In this document: piece after piece, positions 1 through 64,000 of the stretch | Position numbering within the stretch: position 1 is the first letter of the stretch | How the letters are laid out: the number at the start of each line of letters is the position of its first letter | Source of the DNA: Sipunculus nudus | Taxonomy: Eukaryota; Annelida; Sipuncula; Golfingiida; Sipunculidae | NCBI GenBank assembly: GCA_026874595.1 | Contig: CM049317.1 | Span: forward strand, 54,417,118-54,481,117 | Length of the DNA: 64,000 nt | Reading direction: 5' to 3' | Program-made: the position numbers and the translations under genes | The notes under the pieces: generated by a model | The model's input: only the letters and a program-made list of their open reading frames with translations | Told to the model about the DNA's origin: nothing | Database searches by the model: none

Positions 1-1614
1 GTTATGCAGTTTGCTAGAGCTCAGCTCCCCAGCTTCAGCTCTCAGTTCCTAAAATTTGGCACACAGTTAGATGTCTCCAAAATCCCCTACCAAGCCAAGA
101 ATTTGGTCCCTAGGACTTAATTCCTTTTAGATATTAATGAAAAACTTCATTTTTCCATTAAAAACCCATTGTTACACTTTAAGACTGCCTAATATCAAAA
201 CCACTGATCTGACTTTGATCATATATAATATACATTTTTTTCTATACATTTGCTATGCACATGCCAGAAATGATGTCAGTATTGCGTAATTGTTTTAAGT
301 TATGGGCCCAAACATAATGCACTTTGTAAAAAATCAAGAAATATATTTACTCCCTTAACAAGGGGCTTGCTGAAGCTAGAGATTTTTTGTCAGGGATGTA
401 ACATTATTTAATCAAGATTCAATTGAATACCCAAAATTAGTTCTGAATTTTTTAAAAATTTATAAGTTATTAGTATAAATATAAAATTAGTACCTTAAAT
501 TTTGCCAAAATTATACCATGGCATGTTTGTTTCCTGTGCGCACTGTTGATATAATTTTCATATCATGCATACCTAAGGATTTCAGCTTTTTAGTTTAGAA
601 AGCTGAAGGAAAATTGCCAAAAATTGTAGCTTTTATTAATGTTTTTATGAGACCTTGTCATAACCAGGCTCGCTTGCGGGAGGCATACACTGGGGCAGCC
701 AGGCAGCTTGTGGCAAGCCACAGTTGATCCAGGTGTCCAACCCAACTTATCTAGTAGTTTTTTTTACCAACAACATAACAAGAAACTTTAAATTGATAAA
801 TTTTTATTGTTTTTTAATAACAAATTAAAGAAAAATTAATAGAAAAGCAATTTGTTAGTTGATGAGTAACAGGAAAATAACTTGCAGTTACTGATGATGC
901 AAGAATCTTGTATGGATGGATAGAATGTCAAGTATTCCAAATAACACCATGCACTCACCTATGGTATTTTTCAGTTCAATTTTTTAATGATAACAAAAAT
1001 AAATCATATTATTCATTACCAATCATTAGGGATCATATGAAGGAAACTAATGATAGACAAAGATGTAGTTGATAATATTAATCTAGATTCCTACTGTGTC
1101 TAGTGTATAGATTGATGTGAAAGTAGTCCAAAGTGAATATATTACATTTATTTATTTTTTATTATATATAAATAAAAGCCATAAAACCAGGTACTTATGA
1201 TCATTATTTAAATTTGTGAATTTTGTATATTCTGGATTCTCAACATCATTGTTTGGCTAAAACTGAATAAATACCAGACATGGTGCAAATACTTTGCAAA
1301 TGTATTTGAATACGAATATAAATAATTATAAAATTTCTTGTATAAGAATGGAAATTCAGGTAAAAATGAAAGTATTTGAATACCAGTGCAAATACTTTCA
1401 AAATGTATTCATGAATGCATTCATGAATATATTCTATAATATTATTTTAATAATCATTTCAGTTATATTTTATTTTTAAAAATCATGATTTTCTTATTAT
1501 TTTTAATAAAAATTATATTTTGCACAATATTTGTTATTATAATTATAATTTCCAAATCATATTTTTTTTATCATATATAACAGCTGAGCGCCGTTACCCA
1601 TTGGTCCCTTGTTT
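1..1614 (+). repeat. F1 Helitron2-like repeat, copy A (5' end outside window)
   Basis: The first 660 bases closely parallel 12760-13290 and 49080-50330, sharing phrases such as 'cacagttagatgtc' and 'cctaatatcaaaaccactgat'. The copy ends with CAGCTGAGCG at 1581-1590, a decayed form of the family's GACCCATGGGTC hairpin, and a CCTTGTTTTA tail near 1614. No open coding frame is seen, so this looks non-autonomous. The stretch 1260-1450 also contains a smaller AT-rich motif repeated in both orientations around GTATTTGAATAC. Confidence 0.7.
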
Positions 1615-2291
1615 TATTAATGTGAATCGGAGGGTTAATCCTATTATAATTCACCATTGTGGGTGTGCTCTCGGCAGAGCATCCTCCAGCTCTTGCTTCT
1701 AAATTAGCCACCAAACTCTAAGCAGATTGATTTATGCCTTGGGAATGTCCTTGGACTACTCACACCCCTATACACTTAACAAACCCTGGTTTTTTCCCCT
1801 CCCTCACCATATCCAGGGTCTTCCACTTTCCAGTAAACCTGGAATCTCCAAACACAAAATCATTAATCATGGATACAAGGTCTCCCCTGGAATGGAATTC
1901 TGCCGATGTACATAATACTTAATTAAACAAGCATTTGAAAAAATTGATAATGGTAACATCCAGCAAAATAAAAATTATAAAAGGTCCCCTAGTGTTTATA
2001 AATGGGGATGTTGCATGATGAGAATAGTCAATGTGTTGCCCTATGAATGTAACCTATTAGCGTTATGTAACCTTTTAGTGTAAGTACTTTTTTTCCAGAG
2101 TTAAGCCTCAATACATCTTTTTAGCTCTATGTAAACTGGAAGCAGAAATATATGACAATACATTAATACCCATTTTGATTTAAGTAGACAGAATATTGAA
2201 TTTACCCATACCCCAAAAACATTGAATTATACAAGGATTAAATTATTCTGAATAGTATATAAAGAAACTGCAATAAAATTACTCAAGTAGA
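1615..2291. other. Non-coding stretch, nothing recognised
   Basis: AT-rich sequence between two repeat copies. Short open frames at 1727-1922 overlap one another and show no recognisable protein or exon signals. It may be intronic or upstream sequence of the PGAP1-like gene. Confidence 0.5.
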
Positions 2292-2904
2292 TTTTTAGCG
2301 AACCTGTGAGCTTATGCGATGGTGTGGCGTTGTCCGTCGTCTGTACGTTAACCCATACTATCTTGAAAACGGCAAGAGTTAGCATTACAAAATTTTATGC
2401 AAAAAATTAGTCGTCTAGAAAACTCTATCGGATTTTGCTTATTTTTTGGCTAACTGCATTTTCTTAGATTTTATAGGGGAAAAGCTTAAAAACCTTTAAA
2501 AATCTTCTTCTCCAAAACTGTTCCGCCAAATTGTCCAATATTTCACAGAAATGATCCCTTGAACAATCTCTCTCAAGTTTGTTCGAATGGTGTAAGTTCG
2601 GTGATTTTTGGCCGAGTTACAGATAGTTGAACTTAGTCATCTGTCCAAAAAAGCATACTAAAATTACAATCTTAGAAACTGCTGGAGCTATCATCACCAA
2701 ATTTTTTACTAATGTTGGTCACCTGAGTCATATCTGAAATTGAGGTATTGGTGGCGCCACCTGCATTGGCCTTTTTTGTACTGGGGTCATCAGTGCCCTT
2801 ATCATACTGAGGGCTACAAAAAACTTCTTCTCTGAAACCATATGGCCAAATAGTTTAATATCGCACAGAAATGATTCTAGGGTAGTGCTTTCTGATGTTT
2901 GTTC

Positions 2905-3036
2905 AAATGGTCTCAGTTCAGTGACTTTTGGCTGAGTTATGGGAAGCTGAATTTAGCCATATGCTGTAACAAATGGTCTCAGTTCAGTGACTTTTGGCTG
3001 AGTTATGGGAAGCTGAATTTAGCCATATGCTGTAAC
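2905..3036 (+). repeat. Perfect 66-base tandem duplication
   Basis: Bases 2905-2970 and 2971-3036 are identical by eye. Each begins AAATGGTCTCAG and ends ATGCTGTAAC. The identity contrasts with the diverged repeats around it, which suggests a recent duplication or an assembly artefact. Confidence 0.85.
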
Positions 3037-4369
3037 AGCCCATTTTAGCTCAGTGGCTAAAAAGATCTTCTTCTCAAAAACCACTTGGCCAAATTCTTAA
3101 TCTCACACATTAATTATCCTTGGATGTTGATAATTCAAGTTTGTTCAAATGGTTTTGGTTCAGTGATTTTTGGCTGAGTTATGGGAAGCTTAACTTAGCC
3201 ATTTTGCTGTATTTTCCCATATGAGTTATAAACCTGTAAAACGTTTTTTGACTGACGCTACTGAGGCCAATTTGTTTAATATTTTACAAGAATAATCCCC
3301 TGTAAAATTCTTATAATAATTGTCTTTTTTGGTTCAAAAGAATTAATTTTGGCTGAATTATAACGATTGAATTGAGTCATTTTACCATATATGTAAGCTG
3401 TGTGAAGCAGATACATCTAGACAGGCACCAGTTTATCAGCATTTATTACATCATGCCTCCAGACATTTAGATTTCAGGTTATGTATGGTTAATATTGAAA
3501 AGAATGTTATTTAAAAGCTTTTAAAAAATGTAGATTTATGATTTTTAGATATTCCTCATGCCAGGCAATGTTTACAATCACAGGTATACAGCTGTCTATG
3601 GGTACATAAAGATGGCTGTACATGGATTATGAATAATTGGTATCCATAGTCAAATTAATTCAAGATTTTGCCATCAGTGAGATGTATCTGTATTACAATT
3701 TTGCATTCAATTTGCATCTGTAATAATTTTTAGGGAACATGTGAGCTAATGCGATGGTGTGGCGGCATTTGTCTTCTGTACGATAACCTATATTATTTTA
3801 AAAATGATTGGAGCTAGCTAATGAAATTTAATGCAAAAAATTAGCCATCTCAAAAACTCTGCATTTTCTTAAATTTTATAGAGAAAAAGCTAAAAAAACC
3901 TTTAAAACCTTCTCCTCCGAAACACTCAAGCCAAATTGTTCAATATTTCACAGAAATAATCTTTTATACCATCTCCCTCAATTTTGATCCAATGGTTCAT
4001 GTTTGGTGAATTTTGGCCGAGTTACAGGAAGTTGAACTTAGTCATCTGTCCAAAAAAGCATACTAAAATGACAGTCTCAGAAACGGCTGGAGCTATCATC
4101 ACCAAATTTTTTGCCAGTGTTGGTCACTTGAGTCATATATGAAATTCAGGTATTGGTGGCGCCACCTGCATTAATCTTTTTTTGTACGGGGCTCATTGGT
4201 CATCTTTTATAATTCTAGATATTTTGATAAAAAGTTTATGAATATGAATTATAAAAAAAAAATTTACCAAAGTCTTTCAGTTTGTGTTAACAGATATACC
4301 AACAGGCCAAGATTGAATCCGTATCTTTAAATAGGTTGAGAAACTGCCAACTCTTTCAGATTTGGCAAC

Positions 4370-4865
4370 AGATCAAGAGTTCATTCAGTGCAGCCAGATA
4401 TAGGTCAAGAGTTCATTCAGTGCAGCCAAGCACAAGGCATGTGATCACCTCATGGGTGACATGTGAACACCTCATGGGCACCATGTGATCACTTCATGGG
4501 TGTCAAGCCCCTCAAGGCAGGGCCCCTGCATGAGTTTATGCAATGGTGTGGCTACTATTTCAGATTTGGCAACAGGCTAGAGGTCAGTCTGGATCTATTT
4601 ATAGCTTTGGCAGACTGCCAACTGTATCAGATTAGGCAACAGGTCAAGAGTTCACTCAGTGCAGCCAGGTATGGTCAGGAGTTTACTCAGTGCAGTAGCT
4701 GCATTTTATTTATAGCTTTGGCAGACTTCCAACTGTGTGAGACTATGCAACAGGTCAAGAGTTCACTCAGTGCAGCCAGGTACAAGTCAAAAGTTCATTC
4801 AGTCTAGCCAGGTGCAGGTCATGAGTTCACTCAGTGCAGTAGCCTGAGCAAGCAATTTGTCACAG
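4370..4865 (+). repeat. Minisatellite within F2 (about 30-base core)
   Basis: A core like GGTCAAGAGTTCACTCAG-TGCAGCCAGGTA recurs several times, mixed with a longer unit containing TTTATAGCTTTGGCAGACT. Related blocks appear at 6420-6500 and 10960-11080 in other F2 copies. The 114-codon open frame over this array (4463-4807) is a by-product of the repeat. Confidence 0.75.
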
Positions 4866-4989
4866 TTCACTCGGGGCAACAGCCTTTTTCACCTAAGCCT
4901 GTTCAGCCCCATGCATCAGACTCAAGGTAAGTTTGATGTATTGGCCTAATATTTTGACCTGTCTATGTGTCTTTGATGGCTGTCTCGCT

Positions 4990-5280
4990 CACAAGATCGC
5001 CACCTACAATGACTTTTGCACAGTGTATGTGCCTGCTTATTTCGACAGAGGAATTTGATATATCAGCCTGAAATTGGGCATATATATACTTATCCAATAG
5101 CTTTGTCTTATACAAGACTGGTGGTGCCACCTACAAATATTTTTTGCACAGTGTGTGTTCCTGCTTATTTTCAGGAGGGGTTTGATATATGAGTCTGAAA
5201 TTGGGCATATGTATATATCTCTGATAACTTTGTTGTTTACAAGACTGGCGGTGCCAGCTACAATCATTTTTGTTGTGTGC
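4990..5280 (+). repeat. Tandem units of about 140 bases with a GGTGGYGCCACC dyad (F2)
   Basis: Units of the form 'TTTTGCACAGTGT...GAAATTGGGCATAT...ACAAGACTGG' followed by a dyad recur here and at 11100-11700. The dyads are diverged: GGTGGTGCCACC near 5112 and GGCGGTGCCAGC near 5247. The same module makes up the F3 array at 13.5-14.7 kb. Confidence 0.7.
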
Positions 5281-6827
5281 ACCCATACGAGAATTTCAGC
5301 AGTGATGTTTGTGTAATTGTTTCTTATTCAAACTGTTTAGTACTTGCATTGTTCATATACATGAGAAGTATAGGTCCAGCATTGAAGCATTATACCTGGT
5401 GTTTTTCCATATGCCCAGGTTCGCATTAGGCCTGTAGGCCTTGTTTGAATTGGGGTCATTGGTCATCTGTATATTAACCCATAATTTCTCAGGAATAGCA
5501 TGAGCTACCATCCCAAGATTTTATGCAATAATCTCTCACATATCAAATGTTGTGGGATTCAGCTTATTTTTTTGTTATCTGCATTTACTTAAATTTTATA
5601 GGGAAAAGGCTGAAAACCCTTTAAAAGTCTTCTACTTGTAAACAGTCAAGCCAAATTGTTCATTATTTTACAGAAGTAATCCCAGAGGCAAGCCTTCTCA
5701 AGTTTGTTCAAATGGTTGGCATTTGATGAATTTTAGCGGAATTACACAAATTTGAACTTAGTTATTTGGCCAAGTAAGCATACTGACATAGTAATCTCAG
5801 AAATGACAGAACCTAGCATTACCAAGTATTGTGCAAATGTTGGTCACATGACTCATATTTGAAGTTGCAGATTTTGTGTTGCCACCTACATTGACCTGGT
5901 TTTTATTTTTGCAAAAAACTCATAATTTTAACCTCTTTCAGCTGATAATGTTTATGATTAAACTGTCAAGTCGAATCGTTCAGTTTTTCAAAAGAATTAT
6001 CCTAGGACATGGTTCTTTCAATCATATAAGAATAGATTGAGTTTTTTTATTTTTGGTTGAGTCGTGAAAAGCTAAAGTTGGTCTTATGGCCATTATTATG
6101 TCTATTTCAAACTGAGGACTGCAATAGTTTTCTTCTACGAAATTGTTGTTTCAATTATAACTTCTGTGACATTGCACAAAAATTATTCATAGGTGGCCTT
6201 TGTTCAGGTTTACTTGAATGATTTTTGGCACAATTATTGGACCTTTAGCAATGAAAGAACTGCATCTTTTATTATTATAGATATTTTTGGTAAAAAGTTT
6301 ATGAATATGTCAGCTTGAAAAAAAGCATTTTAGCCAAAGTCTTTCAGTATGTGTAAACAGATTTACCAACAGGCAAAGATTGTGTCTGTATCATTAAATA
6401 GGTTAAAAACTGCCAACTGATTCAGATTTTGCAACAGATCAAGAGTTCATTCAGTGCAGCCAGATATAGGTCAAGAGTTCAGTCAGTGCAGCCAAGCACA
6501 AGGCATGTGATCACTGCATGGGTGTCATGTGAACACCTAATGGCCAGCATGTGATCATTTTTGTGTTGTGTGCACCCATACGAGAATTTCAGCAGTGATG
6601 TTTGTGTAATTGTTTCATATTCAAAATGTGTAGTATTTGCATTGTTCATATACATGAAAAGTAATGGTCCAGTATTGAAGAATTATACCTGGTGTATTTC
6701 CCAATGCACAGGTTCACATTAGGCCTGTAGGCCTTGTTATATTGTATGTAAAAAGTGTATCATACTTATATTGCATAGTTGTAGCAATTCGTTTTAATTT
6801 TCTGAAATTTTATTATTTTAATTCCAG

Positions 6828-7028
6828 TGATCCTCAGATAATAGGCCTGCTCGGTAAAGTGGGGATACCCGAGGATGACACGGTTTCACTGCGTGACAGG
6901 GGGCTATGGATCGCTGTGTTGCCATTATTTTTATACATGATCTCCTTTGCCGTTGTCTCAGTTCACGCTATAATTGCGGGGACAGGGCTCTCCATCCTGG
7001 GAAGATTATTTGGTTTCATGTTTAGCCG
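6828..7028 (+). CDS. PGAP1: PGAP1-like exon (first visible)
   Basis: The acceptor is a pyrimidine-rich tract ending TTCCAG and the donor is GTAAGT at 7029. The first base completes a split codon. The exon encodes an acidic stretch (PEDD) and then a transmembrane helix starting RGLWIAVLPLF. At least one upstream exon must exist. Confidence 0.75.
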
Positions 7029-10000
7029 GTAAGTTACTGAGGTTGGCGCACTCTTAGGCCCACAAGAGATGACTCTGCTGTCTAGGGATTGTTCGAGTCA
7101 AAATCTGACAACTATAATATATATGGGATTTTAAACACACCAGCGGCATAGGTATAAATGTAGTGAAGAGGACAGCTTAGTCCGTTCAAGTGTGCTGGAT
7201 AAGAATTGTTTAAAGGCAAATTACTTTGACATGGATGCTTTTGTTGTAAGGACTTTACAGAATAAGTAATAATCTGTAAGCATTCACATGTGAAATGTAA
7301 ACAGAAGCTGTTTCCTTGAAATGTAATGGATTTTGATGTTGAAGTTTGACAGTTAAGACAAGTAGTCCTGACCTTCCCACAGTGCCCAAACAGAAGAGGT
7401 TCATTCTGTGTAGAAATGACATCTGCCGGAAGGGTGATTTGCTAGGGTTTCATATGTTCTTTATTCATCAGAAGGATATTATTGCATAAATAAAACCTGT
7501 GATTAAGACATACCTTCATCACTGATGAACAGATATTTAAATAGTTTCTTCATTGGCATCATTTGTATGTTATTCATGCGTAAAATAATAGTATTTGAAA
7601 GGTAAAATAAAACCTGTATTACCTGAGTAAGATGTTGTAATTAATAAGGGATCTTTATATTTTGATAAGATTTTGAAAATTGGGAGGATAGCCGATGTCC
7701 AGGATTATCAACATTTCTGACGACTGTGATACTCAACCTGTTAACTTTTCCTTCACTCATTATCCATATTTTGGCAACAGTTTTTGGTACACAAGTCTTT
7801 TTGAGATTATTACATAAAGATAATGGCATCATCAGAGGTCACAAGACTATAATGGGTGTATTATAATACGCCAGTCACATGACGGGAGTATTATGGTATA
7901 CCCACTGTCTGTGTGTTAACTTTTAGTGTTGCTGCGAGAATTTACCATGGCTTTGATGGATTTTTGTGAAACTCTCCACAAGAGTACTAAGCAACAGATT
8001 ATCTCGCCTAAGTACAATTAGGGGCAACGTCCACACATTTTATAGGTCACAGGTCACTTGGCTACTTGTGGTGCCGCTGTGATAACTTAAGAAGAATTGA
8101 AAGCATTTTAATAAAACTCATCAGAACTGTTAATCAATAAAATATCTTACCTAAGTTGGAATTCCAGTAAAATCCATGCATATTTAATGAGGTCAGAGAT
8201 CACCACTCTCTTGAGGGACCTTTGTGATTTACCAACAAAATCCTATGGATTTCCATGAATCTCATTATACATATTGACCTATAGACTTTCTCATATATAT
8301 TTCTGGTATACATCAAAATTCACACTTATTAATTCAGGTCAGAGGACACCAGATGCATGACGGGCGTATTATGCATGTTAGAGGTGCTCATGTGTACCCT
8401 TGTTGTGCTCTTGTAACGGTTGTTTTGTGTTTTTCTTGTAGATGCAACTGCATTAAAATGCGGTGGTTATCAGTCTTGGAGTACTTTCTTCTTGTGTTGG
8501 GCTCTCTAGCATCCTGTGTGTTCTGTGGTACTATAGGAGCTTTAACCGCTTACATCATATGTTTTATTGAGGTAAGTGGTCATGCATCATAATTACAATG
8601 AGATTATTCTCAAGTGATGTGAAAAATTAATGGGAAATAATTCAGAAATAAAACTTTGTATGTTGGATCCTGTCCTTGGAGGTTACATGAAGGTTAGTAA
8701 AATTCTCAACTCAGGTATTCACATTGTGCAAAGCTATAGCTTTTGACTGTAATACACAGGTCATCATCACAGTCGAAAGTTACATTTGCGTAAAATTTAA
8801 GTCCCTGGGTTGAGAATTTTACTAACCTTTAATTAAGAAATAGATTATTAAGAAATAGATTATGCAGTTACGTGTATACACAGTTTCAAGCTTCAGCAGG
8901 GGTTGCAGTAACACCTTTCTGTCTGTCAAACACAAGCACAAAAAGGCATATTTTGGCCCCTGCAGTTGCTGAAGGCAGGGAACATAGAAATGGTGAGCAC
9001 TCGTCAGTCTCTCCGTCTGTTTGTCCGTCAGTCACTGATATGATGTTAACTCAATAACTCGAAAAGAATTTGAGGTACAGTCATCAAACTTGCAGCATTG
9101 ATGCACCTTATCAAGGGCTTGGTCAAGTTAAAAAAAATGGATGACCTTGACATAGATATTTATGCCTTTTCATTGGAAAGGTGAACATTTCAAAGTACAG
9201 TCTTGACTTGACATTCTGACCAATAACAGTCAAACCCTTTCAGTCCCACCGTTTTTATATAAACATAAACAGACCTATAGATATTTTGCTTGACAAACCA
9301 CAGTTTCAAATTCGTACAAACTTTATTAATAATAAATAATAAATACTAACAAATTTCCTTTCAAACATCCAATCCACCTTTAATCGTGAACCTCTGTCAC
9401 CCTTAGGGACTTGACAAACCCACAGCCTTGCTATCCTACATAAATTGAGGTATGACATTTAGTGTCTGATTATCAAGTCATGACTGTATTATGAACCCTG
9501 CTTTATTAGCATGGTGGTGAATGACTTAACAAATGTTGCCTTTAGTAACTGAAAGGCAGGCTCCTACTTTTGACCCAAAAAATCACTCTGGATTATAATG
9601 GTATATGATCCTTTTAATCAAGAATATATTATGGTGATCAAGATCAACTTCAGAATGTGTTTTAGACTAACCCTGCACAAAGTTTCACCAAAATCGGCTC
9701 AGTACTTTTTGAAATATTTGCTAACAGACAAACCAACCCTCAAACCCAGGGGAACATGTAATGCCTTCACCTCCCTGTGAAGGAATAAAAAATTATGATA
9801 CAGGAAGAAACACTTATTAGGGTCCAGTTTACATATATTTTGATAGTAATATCAAGTATCTGGTACATGAAATATTTTTTAAATTATTATCTATGCATAT
9901 TATAATAAATACTTGAGTAAAGCATTTATTGTTACACTTCTGAGTATTTTCATTCTCATTTTCAGGTGATCAGCTACAGCTACCAGGTTACCAAGGCAAC

Positions 10001-12073
10001 AGGAGATGTTGAGAAGATGAAACAGCACAATAAACGGAACAGCTACTTTACCCTGCTCATGCTGTTCCTTATTCTGTTAATCATCAACGCCCCACCCCTG
10101 CTGGTCTGGGGGAGGAATCTCAGGTAAGATAACCAGACTTTATTTTCTGTTGTTGGCTTTTTGTGTGTGAGGTTTTCACATCACAAGATTCATCAAAGTA
10201 AAATTATAGTGAAAAATGTAACCTTCATGAAAAATATGCCCCATATACAAGGGTAAACAGTCCTTTATATCAACATTATATATGAAAGTCGATAGATTGA
10301 TATTATAAATGAAAACACGTTTTATATTATCCCTAAAAAATATTTATATTTTAAATAATATCAGAACGTTAGTATAATCTGCCAAGAATAAACTGATAGT
10401 TTCCATATACCTAAGGTCTTCCATATTCTCCAAGGTTTTAGCCAGATTGATCTTATTTTGCTTGCAAATTAATTCCCTAATAAAATGGATATATTTTAGA
10501 TTACTGAATGGTAAGATCGTGAAAATTGAACCCTCCTGAAAGAATGAAAAAGTGGAAATTGTGAAAATTTAACATGGCGAATGTGAAGCAAACCATAGTA
10601 TCAGGATTTCCAACCATCCAAGAAATCAGGGGAAAAATGGAAAATTAATTTCTCTTTTGCCAGTCAGGAAAAAATCATGAAATTTTAGAAAAAAATTTCT
10701 CAGGAAATGTTCAGAGAATTTGATTGGCATTTTACAGAAAGTAATCAGTATGCTGTGTTTTTTCTTAATAGTCTGTCATTCAGCCCCATAAAAGTTTTAA
10801 AATAATGTAAATTGAATTGAAAATATTCATATTCGAAAAATCAGGGAATTTTGTTTTCATGGACACCTATATATATAAAAAAATTATTCTACCTTAGAGA
10901 TTTAATATTCATGAAAAAAAAATCCTGATTAAAGCCAGATATTCATCCACCTTATTTGTTGATAGACTGCCAACTATAGCAGATTTAGCAACAGGCCAGA
11001 GGTCAGTCTGGATCTATTTATAGCTTTGGGAGACTGCCAATTGTATCAGATTAGGCAACAGGTCAAGAGTTCACTCAATAGAAGTTTGATGTATTGGCCT
11101 GACATTTTGACTAGTCAATGCATCTTTTTAATGGCTTTCTAGTACACGAGACTGGTGTCACAACCTGCAATGACTTTTGTACAGTTGATGTAACTGCTTA
11201 AACTGTGTACTTTCTCAGGAGCAGTTTGATAAATCAGCCTAAAATTGTGTAAAATAGTTATACATATTGGATAGATTCATTGAAAAAAGACTGGTGGCAC
11301 CACATACAGTATTTTTTGCCCAGTGTATGTCCCTGTTTATTACTCAAGAGGGATTTGATATGTCAGCCTGAAATTGGACATATGTATACATCTCATATAG
11401 CTTCGTCGTATAAAAGACAGGTGGCACCACCTACAGTTTTTTGCAGTATATGCTTCTGCTTATTTCTCAGGAGTGATTTGACATATCAGCCTGAAATTAT
11501 ACATGTTGATTCATCTCAGATAGTTTTGTTGTATACAAGACTTGTGGCGCCACCTACAATTGTTTCCTGCATCTATGCACATAGCCTAGGAGTGGTTTGA
11601 AGTATGTGCCTGAAATTTTTCATGTCCACACATCTCCGATGGCTATCACGTACACAAGACTGGTGGTGCCACCTACAATCATATTTGTGTTATGTGCACC
11701 CATGCCAGTTTTTCAGCAGTGATTTTTGTGTAATTGGTGCTTGTACTCTGGTTAAAAACGTTTAGTACTTGCATTGTACATATACGTCACACATGTTTTT
11801 GAAAAGTAATAGTCAAGCTTGGAAGCATTAAACCTGATGTATATAAAGCTACACAAATTATTCCAAACTATGCAATTTTCATTTTTTTTTTATTTCACCA
11901 CCTTTGGTCTCATTGTCACATTACAGTGGAATTTAGCCATCACTTCCTCCATCTTGTATGTGTATTTTTTCCTCAGTTTTGCACTAGATGGGGTGCTTCA
12001 TGTATTTACTCATGCGAGTGCAAGTCCCTCTAGGTGCCCCCACAAGGATGATATATGTTCATTCCCATTAATT

Positions 12074-12107
<34 letters not shown>

Positions 12108-15100
12108 TTGTGATTGCTCACAACATAACTCATGTAATCATGAATGGAATCCCTTGAAATGTTCTTCTCAGGAAATGTCTAATGAAGAACTGATTAGATT
12201 TTGGTGTTGGTCCGGCTCATGATCCAGATCCAGGAAGGACTCCAGGAACATTCACAAATGCACAGTCACATGTGCCTGATAGAACATGGGAATATGGGCC
12301 AAACAAGTGAATGCAAACACTCATTGGGGAACATATGCACCAATGAACCTGGGAATATATGGTCAATAAGTGAATGAAATTGAAAACATTGGTTGCAAAA
12401 GACTGGTACACTACATTAAGGACCGCCCACAAGGTGGAGGCTCACAAATGCATATTTCAAGTTTTCATTAATTTACATAAAATGTTATTTTATTTATATA
12501 TTTTTATTCATTTTATAGGTACACTCCATTCATGAAACAGGACCCTTCCCAGGCAGCTGGCTTGATCATGTGTCTTGTAGTAATCTGTCTGAAAAGTACG
12601 GATTTTCCCAATAAACACAGGTCAGTATTACAAGTATACCACTATTGTTGTTTGATAGGGCTCTATTTTTTGCTCAGCTGAATACAAGTCATCTGACCTA
12701 TAGTCATAGTCCTTTGTCCGTGCGTTCGTCTGTTAACAGGGCACATTTTGAAACCTTTAGACCTATGAATCCAAAATTCAGCATACAGTTAGCTGTCCCC
12801 AAAATCTCCTACCATACCAAAACTTGGGTCACTATGACTTTGATCCTTCAAGATATTAAGGAAAAACATCAATTTTCCATTAAAAACCCATTGTTTCACT
12901 TGAAGACTGCATAATATCAAAAGCACTGATCTGATATTGATTATATTTAAAATAACCATTTCTCTATATATTTCCTATGTACTTACCAGAAATTAGGTCA
13001 GTATTGTGTAATTTCTTAAAGTTATGGGCCCGAACATAATGCACTTTGTAAAAAATCAGGAAATATATGAACTCACTTAACATGAACATTATTGAAGCTG
13101 GAGATTTTTTTCAGGGATGTAACTTAATATTATCAAGATTCAATTGTATACCCAAAATAAGATCTGTATTTTGCCAATTTTTTAAGTTATTTGCATAAAT
13201 ATAAAATCAATACCTTAAATTTTTTCTAATTTTTTTCCCAGTATACAGTGTTGATTGAATTTTCACAGTATGTATACATATGGATTTAATAATTGTATCC
13301 GCCAAAACAGAGTTTTGCGGATACTAAGTTTTCAGCTGGACGCCGCCGCCGCCGCCACCGCGTAGGTGTCCGGAGAACTCCTCCGTAACCGCTGGGCGGA
13401 ATTTTCCGAAACCCGGGATTATGTTCGGGTCACATGTGAACTGCTGCGCCCCGATTTTGTTTTGACCTCTGACCTTTCCTTTGCGCTCTGCGTCCGTTTG
13501 TGCATCTGTTTCCACACATAAACCCACATATCTCGGGAACCGTTTGACCGATCAGGAAAATTTTTTTGCACAAATGTAGCCCTCCGAGAGCTTTATAACA
13601 TACACCAAAAATGGTGGCGCCACCTGCAACCATGTTTGCACAGTGTCCATCTGTTCGTCTGCCTTGGGTTAAAATCACTCATATCTCTGCAGTGACTTGA
13701 CTAATTCACCTGAAATTGGGCATGCGTATACATCCTGGATAGCTTTTCTGATTTTATGACAGGTGGCGCCACCTACATTCACGTTTATGCTGCAGACATC
13801 CAAGCTCATATCTTGGGAACCGTTTGACCGATCAGGAAAATTCTTTTGCACAAATGTAGCCCTTGGAGAGCTTTATAACATACACCAAAAATGGTGGCGC
13901 TACCTGCAACCATGTTTGCACAGTGTCCATCTGTTTGTCTGCCTTGGGTTAAAATCACTCATCTCTGCAGTGACTTGACTAATTCACCTGAAATTTGGCA
14001 TGCGTATACATCCTGGATAGCTTTTCTGATTTTATGACAGGTGGCGCCACCTACAATCAAGTTTACGCTGCAGACATCCAAGCTCATATCTCGGGAACCG
14101 TTTGACCGATCAGGAAAATTTTTTTGCACAAATGTAGCCCTTGGAGAGCTTTATAACATACACCAAAAATGGTGGCACCACCTGCAACCATGTTTGCACA
14201 GTGTCCATCTGTTCGTCTGCCTTGGGTTAAAATCACTCATATCTCTGCAGTGGTTTGACTAATTCACCTGAAATTCGGCATGCTTATACATCCTGGATAG
14301 CTTTTCTGATTTTATGACAGGTGGCGCCACCTACAATCAAGTTTACCCTGCAGACATCCAAGCTCATATCTAGGGAACCGTTTGACCGATTGGGCCAAAA
14401 TTTTGCATGTATATAAATCTCACATAGCTCTCTATCATATGCAAAACTGGTGGCGCCACCTGCAGCCATGTTTGCACAGCTCCCATCTGTTTGTCTGCCA
14501 TGGGATAAAATCACTCATATCTCGGCAGTGGTTTGACATATCTGCCTAAAATTTTGCAAGTTTATACATCCCCGACAGCTCTCTTGATTTTATGACAGGT
14601 GGCGCCACCTGCATTCTAGTTTATGCAGCAGATATCCAAGCTCATATCTTGGGAACCGTTTGACCGATTGGGCCAAAGTTTTGCATGTGTATAGAGCTTT
14701 CTGGATTTTTTCGTAGGTAGCGCAACCTACATACACAATTTGGCTGCAGACATCCATGCTAATATGCAACACTTCACCCGTTCCACTCTGATTTAGGCGG
14801 ATACAAGTAGTCGCTTGTCGACTACCCGTATTCTAGTTAAAAATCTGAAATTTCAAAGGAATTGATTGAAAGAATAGCTTTAATTCAAGTTTTTAGACAC
14901 CATGTCAAGTATTGTTTACATCAAGCCAACCAGCCAATACAGTTAGTTATGCAGCCCTTGCCTGTTAATGTAACCCATTCCAGGCAGCTGCCTTGGCTCA
15001 GCTTGGCTTGGCTTTGCTCAGCCCTGCACCCCCCCCCCCCCCCATCCCCCGTCTACCCCAAAATGATGCATAAACTAGATGAATGTTATAATTTTCTATA

Positions 15101-18100
15101 TTTGATTCATTCTTATTTTAGATTTTTACTACATTTTGGATTTTGTATTGTATCACAGTAGTTTAGAATGATTAAGTGCACATTTAATTTTGTCCACAAA
15201 GTGAAAGTGTGGATGTTCATAAGATGAGGAATTCCTTACTTCAGAAGAGTAAAAACTTTTTATTATTTTACACAAAGTGTGAAATTGAACATTATTTTCA
15301 GTATTAAATTAAAGCTGAGATAGTAATTAGCATAATTGTATTGCTTCTCCCTAATCTAACTAACATGTGTTTATATCTGATTTGAAAAGGGGATTTTTTT
15401 ATCAAATTTACTGAATCTTTTATTTTTCGTTAATAAAATGAAGCAGGTACTGAAAACAATACTTTTTTTAACAGTGATTCAAGGAATAATCTTGAAGATG
15501 CCATGTTGTGGCATTATGTTCTTTTAAGTGATATTATCTTAAAAATAATTTTCTTTTAAATTCAGTTTAAACATTTTGTGATTTAAAAATTATATAATAT
15601 ATGTGTATACAAAATTTTGACATGTGAGCCAAACTATGGGTAAATAATGATGAAACTTACATTTCTTAATTAATTTTTAGATACTTTTTATTGCAAATTT
15701 TAAAATTTGTAAATTAAAAAAAAATTGAATCTAATGAAAACCATTAATGCAAAAAAATGGATGTGCTAAAAAATAGTATTTAATATAAACTTGAAATCTT
15801 TATTCCCCTGAATGTGTAATAAAGGTATCAGTCCTTGTTGTCCACCTGTCTGTCCTTCTGTAAATATTTCATATGCAACACAGTATCTCAAATCTGTTAC
15901 TGTTTTTATGGCAGTCTTGTCAGAGTGTTAGTTTTGCAGTCATATATTTAGAGCTTTGCTAAACAAGTAAGAGGGCCATTTCTTCATAGCTTTCATATGC
16001 TAATACATAAGAAAAAAAATAACAATAGAAATAAGCATATTTTGCATTTGCTAAACTTCACCTGAACACCATGACCCATGGGTCGCTTGTTTTAAGTACT
16101 TGCCTGGTGGGTAAGTAACATCAGGTTTTCCTTCATGCATGAATTTTTAGCTCAGCGGACTGAAAGTCCTCTGATTTTATTGGGATCACTCTTTATCCAT
16201 CATCCATTCATCCACCTGGCTTGCCAGTCATTTGTTAACAGGGCACAAATAATAACCATTAGACCTTAGTCTTCTAACTTTTCATTCAGGGAGGTCCTTG
16301 AAAAAATTCACCTTGGACATTCATAAAATCTTCTTGAAAACCTGAAATCAGGTTACTGCAATCTCTATTCTCTCATTTATGGGGCCCATTTGTGCACAAA
16401 TGGTATCTGTTTGGCCAAGAAACTTCTCATTTGACATTCAGGGAGGTCCTGGGTAAATGTGGCTGTTACCTATTTTCTAAGTAAAATGGGCAATATACAT
16501 GATTTTGAGCACTCTGGATGTCATTCTACCCTTTAGCCAAGTTTCCCTAACAAAGTTTCCTAAACAAATTTTTTTTCCAGATCATTACATCAATAATTAA
16601 TATATCATTATGCATCACCTGAATGTCAAACTCAGCTGAGTGTCATAGCCCATGGGCCATTCTTTACTTGGTCTACAAAAAATCATTGTTCACAGCATAG
16701 AAATTGTGTTCCACTAATTAATTTTCAACAATAAACGTTAACAAATGTTTGTTTGTTTGTGTTTAATATGCCTCTTTAGCTTTTGCACACACAAACAAAC
16801 AGTCAAAATACAGGTATTACAAATTGTTTTCATTTCTCCAAGAAAGAAAATAAAGAGAGAAACATAAGATTAGTTAAGATTTGGGCCTTTGTGTTAATGT
16901 TTGTTGGACATACTTGCCCAGTCAGGCACTTTTGGTTGGTTGCCCTACCACCATTTTCTGGAAGTTTTATGTGTCCTAGACAAGCAGTTTACTTAAAATG
17001 TCAAACCTTGTTTGCTTTTTGTTTGTGAAGGTTTTAATTCACAGTTTTCATGAATGGGACCCAGAAACTATTGCAAAAATAACACCTCATGAATCAGATG
17101 CCCAACCTTAAAAAAAAAAGGTAAAGGTTGGGGTTTATAGTCTGATTTCACTGAACATGTCAGTCTCATCCGACTTTACACTTTACCTATCTGGTCTTTC
17201 GGGCCTGTTCATTCTTGTAGCTTTTCTTGGTTCCCTTGGGAGCATACAACCCAAGCAGCCATAACAGGCGCTAGAAGGTTATTCGTTCTACATTTGCCAT
17301 CCTCCCGTGACTAGTACCCATTCACGCCTGGGTCGAGAGAGCACACCCTTGTGGTAATGACTTTGGCTAGGAGAGTTAGGGCAGATGGTGGTCAGTTCAG
17401 GACGCTTACCCACAACCTTGGGGTCACAAGTCCAGTGCACTAACCATTATGCCACCATGCTACACAGAAGCCATGAGAACATGACACTTAGGCCCTCAAA
17501 AATACACTGATATGGGTCTGCGAGTCATGATGCCGGTCATAATAGAACACCCATTCTAGGGGGTAGATCAAAATATTTGCTGTGTGGTAATATTTGACAA
17601 AAAAGGTTTAAATATAATAAAAAATGGTTGTGATATATTTGCTTAATAATCAAGCAAATAATGCTGTTATATAAAATATAATCACATTAAGTACCTCCTT
17701 TCTTCTCTATGGCACTGATTTCCACAAAGCTGTCAAGCCGTTATGACGGACACAGTGACAGACTTTCCGAGTAAAACCAGCCTCATTATTAATTACTGCT
17801 GAATGAATATGCATAAGTCAATAGTGAATGTAATATTTATTATTTTCTCAAACAGAATAACGTCACTTTATGTCTTATCTTGGAAAAAATTCCACAAAAA
17901 TTTGCGAGGCAGATAAAAAATACTGTTAGAAATGACGTGCACATCTACATATACTAGAACTGATGCAAATCCAATAGCCTCCTCAATATCTTCCGTTAAC
18001 TAAAAATTGACCTTTGGATGGCAGGTTGCACAGGTGAACTTTCATTCTGTATGGCCTCATCAATTGAGATCTTGTGTGTTACCCCTGATTGTAGTATCAA

Positions 18101-18834
18101 AAGTCCCAAGGCCGAGGACTGATTTTTTCATCTTCATACTACCAAGTCTTTGGCTATGCTTTCACAGACCTTGATTCAGCGACCCACTCTTGTGTCTAAT
18201 TCTTGAATAATTAACAACCCTGCAAGTGTTCAGGCCAAAATCATGGCTGCAAATCAATTCCATTAAATGAAAGGCAAGCATTACACTGTATATACACCAA
18301 ATGAACAAGAACACATGTACCAGAATTGGAACAGGCTGATACGGCATATTTTATTGGTTAGTTTCTCAACACCTCTCTGATGATGGTAAATGTTTGATCT
18401 ATCTCTCCAGACATCTACGTAGAATAAGTGTATGCAAGTCATTTGATTGGTTCAACTGCATTGTTCATTATGCATTGATACTGATACTTGCCTTTCTTTT
18501 GCAATGTTTCAGTTCATTGGTGAATTGTTATAGCCTGATAATATAATATAACACATTTATAACAATATAATATATTACATCTATAATACATGTATTTTAC
18601 TATGATATAAATAATATATATAAAGATATTATAATTATCTTTAATGTCATGTAATAAATACATTTTCTCTTTCATTATTCCAGTTGGAACTATGAGAGTT
18701 TGCCACTTCTGATATTTGTGGGAGACGTTTGTCTGATGGCGTACGGCTTGGTTTCCGTTTACCGTGTGACCTACTTTATTTGCGGAATCCTTGTGCTTCT
18801 TGTGGTTCCGAGGCTAACACATTCCACATCATGA
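6828..18834 (+). CDS. PGAP1: GPI inositol-deacylase PGAP1-like, 3' part (5 exons)
   Basis: Five exons join in frame to give the last 246 residues of a multi-pass membrane protein: 6828-7028, 8442-8571, 9966-10123, 12519-12620, 18684-18834. All have AG acceptors and GT donors with matching phase. Hydrophobic segments lie near residues 26-50, 72-108, 138-158, 178-190 and 203-240. The segment reading NAPPLLVWGRNLRY, followed by a DP-containing loop and a final VYRV helix, resembles the C-terminal membrane region of PGAP1/Bst1 as I recall it. PGAP1 removes the acyl chain from inositol of GPI anchors in the ER, which helps GPI proteins leave for the Golgi. The catalytic lipase domain would lie in upstream exons that are not seen here. 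The identity rests on remembered family features, not a search; another ER multi-pass protein is possible. Confidence 0.68.
7029..8441. other. PGAP1-like intron, no feature recognised
   Basis: Unique-looking AT-rich sequence with no exon candidates and no recognised repeat. Phrases about a cis 'CACATGACGGG-AGTATTATG' stretch recur at 7875 and 8350, suggesting a small local duplication. Confidence 0.4.
8442..8571 (+). CDS. PGAP1: PGAP1-like exon (second visible)
   Basis: The acceptor is TTTTTCTTGTAG and the donor GTAAGT at 8572. It encodes a basic CNCIKMRW loop followed by one long or two closely spaced hydrophobic helices ending ICFIE. The exon ends on a codon boundary. Confidence 0.75.
8872..9790 (+). 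repeat. Putative interspersed repeat with 3' hairpin
   Basis: It contains a 'gtcagtctctccgtctgtttgt'-type stretch like those near the 5' ends of other families here. It ends in a 7-base stem hairpin, CCTTCAC-ctccct-GTGAAGG (9763-9782), followed by an A/T tail. No inverted terminal repeat was found, so the class is unclear and the left boundary is approximate. Confidence 0.35.
9966..10123 (+). CDS. PGAP1: PGAP1-like exon (third visible)
   Basis: Acceptor CATTTTCAG, donor GTAAGA at 10124. It encodes a hydrophilic loop rich in K, H and N, then a helix ending NAPPLLVWGRNLR, the most family-like part of the visible protein. By chance or otherwise the coding sequence contains GTTACC-AA-GGCAAC (9987-10000), a perfect RFX X-box consensus. 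Confidence 0.78.
10950..11842 (+). repeat. F2 fragment with dyad-bearing tandem units
   Basis: It starts with the F2 'GATTTAGCAACAGGCC' minisatellite block. It then runs through four to five units of 130-140 bases, each with a GGTGGCGCCACC variant (for example 11412, 11543, 11662). It stops near 11842 without the GGCCTGTAGGCC hairpin, so the 3' end is lost. It sits in a PGAP1-like intron. Confidence 0.65.
12077..12104 (+). repeat. (TG)n microsatellite
   Basis: About 13-14 uninterrupted GT/TG dinucleotides in the intron. Confidence 0.95.
12519..12620 (+). CDS. PGAP1: PGAP1-like exon (fourth visible)
   Basis: Acceptor TTTTATAG, donor GTCAGT at 12621. It continues RNLRY, then a polar DPSQA loop and a short hydrophobic segment (LIMCLVVICL). 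Both ends split codons in phase with their neighbours. Confidence 0.72.
13294..14838 (+). mobile_element. F3 Helitron2-like element nested in F1 copy B
   Basis: The 5' terminus is TGTATCCGCC (13294-13303), itself part of a hairpin with GGCGGATA-like sequence at 13317. The exact reverse complement GGCGGATACA lies at 14796-14805. It is followed by a 7-base stem hairpin, GTAGTCG-cttgt-CGACTAC (14807-14825), and a tail containing CTAGTT. The flanks rejoin as the uninterrupted F1 sequence seen at 50290-50320, which fixes the boundaries to within a base or two and implies insertion between T residues. The interior is mostly a tandem array. No protein is encoded, so it would need a helper. Confidence 0.78.
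13531..14730 (+). repeat. Higher-order tandem repeat, about 280-base unit
   Basis: The landmark 'tctcgggaac' recurs at 13531, 13811, 14089, 14369 and 14647, so periods are 280, 278, 280 and 278. Each unit holds two dyads. Those at 13613, 13762, 13893, 14040, 14171, 14320, 14449 and 14598 are spaced 149, 131, 147, 131, 149, 129 and 149. The unit is therefore a dimer of two related monomers of about 149 and 131 bases. Confidence 0.9.
15031..15046 (+). repeat. Poly-C tract within F1
   Basis: A run of about 15 C with a second short C block. The equivalent tract occurs near 50499-50512 in copy C, so it belongs to the family. Confidence 0.9.
16147..16670 (+). repeat. Short F1-like element
   Basis: It starts TTTTTAGCTCAGCGGACTGA (16144 onward). 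It ends CTCAGCTGAG (16631-16640), then hairpin GCCCATGGGC and TTCTTTACTTGG. At 520 bases it is a much-shortened or distinct subfamily; the interior resembles 28000-28140 of copy D. Confidence 0.65.
17205..17462 (-). repeat. tRNA-derived SINE-like element
   Basis: Read on the minus strand from about 17462, the start is GGTGGCATAATGGTTAGTGC, a clear tRNA-type A box, followed by ACTGGACTTGTGACCCC. The B box region is diverged. The rest continues for about 200 bases without coding potential. Confidence 0.6.
17463..18683. other. End of last PGAP1-like intron, no feature recognised
   Basis: AT-rich sequence with short AT-repetitive parts near 18540-18620. No exon-like segment or recognised repeat apart from a proper acceptor (TTCATTATTCCAG) at its end. 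Confidence 0.5.
18684..18834 (+). CDS. PGAP1: PGAP1-like terminal exon with stop
   Basis: The acceptor is TTATTCCAG. It encodes a final hydrophobic hairpin (PLLIFVGDVCLMAYGLVSVY then YFICGILVLLVV) and a short RLTHSTS tail ending TGA at 18832-18834. No ER retrieval motif such as KKXX is visible at the very end. Confidence 0.76.
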
Positions 18835-19500
18835 TTTTTCTTTGAGACCAGTCTTAACTTGTGCCTGTTTTTTTTTAATGGTATTGCTGACTTGTTGTCA
18901 ATGTATTTCTTCACACTTTGTAAATTCCACCTCATGATAGATAACATGATGTTTATAAACATACACTCGCCTTTTAAAAGTATCATCTCCTTATATCATC
19001 TCATGATATTTTGTGTTGTAGACATTTTCATCTTCATGATGTTGCCATTGTCAATTTAAAGATCAGTCCTTGTGCAGTGTTGTGTGGGTTGTAATTATAG
19101 TGTTGTATTTGATATTGATGTACAGTGATACCTGTCTTATAAGACCACCCATGGGACAGACTAAAGTTGGTCATTATTCCCAGGTGTTCTTATGAGTCAG
19201 GTCAGTTAAAACCAGTATGAATGCTTTTGGTTTACTCAAGGGTGGTCTTAATGGACAGATGGGCTTAAAAGACAGGTGGTCTTAATAGATAGGTTGTCTT
19301 TCAGACAGGTTCCATTCCAGTGACTCAGCCTATTTAGATTTTTTTCTGTATGGTGTAATTTGAACAGAAGCTCTTTAACTTGCTATCTGACTTGCAGCAG
19401 ATTTGCCCTTGCATAAATAGAGACTGCCAAATATGCAGCATTTTTGTCACTGAGCAACAAAAAGGAGCACATAATAAATAGGGGCCCAATCACCTATCTG
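18835..19500 (+). other. Probable 3' UTR of the PGAP1-like gene
   Basis: Sequence downstream of the stop. An AATAAA at 19473-19478 followed by a T-rich stretch near 19501 is a possible poly(A) signal. The 3' end cannot be fixed from sequence alone; ATTAAA at 23037-23042 with TGTGTTTT after it is another candidate. Confidence 0.35.
19120..19325 (+). repeat. MITE-like repeat (AAGACCACC family)
   Basis: It begins ACAGTGATACCTGTCTTATA and ends with the near-inverse AGACAGGTTCCATT. The interior carries AAGACCACCC and TAAAACCAG blocks. The same family occurs at 58003-58162 with clearer inverted ends. Confidence 0.55.
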
Positions 19501-20059
19501 TTTTTTTATTAACTATATGTAATCCTTTGGAGCTTTTATAAAAAAATAGGCCAGAAAACAGGGATATCACCGCACACAAGCCACTTATTTTGTTTATATC
19601 ACTGTGTGGGGGCCCGCCAAAATAATCACAAGTTCAACAAGGGCATCTGGCAGGAAGTCTGATTAGAAAGAGCTTTGCAAATGGCGTTTTGCAACAAGTT
19701 GCCTTTCTACCTCCGCATATATGCAACCTACCACTTAGGTTACATGTTTTTCCCGTTGTCAACATTGCTGTATTTACACACATGTTGTTGATAAACAAGT
19801 TCATACATCCTTCACAAAGGTGTTATAAGAATTTTTCACAACCAAAATTACCCTTTGATCATTAATATATACACAGAGGAAGCCAGAAATCACATAAATT
19901 CTTTTTCAAAAGGTAGGTTAATGGGCACCTTTAACATAATTCTTTGGAAACTCAAGAATATTCAATGATTGAAATAATGTATCAGATTGTGCTCTATAAT
20001 GTACTGAAGTGATTGTTCTTACAGCTATTTTAGAAGTTTTACTTACATATCAAGATCCA

Positions 20060-20846
20060 AAAGCCAATCCAGGGGGAGGGTCCAGGGGGTCCGGACCCCT
20101 CCTTTTTCAGCTGCCGCAACCTTTTTTGAAGGGTTTCCAATCAACTTTTCCGGCTTTGACCCTCCTCACCCCTTTTCCGGAACTTAGGACATTTTTTAGG
20201 CTTTGTCTTAAGTCCTCTTGATTTGGACCCCTCCTTTTCCTGAATCCTGGATCCGCCCTACGCTCTGAACACAGCGCGTGACCTCCCGGCCTAGTTACCT
20301 TCCACTCACACGCTGTGAGAAATGGCAGGATTTTTCAGGTTTGGCAACACCCAGTCAGTTTGCGCTGGATAAAGTAAAATCTGATTGGCCCTGCGTTGAA
20401 ACTAATCTGCAGAACTGGTAGAAGAAATCTGATTGGCTGAGCGTTTAAACAAACATAGCTATGCCGGTGGAAAGCTTGTGTTGCACGGCAATACAGGAAA
20501 TATGCAGACTAGGGGGATAACTGACCTCAGGCAAATCAGTATAGAGACTGTGTTAAAAGCTGATGATTGCATCGTGTGTAATCCAATGGGGATGGAAAAA
20601 GTCTGTGCTACCAAGCGCTTTCCAAAGCAGCATAAAGTGACCGGTATCTCGAAGCACATCCAATTGTGCATGGTGATACCTGCAATGTGCTTGGTTAAAT
20701 AATACACAGGGGGATTTCCACACATGCAGCACCGTCTGGTGGCCAAATCTGACCGCTACCGCGGTTTAATGCAGCGGGTAGTGTAGCGAATAGTTGAACG
20801 TAGCGTAACTGCTGCATATGGAGCGTAGATCCGCCCCTGAAATCAT
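20060..20846. repeat. Repeat complex with CCGGACCCCTCC and GGATCCGCCC motifs
   Basis: A GC-rich block starting GGGGGAGGGTCCAGGGGG ends near 20262 with CCTGGATCCGCCC. A second TAGATCCGCCCCTGAAATC end lies at 20827-20846, suggesting one element inside another. An 89-codon open frame (20433-20702) lies in it but matches no family I know, and its base composition follows the repeat. Confidence 0.45.
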
Positions 20847-22249
20847 GTCTTTAGCAGCTCCCCCAAACTTCTATTCAATAATTAAGGTATGAATACATAA
20901 AAATATTATAAAATGAAAACATACAAGAATTGTTGACCACTTCGTCATAAAAGTTTGGTTAATTTTTTTAACTTTATATATGCTGCAATGTATTGCCATA
21001 ACATAAAAAGCCATGGTGAAACATTGATGGTCAGATGCAGGTATATGATGCGCTTTTGATTCTCTTATTATGTATAGATACACTGTAGTTGTTCCGGATC
21101 TCCTTCACTTTAACCGCTGCTTTGTATAGCAAGTTATTTGGGGGTACATCCACTGGAGCTGGCTTAAAGCCAAATATTGTATTCAGACCAATGGAAGCAT
21201 AGGCTCAATGCACAATAACAATAGACTGGCTTTTTAAAACTTCTATAATAAACTGAATGATTTGGGGGGTTTTAATTTTGAGGAAAAAGTTACCCACAAA
21301 TTCCCTGAAAATAAAACCCTACGAACAATTCAGAATCCAGAGAATTAGGATTACCAGCTGACTGTTGGCAGGATATAGTGGGGAAAACTGTGAACTAAGA
21401 GTTCACAGTTCCATGGCAATGCTGAGCATACAATTGAAGTTTTATGAAACTTGTTGAATTGAAATTGAAACATCTTAATTGACCACGTGTCATACCATGT
21501 AATACCAAAGAAACTAAGACCATATATATATCTATATATATAAAACAGTCTTTCCATCAATATAAGTAAGTCCACTTGAAGGAGGTCACTTGCCTTCAAT
21601 CTAGCATTCCCATGACCATCTCATATGTCTGTAATAAAGTGTTATCCTTGATAGAGAGATGCTCTGAAGAGGAGGCTCCCCTGTACATACATTAATGCAC
21701 AGGTTTATGCAATGAACATTCCATAAATGCGTAATATATTTTAACTGTCTCTTTCTAAAGCTCATGGTTGAAAAAGGGTGCATCTAAACATGAGGGTAAT
21801 GTAATATAACCTTTTTTTCTGGAAGACGAAGCCAAACAGGGTTTGTCTAGACACCGTGTTATAAAGACTTCAGTCCTAATGCTTATTACAGTAATAATAA
21901 CATGTGGTCTTTATTTTTCAGAAAATGTTCGAAGGCATAATAAAAAAATATTTAAAAAGTCATGAAATTGAAATTTATGTACACGTTCTGAATAATGTCC
22001 ACAATTTAATTTTAAGATCATAAAATTTATTTTACAGTTTTTAGATTGATCTATTTTATTTCATTGGAAAAGCAGAAATAGACCCTTTTTGCTCTGCTAC
22101 ACTCACGCTATCTGTTGGCGACGACTGACACTAAGTATTATGTCGTCAAAAACTGTATATTTTTTAATCTTAAATCAAAGGTCAAAATTAATATTATAAT
22201 TAAATTGGAGGTTCCTGTTTATGATTCTGGTACCGTATAACTGGTTTCA
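20847..22249. other. Intergenic, nothing recognised
   Basis: AT-rich DNA between the PGAP1-like and TRAF3IP1 genes. Only short AT-repeat stretches (for example 21523-21542) stand out. Confidence 0.5.
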
Positions 22250-22370
22250 CTAGTAGGAAAAAAACGCAATGCTGGCGCACAGGGCCCCGAACCAAGCATA
22301 CGACCGTTACGCGCAATGCGCATGCTCGTGGTGAAGGGCTATTTTGCACCAGGATTTGTTTTTTTTACAA
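22250..22370. promoter_or_regulatory. Small CpG-rich cluster with NRF1-like motif
   Basis: In AT-rich surroundings this stretch has many CpG and GCGC words. They include ACGCGCAATGCGCATGC around 22310-22325, which contains an NRF1-like GCGCATGC core. It could be a promoter or enhancer for an unannotated transcript, or chance. Confidence 0.25.
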
Positions 22371-25300
22371 GACTGTATATATTATAAAATGTATGATAAA
22401 GAGTTAAATAAAAAAATTTTAAAATAATTTGGGTGAGCTACTAGAAACGTCATGAAAATCTTGTTCTTTAGGATGTACATGAACCATTTGAATATCTCAA
22501 AATTGTTTTGTACTTTGTGATATATATATATATATATGTATACATATATGTTATACAGGGTTATATATTGTATAGGTATCCAGTAATCTGATGACAAAAT
22601 TATTGGTCCTTGGCAAGTTTCTCAATTTATGTATATCTCAGTATTGTTTTGTGAGTTGTGTTATCAGCATAAACTGTTTTATGTTGCATCTTACGTGACA
22701 GCGAAAATGAAATGTTATTATTTTATCACCGGTACCTAACAAGAAACCTTTCATTATCTTACTGGGGCCTGAACAAAAGCTTGTATTAATATCATAAGTT
22801 GAAAAAAAATTATGTTGAAAAAGTTGGAATAATTGGTTTATATAGGAAGAGAAATTACTGTCATGTACAATGTTAGATCCAAGAAGAAAAGCTGTATATT
22901 TCCTGGAAATTCCATGGAATATTCTTCTGATTAAGTAACAGTATGTGGAATTGAAGACGCAGCGTATTTTTGGCACCCATCTTTTAGTCTCATTTTGAGA
23001 ATGTCATTGTCTTTATGTTATAAATGTACTTTTGACATTAAATGTTTTGTAAATCCGAACTCTGTGTTTTATTTCATTTATCTAAACAAGGAGTGGATAG
23101 TATAGGTCAAATTGATCATGATGGTGGTTTTGTAAAACCGAAAACCTGTGATCGCGGGTATCTCTGGCAATATGCCAGAACCAAATGGCGCAGGGTATAT
23201 TTTATGGAACTTTTACTGCACAAACATGAAATCAAGCGTTCCCTGTAAGCATAAAAAGAGCCCTATATGGTCCATGTATAAAACAGTTGAAGGCCTAGGA
23301 ACCAGGGGCATCAGAGACCGAGGTCATTTAATTGTAAGGTTGAACCGTGGCTGCTTGATATTTGCTTTATGTGTGTGTGCGTGTATATATTTAGTGGGAG
23401 AGAGCTTATTTATATAATAAATATAATGCAAATATGACAATATATATAGTCTTAACGTGAGTGACAAATGAAAATTATATATTTAGACCTATACTTTTAG
23501 GTATAAACGTGCTTTTTAGTCCATGACGTGAACAAAACTTTAAATTTTAGAACTGCACAAATCCAGAATGACAACTGCATATTTCCATTTACATATGCAC
23601 AAGAAAGGGGTCAAACTGCGCGTAAAAATATACCCTGATAACGAAGCCAAGCTGGCCATAGTACGCATCAGCATGCAAGGCATTAGGACCCATACCGGTC
23701 CGACAAATACAAGTGTAGCGTTTTTTTTCCACAGAGAATATAAAACAACACCGGATTTTAAGTTTAAAATCATTATACTGTAATTTAATTCACCTTAACG
23801 TTAAGCCCCTTAGCACGTCAAAATGACAACCAAACTCATGCCGTCCAGACGTTGGCTGCTGGGCACCCTACTCTATATATAGGACAGCCTACTTTACCAT
23901 ATAGGGGTATAGCTTACTACTGGGTCAGTCCACTCATAGTTCAGAGGAGTGGTAGGTAGTCCTGATATCTTACACAAGCATGCACATCGAAAGTAAGCTT
24001 AACTAGTAACATGCATCCTCACGAATGTAGGCCTCCGCAATGAGGGCGATCATCGACGTGTGGTACTCCTCAAACCGGGTTTTCTGTCACTTATTGCCAT
24101 TTGGCCCATACTGTAAAACATGTTATTTTCGCGAAACTCAAATTTCTCGAAATGAGAAGATCCGACCTTTCGTGAGCATGTAAATTTTGCGAATAGCTTG
24201 TAGTAACATTTTTTTCACACACAGTTATATAATTTGAGATAGAAAATAAGTAAACATGTTTTTGTGTGTTTTTTTTTACGACAATAACAATATTTTTTAG
24301 AAACGTGTTTTCACTGAACTTATATACATAGATTGAATTTGAAAAAGGTCCTGATAAATTGAAACTCACATTCTTGCACTTCTTTTTTTCAGTCTGAGTT
24401 ACTCTCTCGCGATACAAGATCGCTTTCTCAAGATAAGTTGTTTTAATCAATGCATACGAGTTATCGCTGAGATTAAGTCAAACACAGTGAACAATCAGTA
24501 GCTTCGGCCAAAACGCTACATGTGAAAAAAAGGTTTTGGTGGATCTCACACGGAGAACAAATTAACATCTTATGCATGAACGTTTTATTTCACAACTAAA
24601 CTATGCATTCCTGGATCCGGATCTTGAACCTGACCCAAACCAAAATTTAATCGATTCTTTATTGGTCAATTCCCGGGGCACCCCGAAATTCATGTGATTC
24701 AATACATGACTGCGTGACTTCTTTTGTAAACAAATACACACAAACGGCAATGAGCACATACCCCCATGGTTGAGGCTATATTTTTTTATGCATGAATAGC
24801 CGCAATATCATATTGATTGTCAGCTTGACTTTTCTCTGAGTGCACAGCCTCAAGATCGTCTTTCAAGATTAGTAGTCCAAACACTCAGTATAGTCTTTGA
24901 AAAGCATTTTACGCATTTGTATAATTTGCTTTTATAAATTCTGTCATTGAGTTTAAACATGGGCCTCCAGGTAATCACAAAGTCCCCACTAGCTAAGAGC
25001 TAATTTAATGTGAAATCCAACATCAAATTAAATATATCTCTGGATTTGTTATCTCAAACCATGGTGATGCCCGACTGGTTAAAAGAGACAAACAGGATTA
25101 TTTCTTCAAATGAGATAAATTGGAGGAATTTCACAAAATCATTCGATAATACACAAGCTGAAGTGAGGATTATATCACACCTTTACCTATCGGCTTATAT
25201 CACACAAATTAGGCATATAAATTATATATATAAAGCACCTGAACTTTCTGTACTGTACGTACCTTTCATGCATAGATGCTCATTATCCTTATATCGCAAT

Positions 25301-25500
25301 GATTATGACATTGTACATTATCTGTGCCTGATATATAATATATGAATCTACCGGGTTTTACAACTAAATCTATCGGTTAACTGAACGTGTTTAAACGCCA
25401 ACTAATATAGCCTTAATTATAATACCAGTATACAAAGTATAGCTTAGGTGAATATGAATTTTTTGACATTCTCCTGAAACAAACAACAGTTCAGCCACAG
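22371..25500. other. Intergenic, nothing recognised
   Basis: Includes an AT dinucleotide run at 22520-22538. Short open frames at 23042-23248, 23568-23783 and 25010-25345 show no known domains. No recognised repeat family is present, which is unusual for this window. Confidence 0.45.
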
Positions 25501-25560
25501 CGACACCTGGGGTCTGTCAATGAACCCAGGATGTAAACAAGTACCTGTCACTTGCACCTG

Positions 25561-25575
25561 GTTACCCGTGGCAAC
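25561..25575 (+). promoter_or_regulatory. RFX X-box upstream of TRAF3IP1
   Basis: GTTACC-CGT-GGCAAC matches the X-box consensus GTNRCC-N(1-3)-RGYAAC at every position. It starts 247 bases before the TRAF3IP1 ATG. RFX factors (DAF-19 in worms, RFX2/3 in vertebrates) drive intraflagellar transport genes through such sites at similar distances. Confidence 0.8.
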
Positions 25576-25807
25576 ATTATGCTGGACCCGGTGTCATGAG
25601 CGGAACTAGACGCAGCGCGCTTGCGCACAGAATGCATTATGGGACAGAATTCCGGACTGGATATGTTTGAGTGAAACCTGCGTTCAGGTGGATAAATAGT
25701 TGATAAAGTGTATTTATACATGTTTTTGTCTTAAGGAATTGTCAACAGATAGACAAAAAGTTTAATTTAGGGAGTGTCATTACAAGGTCACGTGAAAACC
25801 TGTCAAA
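25576..25807 (+). promoter_or_regulatory. TRAF3IP1 core promoter and 5' UTR region
   Basis: GC- and CpG-enriched around 25608-25630 (ACGCAGCGCGCTTGCGCAC), then GCATTATGGGAC. No TATA box is obvious. Transcription probably starts between the GC block and the ATG. The ATG context, TCAAAATGG, has A at -3 and G at +4, a good animal start. Confidence 0.55.
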
Positions 25808-25930
25808 ATGGACGGGAAGGTAATAAAACGAACCCAAGATACTCTTGGGAAAATTATAAAGAAGCCACCATTGACAGACAAATTATTAGGAAAACCACCG
25901 TTCAGATTTCTACATGATATCATGACGTCG
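25808..25930 (+). CDS. TRAF3IP1: TRAF3IP1 exon 1
   Basis: Codes residues 1-41, starting [15 protein letters not shown] and ending HDIMTS. The donor GTAAGT at 25931 leaves phase 0. This is the first half of the N-terminal domain. Confidence 0.94.
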
Positions 25931-26135
25931 GTAAGTAGTTTTTACAAATGCTGTACATACTTATTAAATACCTAATCTGTTAAATATTATAAGCCTTAAA
26001 TCGTCTCAATATTACGCTTGGATCAAACGTCAAAATCTTCTGACGTTCTGTCAGAGAGACTTTGACAGATCACTGAGAGACTGACACTGGGGCTTGCACC
26101 TGGCTGATTATAACTTGATATATGTATTATTATTA

Positions 26136-26171
<36 letters not shown>

Positions 26172-29100
26172 TTTGTGTGTGTGTGTAATATTCATTAAAA
26201 ATAGGGTAAGGTAAGTCAGAAAGCAGAAGAGTGTGGACAGGGTCCGCCTAAACACCCAAAGCACCGGTGTTTTGGGTACGTGTGACGAAACACCACGAAA
26301 CACCCTTTTAAATTCGAATTTGAAGCAAAACACTTGTATCATTTAATAAATCATCATCTGTTGGATATGTTAATACAGAATTTGTGCCACTTTTCTGTAA
26401 AATTAAAGAAAGCAATAGTGTTTTGTACAATTGACAAGTGCGCTGCTTAATTGCGACTTGCGCCACTAGGGGGCAGGGTCATAGCTGGCATATACGGCTG
26501 TCGTGGGCGCCGGTGAACCGACCACGACACGAAACACTCGTTTTTATCTTGATGACATGAATTTATGAAACAATATTGCAGAGATATATTCATCAGATGA
26601 TTATCTATCGATTGGTGTTACATTTTTGGTTCAGGTTCGAAGTGAAGTGGGTGTTTCATGGTGTTTCGTCACAGATACCCAAAACACCGGTGTTTTGGGT
26701 GTTTAGGGGGACAGTGTGGACAAGGTAAAGCCAAGAGAACAAATGGATTCTTAGGGCTTCAAGATGTATGTGTATATAAAAAATATATATATATATATAC
26801 AGCATTACAGGGTTATAGATGCGCTGGTTGGGGTTAGCCGGGACAGGCTTCTGCAGGCCAGCACAAAGCTTACATTTTCAACCCACCGACTAGCCTAACA
26901 CGTACGGACTCCATCAATTCATCTGTGATGGAGTCCGACTGTCTGGCTGGGAGATTTCACCCAGTGGTACTTGTAAGGACCTGTGACATGAAATATCAGT
27001 GCTTGTTGTGCAATGGAGAAGCAATCTTTAATTCTTTTATAGAAATAAACATAATATATATCAAATTATATCAATATATATCACCTTTATGTGTGCTCGG
27101 TAGATGTGTTTTATCCTTTGAACTCACAGAGTTCAGTTGATGCCATCCTTCTATGCGGAAGTTGTATATATACCCGTCGGAGATGATGAAATATCTGATT
27201 TCATTCAGAATAAGTCCCCATACTTTCTTACATACTGATCATTCAGCAAAAGTTTTTGTCCCAACAGAGTCTAAGCATATGTATTAATGATGATATGTGG
27301 GGGTGGTTTGGTTTCCTTGAGCTACACAAGGCATATACATGTCTGAGGGTTTGCATGGATCCATGCAAACTTGCACAAACTCTCCCTGCCAGCAGGGTTG
27401 GGGCCAGGTACTTGCAAAAGTACCTAGGTACTGGTACAGGTACTTGCAAAATGGTCAGGTACAGGTACAGCATTTTTGTGGAGTACCTAGGTACAGGTAC
27501 AGGTACTTAATAAAGTACCTAGGTACAGGTACAGATACAGTTTAAAGACGTTTGAACTAATGATAGTTGCATAAATCTCTTGTAGATATGCGATTATAAA
27601 TTGTAATAGAATGGCTGAATATATCATTAAAAAATTATTAATTTTAGCTTTTTTTGTCATCATAAAAAAAATGAGCATCGCAAATGTAAAGGATTGCCTT
27701 TAGTAAATGTGATAAGTGAATGAAGCTGATAAAGTTTACAAAGTTAGTAATACAGAAATATAAAACTTTCGTTCCTATACTAAAATATGATGTCAAAATT
27801 TACAATCAAGCTTTGAGTTTCAGAGTAATGTTTTAAAGTCAAAATCTCTGGAAGCACCACACACTCTTTAAAATAAAGAGGCTTGACAGCTTGAATGAAA
27901 GGAAAATCTTATAATCAGTTTTTAGCTCAGCTGACTTTCAGTCATGCTGGGTTTTAGCGATGGGTCTTTGTCCGGCGTCCTTCCGTCTGTCCGTCCGGCC
28001 GTTAGCTGGGCACAAATCGTAACCATAGGGGCTAGGGCCATGAACCCTATGCAGTCTTAGAGGTTCTAAAAAGATCTCCTTGCAAACCTGAAATTAGGTC
28101 ACTGCGACCTATATTCTCGAAGTTATGGGGTGTGTTTGCACCCCCCAGAAATAATTCTTTGAGCCAAAATTTTCATCCCAAACCTTCCATCTTTCACATA
28201 TAGCTCACCTACTAAGTGGGAGAAGAATCCTATAGATGTTGAGGTCACAAGGTCAAAGGTCAGGGTCACAGGATCCACTTCTTTGAAAAGGTTGTGGACA
28301 CATTTCAAGCTAGACCTTTCATTCCAAACCTTTCAGCACTGATATTGCTTCTCTGCCAACAGGGGAAAAGACCTGTTGATTTTGAGGTCAAAGGTCAAGT
28401 TCACGGCACCCTCTTCTTGCGTGGAGTCATTTTCAGCAAACTTTTCAATCTATACTTTCCATCTGTCATATATGGCTTACCTACCAATAGGAGAAGAAAC
28501 CTATTGATGTTGAGTTCAAAAGGTCAAAGGTCAAGGTCACAATATTGTTCTAAATGCTTGTGAACATATTTCAAGTGAAACTGTTCAACCCAAACCTTCA
28601 GTCTTTCACATATGCCACATCTATGCATCACTCAATGTGATTCAAACTTCATATTTATGGGTCTTTTTGCATGAAGAAATAACTAATTGATTTTGAGGTC
28701 AGCTGGTCAGGAGGTTAAAGGTTGCAGGTCTAAGTTATTCACTCATTGGTTGCCAAGTAATTACACCCGGCCAGATGTTATTGGTTAGTAGTTACCCATC
28801 ATTTAGAAAGAATCCAGTTCATATGTGGGCAAAAGGCCAAGGTCAAAGGTCAGGTCAACTTATTTTGTAGACCATCTCTATTTTTCTTGTATATATAAGC
28901 TTGCACTCCAGCTGGTACATCTCACCGTGTGGCTGTAATTGTGAGTGACACTGGTGACATATGACTCCCTTTTGTATCAGCTCATGGAGTGATAAGGATA
29001 TATTATTAGTGCATAACAAAAACACTGTTGCCGGAATGCTTTGGCCAGGCATTAAGACTATGAGAGTTAAGTGTTAAGTTTAGCTACTGATTTATAAAAT

Positions 29101-32100
29101 GATGGGAACATTTTGCAGTTTATATCATGGAATCATAGCAATAAACTTAGTTTTCTAGATATCTGAATATTATTATACAAATCATCAGATATACCAGCAA
29201 GTGTTTGTTCTGATAATATGTGGGTCTGTACCTGGATTTAGGATGGCTTTATTTGATTAAAAGACTCTTAGTGATGCTTTCTGCATTTCTTTTCTTTTAG
29301 GTTTTGCAGTTTACCTACCCTGCTGACCCCATTGAATAGCAAGCTGATAATTAAAACAAATTGGACTTGCACTTTTTACATTTGCATGTTCATAAATCTG
29401 ATATGAGAGCCCTCCAACCTGATCATGCCTTTTGAATTGTTTTAGACATTCATAACTGTTACATTCTTTGAAGCAATTGCTACAAGTTTAGTGTCTTATT
29501 GGAGCATGTGTGACTTGTCAGAAAACCATTATGTCTGCCAGGTAGCCATTTTAGAAATCCTTTTGCCAGGACAGTTTCTGTGATTTTTTTATGATGTTTG
29601 GTCCCTTTTAGAGGATGTTTGTTGTTCAATTTCCGACCTGTCAGAAAACCAATATGGCCACCAGGACGCCATCTTTAAATTCCTTTAGAACATATTATCT
29701 CAAGAACTATTAAAGTGAATGCAGTGGGATGTATATTAATGTAATCTTGCATTGGGTCAAAGATTTCTTAATAAATATGACCATCATTTATGAAAGCTCA
29801 GTACAGTTGGCTTGTATTGAATAAAAATTAATATGGAAGCACCCGTTTCACAATAATTCTTGCATGGATTTCCTTGATCTTTTGCTATATTTTGATCTTA
29901 TATGTGGCCTGTGTGGTATTCCTTTTGAGACTGACAGGTATCGAGCAAGCTGTGGGATTAGTTCCTGATAGCTCAACAACCATACATTTTGCCCCAGACC
30001 ATCATTCACTATGTTTTAACCAGACATATATGATAAGAATTTATGGCAATGTAGAAAGTTTAAACAAAATTGGCATATAGGTTCTGCAACAATTTTACTA
30101 GAAGTTGTGAATTGCAGCCCATGATGTCGCAGGTCATGCTTGGCAGCTGAGCGTCATGACCCATGGGTCACTTGTTATAGATTAACTTCATGACAGGAAC
30201 AATAATACATACATAATTGAAAGTAACAATAAACATGTTCATTGCAGTATAAGTCATACTGAGGAATGTTTTGAAAATTAAGAGCATCTGCATTTGATGC
30301 TTGAGCTGGGACTTTTTTATCTGTGAATGGGAATGTTCTGCTTTTTTTTGGCATATGTTGAGAGTTCAGTTACATAATATGTACCTTCTTCACTTCTTCG
30401 TTTATCCTTACTAATGTTCTTTGTATACTAGACAACAGGTATGTACATGGGGCGTGTGAGCAACACTGTCCATATCCTTTTCTCTCTACCCTTTATATCT
30501 GATAATGCTTCAATGAACTTCCTGTGTAGATGCTGGAGGTAGCCAGGCCAGCATGCTACCAGCCATAGCCCAGTCTACTTTAAAGGCTGCTTGGAGAAAA
30601 GCTTAGTAATTACCCCTGCCTGGATAAGGTAACAGACCTGATAAGGGTGACAACTCAGTACACTTACTTGACCCAACCTGATGTCCATTTCCAGTTTCAT
30701 TACCTGTAATCCTCATAACTGTAAATTGTGCACCAAGGTACAAGTACCATTACCTGGCCCCAACCCTGTTCTGTGTCTACATTGCATGGACATGATGGCA
30801 GCCCTGTTCTCATCCTTTGTGAGGATACTGATACTTGTGCTAATAATTTCACAATGAACTTCCTGTTTAGAGGCTGGAGGTTGACCAGCTTGCTAGCCCC
30901 ACTAGCTACAAAGGCAGCAGGGACAAATGCTTTGTAATTACCCCTGCTTGAGATAGGTAACTGTCCTGACAGGGGTGACAGCTTTTGTTCAAGCAATTGA
31001 CCCAAGCCTGGTGTCCATTTTCAGTATCACATTTGTACCTGAAGTACCTTATACCAGGTACAGGTACTTTAGTTCCAGGTACAGGTACAAGGTACTTCCT
31101 ACTCATGAAAGTCAGGTACAGGTACTCTAAATTGTGTACCTAGGTACAGGTACAAGTACCTGACCCCAACCCTGCCTGCCAGAGACTGTAGCATTTGACA
31201 TTTGTTCACTATATGTCAGCGCTGCAGACTGTAGCAAACCACCAGCCGACACTGAAGATCGTCAAAGCCCAGCTACCAGCAATTAAACTTTGGTTATTTA
31301 TTATCCCAAACTGCATTAACTGTGTACCTTATAAGCATGTTCACAAAAATTAATCTATTGAGAGCAAAATAATCATAAAAAAAATATAAAATTTATAACA
31401 CTTAGAACAACACAAAGATAAAGCTTACATATTCCGAAACCTTATGCCAGTGTCTGTAAATTTAGCTGGCACTCAAATTTGTCTAGCTGTAACCCTATAT
31501 ATATTGTTATGGAACCTAATATAAACAGATCACGTATGCCTGATGAACACAAATTTTGTAATGGAGAAAAAAAATCAGATTCTGTAACATTAGGCAGCGG
31601 GAAATGTCTAGGGAATGAATAAAGAAGTCAGTTGTTTTTTGTTAACAAGTAACTATATAATTTATTCTTAAAACAACCCTAACAATACAATACACTAAAT
31701 CAATACAATTATACAGTAACACAGCTTTATTGCAACAAGTCAATACAATCACACAGTTCTATGGTACAGTACCTTGATACCAAGATAAGTCCTTTGAATG
31801 TAAACTCTCACAGAATGGCAGTCCAGTGGAAAGTTCTTGCAACAACACAGAAAGTAAACTGAAGTCCTAATGTATGAAATCCAGGAAAGTTCTTGAAAAT
31901 CTATAATTGCCGTATTTGTCTGATAAGGTTTTAGAATCTGACACACGCTTCTGCCTCCGCTGGAATCTGCTGTGCTGTCTGCCCCCTGGTTCTAAACAAC
32001 AGCCCCTTTATATACCTTCACACCCAAAACCAGGAATTTTCCACTTCTCGAACAGTCTAAAAGGACCTTACTCCTCAGTAAACACGCGCTACAGGAATTC

Positions 32101-32409
32101 TCTGGAAAGACATCGCTGTGTATCTACACATACCAGGCTCATCACATGACCCACAACCAGGCGTGAAATCTAAAGGCCCACATGACAACGAGAGTTCAGC
32201 CAGTACAGACCAAACACAAAATGGAACAACAACACAAGTTATGCCCGTGTCATACAATAAAAGAGCACCTGTAACAATATATATACATATAAATATCCTA
32301 AAAGAATTTTTGTACCCAACTTTCACCCTTTCTATCCTAGTTTTCTTGTATTTACACCAAAGACTGGCACAATATATATACTGGATATAGCAGTACATTT
32401 TAAGCAATA

Positions 32410-32447
<38 letters not shown>

Positions 32448-35400
32448 ATATATAAATATATATATATTGTTGAGGGGTACGAATAAAAGCGGATCAAACT
32501 GTCTAACTTGTGCAGCTTGCTTTTCTAGCGAGGCACTTGGAATGGCGAACATGACATCACTGACATGGGTTCGACTCTAGGATCTGTCCAATATTTTCCC
32601 ATGAGCAAAATGTTTCCGTAATGTATGGGGGATCATCCAAAATAAAACCCAACTTTTAATAACTTCGTGTTTTGTCAATTGCCCCAGTTTTATCAAACTC
32701 CATATCATTAGGCCCTGCCATATGACCAATTGTCAAAACAGACAGTTCAGTGAGAGATTCAGTATTAATGTAAGCCACCGGGCCACCGGCATGCAACAAA
32801 TCCTTTGCATAAATGTGTGCCTACTCTTACTAAAAAATAGTAGATCATATTATGCTCCCACATTGTACTTGCTTCATTGACCTATTTTGACATCAAGGCT
32901 GTTTTATTATTTGGCCACACATGTTCCTACACAGATACAGAGGCCCCAGCATGTGTGATATCAAAGGTCTGCAAGGTTCATATCAACACCTGTGGGCGAT
33001 ATGGCTGGTACATTTATTTGGGCTCATGTCAGCCAGGCATTTAGTCTACTCTGTGGCACAACCATGTAGAATGAAATTTTTTTAAATATATTTTTTGGTG
33101 GAGGTAACTGCCTCCATTTTTAATGCAAACTTAACTAGGTATATGTACATCTGCAGAATTCAATTTTTGTTTCGGACAACGTGACAGGGCAGTATCACAC
33201 ACTTCCTCTCATTTTAAATCCTGTTGTTAACAAGGTCGGATGACCACTGCACCGTGGGCCCTGGGTGCATAATCGTCCACATTGCTAGGTCATACCACCG
33301 AGGAACCACCGAAAGATGCACTCGTTTGTGAGTGAAATACGGCTTTGGGGCACAACCTTCCCATTAAGCCTGCAGAGCGCTCACCCTTGGTGGGGGCCGA
33401 CCGTGAAAATCTCACCACCTTGACTGAGATTTGAACTCACAATCTCCCGGCTTTGAGTCCTGTGCTCTACCCCTGAGCCAAAGAAGCTTGTTGTACAATA
33501 AAATTGACAAACTCCATGATTCGTGTTATGTCACTTTGCTCAATCAAATGAAATTGACAAACATCACATGGCTTGTGAATTCACTATGTTGTTTTTCAAT
33601 GCCTGAAGGTGCCGGGGCATGAACTGTTTTAGTTTTACTTGAGTACTTTGTGAAAATAGAGTGACTGTACACAGTTTTTTTGTCATGATAATATGTGTGG
33701 CTGTCTAATTAAAATATTATGAACAGCTTGTTGGGTATTGCCTTAGTATTTAGCTTTGGCAGATGTATCAGCTGATATGCCACCCTCAGGCCAATAAATA
33801 GGCAATGTACATATAGAATGATCCAGTTAATAACATTTAAATTATCATAGCCCTATTTCCATTTACATCCACAACAGGAACACTCCAGTGTTGAGTGCCA
33901 TAGAGCTTTTTTGACATCTTTTGCTTGTTATCAGCCAGGGTTGGCAAGTTTCCGTCATTGGCAACTAAAAATGGGGTTGGTTTTTAGATTTATACTCGAC
34001 TTGTTATATCTCTGCTACTCTGCAAATCTTGGAGCTCTATGATTTCATCAGCGCTGCAAAACTAAATAGCGCAGGATATCACTATCCATGTAGCTTTGGG
34101 TTTCCAAGATACCATACTATATTGTTTTTGTGTATTTTTCATTATGTGTAATATGGTAAACATCTGGGAGTTCACCTTTCCATCAGATTGGTATAAAATA
34201 TAACTTGTCTTTCCATGTATGTATTTCTCTGTCTGAGACGGGCGGAATTGCGTAATTACGATCCCTGTTTTATTGTGTACCCACATGTCTCTAGTTATCA
34301 AACAGCATGTAGGGCTCTCTCACAGCGGACATCAACGAAGCATTGGGAAGGAATGGGAGCTTGTTGGCTCTCTTTTCTATTACAGTTCCGATAACTTACT
34401 TCACAACTGTGAACACAGTGCAGAGTAACTTTTCTTAAGCATTGAATTTGGTAAATTATTCACTCAAAAAACTTGTCTATATGTTGGTATTTCCCAGATA
34501 GTTTCCCTAGTATTCGCAAATTTTAAACACATGGACTTGATGAAGTGACTTAAGTTGTTTTCTGAGGTGGCTGCAGGTGCATTTGTAAATCTAAACATTC
34601 TAACTGACTTGTCATGGTGAGGTTGAAAAGACAGTTCACATAAAGAAATACAGGGTATTTGTCCATGGTGTCTCATTTCAGTTTTACACACAACAACTGT
34701 TGTACTTTCTTGTGCTTGTATTATATCTATGTGCCATGAATCTGTTTGTAACTTTCAGGTAACAAAAACTCTTGCTTCCTGAAACTTGTGAAAGGTTAGT
34801 TTTTGCTGATGACATGAGTAAGAAGTTAGAGGAGATGCCCAATATCTTATAATTTGTCAACATCAATGTTGAACTATATTTTTTCGTGTGTGAAATTTAT
34901 ATTGTTTAACCACAATATTTTACATATTGTTTCAGGTTATAAAGACAACAGGATTAATGAAGGGCCTATTCACAGATTCAGAAATGAACTCTGACAATGT
35001 AAAAGACAAAGAGAGCAAAATCAACTTCTTGCAAAAGGCAATAGACTTAACAGGTAAGTCTTATTCCTGTTTTGTCACAAAATTATGAGTATGCTTCCAC
35101 TTAATTTCTGTACTTAGCATTTACTGTATAATCTAGTTAATGGTCTAGTTCAGTGTTTTCTATTCACAGAGGCTTTTTCAGCAGGCACATACTTATATAC
35201 ACCAGACATTATATTTATTTTGTATGCTAGAGGATGATTTTATGTATACAAAAATGAAGGCTTTATGTGGAATAATATATTTATTTTATAAGGAACAAAG
35301 CATCAAACTTTTTATAAAAAGTCTTAATGCATTGTCTACAAAGTGACATGAACAACATCATATATAATGTTTTGTCCAAAAATTAAATATTCAGCAATTA

Positions 35401-38400
35401 AGAGTAGACATATTGACATACCCACTGGCCACTGAACTACACAGTTACATTTAATTCCATACATACAGTCCTTATTTTTCAGTGTGTATATATATATATA
35501 GGTCTAGATCTTCTTTTTAATATAGAGTAATTATAATATTTACAATATGGGTTTCTGTGTGTATGCAAAATGGCAGCTGGTTTTGAGAAACTATGGACCT
35601 ATCATCAGTATCGGGTTTGATAATTGCAAGGGGATGCCGCCTGAAAGTATTCCCGAGGAGAGAATCCATCTGCAGGAAAATGTATTGGCAAAGTTTAGAG
35701 TGAAATAACCCTTTTTTAGGACAACATCCAAATCCTCAAATTATAGTAAGATTTCCAAACCATAGATAAAATGTATTGTTCACCATGCCATTGCCTGTCT
35801 ATGTAGGAATCAGATGCCAATCAGCTTGTTTCTAAGTATTGTCCTTTAGCCTTACGTGCCTTTAAATTGCGAACCTGAGAGACACTTGTTAAATGTAATT
35901 TTTTGACTGGAAGAATGCTGACATTGATGACTGTGACCTTTCATACTGCGACCTATCTTGTTAACTTCTCTTAGGAATGGCTGTTGGTAGACAGTTATCA
36001 GTTCGTCCTGCCAAGATCGTTGCGGGTCATGAACCTGAGAAAACTAACGAGTTTCTACAAGCACTAGCAGAAGCCATCAACAAAAAGGTAGGTACAGAAT
36101 AAAGCACGCCTCACAACTGCCGGTGCTTGTATTGTATCAAGTTACATATCTTATAATTTGTCAACATTAATGTTGAACTATATTATCTTAGCCTCTGTTT
36201 TTCTTCATTGCACCTGTGAAATCAGATAAAAATAGTCTAAAACTTTGTCTCTTGCACCAGATTATAGAGTTGCATTCATCCTTTATCTGAAAGCTTGTCA
36301 GTGCCATCACTAATCATATCAGATTGGTCAGAGAGATCAGGAATCATATCAGTTTTTGTCAGAGCTGTCAGTAATCATATTTAAAATTTGCTGTCATTCT
36401 GCTTTTGAGTAAAATTGAAATCTTGTCTGATGACCAAGTCACTATCATGACCATCCCACTAAAACAACCACTTTTTTTGTCCCAGAATAATGTAAGTCAT
36501 TATAAAACCCTTCCACTAACACAACAGTTAGTTGGTCCCGCAAGTTGTCGTGTTAGTGAGATTTAATACAGGAATACTTTGATACTAGCCTGAAGCCAAT
36601 GTGTACAAATTCATTCTTGTTTTAACTTTTCTTAATTCAGGCTGGACATGTTGAGTTATTTTGTCATCTGTACATGACACTAAATATTTTGCACTTAAAT
36701 TGTTTATCTGAAAATCTGTATGAATTAATATATGACAGGTTGACAATGATGAGATGGTCAGTAAAGTCCTTGGCACAGGTGGCAAATCTTCCAGTTCTAA
36801 AAGAGATGCAAGCAGTGACCGACGCAAGAAGAGAGACAAAGAGGTTGGCCCCTTCTGTTTGATTTTATTACAGACCATTAGGACACTTAAGTCAATAGAT
36901 TGATGAAAATTAATGTAGCTTATATTATTTTCTAGGATATCTAAGATTTTTAGATGACTTTGAAAAGCTATCAAATTTAGTTATGATGAAATGAAATCAG
37001 ATTGAAAAGTGAATAGCCAGGAAAAATTTCATGTGATTTGAGTTCTGTGAATTTTAAGTCCCAAAAAATGTTCATATTTAAGGCTGGAATGTTAACATAT
37101 CACATTCTTTTATCTAATTGGCTATTTCTCATGGTAGAGCTCATGTTTTAAACTAAATAGCAATGTAAAAAAAGAGAGAATTTCTGCAGTGAATCCCACT
37201 GATACATTTTAATTTATAAGGAACGAAAGTACAAAGATTGTATAAATCTTTAGAGCATAGAGTACATTTATATTAGTGATCACTTAAGATAAATTTACTG
37301 CAAAATTTTAAGCAGGATAAAGAGGAGAGAGGGGAACGCAGTGAGAAGAAACATAGAAGCAAAGACAGAGACAGAGAAGACAGGAAAGACAGAGAAGATA
37401 AGAGAGACAGAGAAAAAAGCAGAGACCGAGAACGCAGTCGAGACAAAGATCGAGACAAGGAGAGAAGCAAGGACAGAGAGGATAAAGAGAACGAGAGAGA
37501 AGACAGAAAAGATAGAGATGAGAGGAGAGAAGAGAAAGAAAAGGAAAGAAGGAGGGTGAGTTTAAAAATAAGAGGTTGATGGTGCTGGATGCATACTTGA
37601 TCCCCTTTTTTTTGTCGAGGGTTTTAAATTTGTGATATTCGTGAATGGGCAATTATCATGAAAATAAAACCTTCTGGGATAAGAGGTCCCATTGTTGAAG
37701 GCAAAGTTGAAAAGTAAAAGCTTGACATTATGAATAAAAATAGATTGTGCATTTTGCTCATGCTATGTTCAAAGATTGATATAATTTTAAATAATATCAG
37801 ATATTTCCAGTTGTCTGCCATTAACAATATTTGTTGTTAATAAGATTTTATTGTGCCCAGAATATTTGTCTTACTTGAGACATTTAATTTCCCATAATAA
37901 TGCTTTTACTCTGTGTGTAGGTCTGTTATATTGTGAGATGCCAAAAATGGAACTGAAAAAGAGAAATATGAAGCTAACCACTCCATGCCACATGCCATTG
38001 TGTTGGTGTGTCCTTGTTAAGCAGGCTTGCAACTCAATTTTCTGATATTTTCTTTGCTTCTCCAAAGTATCATTGAAAATTGCTCTGTGTTAGAGCAGGA
38101 TAACTCGTTTATGTTGTGGTAATTATGGTGAAGTATCTCATCGGAAGTAGTAGGCATTGGTATAAAGTCAGCATAGTGTAGTCACAGACACAGGAGACAG
38201 TGGAATCATGTTATATTTGGGTTTATCGTACAACACATACTGCAATTTCCTGTGATTATTTATTTCAGGAAACAAGACTGATTAATTTACACTTACGCAA
38301 TCATATCATATTCTTTGCTTTTTGGTCAAGTAGGTCCTATGAACAGGAGCAAAGAAGATAGAGCAAAAATATCACTTATCTCAGTCAGTCTGAAACTGTA

Positions 38401-41400
38401 TGGGGCCTCCTATATAGTCCCTATTTATACCTTAGGATTATGTAACAACACAGTTACAAGCTCTTGTACATTCAGTAATTTGCATTTAACTTGTATAATG
38501 TTTTGTTCTATCTAGAGACGAGAAAAAGAACGAGAACGAGAAGCTGAAAAACAACAGGAAGAAGCATCAGGGAAGCAGGAAGCTGTGATGAACGGGGAGG
38601 CTGAACCAGATAAAGAGGTACTGTAATTAAATGTCCTCCACATGAACCAGATAAAGAGGTACTGTAATTAAATGTCCTCCACATGAACCAGATAAAGAGG
38701 TACTGTAACTAAATGTCCTCCACATGAACCAGATAAAGAGGTACGGTAACTAAATGTACTCCATGTGAACCAGATAAAGAGTAAATGTAATTAAATGTCT
38801 TCAGTGTGACATAATGCACCAGATAAAGAGGTACATTAATTAAATGTCTTCCACATGAACCAGATAAATAGGTACTGTAACTAAATGTCCTCCACGTGAA
38901 CTAGATAAAGAGGTACTGTAATTAAATGTCCTCAACGTGAACCTGCCATAAAGAGTTACTGTAATTAAATGTCCTACAAGTGAACCAGATAAAGAGGTAC
39001 TGTTATTTAATGTTTTCCATGTAAACCAAATAAAGAGGTACTGTACCTGAATCTCCTCCATGTGAGATAAAGAGGTACGGTAACTAAATGTCTTACAGTG
39101 TGATATAATGCACCAGATAAAGAGGTACTGTAATTAAATGTGAACCAGATACAGAGGTTCTGTTGTTAAATGTCTTCAGTGTGATACAATGCACCAGATA
39201 AAGGGGTACTGTAATTAAATGTCCTCCATGTGATTATTGATATAATGAACCAGATAAAGGGGTACTGTTATTAAAGGTCCTTGACATTAATTAATGAAAT
39301 AGAGAAAGAGGCACTATATCCATCTTAACAATACAAACAATTTAGCATACTCAACAATGCTCTGTCTTTTAAGGTACCATAATACAGTTACAGCGGTTTA
39401 TATTTAATGCTGGGTGGTCTTTAAATATGCATTGGTTACTGTGGAACACACTTCCGTCAGATACAGGTTTAGCCATGCCCCATTCCTAATACTACACACC
39501 ATAAGCTTTTCAGATAGCTTGATCCCTGCCAGTTGCAAATTGGTTGCAACGGGAAGAACATTTTACCCCTGTGGCCACTGTACTGTTATAATGGATAATT
39601 ATCTATGTCTTTTTTTATCTGATAGCCTGCTCCAACAGCACAATATCAGAAAGTCATGCCCACTAGATGTAAACCCAGCAATTGCAAGTCTTACCTGGCC
39701 ACATAATGCAAAATTACCTGTCTTTTTGTTCCATATACATATAAAAAGTATACAAGCTATCTCTTATATTCCTAGGATTATGAATAGCCAATCAGAGCTA
39801 TCTAAACCATTAACTACAATGAGATGTGCTCACAGCTAATGAAACCTTCCCATATACTAGCAGGACCTTGTGATATATATTGAATATGTAATTTATCTTG
39901 TAGGCTGAAGCACCACATAAAATCCCAAGACCATCATCGGCAAAAGGATCCAGGCGGAGACACAAAGAAGGTATTCTTATTTTGAACCTACGATTCTTTG
40001 TTTGGTTTGGGTTTGATTGCAGTGATGGCAGTGTTTGGTTTGGCTATGCATCGTTTTAGATTTTATTGTCTCCTGATTCTGCCAAAATAGCCGTGATATC
40101 TCATGCTGTCTTCAGTATCTCAGGATATCTTAGATATCAGATTTTACTGAACTATCTTCAAAGATCCTGCATTGCTGCTGCTTAGCGTTCAGACATCAGA
40201 GAATCCTGATATTCAGCCATGCTTTTATCATTTCTCATATTTGTACATAAATATATACTTTGAAATGTTGTGTATTTTGTCTTGTTGCAGCTAGTATTAG
40301 AGAGAACTTCAATTTGGTTATATAATATGAAAGTTAATTTTGGAACTTTAATGTACCAGGTGAAGGATAATGTGTGAAGTTATAGAATTAGATATTCGGT
40401 CTGCCAGGCTGTAGTAGAAATCTGCCAAAAAAACTACTGCCGATATTAAAATTTCCCTTATTTAGAAAGCTGCTGCAAAAATAAATATTATCAGGCATGA
40501 TTGAAACCGTCAAATCATTAGAGACTGTCACTTTTGGGACTGTTCCCAACATATATTATTTGTTTACATCCTCATGAGCCTGCATTATGCACTGAAACCC
40601 CCAGCCAAGGTCACCACCACAAAAATGCACTTTCTAGCGAATTATGAATGGGTACTATTCATGATTATTTTGTAAGGGTCCTAAAAGGTAAAACCTCAGA
40701 TAGGTGGCTTAACTGAATAGCTCTACATTGTTAAGAGAAAATGGTTGCCACTTGCTTGAAAATCTTTTTTTATGGTTTATTGTATTTGATAATTTAATGT
40801 TTTTTATCTTTGATTAAAACGCACAGAAAACATGATAATTTGTGAGTAATTGTTTTAGCTATATTCCATTTAGTATGTAGAAATTAGGCAGCGGCACTAT
40901 TAGTTCAAATAGAACACAAGTTGGCATGAAATTTTGGTAGATCAATTACTGAGTATGCAATTTGATGCACTAAAATAGTAAACCTGTATCATTTGTCTGT
41001 GGTAAACCTCCAGTGCAACATGATGTCCAGAAATTCATCATGTCCCCAGTTTAATTATGTATATGATATCATAACTACCAGGAAATCACCATAACCATGA
41101 CATCACATCCTGTTTAAAGCTAGCATTGTCTTGTATTTGGTTTGGACATCTCATTCTCAGAATTCATTTTGACATTGGCAGGGCTGCTTGCGCTGCCATC
41201 TAGTAATGAATATATAAACTATTAAAGCATTATTTAAAGCAAACTTTAAATAAAATAAAAATATTTGGCTCCTGTTACAATACTTCTTCACTTATATGTC
41301 AGACCGAGAGATAAAAAAAAAATTGTATATAATGATGAGAAAACTCAGTCATCACCAAATCAAGAATCACCGCATCAGTCATTCAGGGGCTTTTTCACAG

Positions 41401-44400
41401 TACACATGTCAACACTATTACTTCTTGGATTTGAAAGAAATCTCTATTTTTTCCCTCCATGATTTTTTACCATTTTCATAATTTTAATCTTGAAATATTT
41501 TGTATTTTTTATGATAATATTTTCGAGGGTGAGCCCTTCAGTGCATTTCAGATCGATGTTCTTTTGGTGAATTTACTCGTATTCCTTATTTAGCCAAATG
41601 AAAGATGACACAGATTTGTTAAATAAGATTCCTTTTAGCTCACACCAGATATATCTGTGATAAGGAAGTTGATGTTGGCACTAACACGCATGTTCACTTT
41701 TCCTCACCCTCCCGCAGGCAAACCAGATTCCAGTGATGAAGGTAGGTGGCACCACATGTCTCATTAAATATTCTTCACATACTCCCTGCATGCCACTTAC
41801 CGCACCATCTTCAACTCTCCATACATTTCATGTAGTCTCTGTAAATAACTTGCACATGAAATATGTCACAGTATTACAAAGAAGGTGCAGAAATGATCAA
41901 TTTTTCTTACATGTCAGTGACTAAAACAATAGTTATATTTTGTTCTAACATGGGTACCTCGTGGTTTTCACTATTTTAAGCTAAGCTGACTGTCAATCTC
42001 TTCATATACCCAACTGGCTGACTGTGCATATCTTTACAAGGTAAAAATCAAAATTGTTATAGGTACAGACCTGAAATTTGGCATGCAGTTCTGGCAAAAC
42101 CAATGTACAGACCTGAACTAGGTCACTATGACCTTGTTTCTTCGGGCAATGGAATGACTACCTAATAAATCTTCAAGTTTTCTGTGTATCCATCATGTTT
42201 TTGTCCTTCCAGTTTAGTATATAGAAAAATATGTTTATGATCCATGCACATATGGACATTAAGACAGTGTCATAAACTTTATCAGGCAACTGTAATTTAA
42301 CTTTTATCAGGGAACTGTAATACATTGGTTGCTCAATAATACAATGAGTTTTAAGAGGATGATGAGGGTATCAATCTCAAAACCAGGGGTAAATCCGAGT
42401 TAGAACAAATTATAACTGATCATCTGTATATATAATGTATGTAGATTGCTTGCTTTTTCTTCAAGGTCTTTGATGCATCTCTTTGTCAGGTGTTTTCTAT
42501 TGGGTCTGCTATGTTATCTTATATCAAGCCTCAAATTTGTTTATGTTAAAAGTAAAATGAATGCGCCATAAACAATTAAATACCAATGATTACCACCTGC
42601 ACCACCAACTAAATTCTGAACAATCTTTGAATTTGAAATCAGTTTGATAAATATAAGAAAATTTGACCATTTCAAAGAAATTCAATTATTACAATGAAAA
42701 GCACTTTCAATTTTCTCCTCTGCTTGATCTGGAGTTGAATCATTTAAATTTAGGCAATTCATTAATATAAGTCCCAAAGAAGGACTCTGTCACAAGCCAA
42801 ATTTTGTCAAAAGATCATTTGACCAGAATTTTTTTAATTGAATTTTTTTTTAACTTGACAACAAATTTGAGGCTTATTTTGTGATTAGAACCATAGAAGC
42901 TTACGAAGTATCAGAAATTCGAGTAAGATTTAGTTTTGTTTCAGGACATGCATCATTCATGAGGGGTTTGTGGTGTAATATGTGTTAGATATTTAGTTGA
43001 TAAAACCAATGACGTTCATCATCCATAAAAAAGACTAATAATACAGAGCCTTCAAATATGTGTTCATGTCAGTTACACAAGTTATCAGACAGCAAAACTG
43101 GCATTTAACCAACTTCTGTGGTCAGAGAGTAGAGTACAGGCCTTAAAGCTTTGAGCCGGATGTTTATGCCTGGTTAATTGCCATTCAAGTCTTGTTTAAG
43201 GAAAATTCAATAAGTTAAGTAACACCCAGACTTCAGGATCGTCATAACCTGGTACCTATAGCTATTGCATTTTAGTATCACTGCTTCTTGGAATACTGGG
43301 GGTACATACACAAAAAGAAACACAGACTGATCTTTTGACTTTGTGCAACAATTGCCTTGATCTGTCTCCTGAACGACATCACACCCACCATGCCACATCT
43401 CCCAGATGGAGGCCCCTCAAAGTATTAGTAAGCTGGTTATCCTAGTGGCTAGTAAGGCCAGTGTTTACCTTGTTTTCCATGGCAGGGCACTGTTGAAATG
43501 TTTACAAATTACCAAAAAATTGAGAGGTGATACCAGGGCTGTGTGAAAATAAGTTATTATATCTGTCACCTGGAGGCCAGGCCCGATCAGCCATGGTTAA
43601 AACAGGTCTTTTTTACACCCAATACTTTAAATTATCTTTTTTTACTAATTCCTCAAAATTATTTATCTGTAATGTTTGTTATAATATGGTTACCGAGAAT
43701 GAGTTATACAGCTTAGGAGAGCAGTATGTGAGCTGGTCAGCATATATTTATCTGGTAATTTTATGACAAAAACTAGTTGAATAAACTAATTAAAATAATT
43801 CATTATTATGAAGCAAAAGTGTTAAGTTTGTACCAAGTTTGTTCTAATGATATAAAGATGCTGAGGAGCTCTTTTAACTGTTGCATATTTACATTAATAT
43901 ATACCAATATTGTTAACCAGTGTCCTGTACTGTTTATTTAACAAATTACACTTTTAAAATTGTTATAGTTCTGAAAATAGGTGAAGAATTTATGCTTCAA
44001 TTAATGGTGGTATTTTTCACTCTCCAATATTATGATTAACATATTTAATGTTCAGATATTAAATACTAGGCGGTGGATATAATCAGTTAATTAAAGATTT
44101 ACCAAAAACATACATTTGTTGTGTAGAACCTCATGATATTGACTTCAGTTGTTATTTAAAGCTAATTATAAAATTTTAAGCTGCAACTAAAAAAATGAGG
44201 CATTATTTTTAAATAACATAATGAAATAAATATTGTATTTTACCAAATGAAAAATTTATTTATTGATTTAAGTTTTGCAGACATATGAGGCTAGAGAGGA
44301 GATATGATACAGTGCCGATGAAAAAAGTCTGACAGCAACATTTGTAATTAACCCCTTCCTTTAAATGAGACCTCTGTAGATTCATATCTGATCATTGTTG

Positions 44401-47400
44401 TGTGGTTTATGTTACAGATGAAGAAGATGAAAGGATGAGAGCAACCTCTGGCAAAAGGACGGAGAGCAAAGTCAACGGAACAGTTACAGAGAACGATATA
44501 CCACCGCAAGTTGCTGCAGCGTGAGTGTTCTGAAGAAAAAAGTAACAAAATAAAAATTTATTACTGTTCTTACAAGTCATCATTTGAAACTTGGCTAATT
44601 TTGTTCATATTTTTATACACCTGTCAGTTATGGACTTATTCACGTACCTGTTGTGTTAAACATACACAAAATAAAGCATTTTCTCCTTTTTATATTATAG
44701 TATCTTCCAGTATTACATTCCAAAACTGTTTGCTTACTCCTGTACAAAAGTGGCAAAAAGCTAGCAAGGGGCCAGGATACAAACATAGCATACCTGATAG
44801 TGATAGCACGCAACTTCACAAATCAAATTTTGCAAGCTTCCAACTGTTCCTTCTGTATTTCTTCTTCCATGTTTCCTCAACTTGTTTGGGAGTTATAACA
44901 TGTGCAAGATCACACCCCTGCACACTAGAACATACTCATGGAGCTCTGTATTTAAAGGAAAATTTGGCTTTTACCACCAAATATTATAGCATTCATGAAT
45001 TGGGTACCGTAAAGTTCTTAATATAATACCCTGCCTCATTAGAATACAAACCCCATTTATTTGCCCAGAATGTTTATGCACCGATGCACTCATACCGCTT
45101 CCACTAAAGGCTCAAATAGAATATGCTCCCAAATTAACCTCATTGCCACCACAACCTTGTACCATAGGATTCATCCAAAAATCTTTGGAAACTGTACTAA
45201 AAACACAGGTGTAATGCAAATTGGGGATGTACCTGTGTATTTTCATTTATTGCATTTATATGATCTAGCATTATGAGTGAAACTTGTTTTTATTTTTACA
45301 GAGATCATCATGAAAACATTATATGTGAGAGTATAAAATATTTAATTTAGTTTTATTGTTATGTTGACAAATATTTAACACCTTTTTCTCATAAATAATG
45401 CAAGCCATTATTCTATGATAATTGTGTAGGCTCGACAGATACAACTTCACATCCCTCGAATCAGTCCTTCCTTCCACAAAATTTCTTCAATGAAATTCTT
45501 CAAGAACTTTCATTTTAGTGGGATTGAGACACACATAGACAGTGATGACAGACTGTAGACATTGCCTATCTTTTATGTACTCTATAAAGGGCTTCACTGA
45601 ATATAATACTTATATGTTATAGATGGAAAACAGCAAGGCCCCCTAGTGCCAGACCAGCAGCACCGAGACCAAAGCAAAAAGACACAGCTCCAGAGGAACC
45701 TGTTGTTGTGTAAGTATCAGTAAAAAAAAAGTATCAGTAAAACTAGAATCAACTAAGAACTGTAAACTCAGGGAAAGGGCACAGAACTCAAAGCTTGACC
45801 GAGATGGTGAGATTTTTCACTTTCAACCCCAAACCAAGGAGAGCGCTCTGCTGGCTTAATGGGGAGGTTGTGCCCAATGGCTGTGCTTCAATTACAAATG
45901 AGTCCACCTTTCGGTGGTTCATTGGCAATGGGGATGAATTACACACCCAGGGCCTGCAGGTACAGTAGTCACCAGTCCTGGTTAGCAGCATGCTATAAAA
46001 TTAGAAGAAGCTTGTGATACTGCCTTGTCACTTAGTCTTAAACCGGAATGGAATTAAGGGGATGTACATACACTTAGTTAAGCTAGCATTAAAAATGGAG
46101 GCAGCCATAGGGTGCTCATTGAAATTTGGCAATTATTTTCTGAAACTCAAAAATTATCACACAGGCTGACCTTAAAACTGATGAGGGACCAAAGCCCAAT
46201 TATGAGATGTAAACTTGGTAACAAAAAACAATATGTATATTTTGCAACCATCTGGTTCTTCTATCCTTGTGGCCAAGTTACATGGCATCTGTCATTGGTT
46301 GCAGACAACTGCATTATTTAGAATATTGATGACCAATTATTAATTTTCAAATGCAGTTGTTTAAGAATGTGACCAGTGACCTTGACTTTCATGAATGGAT
46401 ATGAGGTGTAAAAAATACTGTTTAATCAGATATTGATTTAAATGCATTAATATTTTGCATGATATGATTTAAATTTAATTATAGTTAATTAGGCCATTAC
46501 CCCATTCCTTCATTGCAGCATACTGTCTTGATTTAATCTGCCAGATTATGAAAATATTGTCAAATTTATTGGGTACCTTACTGTGGAACAGACTGTACCA
46601 AAAAGAAATTTAATAAATCATTAAAGCAGAATTCCACACACACACACAAACATTTGTTTAACCCTTTACTGTTCAGAGGACCACAGAGATTTACTTATCA
46701 TTTGACTAGATTAAAACATATTTATTTTCAGTCCTAAAACTTTCCATGAATGAAAAGCAAAGGCTCCCTTCTTAACTATTTTCAGTTTTGTAAAATTGGA
46801 ACAAAATTTGAGCAAAATAATATTTGTATGGACTGTACTTGTAAAGAAAGTCAGAATTTGTCTGGAATTGGAAATAAATTTGAACAATAAAGGATTAAAC
46901 TTGCTCCCTATTCAGATTAGACCCCATTTGTATATAACATTTAAACCTATCTATTTCATCTAATGGTACAATTATCACTTAAATATCTCTTTTAGTTTTC
47001 AGTATCTTGGTAATTCCTAGCTACAGAACACTTAGATTCAGACATAAATTCCATGAATTTGCTTGTTACCATTGATTTCATGTTGACATCTTGGTCTTAT
47101 TTTTTAAGTTGTACTGTACTTGTTTAATCATCTGATGAAGTTTGAGAATCAAAGAGATAACAATCTTTTAGTTTTACATTTACTTGTGACTACAGGAGCG
47201 GGTCTGGGAATGTGCCAAATCTGATCGTAGACAAAGACCAGGACTCGGATGACGACGATATGTTTGTGGCTAAGGAAGAGGACCAGCCAATAGCACAGGA
47301 GATGCCACAGGTCTGTATAGCTGGTCATCGTGCCAGACAAAGTAGTCTGTCATGCAAGCAAGAACTGATTATTTTATACAGGATACGTAATACTTTAAAA

Positions 47401-50400
47401 TTTTACCTTTCCTATGGAAAAAGCATAAATCGAGTTTAGCCTTTCCCACAGGAAATTTTGCCTCACTGCTTGTAGACACATTGAATCATCATATCAAACT
47501 TTTAATCGGTCACTTCCATTTTAACATATCTGTAGACAGTCAACCTGTGTAGTTATGGTAGAGAATCCTAATGCCAACACCTGGCAGTCTTTTTGTTATA
47601 CACGCTGTGATTTAATATAGGCTGGTGTAACATAACAAAATTGCCAGTAATGTATTTCCTTAGAGAGTAAGAATGAGGCTGGGGTTTATTCATATAATTG
47701 GCTCTGTTATGACTCTGCTTCTCTGCAAATCACAGAAACCTATGATTTCATCAGCACTGCAAAGCCATAATAGAATGGTGTACCAGGTAATTGGGGGTTT
47801 ACAAGTTACCATAATGTGAGAGAATATTTTGTTTTTTTGCATTTTGCCTTGACTTTGAATATTCCCATATTTGGTGAAAAATATTGTTTCTCAAGTTGAT
47901 AGATGCAAGAAACCATGGTGACTTGCCAAATTTCAGTATATGCTTCTGAAGATTGGGGCCTGTTCTTGAGGGGGGGGGATTAATTGTGGGGGGAAGAAAT
48001 GTCTAGTACTACGGTATATTATATATTATTACATATTACAGATGAGGCAAGCACCTGACCAGGATGAGGAGGGGAACCACGGTGGTCTCGTAAAGAAAAT
48101 CTTAGAGACTAAGAAAGAGTTAGAGAAAGGGAGCCAGCAGCCTGGAGCCAAGAAGACAGAGATAGTAAGCAGTTATCATAAGTAACATAAAGCCGATACT
48201 GTGGTTGACTTTTCGTTTGCAAGGGTTACAAATTTGAGATATTCATGAAAGGGGAAATATTGCGAAAAAAAACTTCAAACTGAAAAAGAGGTCCCATCGT
48301 TGAAGGCTAAATTGAATAGTAAAAGGTTTACAAAAGCAAAATAAAAAAAAAAACAGGTTGGGTTCTCTGGCACTGAGGGTTGGCGATTTTTTTTTTTTAC
48401 CTTTTTATTTGTGTGTACAGGGCTAGTTATGTTTTAGCATAAACAGTGGAAACATGCATGCACACGTTCATGCATGCATTTTAGTAAAAATTGCACATTA
48501 TTGCGAACAAAAAGCATCCAAGAGGCTTGAGCGCAAATCAATTTATTTCTTTTGAAAATTGAAATAAATTTTTTTTATGCCGGGGGGGGGGAATCAATTG
48601 ACGTGCTTGAGAACACAACCTTTTTTTTGCCTTATGAATAACCATAGGTCATGAATGTTTAAAGATTTATATTTTAAATGATATCAGATCTTTCAAAGAA
48701 TCTGCCACTACTGAATAAAATTTTTTTAATCAGATTTTGTGCACATAATATTTGATATAATGAATTCACATTATTATGGTTATACTCAATGTGTTTTTTT
48801 TGTAATGTCAGATCGCGAAAATTGGACCCTCACAAAACACTGACCAAATAAAAATTTTGAAATTTTTACCCTGCAAATAATAAGTCAACCACAGTATATA
48901 GGTGTTCATACATAGGTGAAATTGTGCTTTCAATTTTGTTCTTGCTTGGTTTGGAAGTCAAACTCATTTTTTAGCTCAGCTGACTATAAGTCATCTGAGC
49001 TATAGTCGTGGTCCATTGTCCGTCGTCCGTCCGTCTGTCTGTCTGTCCGGATGTCCGTCCGTAAGACTGGCACGTTTTGACACCGTTGGACCTACGAATC
49101 TGAAATTCGGCATACAGTTAGATGTCCCCAAAATCTACTACCATGCCGAAAATTGGGTCAATAGGACTTCGTTCCTTTGAGATATTAAGGAAAAACCTCA
49201 ATTTTTTATTAGAAATCTATTTTCACACTTCAGGACTGCCTAATATCAAAACCACTCATCTGGTTTTCTTCATACTTACCAGAAAATATTCCTCTATATA
49301 GTTCCTATGTACATGCCAGATATTAAGTCAGTATTATATAATTTAAAAAAGTTATTGGCCCAAACATAATGGACTTAGTAAAAAAAATCAGGAAGATATT
49401 TGGTCACTTAAGACCAAAAGTGTTAAAGGTAGGGACTTTTTTCCAGTAATACAACTTTAATTAATCAAAATTTAATTGTATACCAAAAATTAGATCAAAA
49501 TCTGTTAAATTTTTTTAAATATTGGTAAAAATATAAAATTGGTACCTTAAATTTTGCCCAACTTTGGCCGTGGCACATTTTTTTCCTGTAAGTACTGTGG
49601 ATTTAATTTTCACAGCATGTATACATAAGGATTTAATCTGTTAAAATCTGAAAAATGAAAATAAAAGCTGCAAAACTAGGCTAGTTATTGAATTTTTTGG
49701 AGGCTCTTGTTGTATTCCCTTACATTGTCAAGCAGTCCACTTTGATGACTGTAGGTCATTCAGTGCACATCTCTATGCTCCCCAGGCTGTTGGCATAATT
49801 TTAGATGTCCCCAAAATCTCCTACCATACCGAAAATTGGGTCATTAGGACTTTGTTCCTTCGAGATATTAAGGAGAAAAAACTCTGTTTTCCATTAAAAA
49901 AAGCCATTGTTACACTTCAAGGCTGCCTAATATCAAAACCACTGATCTGTTTTTGATTGTATTTAGTATTCACATTCTTTCATACATTTTCTATGAACAT
50001 ACCAAAAATTAGGTCAGTATTGGGTATTATTTTGAAGTTATGGGCCAAAACATAATGCAATTTTGAAAAAAAAATCAGGAAATATATTTACTCACCTAAC
50101 ATGAGAATTGCTGAACCTAGAGACTTTTTTTCAGGAATATAACTTTATTTAATCAAGATTCAATTGTTTACCCAAAATTAGATCTGAATTTTGCAAATTT
50201 TTCAAGTTATTAGCATAAATAAAAAATCAATACCTTAAATTTTGTCCAACTTTGGCACTGTTGATTTAATTTTCACAGCATATATACATAAGGATTTAAT
50301 CTTTTAAAATCTGAAATTTCAAAGAAATTGATTGGAAAGAATAGCTTTTATTCATGTTTTCATACAGCATGTCAAGTGTTGTTTACATCTAGCCCACCTA

Positions 50401-53400
50401 GTAGTACAGCCTTCACTTGCATTATGTAACCCACCCCAGGCAGCTTGCCTTAGGTCAGCCTGGCCACTACCAGCAGGCTTCCCCTCTGCCCTGCACTCCC
50501 CCCCCCCCCCCAGATGGTGCATAAACTAGATGAATGTTATTATTTTCTGTATTTGATTCATTCATATTCTAGGCTATGCTACATTTTAGATTTTGTATTG
50601 TACCACCAGGGTTACAATGATTAAAGTGTACATTTAATTGTGTCCAGAAAAGTGATGTATTGCTATGAAAGTGTGGATGTTCATCAGATAAATAATTCCT
50701 TACTTCAGAAGAGTAAAAACTTCACCAGGTGTGAAATTGACTATTAATTCCAGTAATAAATTAAAACTGGGATAGTAATAAGCACAATGATATTGTTTGT
50801 CCCTCATTTAACCAACAGTGTGTATACTTTATTTGAAAATATGTTTTTATTATATAAAATTTACTGAATCTTTTATTTTATTTTGGTGAATAAAATTAAG
50901 CATGTACTGAAAACTCCAATGTGCAAAACTTTTTAATAGTGGTTCAAGGAATATTCTTGTAGATGCCATGTTGTGGCATTATTTTCTTTTAAATTCAGTT
51001 TAAACATTTATGATTTAAAAATAATAAAATATATGTGTATGCATAATATGACCCAATATGAGCTACACTCTGGATATATGATGATTGCAACTTTTGCAAC
51101 AATTCTAATATTTTAACTTATAGTTTCAGATTTTTACTCTGTATATATATTGATTGCAACATTTTGCAACAATTCTAATATTTTAACTTATATTTTCAGG
51201 TTTTTTTATTAAAAATTTATAAAACCTGTAAATAAAAAAATGATTCAGATAAAAACTTCTTAATGGAAAAAGTGGATATGCTTAAAAAAAATAGGATTAT
51301 ATATAAACTTAAATGCATTATTCCCTTGAAAGTGAAATTAAGGTATTAGTCCATTCTGTCCACTTGCCTGTCCATCTGTAAATTTTCATATGCATCACAG
51401 TATCTCAAAATTTTACTGTTTTTCTTTATGACAGTCTTGTCAGAGTATTAGTTTGCAATCATATATTTAGAACTTTACTATAACCAAGTAGAAGGGCCCC
51501 TTTCCTCTTAGCTTTTCATATTCTTATGTAAATGAAAAACGTTACAATAGAATATTTCTACATCCACCTTCGTGCTGCCCTCACTTTTCCCTTCTCCGAA
51601 CCCCATCCCAAAGTCAGCCTCAGTAAGCAAGAACAAGATAAATCAGATATATTCATACTTTAATATTTTGTATAACTATTCGTCCATAGGTACCTATGTA
51701 CATGCCAGAAATTATGTCAATATTGTGTAATATGTAGACATAGTGGGCATTACAATAATGTACCTTGTCAAGACTAAAGAGATATTGTGTCATACAGTCA
51801 CAAATTCATAAATCACTTCATCAGCATAGTTAATCATAACATCATATCTGTCAAATTGAAAGCTTGCAGACTACCATACACTTTAGATCCTTCAACAAAT
51901 AGCCTTATCATCATTCTATTACTGCTTATTACTGCTGTCATTGCATTCATATTTGCTCAAATATATCACAGTTTTCAACACCCTCCTAAATAAATAAAAA
52001 ATAAACCACTATATTTGACTCTATTAATCCATCAGTCAGGTAATTTCATTTATCATTTACTCACATTTTACATTATATACCTTTATAATAGCCCAACATG
52101 TCCATGATATTCATAAGCTTTATCGACTCGATATAGTATCACAGTGGAGAAACATTTATAGTCCAATCATGATCAGCTGAGCGCCGTGACCCATGGGTCC
52201 CTTGTTTTAAATGTAGAATATATATGACTTTTATGTAAAGAGATATACATTTTAAAGTAAAAGTCTATTGCAAGTTTCAAACAAAATTTGTAACACTGAT
52301 ATTTCTGCATATACAACTGAGTACAATTTTTTAAAATCATATTTCATATTTTCATTTTACACAGATACAAAATTCCTTGATATTCACATTTTTATGAATT
52401 ATGTGCCAAGATGAAAATCACAGTATTTTTCGTCAGGTTTTGATATGAAAATCTGAATTACTTTGCAATGTTAAAACCAACAATAGAGAGCTCCATTTCT
52501 GTCGTTACATGAGGTTCAGAAAATATGAATTTTATTCTTTATTCTCCTTATCAGAAATAACTAAATTGAATTTTAACATTTCATCTAATACAGGGTTCCC
52601 ACTCATTAATTTAGTACACGTTTATGGACCTTTTAAGGACTTTCATGAACCATGTCCATTTGATTTCATGAACATGCAGCTATTCAGTCTGACTTCATAA
52701 TACAAATAGCTTTATTCAGTATTCTTCAGCATTAAAATTGAAAATTACAACAGCACAAATGCAGAATTTATGGACTTTAATTCATGTCTGGTTATTTTTA
52801 CCAAAAATTTAAGAATATTAATGTACTTCAGTTCTGCAGTTAAGAATTCTTGGCCTTTCATAGTTTCTACAGACATGTATGACCCCTGAACCCTTAATGA
52901 ATACCATGGTTAGCGTAATATTTGCGAGTTTTAAATTTTGCAATAGCTTCATTTTTAACGTCTTGTGGGGTTTCATTTTATGGACTACCAGAATGGTAAA
53001 GGTGCATTATACGGGTATGAACTTCAGGGGGTTAAAACAACAATTGAACCCATGTTTTTATGCAGAAAAATGTGGGTTCAATGCCTAATAGACAGTCAGC
53101 TAGTCAACCCATATATTTATTTTTTTACAAATTTTTACATTTCTACCTGTGAACCCACATTTATTTTGTGCAAAGTGAACCTACTTTTGGTTGTTTTTGT
53201 CAATGACATTCTGTAACAGTCCAGAAAAACAAGTCAAGAAGTGAGACTCATTTTTTTTACTGCATATTTTTAACTTTTAAAATTCTAATATATATTATTA
53301 ATATCAGTATTTAGTTGAAGCATATTAGGCATTGAACCCACATTTTTTGTTAGAAAATGTGGATTCACCTCATGTTCCAGCTGTGTTTGTTTATGATGAA

Positions 53401-54677
53401 CCCACTTTTGGTATATTTGTCAACTACATTGTGTACACATATCATGTCAAGAAAAATAAGTAAAGATATGACTCTAATATTTCCTATATAGCTAATACAG
53501 TTGATAAAATATTAATATATTATATATATTAAGATATAGTAGAGGCCTATTAGGCATTGAACTCACATTTTTCTGGGGTAGATGCATCATCCCATCTTGT
53601 TCACCCAAGTTGATAGGGTATCTTATTCCCTGCAGGGTAAAATATTTGCGTATAATTTACTCTAGTGAACAATAAAGCAACCATACTATACATGTAATTT
53701 TTTTTGTAATTAATCAGGAGCGGTCGTCCATGGTGAACGATGCTGAGAGGAGGAAGCAACGAGAGATGGTTCAGAAAGAGATTGAGAAGCTGCGAGGGAG
53801 CATCCAGGTCTTAACGAGGAGTGCCAACCCGCTGGGTCAGATTCTGGATTTTGTACAGGAGGATCTGGACTCCATGCAGAAAGAACTGGAGATGTGGAAG
53901 AAGGAAAACAAAGAAAACTCACAGTCACTGAAAAGAGAACAGAGGTGAGATAGCTGTATGATTATATCACTATTAACCTGACTTGGCCACTAAAATTCAA
54001 ACAGAGGTCACGGTGTAAAACAGTCACTAAAATGAGAACAGAGGTGAGGTAGTTGAGTAATTATTCCAGCCTAAATTACAGTCGTTAAAATGAGAACGGA
54101 GGTGAGATGGTTTGTATTATTACAACACAACCCAACTCACTGTCATTAAACAGAGAACAATGATGAGATAATTGTATAATAATGTCACAGCCTTAATAAA
54201 CCTCTCCCACCACTTTAGTGACACCTGTTGTTGACAGCTGACACTGAGTATTTAGGTCTCTCTTGTAGACATCATTCTCAATGATAGACAAGATAGGTCA
54301 GATCTTGGTAATTATGGAAGTCTTATTTATATGAATAACAATCCTATACATATATTTAACAGTTTATAAGTTATACCTGATTACTTGATCTCATTTTGAG
54401 ATAGATTAGCTGCATTCAGTGTCAGAGCTTTAAATTTACTTCAGTGCATACTATAGTGGAAGTTCCTGAAACCATACTATTGTTCAGATTTGCAGTAAAG
54501 TATGAATTTTTTGTTTGCAGTATAACAGAGAATTCTGTAGAACCACTCAAAGCACAACTCACCGAACTGGATCAAGCAATCTCTGATCAAGTGGATCTCA
54601 TAGCAGCCGTCAAGAACAACATACTGCGAAACGATGATAAAATCAGGAAAATGCTAGCCACAGTCACCAAATCTTGA
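25808..54677 (+). CDS. TRAF3IP1: TRAF3-interacting protein 1 / IFT54, complete 14-exon gene
   Basis: Fourteen exons join in frame to 567 residues and a TGA stop; the human protein is 691. Residues 1-118 form the calponin-homology-like domain with the family's [34 protein letters not shown] and [19 protein letters not shown] stretches; in IFT54 this domain binds tubulin. Residues 119-300 are very rich in R, K, D and E. Residues 330-400 carry ARPPSARPA and an acidic DSDDDDMFV patch. Residues 416-567 hold [14 protein letters not shown] and a long coiled coil ([10 protein letters not shown] to [15 protein letters not shown]), the part that pairs with IFT20 in the IFT-B2 subcomplex. The product works in assembly and maintenance of cilia. 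Introns range from 0.65 to about 9 kb. The X-box upstream fits ciliary control. Identification is strong from conserved motifs at both ends. Confidence 0.95.
26143..26168 (+). repeat. (AT)n microsatellite
   Basis: Uninterrupted TA/AT dinucleotides in intron 1, next to a short GTGTGT run. Another AT run is at 26780-26800. Confidence 0.9.
26242..26712. mobile_element. MITE with 64-base terminal inverted repeats
   Basis: Arms 26242-26305 and 26649-26712 are inverted copies with 5 mismatches by eye, starting GTCCGCCTAAACACCCAAAG and each containing the palindrome ACACCGGTGT or its variant. The flanks are AGTGTGGACAGG (left) and AGTGTGGACAAGG (right), a likely target duplication of 9-13 bases blurred by one indel. 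The interior of about 340 bases has no coding potential. A Mutator-like or other long-TIR DNA transposon origin is possible. It lies in intron 1. Confidence 0.82.
27386..27545 (-). repeat. GGTAC minisatellite, inverted end of a composite element
   Basis: It starts GCCAGCAGGGTTGGGGCCAG, followed by many GGTACAGGTAC units and the palindrome GTACCTAGGTAC. The reverse complement of the start (AGTACCTGACCCCAACCCTG) ends the block at 31155-31185. The two blocks bracket F1 copy D. Confidence 0.7.
27917..30178 (+). repeat. F1 Helitron2-like element, copy D
   Basis: The 5' end is TTTTTAGCTCAGCTGACTTTC (27919 onward). The 3' end has CAGCTGAGCG (30144-30153), hairpin GACCCATGGGTC (30158-30169) and ACTTGTTA. 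A 'gtccggcgtccttccgtctg'-type stretch follows the 5' end as in other copies. Its interior, 28190-28860, differs from copies B and C, so it is a separate subfamily. It lies in TRAF3IP1 intron 1. Confidence 0.75.
28240..28860 (+). repeat. Diverged tandem units with AGGTCAAAGGTCA sites
   Basis: Units containing 'CAAACCTT...TTTCACATAT' and 'TGAGGTCAAAGGTCA' repeat within F1 copy D. Perfect AGGTCA-A-AGGTCA direct repeats lie at 28250-28262, 28385-28397, 28521-28533 and 28840-28852. These match the DR1 consensus bound by RXR/HNF4-type nuclear receptors; whether any is used is unknown. Confidence 0.8.
30430..31190 (+). repeat. Duplicated block ending in GGTAC minisatellite
   Basis: A block running from 'ATGCTGGAGGTAGCCAG' (30530) to 'ACCTGGCCCCAACCCTG' (30770) is repeated, diverged, from 30865 to 31180. 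Both contain 'TAATTACCCCTGC' and 'TGTCCATTTTCAG'-type words. The second copy carries many AGGTACAGGTAC units. Both ends match the inverted start at 27386. Confidence 0.65.
31191..33236. other. Intron 1 stretch, only simple repeats seen
   Basis: Contains a TA-rich palindromic microsatellite at 32410-32467. The rest is AT-rich with no recognised repeat family or exon. Confidence 0.5.
32410..32467. repeat. (TA)n palindromic microsatellite
   Basis: Two TATATA runs separated by TTTA, self-complementary over nearly its whole length, so it could fold back on itself. Confidence 0.92.
33238..33486 (-). repeat. tRNA-derived SINE, full head
   Basis: On the minus strand it begins near 33486 with CTTTGGCTCAGGGGTAGAGC (A box) and has GTGAGTTCAAATCTC (B box, 33425-33439). 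A body of about 190 bases follows. The body recurs on the plus strand at 45795-45985, which establishes it as a family. Confidence 0.82.
33487..34935. other. End of TRAF3IP1 intron 1, no gene
   Basis: Includes a stretch near 33985-34070 ('CTACTCTGCAAATC...ATGATTTCATCAGCGCTGC') that is repeated, diverged, at 47695-47770 in intron 11, so both belong to an unnamed short repeat. The acceptor TTGTTTCAG ends it. Confidence 0.5.
34936..35053 (+). CDS. TRAF3IP1: TRAF3IP1 exon 2
   Basis: Codes residues 42-80 plus the first base of codon 81, starting [17 protein letters not shown] and including [19 protein letters not shown]. Donor GTAAGT. Strongly family-typical. Confidence 0.94.
35054..35974. other. 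TRAF3IP1 intron 2, no feature recognised
   Basis: AT-rich with a short TA run near 35487-35500. No repeat family or alternative exon recognised. Confidence 0.5.
35975..36087 (+). CDS. TRAF3IP1: TRAF3IP1 exon 3
   Basis: Codes residues 81-118, including [19 protein letters not shown], a hallmark of the family, and ending AINKK. Donor GTAGGT. It ends the N-terminal domain. Confidence 0.94.
36088..36738. other. TRAF3IP1 intron 3
   Basis: Contains a copy (36150-36185) of the sequence at 34850-34885 in intron 1, around the dyad CAACAT-y-AATGTTG. Otherwise nothing recognised. Confidence 0.5.
36739..36843 (+). CDS. TRAF3IP1: TRAF3IP1 exon 4
   Basis: Codes residues 119-153, from [12 protein letters not shown] to a serine- and lysine-rich end, KKRDKE. 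The acceptor is TATGACAG with a poor pyrimidine tract. The donor GTTGGC is weak, but it is the only GT that keeps phase 0 into exon 5 and closes before the stop codon downstream. Confidence 0.75.
36844..37315. other. TRAF3IP1 intron 4
   Basis: Short AT-rich intron, nothing recognised. Its acceptor could be AG at 37312 or at 37315; the second is used here because it gives the uninterrupted frame without an extra residue. Confidence 0.5.
37316..37555 (+). CDS. TRAF3IP1: TRAF3IP1 exon 5, charged low-complexity region
   Basis: Codes residues 154-233, almost entirely R, D, E, K and S in patterns such as KDRDRED and [10 protein letters not shown]. Donor GTGAGT. The family usually has a K/R/E/D-rich linker here, assigned to microtubule binding in vertebrate MIP-T3. 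The purine-rich GAC/AGA repeat leaves open frames on all strands, but only this one joins in phase to its neighbours. Confidence 0.88.
37556..38515. other. TRAF3IP1 intron 5, no feature recognised
   Basis: AT-rich, no repeat family identified; ends with acceptor TTCTATCTAG. Confidence 0.5.
38516..38617 (+). CDS. TRAF3IP1: TRAF3IP1 exon 6
   Basis: Codes residues 234-267, [17 protein letters not shown] then a Glu/Pro-rich end, EAEPDKE. The donor is GTACTG, a moderate site, and the exon's last 15 bases with this donor are the first unit of a long tandem array that continues through the intron. Confidence 0.88.
38603..39320 (+). repeat. Tandem array built from the exon 6 end and its splice donor
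   Basis: About 17 copies of a roughly 41-base unit: GAACCAGATAAAGAG, then GTACTGTAATTAAATG, then TCCTCCACAT. The first copy spans the exon 6/intron 6 junction; copies 2-4 are nearly identical, later ones diverge, and some carry an added GTGTGACATAATGCACC segment. Most copies keep the GAG|GTACTG junction, so the intron holds about a dozen donor look-alikes. Confidence 0.92.
39321..39903. other. Rest of TRAF3IP1 intron 6
   Basis: A 141-codon open frame (39414-39839) lies here, but it shows no domain, no exon signals in frame and no likeness to known proteins that I can see. Ends with acceptor TTATCTTGTAG. Confidence 0.5.
39904..39970 (+). CDS. TRAF3IP1: TRAF3IP1 exon 7
   Basis: Codes residues 268-289 plus one base, [20 protein letters not shown]. 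Donor GTATTC is non-optimal. Basic/proline-rich linker. Confidence 0.82.
39971..41717. other. TRAF3IP1 intron 7, no feature recognised
   Basis: AT-rich with no recognised repeat. Ends in a strong pyrimidine tract, CTCACCCTCCCGCAG. Confidence 0.5.
41718..41741 (+). CDS. TRAF3IP1: TRAF3IP1 exon 8, 24-base microexon
   Basis: GCAAACCAGATTCCAGTGAT then GAAG encodes GKPDSSDE across phase 1/phase 1 junctions. It has a strong acceptor and a GTAGGT donor. Skipping it would keep the frame and the junction aspartate codon, so it may be a cassette exon adding a short acidic, possibly phosphorylatable, stretch. Confidence 0.72.
41742..44417. other. TRAF3IP1 intron 8
   Basis: Near 41978 a fragment 'TAAGCTAAGCTGACTGTCA' looks like a decayed F1 5' end, followed by F1-like phrases to about 42140. 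The rest is AT-rich without recognised features. Confidence 0.45.
44418..44520 (+). CDS. TRAF3IP1: TRAF3IP1 exon 9
   Basis: Codes residues 298-331, [18 protein letters not shown] then [16 protein letters not shown]. Donor GTGAGT at 44521, phase 2. Confidence 0.88.
44521..45622. other. TRAF3IP1 intron 9, no feature recognised
   Basis: AT-rich. The longest open frame in the window (171 codons, 44511-45026) begins in exon 9 in another frame and runs into this intron; it looks like chance. Confidence 0.5.
45623..45709 (+). CDS. TRAF3IP1: TRAF3IP1 exon 10
   Basis: Codes residues 332-360, [19 protein letters not shown] followed by an acidic end. The RPxSARPAPPR-type motif is typical of IFT54 proteins. 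Donor GTAAGT. Confidence 0.92.
45795..45985 (+). repeat. SINE fragment, same family as 33238-33486
   Basis: It begins GACCGAGATGGTGAGATTTT, which matches the part just after the B box of the minus-strand copy, and shares GAGCGCTCTGC, GGCTTAATGGG, AGGTTGTGCCC and CTTTCGGTGGTTC words. The tRNA-like head is missing, so it is 5' truncated. Confidence 0.78.
45986..47195. other. Rest of TRAF3IP1 intron 10
   Basis: AT-rich; a short (AC)n at 46636-46648. No repeat family or exon recognised. Confidence 0.5.
47196..47310 (+). CDS. TRAF3IP1: TRAF3IP1 exon 11
   Basis: Codes residues 361-399, [20 protein letters not shown] then [10 protein letters not shown]. The acidic cluster and following MFV are family-like. 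The donor GTCTGT is weak but keeps phase 0. Confidence 0.88.
47311..48041. other. TRAF3IP1 intron 11
   Basis: Carries the second copy (47695-47830) of the short repeat seen at 33985-34090, and a run of G at 47971-47979. Confidence 0.5.
48042..48164 (+). CDS. TRAF3IP1: TRAF3IP1 exon 12
   Basis: Codes residues 400-440 and contains [16 protein letters not shown], one of the most conserved stretches of the family, at the entry to the coiled coil. Donor GTAAGC. Confidence 0.94.
48972..52207 (+). repeat. F1 Helitron2-like element, copy C
   Basis: The 5' end is TTTTTTAGCTCAGCTGACTA (48968 onward). The 3' end has TCAGCTGAGCG (52173-52183), hairpin GACCCATGGGTC (52188-52199) and CCTTGTTTT. Part of its first 650 bases is repeated: 49795-50330 is a second version of 49110-49690, so it has an internal duplication. 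At 50296-50320 it shows the uninterrupted sequence that F3 split in copy B. No coding frame. Confidence 0.82.
51080..51205 (+). repeat. Local tandem duplication in F1 copy C
   Basis: 'GATTGCAAC-TTTTGCAACA' through 'ATTTTAACTTATA' occurs twice, near 51090-51135 and 51152-51198, with few differences. Confidence 0.75.
52208..52900. other. TRAF3IP1 intron 12 stretch, nothing recognised
   Basis: AT-rich sequence with no repeat family or exon signal. Confidence 0.5.
52960..53590. repeat. Diverged repeat array with 'TTGAACCCACAT' words
   Basis: 'TTAGGCATTGAACCCACATTTTT' with neighbours recurs at about 53326 and 53555, a spacing near 229. Inverted versions such as AAAATGTGGGTTCAATGCCT occur at 53066. 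Both orientations suggest a fold-back or tandem element of unknown class. Confidence 0.6.
53718..53944 (+). CDS. TRAF3IP1: TRAF3IP1 exon 13, coiled coil
   Basis: Codes residues 441-515. A heptad-like stretch from [16 protein letters not shown] through [20 protein letters not shown] matches the IFT54 C-terminal coiled coil. Donor GTGAGA, phase 2. Confidence 0.95.
53945..54520 (+). other. TRAF3IP1 intron 13 with short exon-end echoes
   Basis: Just after the donor, 'AGTCACTAAAATGAGAACAG-AGGTGAG' recurs three times (54022, 54082, 54145), echoing the exon 13 end 'CAGTCACTGAAAAGAGAACA-GAGGTGAG'. This is a second, smaller case of a donor region copied into its own intron. Confidence 0.75.
54521..54677 (+). 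CDS. TRAF3IP1: TRAF3IP1 exon 14, C-terminus and stop
   Basis: Codes residues 516-567, [20 protein letters not shown] then [18 protein letters not shown], ending VTKS and TGA at 54675-54677. Acceptor TTGTTTGCAG. This completes the IFT20-binding coiled coil. Confidence 0.95.
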
Positions 54678-57672
54678 TGCAGAATTATTGTTAATTTCCT
54701 TACTATGTACTAATTTTACAGTGAAGACCCTTTAAGATCTATGTATAGGATGAATTATATATAAGAAACTTATTTTTTATTTATGGTTTCTAAGTTTATA
54801 TACTTTTCACTATCATCCAGATTCAAAAGTATTGTAAACTCCTGTTTACTGTACTAATTTTATAGTGAGGAAACATTTGTTAAGCTAGAATTACACAACA
54901 CATGAATCATTTTCTTTATACTAACAATTTCTAGATTACATATTTTGTTCTCAAACGTCTTGCAGTATGAACCCCAATGGTAACATATGCACTTGTTGAA
55001 TATCTGAACTGAATATATTATTTTTAAATTGATTAAAATTTAAAACATTGGCCTGTAGGGGTCGCAGTTGAGGATGAAATAAACTATATTAATGTGTGAT
55101 ACATATCATAAAGTATTTTGTTGATTTCAATATTGCACAGGTCTGAGAAAAATCCCAAATCATACATGATAAGTAAAGCATTGGGATCGATTTCTTACCA
55201 CATTTGAAATATCCACAATGTGCAACCAGTTCAGCCCAGGCCTCCACAATGGCACAAGATTCCCATATGCATGCTCTGTAAATACTTCAGGAGATCTTGA
55301 CCAATCTCTTTGTACACAAATTTGTATCAAAATTAGCTCGCCAGTCCCAATATTTTAAATTTCTTGCACCAGAATTTAATTTTATGTGACTTGGAAAAAA
55401 TCAATATGGAATAAATACCAGTAGGGTAATGTGAGGTTCCATATTTCCACAGAAAATTTGCCTAGTGCCTGTACATGTATATTAAATCTCTCAATGCATT
55501 CTGCATTTGGTGCATATTGAATCTTAGCTATAGGTGAATCCAGCAAAAGGTCACAGTTGTGTATAAAATCTGTATTATTATCGTACAGTAATTCCAACAT
55601 TCATCTTTTTAAATGTTCATCTGTATTTCTTTTATATTATTAACTGCAAAATCATCCAGTGCCATTAACATGGTGTAAAGTAGGAACTGCTGTGCATGTA
55701 GTCATTGTTAATTTCTTTAGAAAAAGTTGTCTCTGAAATCATACATATGAAAGCTCACTGTACATGCTAAACTGAAAATATGTAATATATCTCTATATAG
55801 CATGTTTGCTGTACATCAGTGAAGTTCTTTCCTCTAGTTTCATGTTTTCTTTTCACTTGAGCAGGATGAATGAAATAGTTATTTTATAAATATATAATGT
55901 CCCATTTAGTTTAAAATAGTTATTACTAAGCACAAATCTGGCAAATAAGCACTGCAGTATATGGTCCAGACAGGTCCTAATATTGTAGTCTTGGAAAATC
56001 CTGGATGAGCACAGTTCGAATGGTGTGAATGTTTCTTGTCATGCATTACCATTGTTTTGCATTATCTCTAAATTAATGCACCTATGAATTTCTAAATTTA
56101 GCTCTAATGATGTTGTCATCATGATTTGGTCACTTTTATTTCCTCTAAGGCTTTTGCTTTTCTTTTCCATTTCATGTACATAGTTTCTGTTTTCTCATAA
56201 ATGGTGCACTCCAGAATTGCAGGAATTCATTGCAGATATTTATGGAATAGTAGAGTGCTGTGGAACAAAACACACATGGTAGATTCATTGAGATTAGGTA
56301 AACCTGTCAGGTCTGTAAAAACTTAGGTCTGAGAATATTTCTGTGAATATTATGGACTAAATTCCCCTCTAAGTATGCCCCTAGTTTAGCTACCTCGGTG
56401 ATATATAATGTTTGTGTCATATGTTATATAGTATGCCATGTCTCCCTAAATATTGTATTAGTTTGTATAACAGATGGTGGTACTGCCAAAAATTCTTCAT
56501 GTATAATAATTTCCATGATTTTGAAGTATCACATTTTCCTCTTGCTGAGTACAAGATGAATATATAATGAATAAAGGTGCCAATTCTGTTAAAGAGCCAG
56601 TTAGATTTACATGAAATAGTGTTCTCCCCTGGAAATGTTATAGTATCTGCAAAGATGTCACCCTGAAACCATTTTGTTGTGCCTATACACAGTAGAAATG
56701 AAGTTGCACCAGGTCCAATCAGCAGTGCAAAAGAAAACATAAAAACATCATCCTGCTCTTCCTTACTAAATTAAGATGTTGACTTAACAGTAACTAATCT
56801 ACACATGTATAATTTTTACACACATACAATCTTGCACCTCCCATCATACAGTCTTGTTCTAATAAACAGACCCTGGTGGATTGTACATATTGATACATAA
56901 CCAAAACAGGTGAAAAAAGGAGCACTGGGCCTGTAAGCCTGGGTAGTTTCCCTGGGAAATACTTGTATTCAGCTAAATGAACTAATATTGGAAGTTGAAA
57001 CACATTGTGGCATGTGAGTAAATACCTTTTATTCTACAACTTCATCATATTTTAAATTTCCTTTCATCAACATGGTGTTAAAGTGTGATAAACCAAGTAT
57101 ATTGTAGTTGTTGTCCAGCTATAAATTGGCTGAATTCTATTATGTGCATGCTCATTCAAATAGTTGAAATGTTCCTTAAGCCTGCATAAATCCTACGATA
57201 GTCCGCAAATGTATCTTGTTTCCAAATGAATTTTCTTGAGTTTTGCAAGTAGGGTGTAACATGTTGTATACTATAACCCGTGATATTGAAAATGGTTAAT
57301 AAATGGCACATTGGCCCTGTAAAATATATTTTACTAACAACTTTTTTTCATGTGTTTTTTGACAACTGAAATTATAACATTCAGTGTCACTAACATTGAA
57401 GGGACCACATGGATTTTCTCCGTAACATTTGTATATATTGATTACACCGTTACATGTATATAAACAGTCTCGTGAGCAGTCCGTCCATTTTGCTTTGTGT
57501 ATATATTTAATAGGGATTTCTCTACCAACACATACTCTCGTGTATTCATTAGTTATTTTGTTTCACCCCAAGAGTGTGACTCGCATCCCAGCCGAGCAAG
57601 TGTACAATTGTTATACACTGTAATGCTGTTTTCTTGGAAAAGAGCAATAAACTTGTGGATTGTTATATGTTG
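54678..57672 (+). other. Probable long 3' UTR of TRAF3IP1
   Basis: About 3 kb after the stop with no recognised repeat family, in contrast to almost every other stretch of this length here. It holds a proximal AATAAA at 55078-55083 and a distal one at 57646-57651. Alternative polyadenylation is possible. Confidence 0.45.
57646..57651 (+). promoter_or_regulatory. Candidate distal poly(A) signal
   Basis: AATAAA followed 4-45 bases later by a TG-rich stretch, TTGTTATATGTTGTCATTGT, the usual arrangement of hexamer and downstream element. Confidence 0.55.
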
Positions 57673-58002
57673 TCATTGTTTGTTATGAATAATCCTGATA
57701 TTTTCCAATTTAAAAAAAATTGACAGATAATAATGCAATCATTTCCATGCTTGACCTTTGACGTACTGTGGTTGTGCAAAATTAAACAAAAATTATCTTT
57801 ATTTCAATGTGCACGAACACTGTTGTAGACAAAAATGAAAATGACTAAATTGCTGCACGGCATATTTTACTTTCCACTTAGAGGACCCCAGCCTGGATTT
57901 TTGGTTAAAGTGGGAGGTTCTAACATTAGTTAGTACCCATTGTTTGGCAGCCTCGTAATATTAAAATGGATACAAATTTCTCACTTCCCCCTCTTGTTTA
58001 TA

Positions 58003-58162
58003 CAATGGAACCTGTCCAGAAGACCACTAATCTATTAAGACCACCCTTGGGTGAACGGAAAGCTTTCACTGGTTAAAACTGACCTGTCTAGTAAGTCCAC
58101 CTTTTATTTAAGACCACTATTGGCCAGTCCCGTGGTTGGTTTCATAAGACCGGTTCCACTGT
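58003..58162. repeat. Small MITE with ACARTGGAACC ends
   Basis: It starts ACAATGGAACCTGTCCAGAA and ends CCGGTTCCACTGT, inverted versions of one another over about 11 bases. The interior shares AAGACCACC words with 19120-19325. Confidence 0.65.
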
Positions 58163-58689
58163 CCAGCCGTGGAAGTTATCCATGATGTTTATCTGAGATG
58201 GGTCTTGATCTTCGAGATTTCAAGACAATTTTATCAGGTCTCAGAATTTCTGGTCTTGAACAATGTCTGAGTCTTTAATGTAGTCTTATCTTTGAGAACA
58301 AACAAATTCATTTTCACACTTTCTGAAAGGGCCTAAATTCTGTTCTGAACATTTAAACCTTTGAATGCCGATTTAAAAAAATTATTTTTTGGGGGGTTTG
58401 ATAAAGTACTGTATTAACTATACAGGGTTTCTGGCTCCCAAGCCAATAAAAAATTTCAAGTACTTTCAAGGCCCTTGCACTTGCTTACTAACAAACATAC
58501 CGACAGGTAAAATAATTACACCAACAATGCTTTCATGGTTCATAAGAGATTTATTTTAAAATGTCAACATAATCTTCACAATATTTTGGTAGTGCAACAA
58601 TCATATATTTGATATAGCATGTTAGTGCACTGATGGCTACTGACCCAATTTACACTAATCGGTTGTTTTAATAAAAATGTTCATTATAT

Positions 58690-59190
58690 AAAATCGGGTA
58701 TAAAAAGATGATATATCCTTGTATTTATTGAGCGTATGGTCCATACATGTTTTCCATGAACACAGGCGGCAAAACTAAGACTATGTACACACATGGATGC
58801 ACATACAATTTCAGTATACAATATCAGTATAAAAAGGTGATAAACGTACATCTTTATATGTATGTGAGCTTTATGTGTTATTTGAACACAAAGGTGGCAC
58901 AACTAATATTATACATATGTATATATGTATAATATTAGTTGTGTGATGATATATCCTTGTATGTATTGAGCATATGGTCCATACATGTTTTCCATGAACA
59001 CACAGGTGGCAGAACTAAGATTATTATGAACACAAGTGGATGCATATACATAATCTCAGTACACATTATCAGTATAAAAAGGTGATATATGTATATCTTT
59101 GTATGCGTGTGAACTTCCATTTAATATGAACACATGGGTGGCACAACTATTGATATACATACATGTGTATGTATGTACAATTTCAGGACA
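58690..59190. repeat. Tandem repeat of about 237 bases, two copies
   Basis: 'GATGATATATCCTTGTAT' through 'TCCATACATGTTTTCCATGA' occurs at 58708 and 58946. Later parts ('CAGTATAAAAAGGTGATA', 'GAACACA...GGTGGCACAACTA') follow in the same order. Short open frames on both strands here are repeat by-products. Confidence 0.85.
58901..58940. repeat. Near-perfect 40-base palindrome
   Basis: Arms AACTAATATTATACATA (58901-58917) and its exact reverse complement (58924-58940) with a 6-base centre. It lies at the junction of the two 237-base repeat units. Confidence 0.92.
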
Positions 59191-59199
59191 TTTCCTTAT

Positions 59200-60050
59200 A
59201 TGAAGGATCTGAACTTGATCTGTGAACACATGAGTGACAATATTAAAATAATACAAATAGATCTGGTTTTAACATCAGCACAACATACTTCATAAAAAAA
59301 TATGATTTGAATGCATGAGACCATAATATATCTATATTTACTTTTCCCCTTCACATATCCAGGTTTAGCCTGTGTGAAAGTCTGCAGCAATTGACAGGAA
59401 GTGCTGACACACTTGAGATTTAAAAGCAGATAATACAGCTAATTATATGTGCACATATGCATAGTTTGGGAACATGTCCAAAGTAGTGATAAATAATTGA
59501 AGAAAAAATTCAGTGGGGGGTTGAGCCTAGACAGACACACACATATATATAGACACTAGAAATTGATGTGGCCCAAGATAACGCTAAAATGATTAAAATG
59601 ATAAAAGTGTTTTGTGTTCTTTAAATTATTATGTGCAATGTTGTGCGCGTTTTGACAAAGGTCATAATTTTTACAGCAACTTGTGTCTAACTAAAAATTC
59701 TCAAAACTATTAAGGCCTTGTATTTTCTAGGCTAATTTAACTTTGAATTATTTCTATATTCATTAATATGAACAATGACCAACAAGTTTTATTGTATTTA
59801 GCCATATAATATTCAGCCCTAAAATATGGATTTTCTTGTCAGAGACATCAAGGCAAGCTCTCAAGCTTTTGCATATTTTCCTGAATTCATATAGTGTAGG
59901 TTGTATCTCTATGTGGAACTCGTATGTATATTACTAACAAGGTTTCATTGTTTAAATGGCCTTGACATTATGAATTATGTCAAATAGTAGAAGACCAATA
60001 TGATCAGTGTATATTTGCAAAAAAAAAAAACAGTCTTAACATAAAATCTA
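59200..60050. other. Intergenic, nothing recognised
   Basis: AT-rich sequence with short AC/AT runs near 59534. No exon or repeat family identified. Confidence 0.5.
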
Positions 60051-60054
60051 ATAA

Positions 60055-60840
60055 AAAAACAAGAATGGCTTTGTTTTTGCGCTGCAAAAACAAATACATG
60101 TCTTCCCCTATGGGCCATCCCAAACCATAAGGGGTCAAACATGCACTATCTAAAGACAATGATTCTAGATTTTAGCAGATTTGACTTTCAAGGTCACCAC
60201 TTTTCAAACTCCAATGAGATTTTGGCAGAAAGAACTGGTGTGTCAAATTTGAAGAAAAAATCTTCAGTACTTCCCAAAGTTCTATGTGTCCCATTAATCC
60301 TAGATGTGCATAAATTTGACCGTAAAGATCAAGGTCAAGGTCACTGGATTTCAGATTCTTCATCATTTTGGTAGAAACAATGAGTTTTTAAAATTTTGTG
60401 GGAAAATTTGCAGTCCTTCAAAAGTTATTACGTTCACATGACGATAACTATAATTTGGATAATTTGACCTTGAAGATCCCGGTCAAGGTCCAAGGGTTTC
60501 AAACACAAGAACTTGGTAGGAACAATTGGTGTAACAAATTTGAGGACAAAATGATAAATACTTCCAAAAATTATGAAGTTCACAAGTATCTCACATTTTG
60601 GCAGATTTGACCTTGAAGATGAAGGTCAAGGTTTCAGGTTTTTGAACTCTTCCAAAATTTTAGGATGAACAATGAGTGTTTAAAATTTTTGAGGAAAATA
60701 GGCAGCCCTTCAAAAGTTATCGTGTTCACAAGATATCCTATACACGAAAATGACAGCACTGAAAACGTCTCCCTGGAACGGGGATGGGGGGAGACATCAA
60801 TAGAGTTTTAAACTGCAAAGATATATACTTTGTTCTTTGA
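60055..60840. repeat. Element with TTGACCTTGAAGAT tandem units
   Basis: Three to four units of about 145 bases, each with 'GATTTGACCTTGAAGAT' then 'AAGGTCAAGGTC' and 'GGTAGGAACAATGAGTG'. Outer parts GCTGCAAAAACAAATACATG-TCTTCCCC (60081 on) and GGGGAGACATCAATAGAG (60788 on) are imperfect inverses, so it may be a MITE carrying a tandem array. A second copy starts near 63420. Confidence 0.6.
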
Positions 60841-61292
60841 GCAACTTTTGCCGACTCTTTGATACTAAATGTTTAAAGACTTTATCTTCCCTATTATATT
60901 AAATAATAGGTCATTACGCTTCCACATTTTTCCTGCTTCATCGGCCCATTATGACATTGAGACATATATCTTAGCCAAATACCTACTGTCAGCTAAATGG
61001 ATACAATGCGCATAGGCCTCAACCCCCCTCCCCTTGTTTTAGGTCAATGAAGTGGGAACAAAATGAAGGTGTAATGACCTTATATGTAACCGATTTTCTC
61101 ACTAAACCTTGTACTTTATCTAAAATATGAGCTGTTAGACAATTGTGCTTATTTTCATAGATACATTTTCTCTGCATTTTATGAACTCTGGAGACAATTA
61201 AAATATAATGGAATTCCATGGCAAATTGAATCGGTCTCCCCGCTTTATGTAGCTTAGTCTGACTCAGCTCCAGTTTTTATTTTTATTTTCAT

Positions 61293-61805
61293 TAGAATAG
61301 CCCTATTTACACTAGAAAAATGTGGCGCGCGCTCGACCAGTCCAGAAAAATGTGGAGCGGGCTACATTTTAACTTGCGTTCACACTGTGCTAGAACAAGT
61401 GACCATGTAGAGCGCTACCCTGTCAAGTTAGGCCGCATTGCGCTTGGTCCGGCCTAGAATCTGCATTGCGTTTACACGCAGATAAATAATGCTATCTAGC
61501 GTGGTCTAGATTGGATCCTCCCTTGCTCACATGGGTAAACCCAGTCACATGACAGCCAAGTCTTTCTGGAGTGTGCTATAAAGATAGCGCGCTCCACTTC
61601 TGTTTACACACATTCGAAGAACAAATGTAGGCCGTGCCAGCCTGAGTCTGAGGTGCACTAGAATCTGGAAGCAACTCAAACCTGTTGTCAAAATGTAGCG
61701 CGCTCCAGACCAAAAATCCTTGAAATCTTGCGCGTTTGGGGGAACTTGGTGCACGCTAAACAATGTAGAGCGCTCCAGAAAAATGTGTGTAAATGAGGCT
61801 AATAT
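61293..61805. mobile_element. MITE-like element with TAGCCYYATTTACAC ends and GCGC-rich body
   Basis: The left end TAGCCCTATTTACAC and right end GTGTAAATGAGGCTA are inverted copies with two differences. The body repeats TGTAGCGCGCTCCAGA-type words in both orientations and is GC-rich for this window. It may be a hAT-like MITE; a target duplication is not clear. Confidence 0.6.
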
Positions 61806-63419
61806 AAGCCTTTAAGTCTCACTGATTTAGTTGTGAAAGTAACCACTAGATGGCAACAAATATGATAAAGGTACCTTTAGACATGTTGAGATGATACAAA
61901 AATACCACATATTGCCAAATTACTTGAGACTCTTCTAAAATTACCTTACAAAATCTCAAATCATTATTTGGTATTTTTTTCTGTCTTTTCTAACATGTTT
62001 GAGACTCCATCATAGTGGTTCCTGCAGTATAATATCTGGCTCCTCATTAACACGTTGAGTACCAGTGGATGATGACGTTAAACATTTTCTTACAAGCCTT
62101 CATAAATATATATGCCAGTGTTGTGAGATTGTTTAAATTGATGTTCCTTGTTTTTTTCCTTATTTTGTCTTTCTCACAGTATGGTTGTTACTATAGTCTA
62201 GGCAGATTCTGCACTATGACTTCATATTCTGTATAACCTCACGTTCAGTACCAGGCTGCTTTTCACTGGTGAGACATGTGGTGAGATGTCAGAAGGTAGA
62301 GCAAGTGGAAAAGTGGCCTGAATATTAACCTCTAGGTCTGCAGGAGTCTACACCTTTTGTGTTGTGAGATGATCCACAGTCACTTTTGCGCAAACCAAAC
62401 TAGAAATATGGGATCATGAATAAGTCCGTGAAAAGCGCAGGCTTGCATACTAGTTTCTTGTTTCCCCCCCCCCCCCCCCCCACTTTTGTGTATTTTATCA
62501 TGGCCCGGTCATTACTCTAGCCTGGGTGGTTTCTGCATAGTGACATCATGGAAGTAACGATGACTCAGGGCCATCTTTGCTGACACCCGCTTGCTTGGCT
62601 CATATGTCAATGTTTGCTGAAAAACATTAATGGAAAAACCTAATGAAAATACTTAATAAAAACCTTATATATTAACATGACAAAATCTGATCAAACATTA
62701 AAACCTAATGAACCCATCAAATAACTGTGGTTGGCTTAATATTGGTGAAGTTAAATTTCACTATTGCACTTTACAGTGTTTCCTGAGTTTTTTTTTTTTT
62801 TTTTTTTTGCGTTCTCACCAAAAATATAACAAGCAGAGTATGTGAATTATTTAAAATTCCTGCAAAATCTTAACAACTTGACAAGGAGCCACGGAAGTAA
62901 CATTGAGTGGTAATTCTTGTTCATTTTTCACAGATAACATAAAAGACCTGATATTAATTAAAATATTGATCTTTTATTCATTAGAAACATAAATATTAAT
63001 CATTTACCTTTCAACACTTTAGGTATGCCAACAAAACAGTTATGTTAAATGATTGATCAATGGGTCTAGTAAGAGCATTTAAAAATTTTTTAAGTTAATC
63101 AAGATACATGCCAGAGACTGACAGGACCAGTCACCTTAAATTTCTTTAAATTTTATGCAATAGGGATATAACTAATAAGACCATTCTTTGTTAATATAAT
63201 GCACCTGAACATTTAGTGTCAGCTGTCCCTGACAAATATCCCTACTGAAGTGGCGTCTATTATTCCTTGAAGGATTAGCTATGCATCAGCATTTCAAATT
63301 TGTAATCACAGGCAAACATAAAAGGGGACTGAAGAAAGTAAGTACAGTTGTTTAGCAGTTTGGTCATTCAGAGACCAATAACAAAATACCACTTAGAATG
63401 AGTTTTTTTTTGGTAACTC
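61806..63419. other. Intergenic with homopolymer runs
   Basis: Contains a C run (62465-62481) and a T run (62791-62807). No gene or repeat family recognised. Confidence 0.5.
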
Positions 63420-64000
63420 AGATATATGTCTCCCCTCCCCATGCCCCAATATTTTAGTGACATTGCCTAGGGCATTTTATTCGAAGATTTGACCTTCAAG
63501 ACCAAGGGTTAAGTCACCAGTTTTCCATCATGCCCGAAATCTTGGTGGAAACAATTTGCATGTCAAATTTGAAGGAAAAAGATGCAGTACTTTAAAAGTG
63601 ACACCAAAAATTCTATGTTTCTACAGATTCGACCTTGAAAAGTCAGGTCAAAAGTCACTAGTCTTTGAAAACATATGAGATCTCTGTGGAAATAATCTGT
63701 GTGTCCCATTTGAAGAAAAAAATAAGGGTACTTCAAAGTAATGGGGTTCACAAAATTTGTACATATCAGCAGATCTGACTTTCATGGACAAGGTCACTGG
63801 TTTTCAAACTCTTTCTACAACTCATTTTGATTTAATAAAAATACATCCATCGACTTGAGAAATATGTTTATGTTTTTCCTCAAATATTGAAATATTCAAG
63901 GTCAAGGGCACTGTCATAGTAAAGGTCATGACCCAAATTTAACAGACTTCATCCTACTACCAATATCTATGCATGTGCATAATATAATAGAAATCTGTCC
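63420..64000. repeat. Second copy of the GACCTTGAAGAT element, cut by window end
   Basis: Starts near TATGTCTCCCCTCCCC and has units with GATTTGACCTTCAAGACCA, 'GTGGAAACAATTTGCATGTC' and 'GACCTTGAAAAGTCAGGTCA', matching 60180-60700 in order. It runs off the window. Confidence 0.6.

Follow-up and report, generated by a model that had tools for sequence, protein, structure and literature searches.

A minisatellite spanning the exon 6 splice donor of a TRAF3IP1 gene in Sipunculus nudus

The TRAF3IP1 gene and the end of exon 6

A TRAF3IP1/IFT54 gene was located by tblastn at 25.8–54.7 kb on the forward strand of the window (the whole 64,000-nucleotide stretch of Sipunculus nudus DNA that was analysed), with a human TRAF3IP1 sequence as the query; residues 1–133 of this query match PDB entry 2eqo_A exactly. 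The gene model comprises 1680 coding nucleotides and 559 amino acids, with phases that are consistent across 13 exons and a single stop at the end, and both MIP-T3 and MIP-T3_C were found in its product by Pfam (PF10243, 6.4e-45; PF17749, 3.3e-47). The domain layout is that of TRAF3IP1/IFT54, with a CH-like domain at the N-terminus and MIP-T3 at the C-terminus. The three exons of the CH-like domain were 64%, 69%, and 46% identical to human in the tblastn search. A pattern for relatives of the CH-like domain matched 5 stretches in viral contig collections and 46 in prokaryote ones, none of which was confirmed.

The sequence-only reading had named the gene TRAF3IP1, numbered the exon under study as 6, and placed its end, all of which the 13-exon model supports when coding exons are counted (Table 1). 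Exons 4, 5, and 6 each start and end in phase 0. From the start of exon 6 to the end of the in-frame TAA that follows it, GT occurs only at 38585, 38618, and 38623, with scores of 0.52, 3.04, and 2.64, respectively, by a donor position weight matrix (PWM) whose human base frequencies may not fit the host animal, and with U1 duplex energies of −1.5, −6.6, and −1.4. Splicing from 38618 keeps the frame into exon 7, and splicing from 38623 breaks it. Against an exon end at 38618 stands the GT at 38585, a very poor donor that would also end the exon in phase 0 and keep the frame.

The edges of neighbouring exons resemble one another. Exon 4 ends in GACAAAGAG (36835–36843), followed by GT, and exon 5 starts with GATAAAGAG (37316–37324), so that nearly the same nine bases, encoding DKE, stand there as at the end of exon 6 (GATAAAGAG, 38609–38617). 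This likeness probably reflects charged low-complexity code rich in K, E, and D.

Table 1. Features of TRAF3IP1 and its two donor-spanning arrays (positions in the window)
Feature	Position	Strand	Basis or remark
TRAF3IP1/IFT54 gene	25808..54677	+	tblastn; 13-coding-exon model, 559 aa; Pfam MIP-T3 and MIP-T3_C
Exon 6, 102 nt, phase 0 at both ends	38516..38617	+	13-exon model
Donor-spanning minisatellite, 17 units, commonest length 41 bases, last unit degenerate	38602..39319	+	TRF, pattern search, unit segmentation
Unit 1: exon 6 end, predicted authentic donor, and 25 intron bases	38602..38642	+	identical to unit 2; 0 mismatches to consensus
Exon 6 donor GAG/GTACTG, weak (PWM 3.04, T at +5)	38618..38623	+	PWM, U1 duplex energy
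In-frame TAA, third codon past exon 6; ends every transcript from a later in-register donor	38624..38626	+	gene model
Unit 4 pseudo-donor GAG/GTACGG, above unit 1 (PWM 7.11, duplex −7.7)	38741..38746	+	PWM, U1 duplex energy
Unit 12 pseudo-donor GAG/GTACGG, above unit 1 (PWM 7.11, duplex −7.7)	39075..39080	+	PWM, U1 duplex energy
Exon 7, 67 nt, phase 0 at start	39904..39970	+	13-exon model
Exon 12, donor GAG/GTGAGA at 53945	53718..53944	+	13-exon model
Second donor-spanning array, 5 copies	53916..54195 (outer limits approximate)	+	intron copy search, segmentation, shuffles

Units, donors, and stops of the exon 6 array

A roughly 41-base unit repeated about 17-fold over the exon 6 donor had been described from the letters of the sequence, and TRF, a pattern search, and unit segmentation confirmed it. 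TRF reported the first 11.8 copies (38602–39092) with a 41-base unit and a score of 570, and placed the rest of the array in separate rows. When GATAAAGAGGTACTG was searched for with up to three mismatches, 18 matches were found across the window, of which the array accounts for 17 and the other is an isolated match on the minus strand at 19365; a mean of 1.74 was expected by chance, and 18 was reached in none of 100 shuffles. The array begins 15–16 bases inside exon 6 and covers 702 of the 1286 bases (55%) of intron 6, with unit 1 holding the last 15 coding bases of the exon (38603–38617) followed by GTACTG. Of units 1–16, eight are 41 bases long, and the others have 49, 43, 37, 50, 32, 49, 56, and 49 bases.

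Units 1 and 2 are identical, unit 3 differs from them at one position, and every unit from the third on differs from the first two, many of them greatly. The 17 units yield a 32-base consensus that unit 1 matches in full and to which units 1–17 show 0, 0, 1, 2, 3, 3, 2, 1, 9, 2, 6, 8, 1, 4, 2, 3, and 11 mismatches, respectively. An assembly artefact is extremely unlikely: a copy may have been gained or lost at the identical units 1 and 2, but collapse or stutter does not produce differences such as those seen from unit 3 on, and the separate array at exon 12 described below has diverged too (66–89% identity to its reference copy). Distance to the consensus rises with unit position (rho 0.51, p 0.04), a weak trend that falls to rho 0.41 (p 0.13) without unit 17 and to rho 0.43 (p 0.16) without units 9, 11, 12, and 17. 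Because units 1–8 are more alike than units 9–16 (identity 0.91 versus 0.76, permutation p 0.012), there is moderate support for an array that grew most recently at its exon-side end.

It is also conceivable, but quite unlikely, that the array began as ordinary satellite DNA within the intron and only afterwards spread across the exon edge, where it took the place of an earlier exon end and donor. The units do reach just 15–16 bases into exon 6, and tandem repeats abound in the window (33 TRF rows). However, unit 1 matches the consensus exactly, its exonic part carries on the charged coding sequence in frame, the sole earlier GT in exon 6 is the very poor one at 38585, and, among the 20 BLAST matches listed, none was a convincing second copy of the array at another place in the window (best E 0.47).

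The sequence-only reading held most copies to be potential donors, and as to presence this stands: GT lies in register in 14 of the 17 units including unit 1, and so in 13 of the 16 later units, with TA in unit 5, TT in unit 9, and GC in unit 17. Their strengths are unequal, however, and in this respect the description of the donors as near-identical is not supported. The PWM score is 3.04 in seven units (unit 1 among them), higher in three (7.11 in units 4 and 12, 4.50 in unit 6), and lower in four, GT being absent from the remaining three. U1 duplex energy ranks just units 4 and 12 above unit 1 (−7.7 versus −6.6; unit 6, −5.7), so that these two, which have G at +5 where unit 1 has T, are the stronger by both scores. 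Several out-of-register GTs in the array also score above unit 1 by PWM (e.g. 39062, 7.30; 38746, 6.17) but pair more poorly with U1. Among the plus-strand GTs in the window, about 15% of 3619 score at least as high as the exon 6 donor.

Such a run of weak U1-binding copies downstream could aid splicing by recruiting U1 snRNP and strengthening a weak first donor. For PAH exon 11, exon definition is reported to be open to promotion by U1 bound downstream of the authentic 5′ splice site (PMC5933811), and the exon 6 donor has the lowest PWM score of the 12 donors in TRAF3IP1. The RNA of 38560–39330 is also predicted to fold less stably than shuffled sequence (z +3.71, with all 20 shuffles equally or more stable), so there is no sign of structural masking and the copies should be accessible; no RNA family reached its gathering threshold in 36000–41000. 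On the other hand, conservation of the donor bases across the units (G in 15 of 17 and T in 15 of 17) does not exceed that of their neighbours, which gives no signal of selection across the 17 units, three of the 12 donors are weaker than that of exon 6 when ranked by U1 duplex energy, and the array at exon 12 lies over a strong donor (9.91) that should need no help. The PAH case resembles the present one in having U1-like sites downstream of a natural donor; it differs in that a single intronic element was tested there by mutation (PMC5933811), whereas the parallel here is one of sequence resemblance. Assistance through U1 recruitment therefore seems unlikely.

Use of a later donor had been expected to shift the frame in most cases or to run into the TAA. 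The stop is real, but it applies to all 16 later in-register positions (13 with GT) rather than to most of them: each reads ...EPDKEVL*, giving one common premature stop, from which the last junction is still 754 to 1406 bases away. Because every later in-register donor meets this same stop (GTA-CTG-TAA), unit length and frame are irrelevant to the outcome. Skipping of exon 6 keeps the frame, and the skipped reading has a terminal stop only.

The choice of donor, or the skipping of exon 6, could then act as a regulated switch that sets the level of IFT54 and is tuned by copy number. Later donors meet an immediate stop, exon 6 skipping is in frame, units 4 and 12 are stronger than unit 1 by both scores, and an intronic 38-bp VNTR is reported to alter TERT splicing and decay (PMC11830802). 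Donor positions that are not conserved above the neighbouring columns speak against such a switch, which is very improbable. Across the 16 later units, exonic columns are kept in 14.3 of 16 and intronic columns in about 14.1 of 16 (permutation p 0.35); exonic columns kept no better than intronic ones are consistent with drift.

A second array at exon 12 and a survey of splice sites

The array at exon 12 has 35-nucleotide cores at 53921, 53983, 54020, 54078, and 54139, with spacings of 62, 37, 58, and 61. Its donors score 9.91 by PWM at 53945, 2.35 (weak) at 54007, 10.33 at 54044, and 9.91 at 54102, and the GT is lost at 54163. A 19-base core occurs three times in the window against 0.01 expected, and in Markov-chain shuffles of each array-bearing intron the observed score was reached in 0 of 1000. 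The copies are more diverged than those at exon 6, and the array may accordingly be the older of the two, to judge from this divergence. No homology was found between the two arrays (score 22 versus a null mean of 21.9). From each of the three later GT donors at exon 12 the reading is ...KREQR*, an immediate stop again, and the distance from it to the last junction is 58, 95, and 153 bases; skipping of exon 12 would break the frame.

All 12 donors and 12 acceptors of TRAF3IP1 were surveyed for copies in the adjoining intron. The exon 6 donor scored 62 and the exon 12 donor 52, and the next donor (exon 9) and the best acceptor each scored 26, giving 2 of 12 donors with intronic copies and no convincing copy for any of the 12 acceptors. 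In a control of 200 random 45-mers per intron, a few of which came from the intron itself, the observed score was reached in 1.5% (exon 6) and 1.0% (exon 12). An equally good downstream copy was found at 2.5% of window positions and at 1.1% of 2751 positions inside the gene, these positions having been sampled every 10 bases, with those near the two arrays dropped, and not being independent of one another. From the 2.5% background, the probability of finding 2 of 12 donors by chance is 0.036, and that of 2 of 24 splice sites is 0.12. The preference of arrays for donors is only suggestive, and chance is not firmly excluded, because the window is repetitive and the sampled positions are not independent.

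The exon 9 donor (45710–45741) carries a small duplication in which 13 intron-side bases (AAGTATCAGTAAA) recur 17 bases downstream. The start of exon 7 (39904–39921, GCTGAAGCACCACATAAA) resembles the end of exon 6 with a score of 18, which was reached by 0.13% of 21061 25-mers from the window and by 1.5% of 1278 coding 25-mers; by this control the resemblance is weak. The idea of exon 7 starting with a further array copy was post hoc, and the start of exon 5 scores the same.

Origin of the arrays and comparison with known systems

The reading preferred here, with a probability of about 0.7, is that a segment covering the exon 6 terminus together with the donor was duplicated in tandem again and again, producing a silent minisatellite. 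Exon definition, together with a bias towards whichever usable donor lies furthest upstream, would lead the spliceosome to take unit 1, and units 2–17 would be removed with the intron, leaving the array silent in mature mRNA. A slip to a later unit would retain GTA-CTG-TAA and lead to nonsense-mediated decay or a truncated protein. Tandem duplications over the donor would be nearly neutral and would accumulate, because the first donor would win and slips would end in a stop. At exon 12 the same process may have run independently. The first-donor rule is assumed here, and against it stands the fact that unit 1 is beaten by other donors on both scores. Given the weakness of unit 1 and the more favourable +5 base of unit 4, some use of unit 4 at a low level and some in-frame skipping of exon 6 would be expected.

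The exon 6 array appears, from its sequence, to be of the same kind as the donor repeats in intron 7 of human F7. The F7 gene has a handful of repeat units, the first of which is said to span the exon boundary, with later copies that are reportedly functional pseudo-sites (Borensztajn, 2006); donor position versus strength has reportedly been studied there with engineered constructs. Human F7 intron 7 contains 37-bp repeats in variable number, the first copy of which holds the intron 7 donor and the later units of which are highly homologous, and only the most upstream 5′ splice site is used (PMC6627357). The exon 6 array shares tandem units of tens of bases (17 units, 41-base mode, against 37 bases in F7), a first unit that spans the exon end and the predicted authentic donor, as judged from the exon model and the stop right after the donor, and pseudo-donors in later units (GT in 13 of 16). 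It differs from F7 in gene and animal, in its 17 units, and in having a second array in the same gene. Unlike the normal F7 allele, the first donor here is without the +5 G that units 4 and 12 have, and in this it resembles the disease allele c.859+5G>A. Either other signals would enforce this weak first donor or there would be leakage into decayed or exon-6-skipped mRNA. The array had been put forward as a natural test of how the first of many donors is chosen; the kind of test is not a new one, human F7 intron 7 having such a layout already (PMC6627357). In a literature search of titles and abstract openings that took in few subscription papers, F7 was the sole donor-spanning array named, and nothing on TRAF3IP1 was found.

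Other systems are more distant. VNTR6-1 in TERT intron 6 is likewise an intronic minisatellite (38-bp unit) with a reported effect on splicing and decay, but it is separated from exon 7, which is downstream, by ~3.5 kb, and G-quadruplexes are its proposed mode of action (PMC11830802). G-quadruplex potential was not found in the exon 6 units, with no repeated GGG and one GGGG each in units 15 and 16. Intron gain through tandem duplication across a boundary is described in potato RdRp (PMC4974935), and human minisatellites are described that alter gene structure via cryptic splice sites (PMC2812944). As here, splice signals are copied or activated in these cases when a tandem duplication falls within or across exons; unlike here, where 0 of 12 acceptors are copied, a new intron can arise from the copies. 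Such intron gain would need an acceptor derived from the duplicate, and no convincing one was found for any of the 12 acceptors (best score 26).

A broader proposal, which is doubtful, is that donor-anchored minisatellites arise recurrently as a class and mark, as a footprint in the genome, the choice of the first donor, with duplications of 3′ splice sites purged by selection. If so, TRAF3IP1 (2 of 12 donors, 0 of 12 acceptors) would be an example, and at exon 6 the first donor would win despite stronger copies. Should such arrays turn out to be frequent at donors and scarce at acceptors in genomes at large, the asymmetry would be evolutionary evidence that donors are chosen directionally. 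The single gene offers two opposed natural arrays, a weak first donor followed by stronger ones at exon 6 and a strong first donor followed by equals at exon 12, which bear on whether donor position beats strength.

Two further regions of the window were noted. On the plus strand, ~6828–7028 and 8442–8571 are probable exons of a second, membrane-protein-like gene, for which Pfam gave no match to either frame and PDB none to the first (~6828–7028); their donors at 7029 and 8572 are without a downstream copy (scores 16 and 18). TRF also reported a 278-base tandem array of 4.1 copies at 13527–14668 that contains GGTGGCGCCACC, and the arrays at 4999–5302 and 11285–11565 hold similar-looking stretches of GCCACCTACA or CACCACCTACA; from this likeness, the three may belong to one satellite family.
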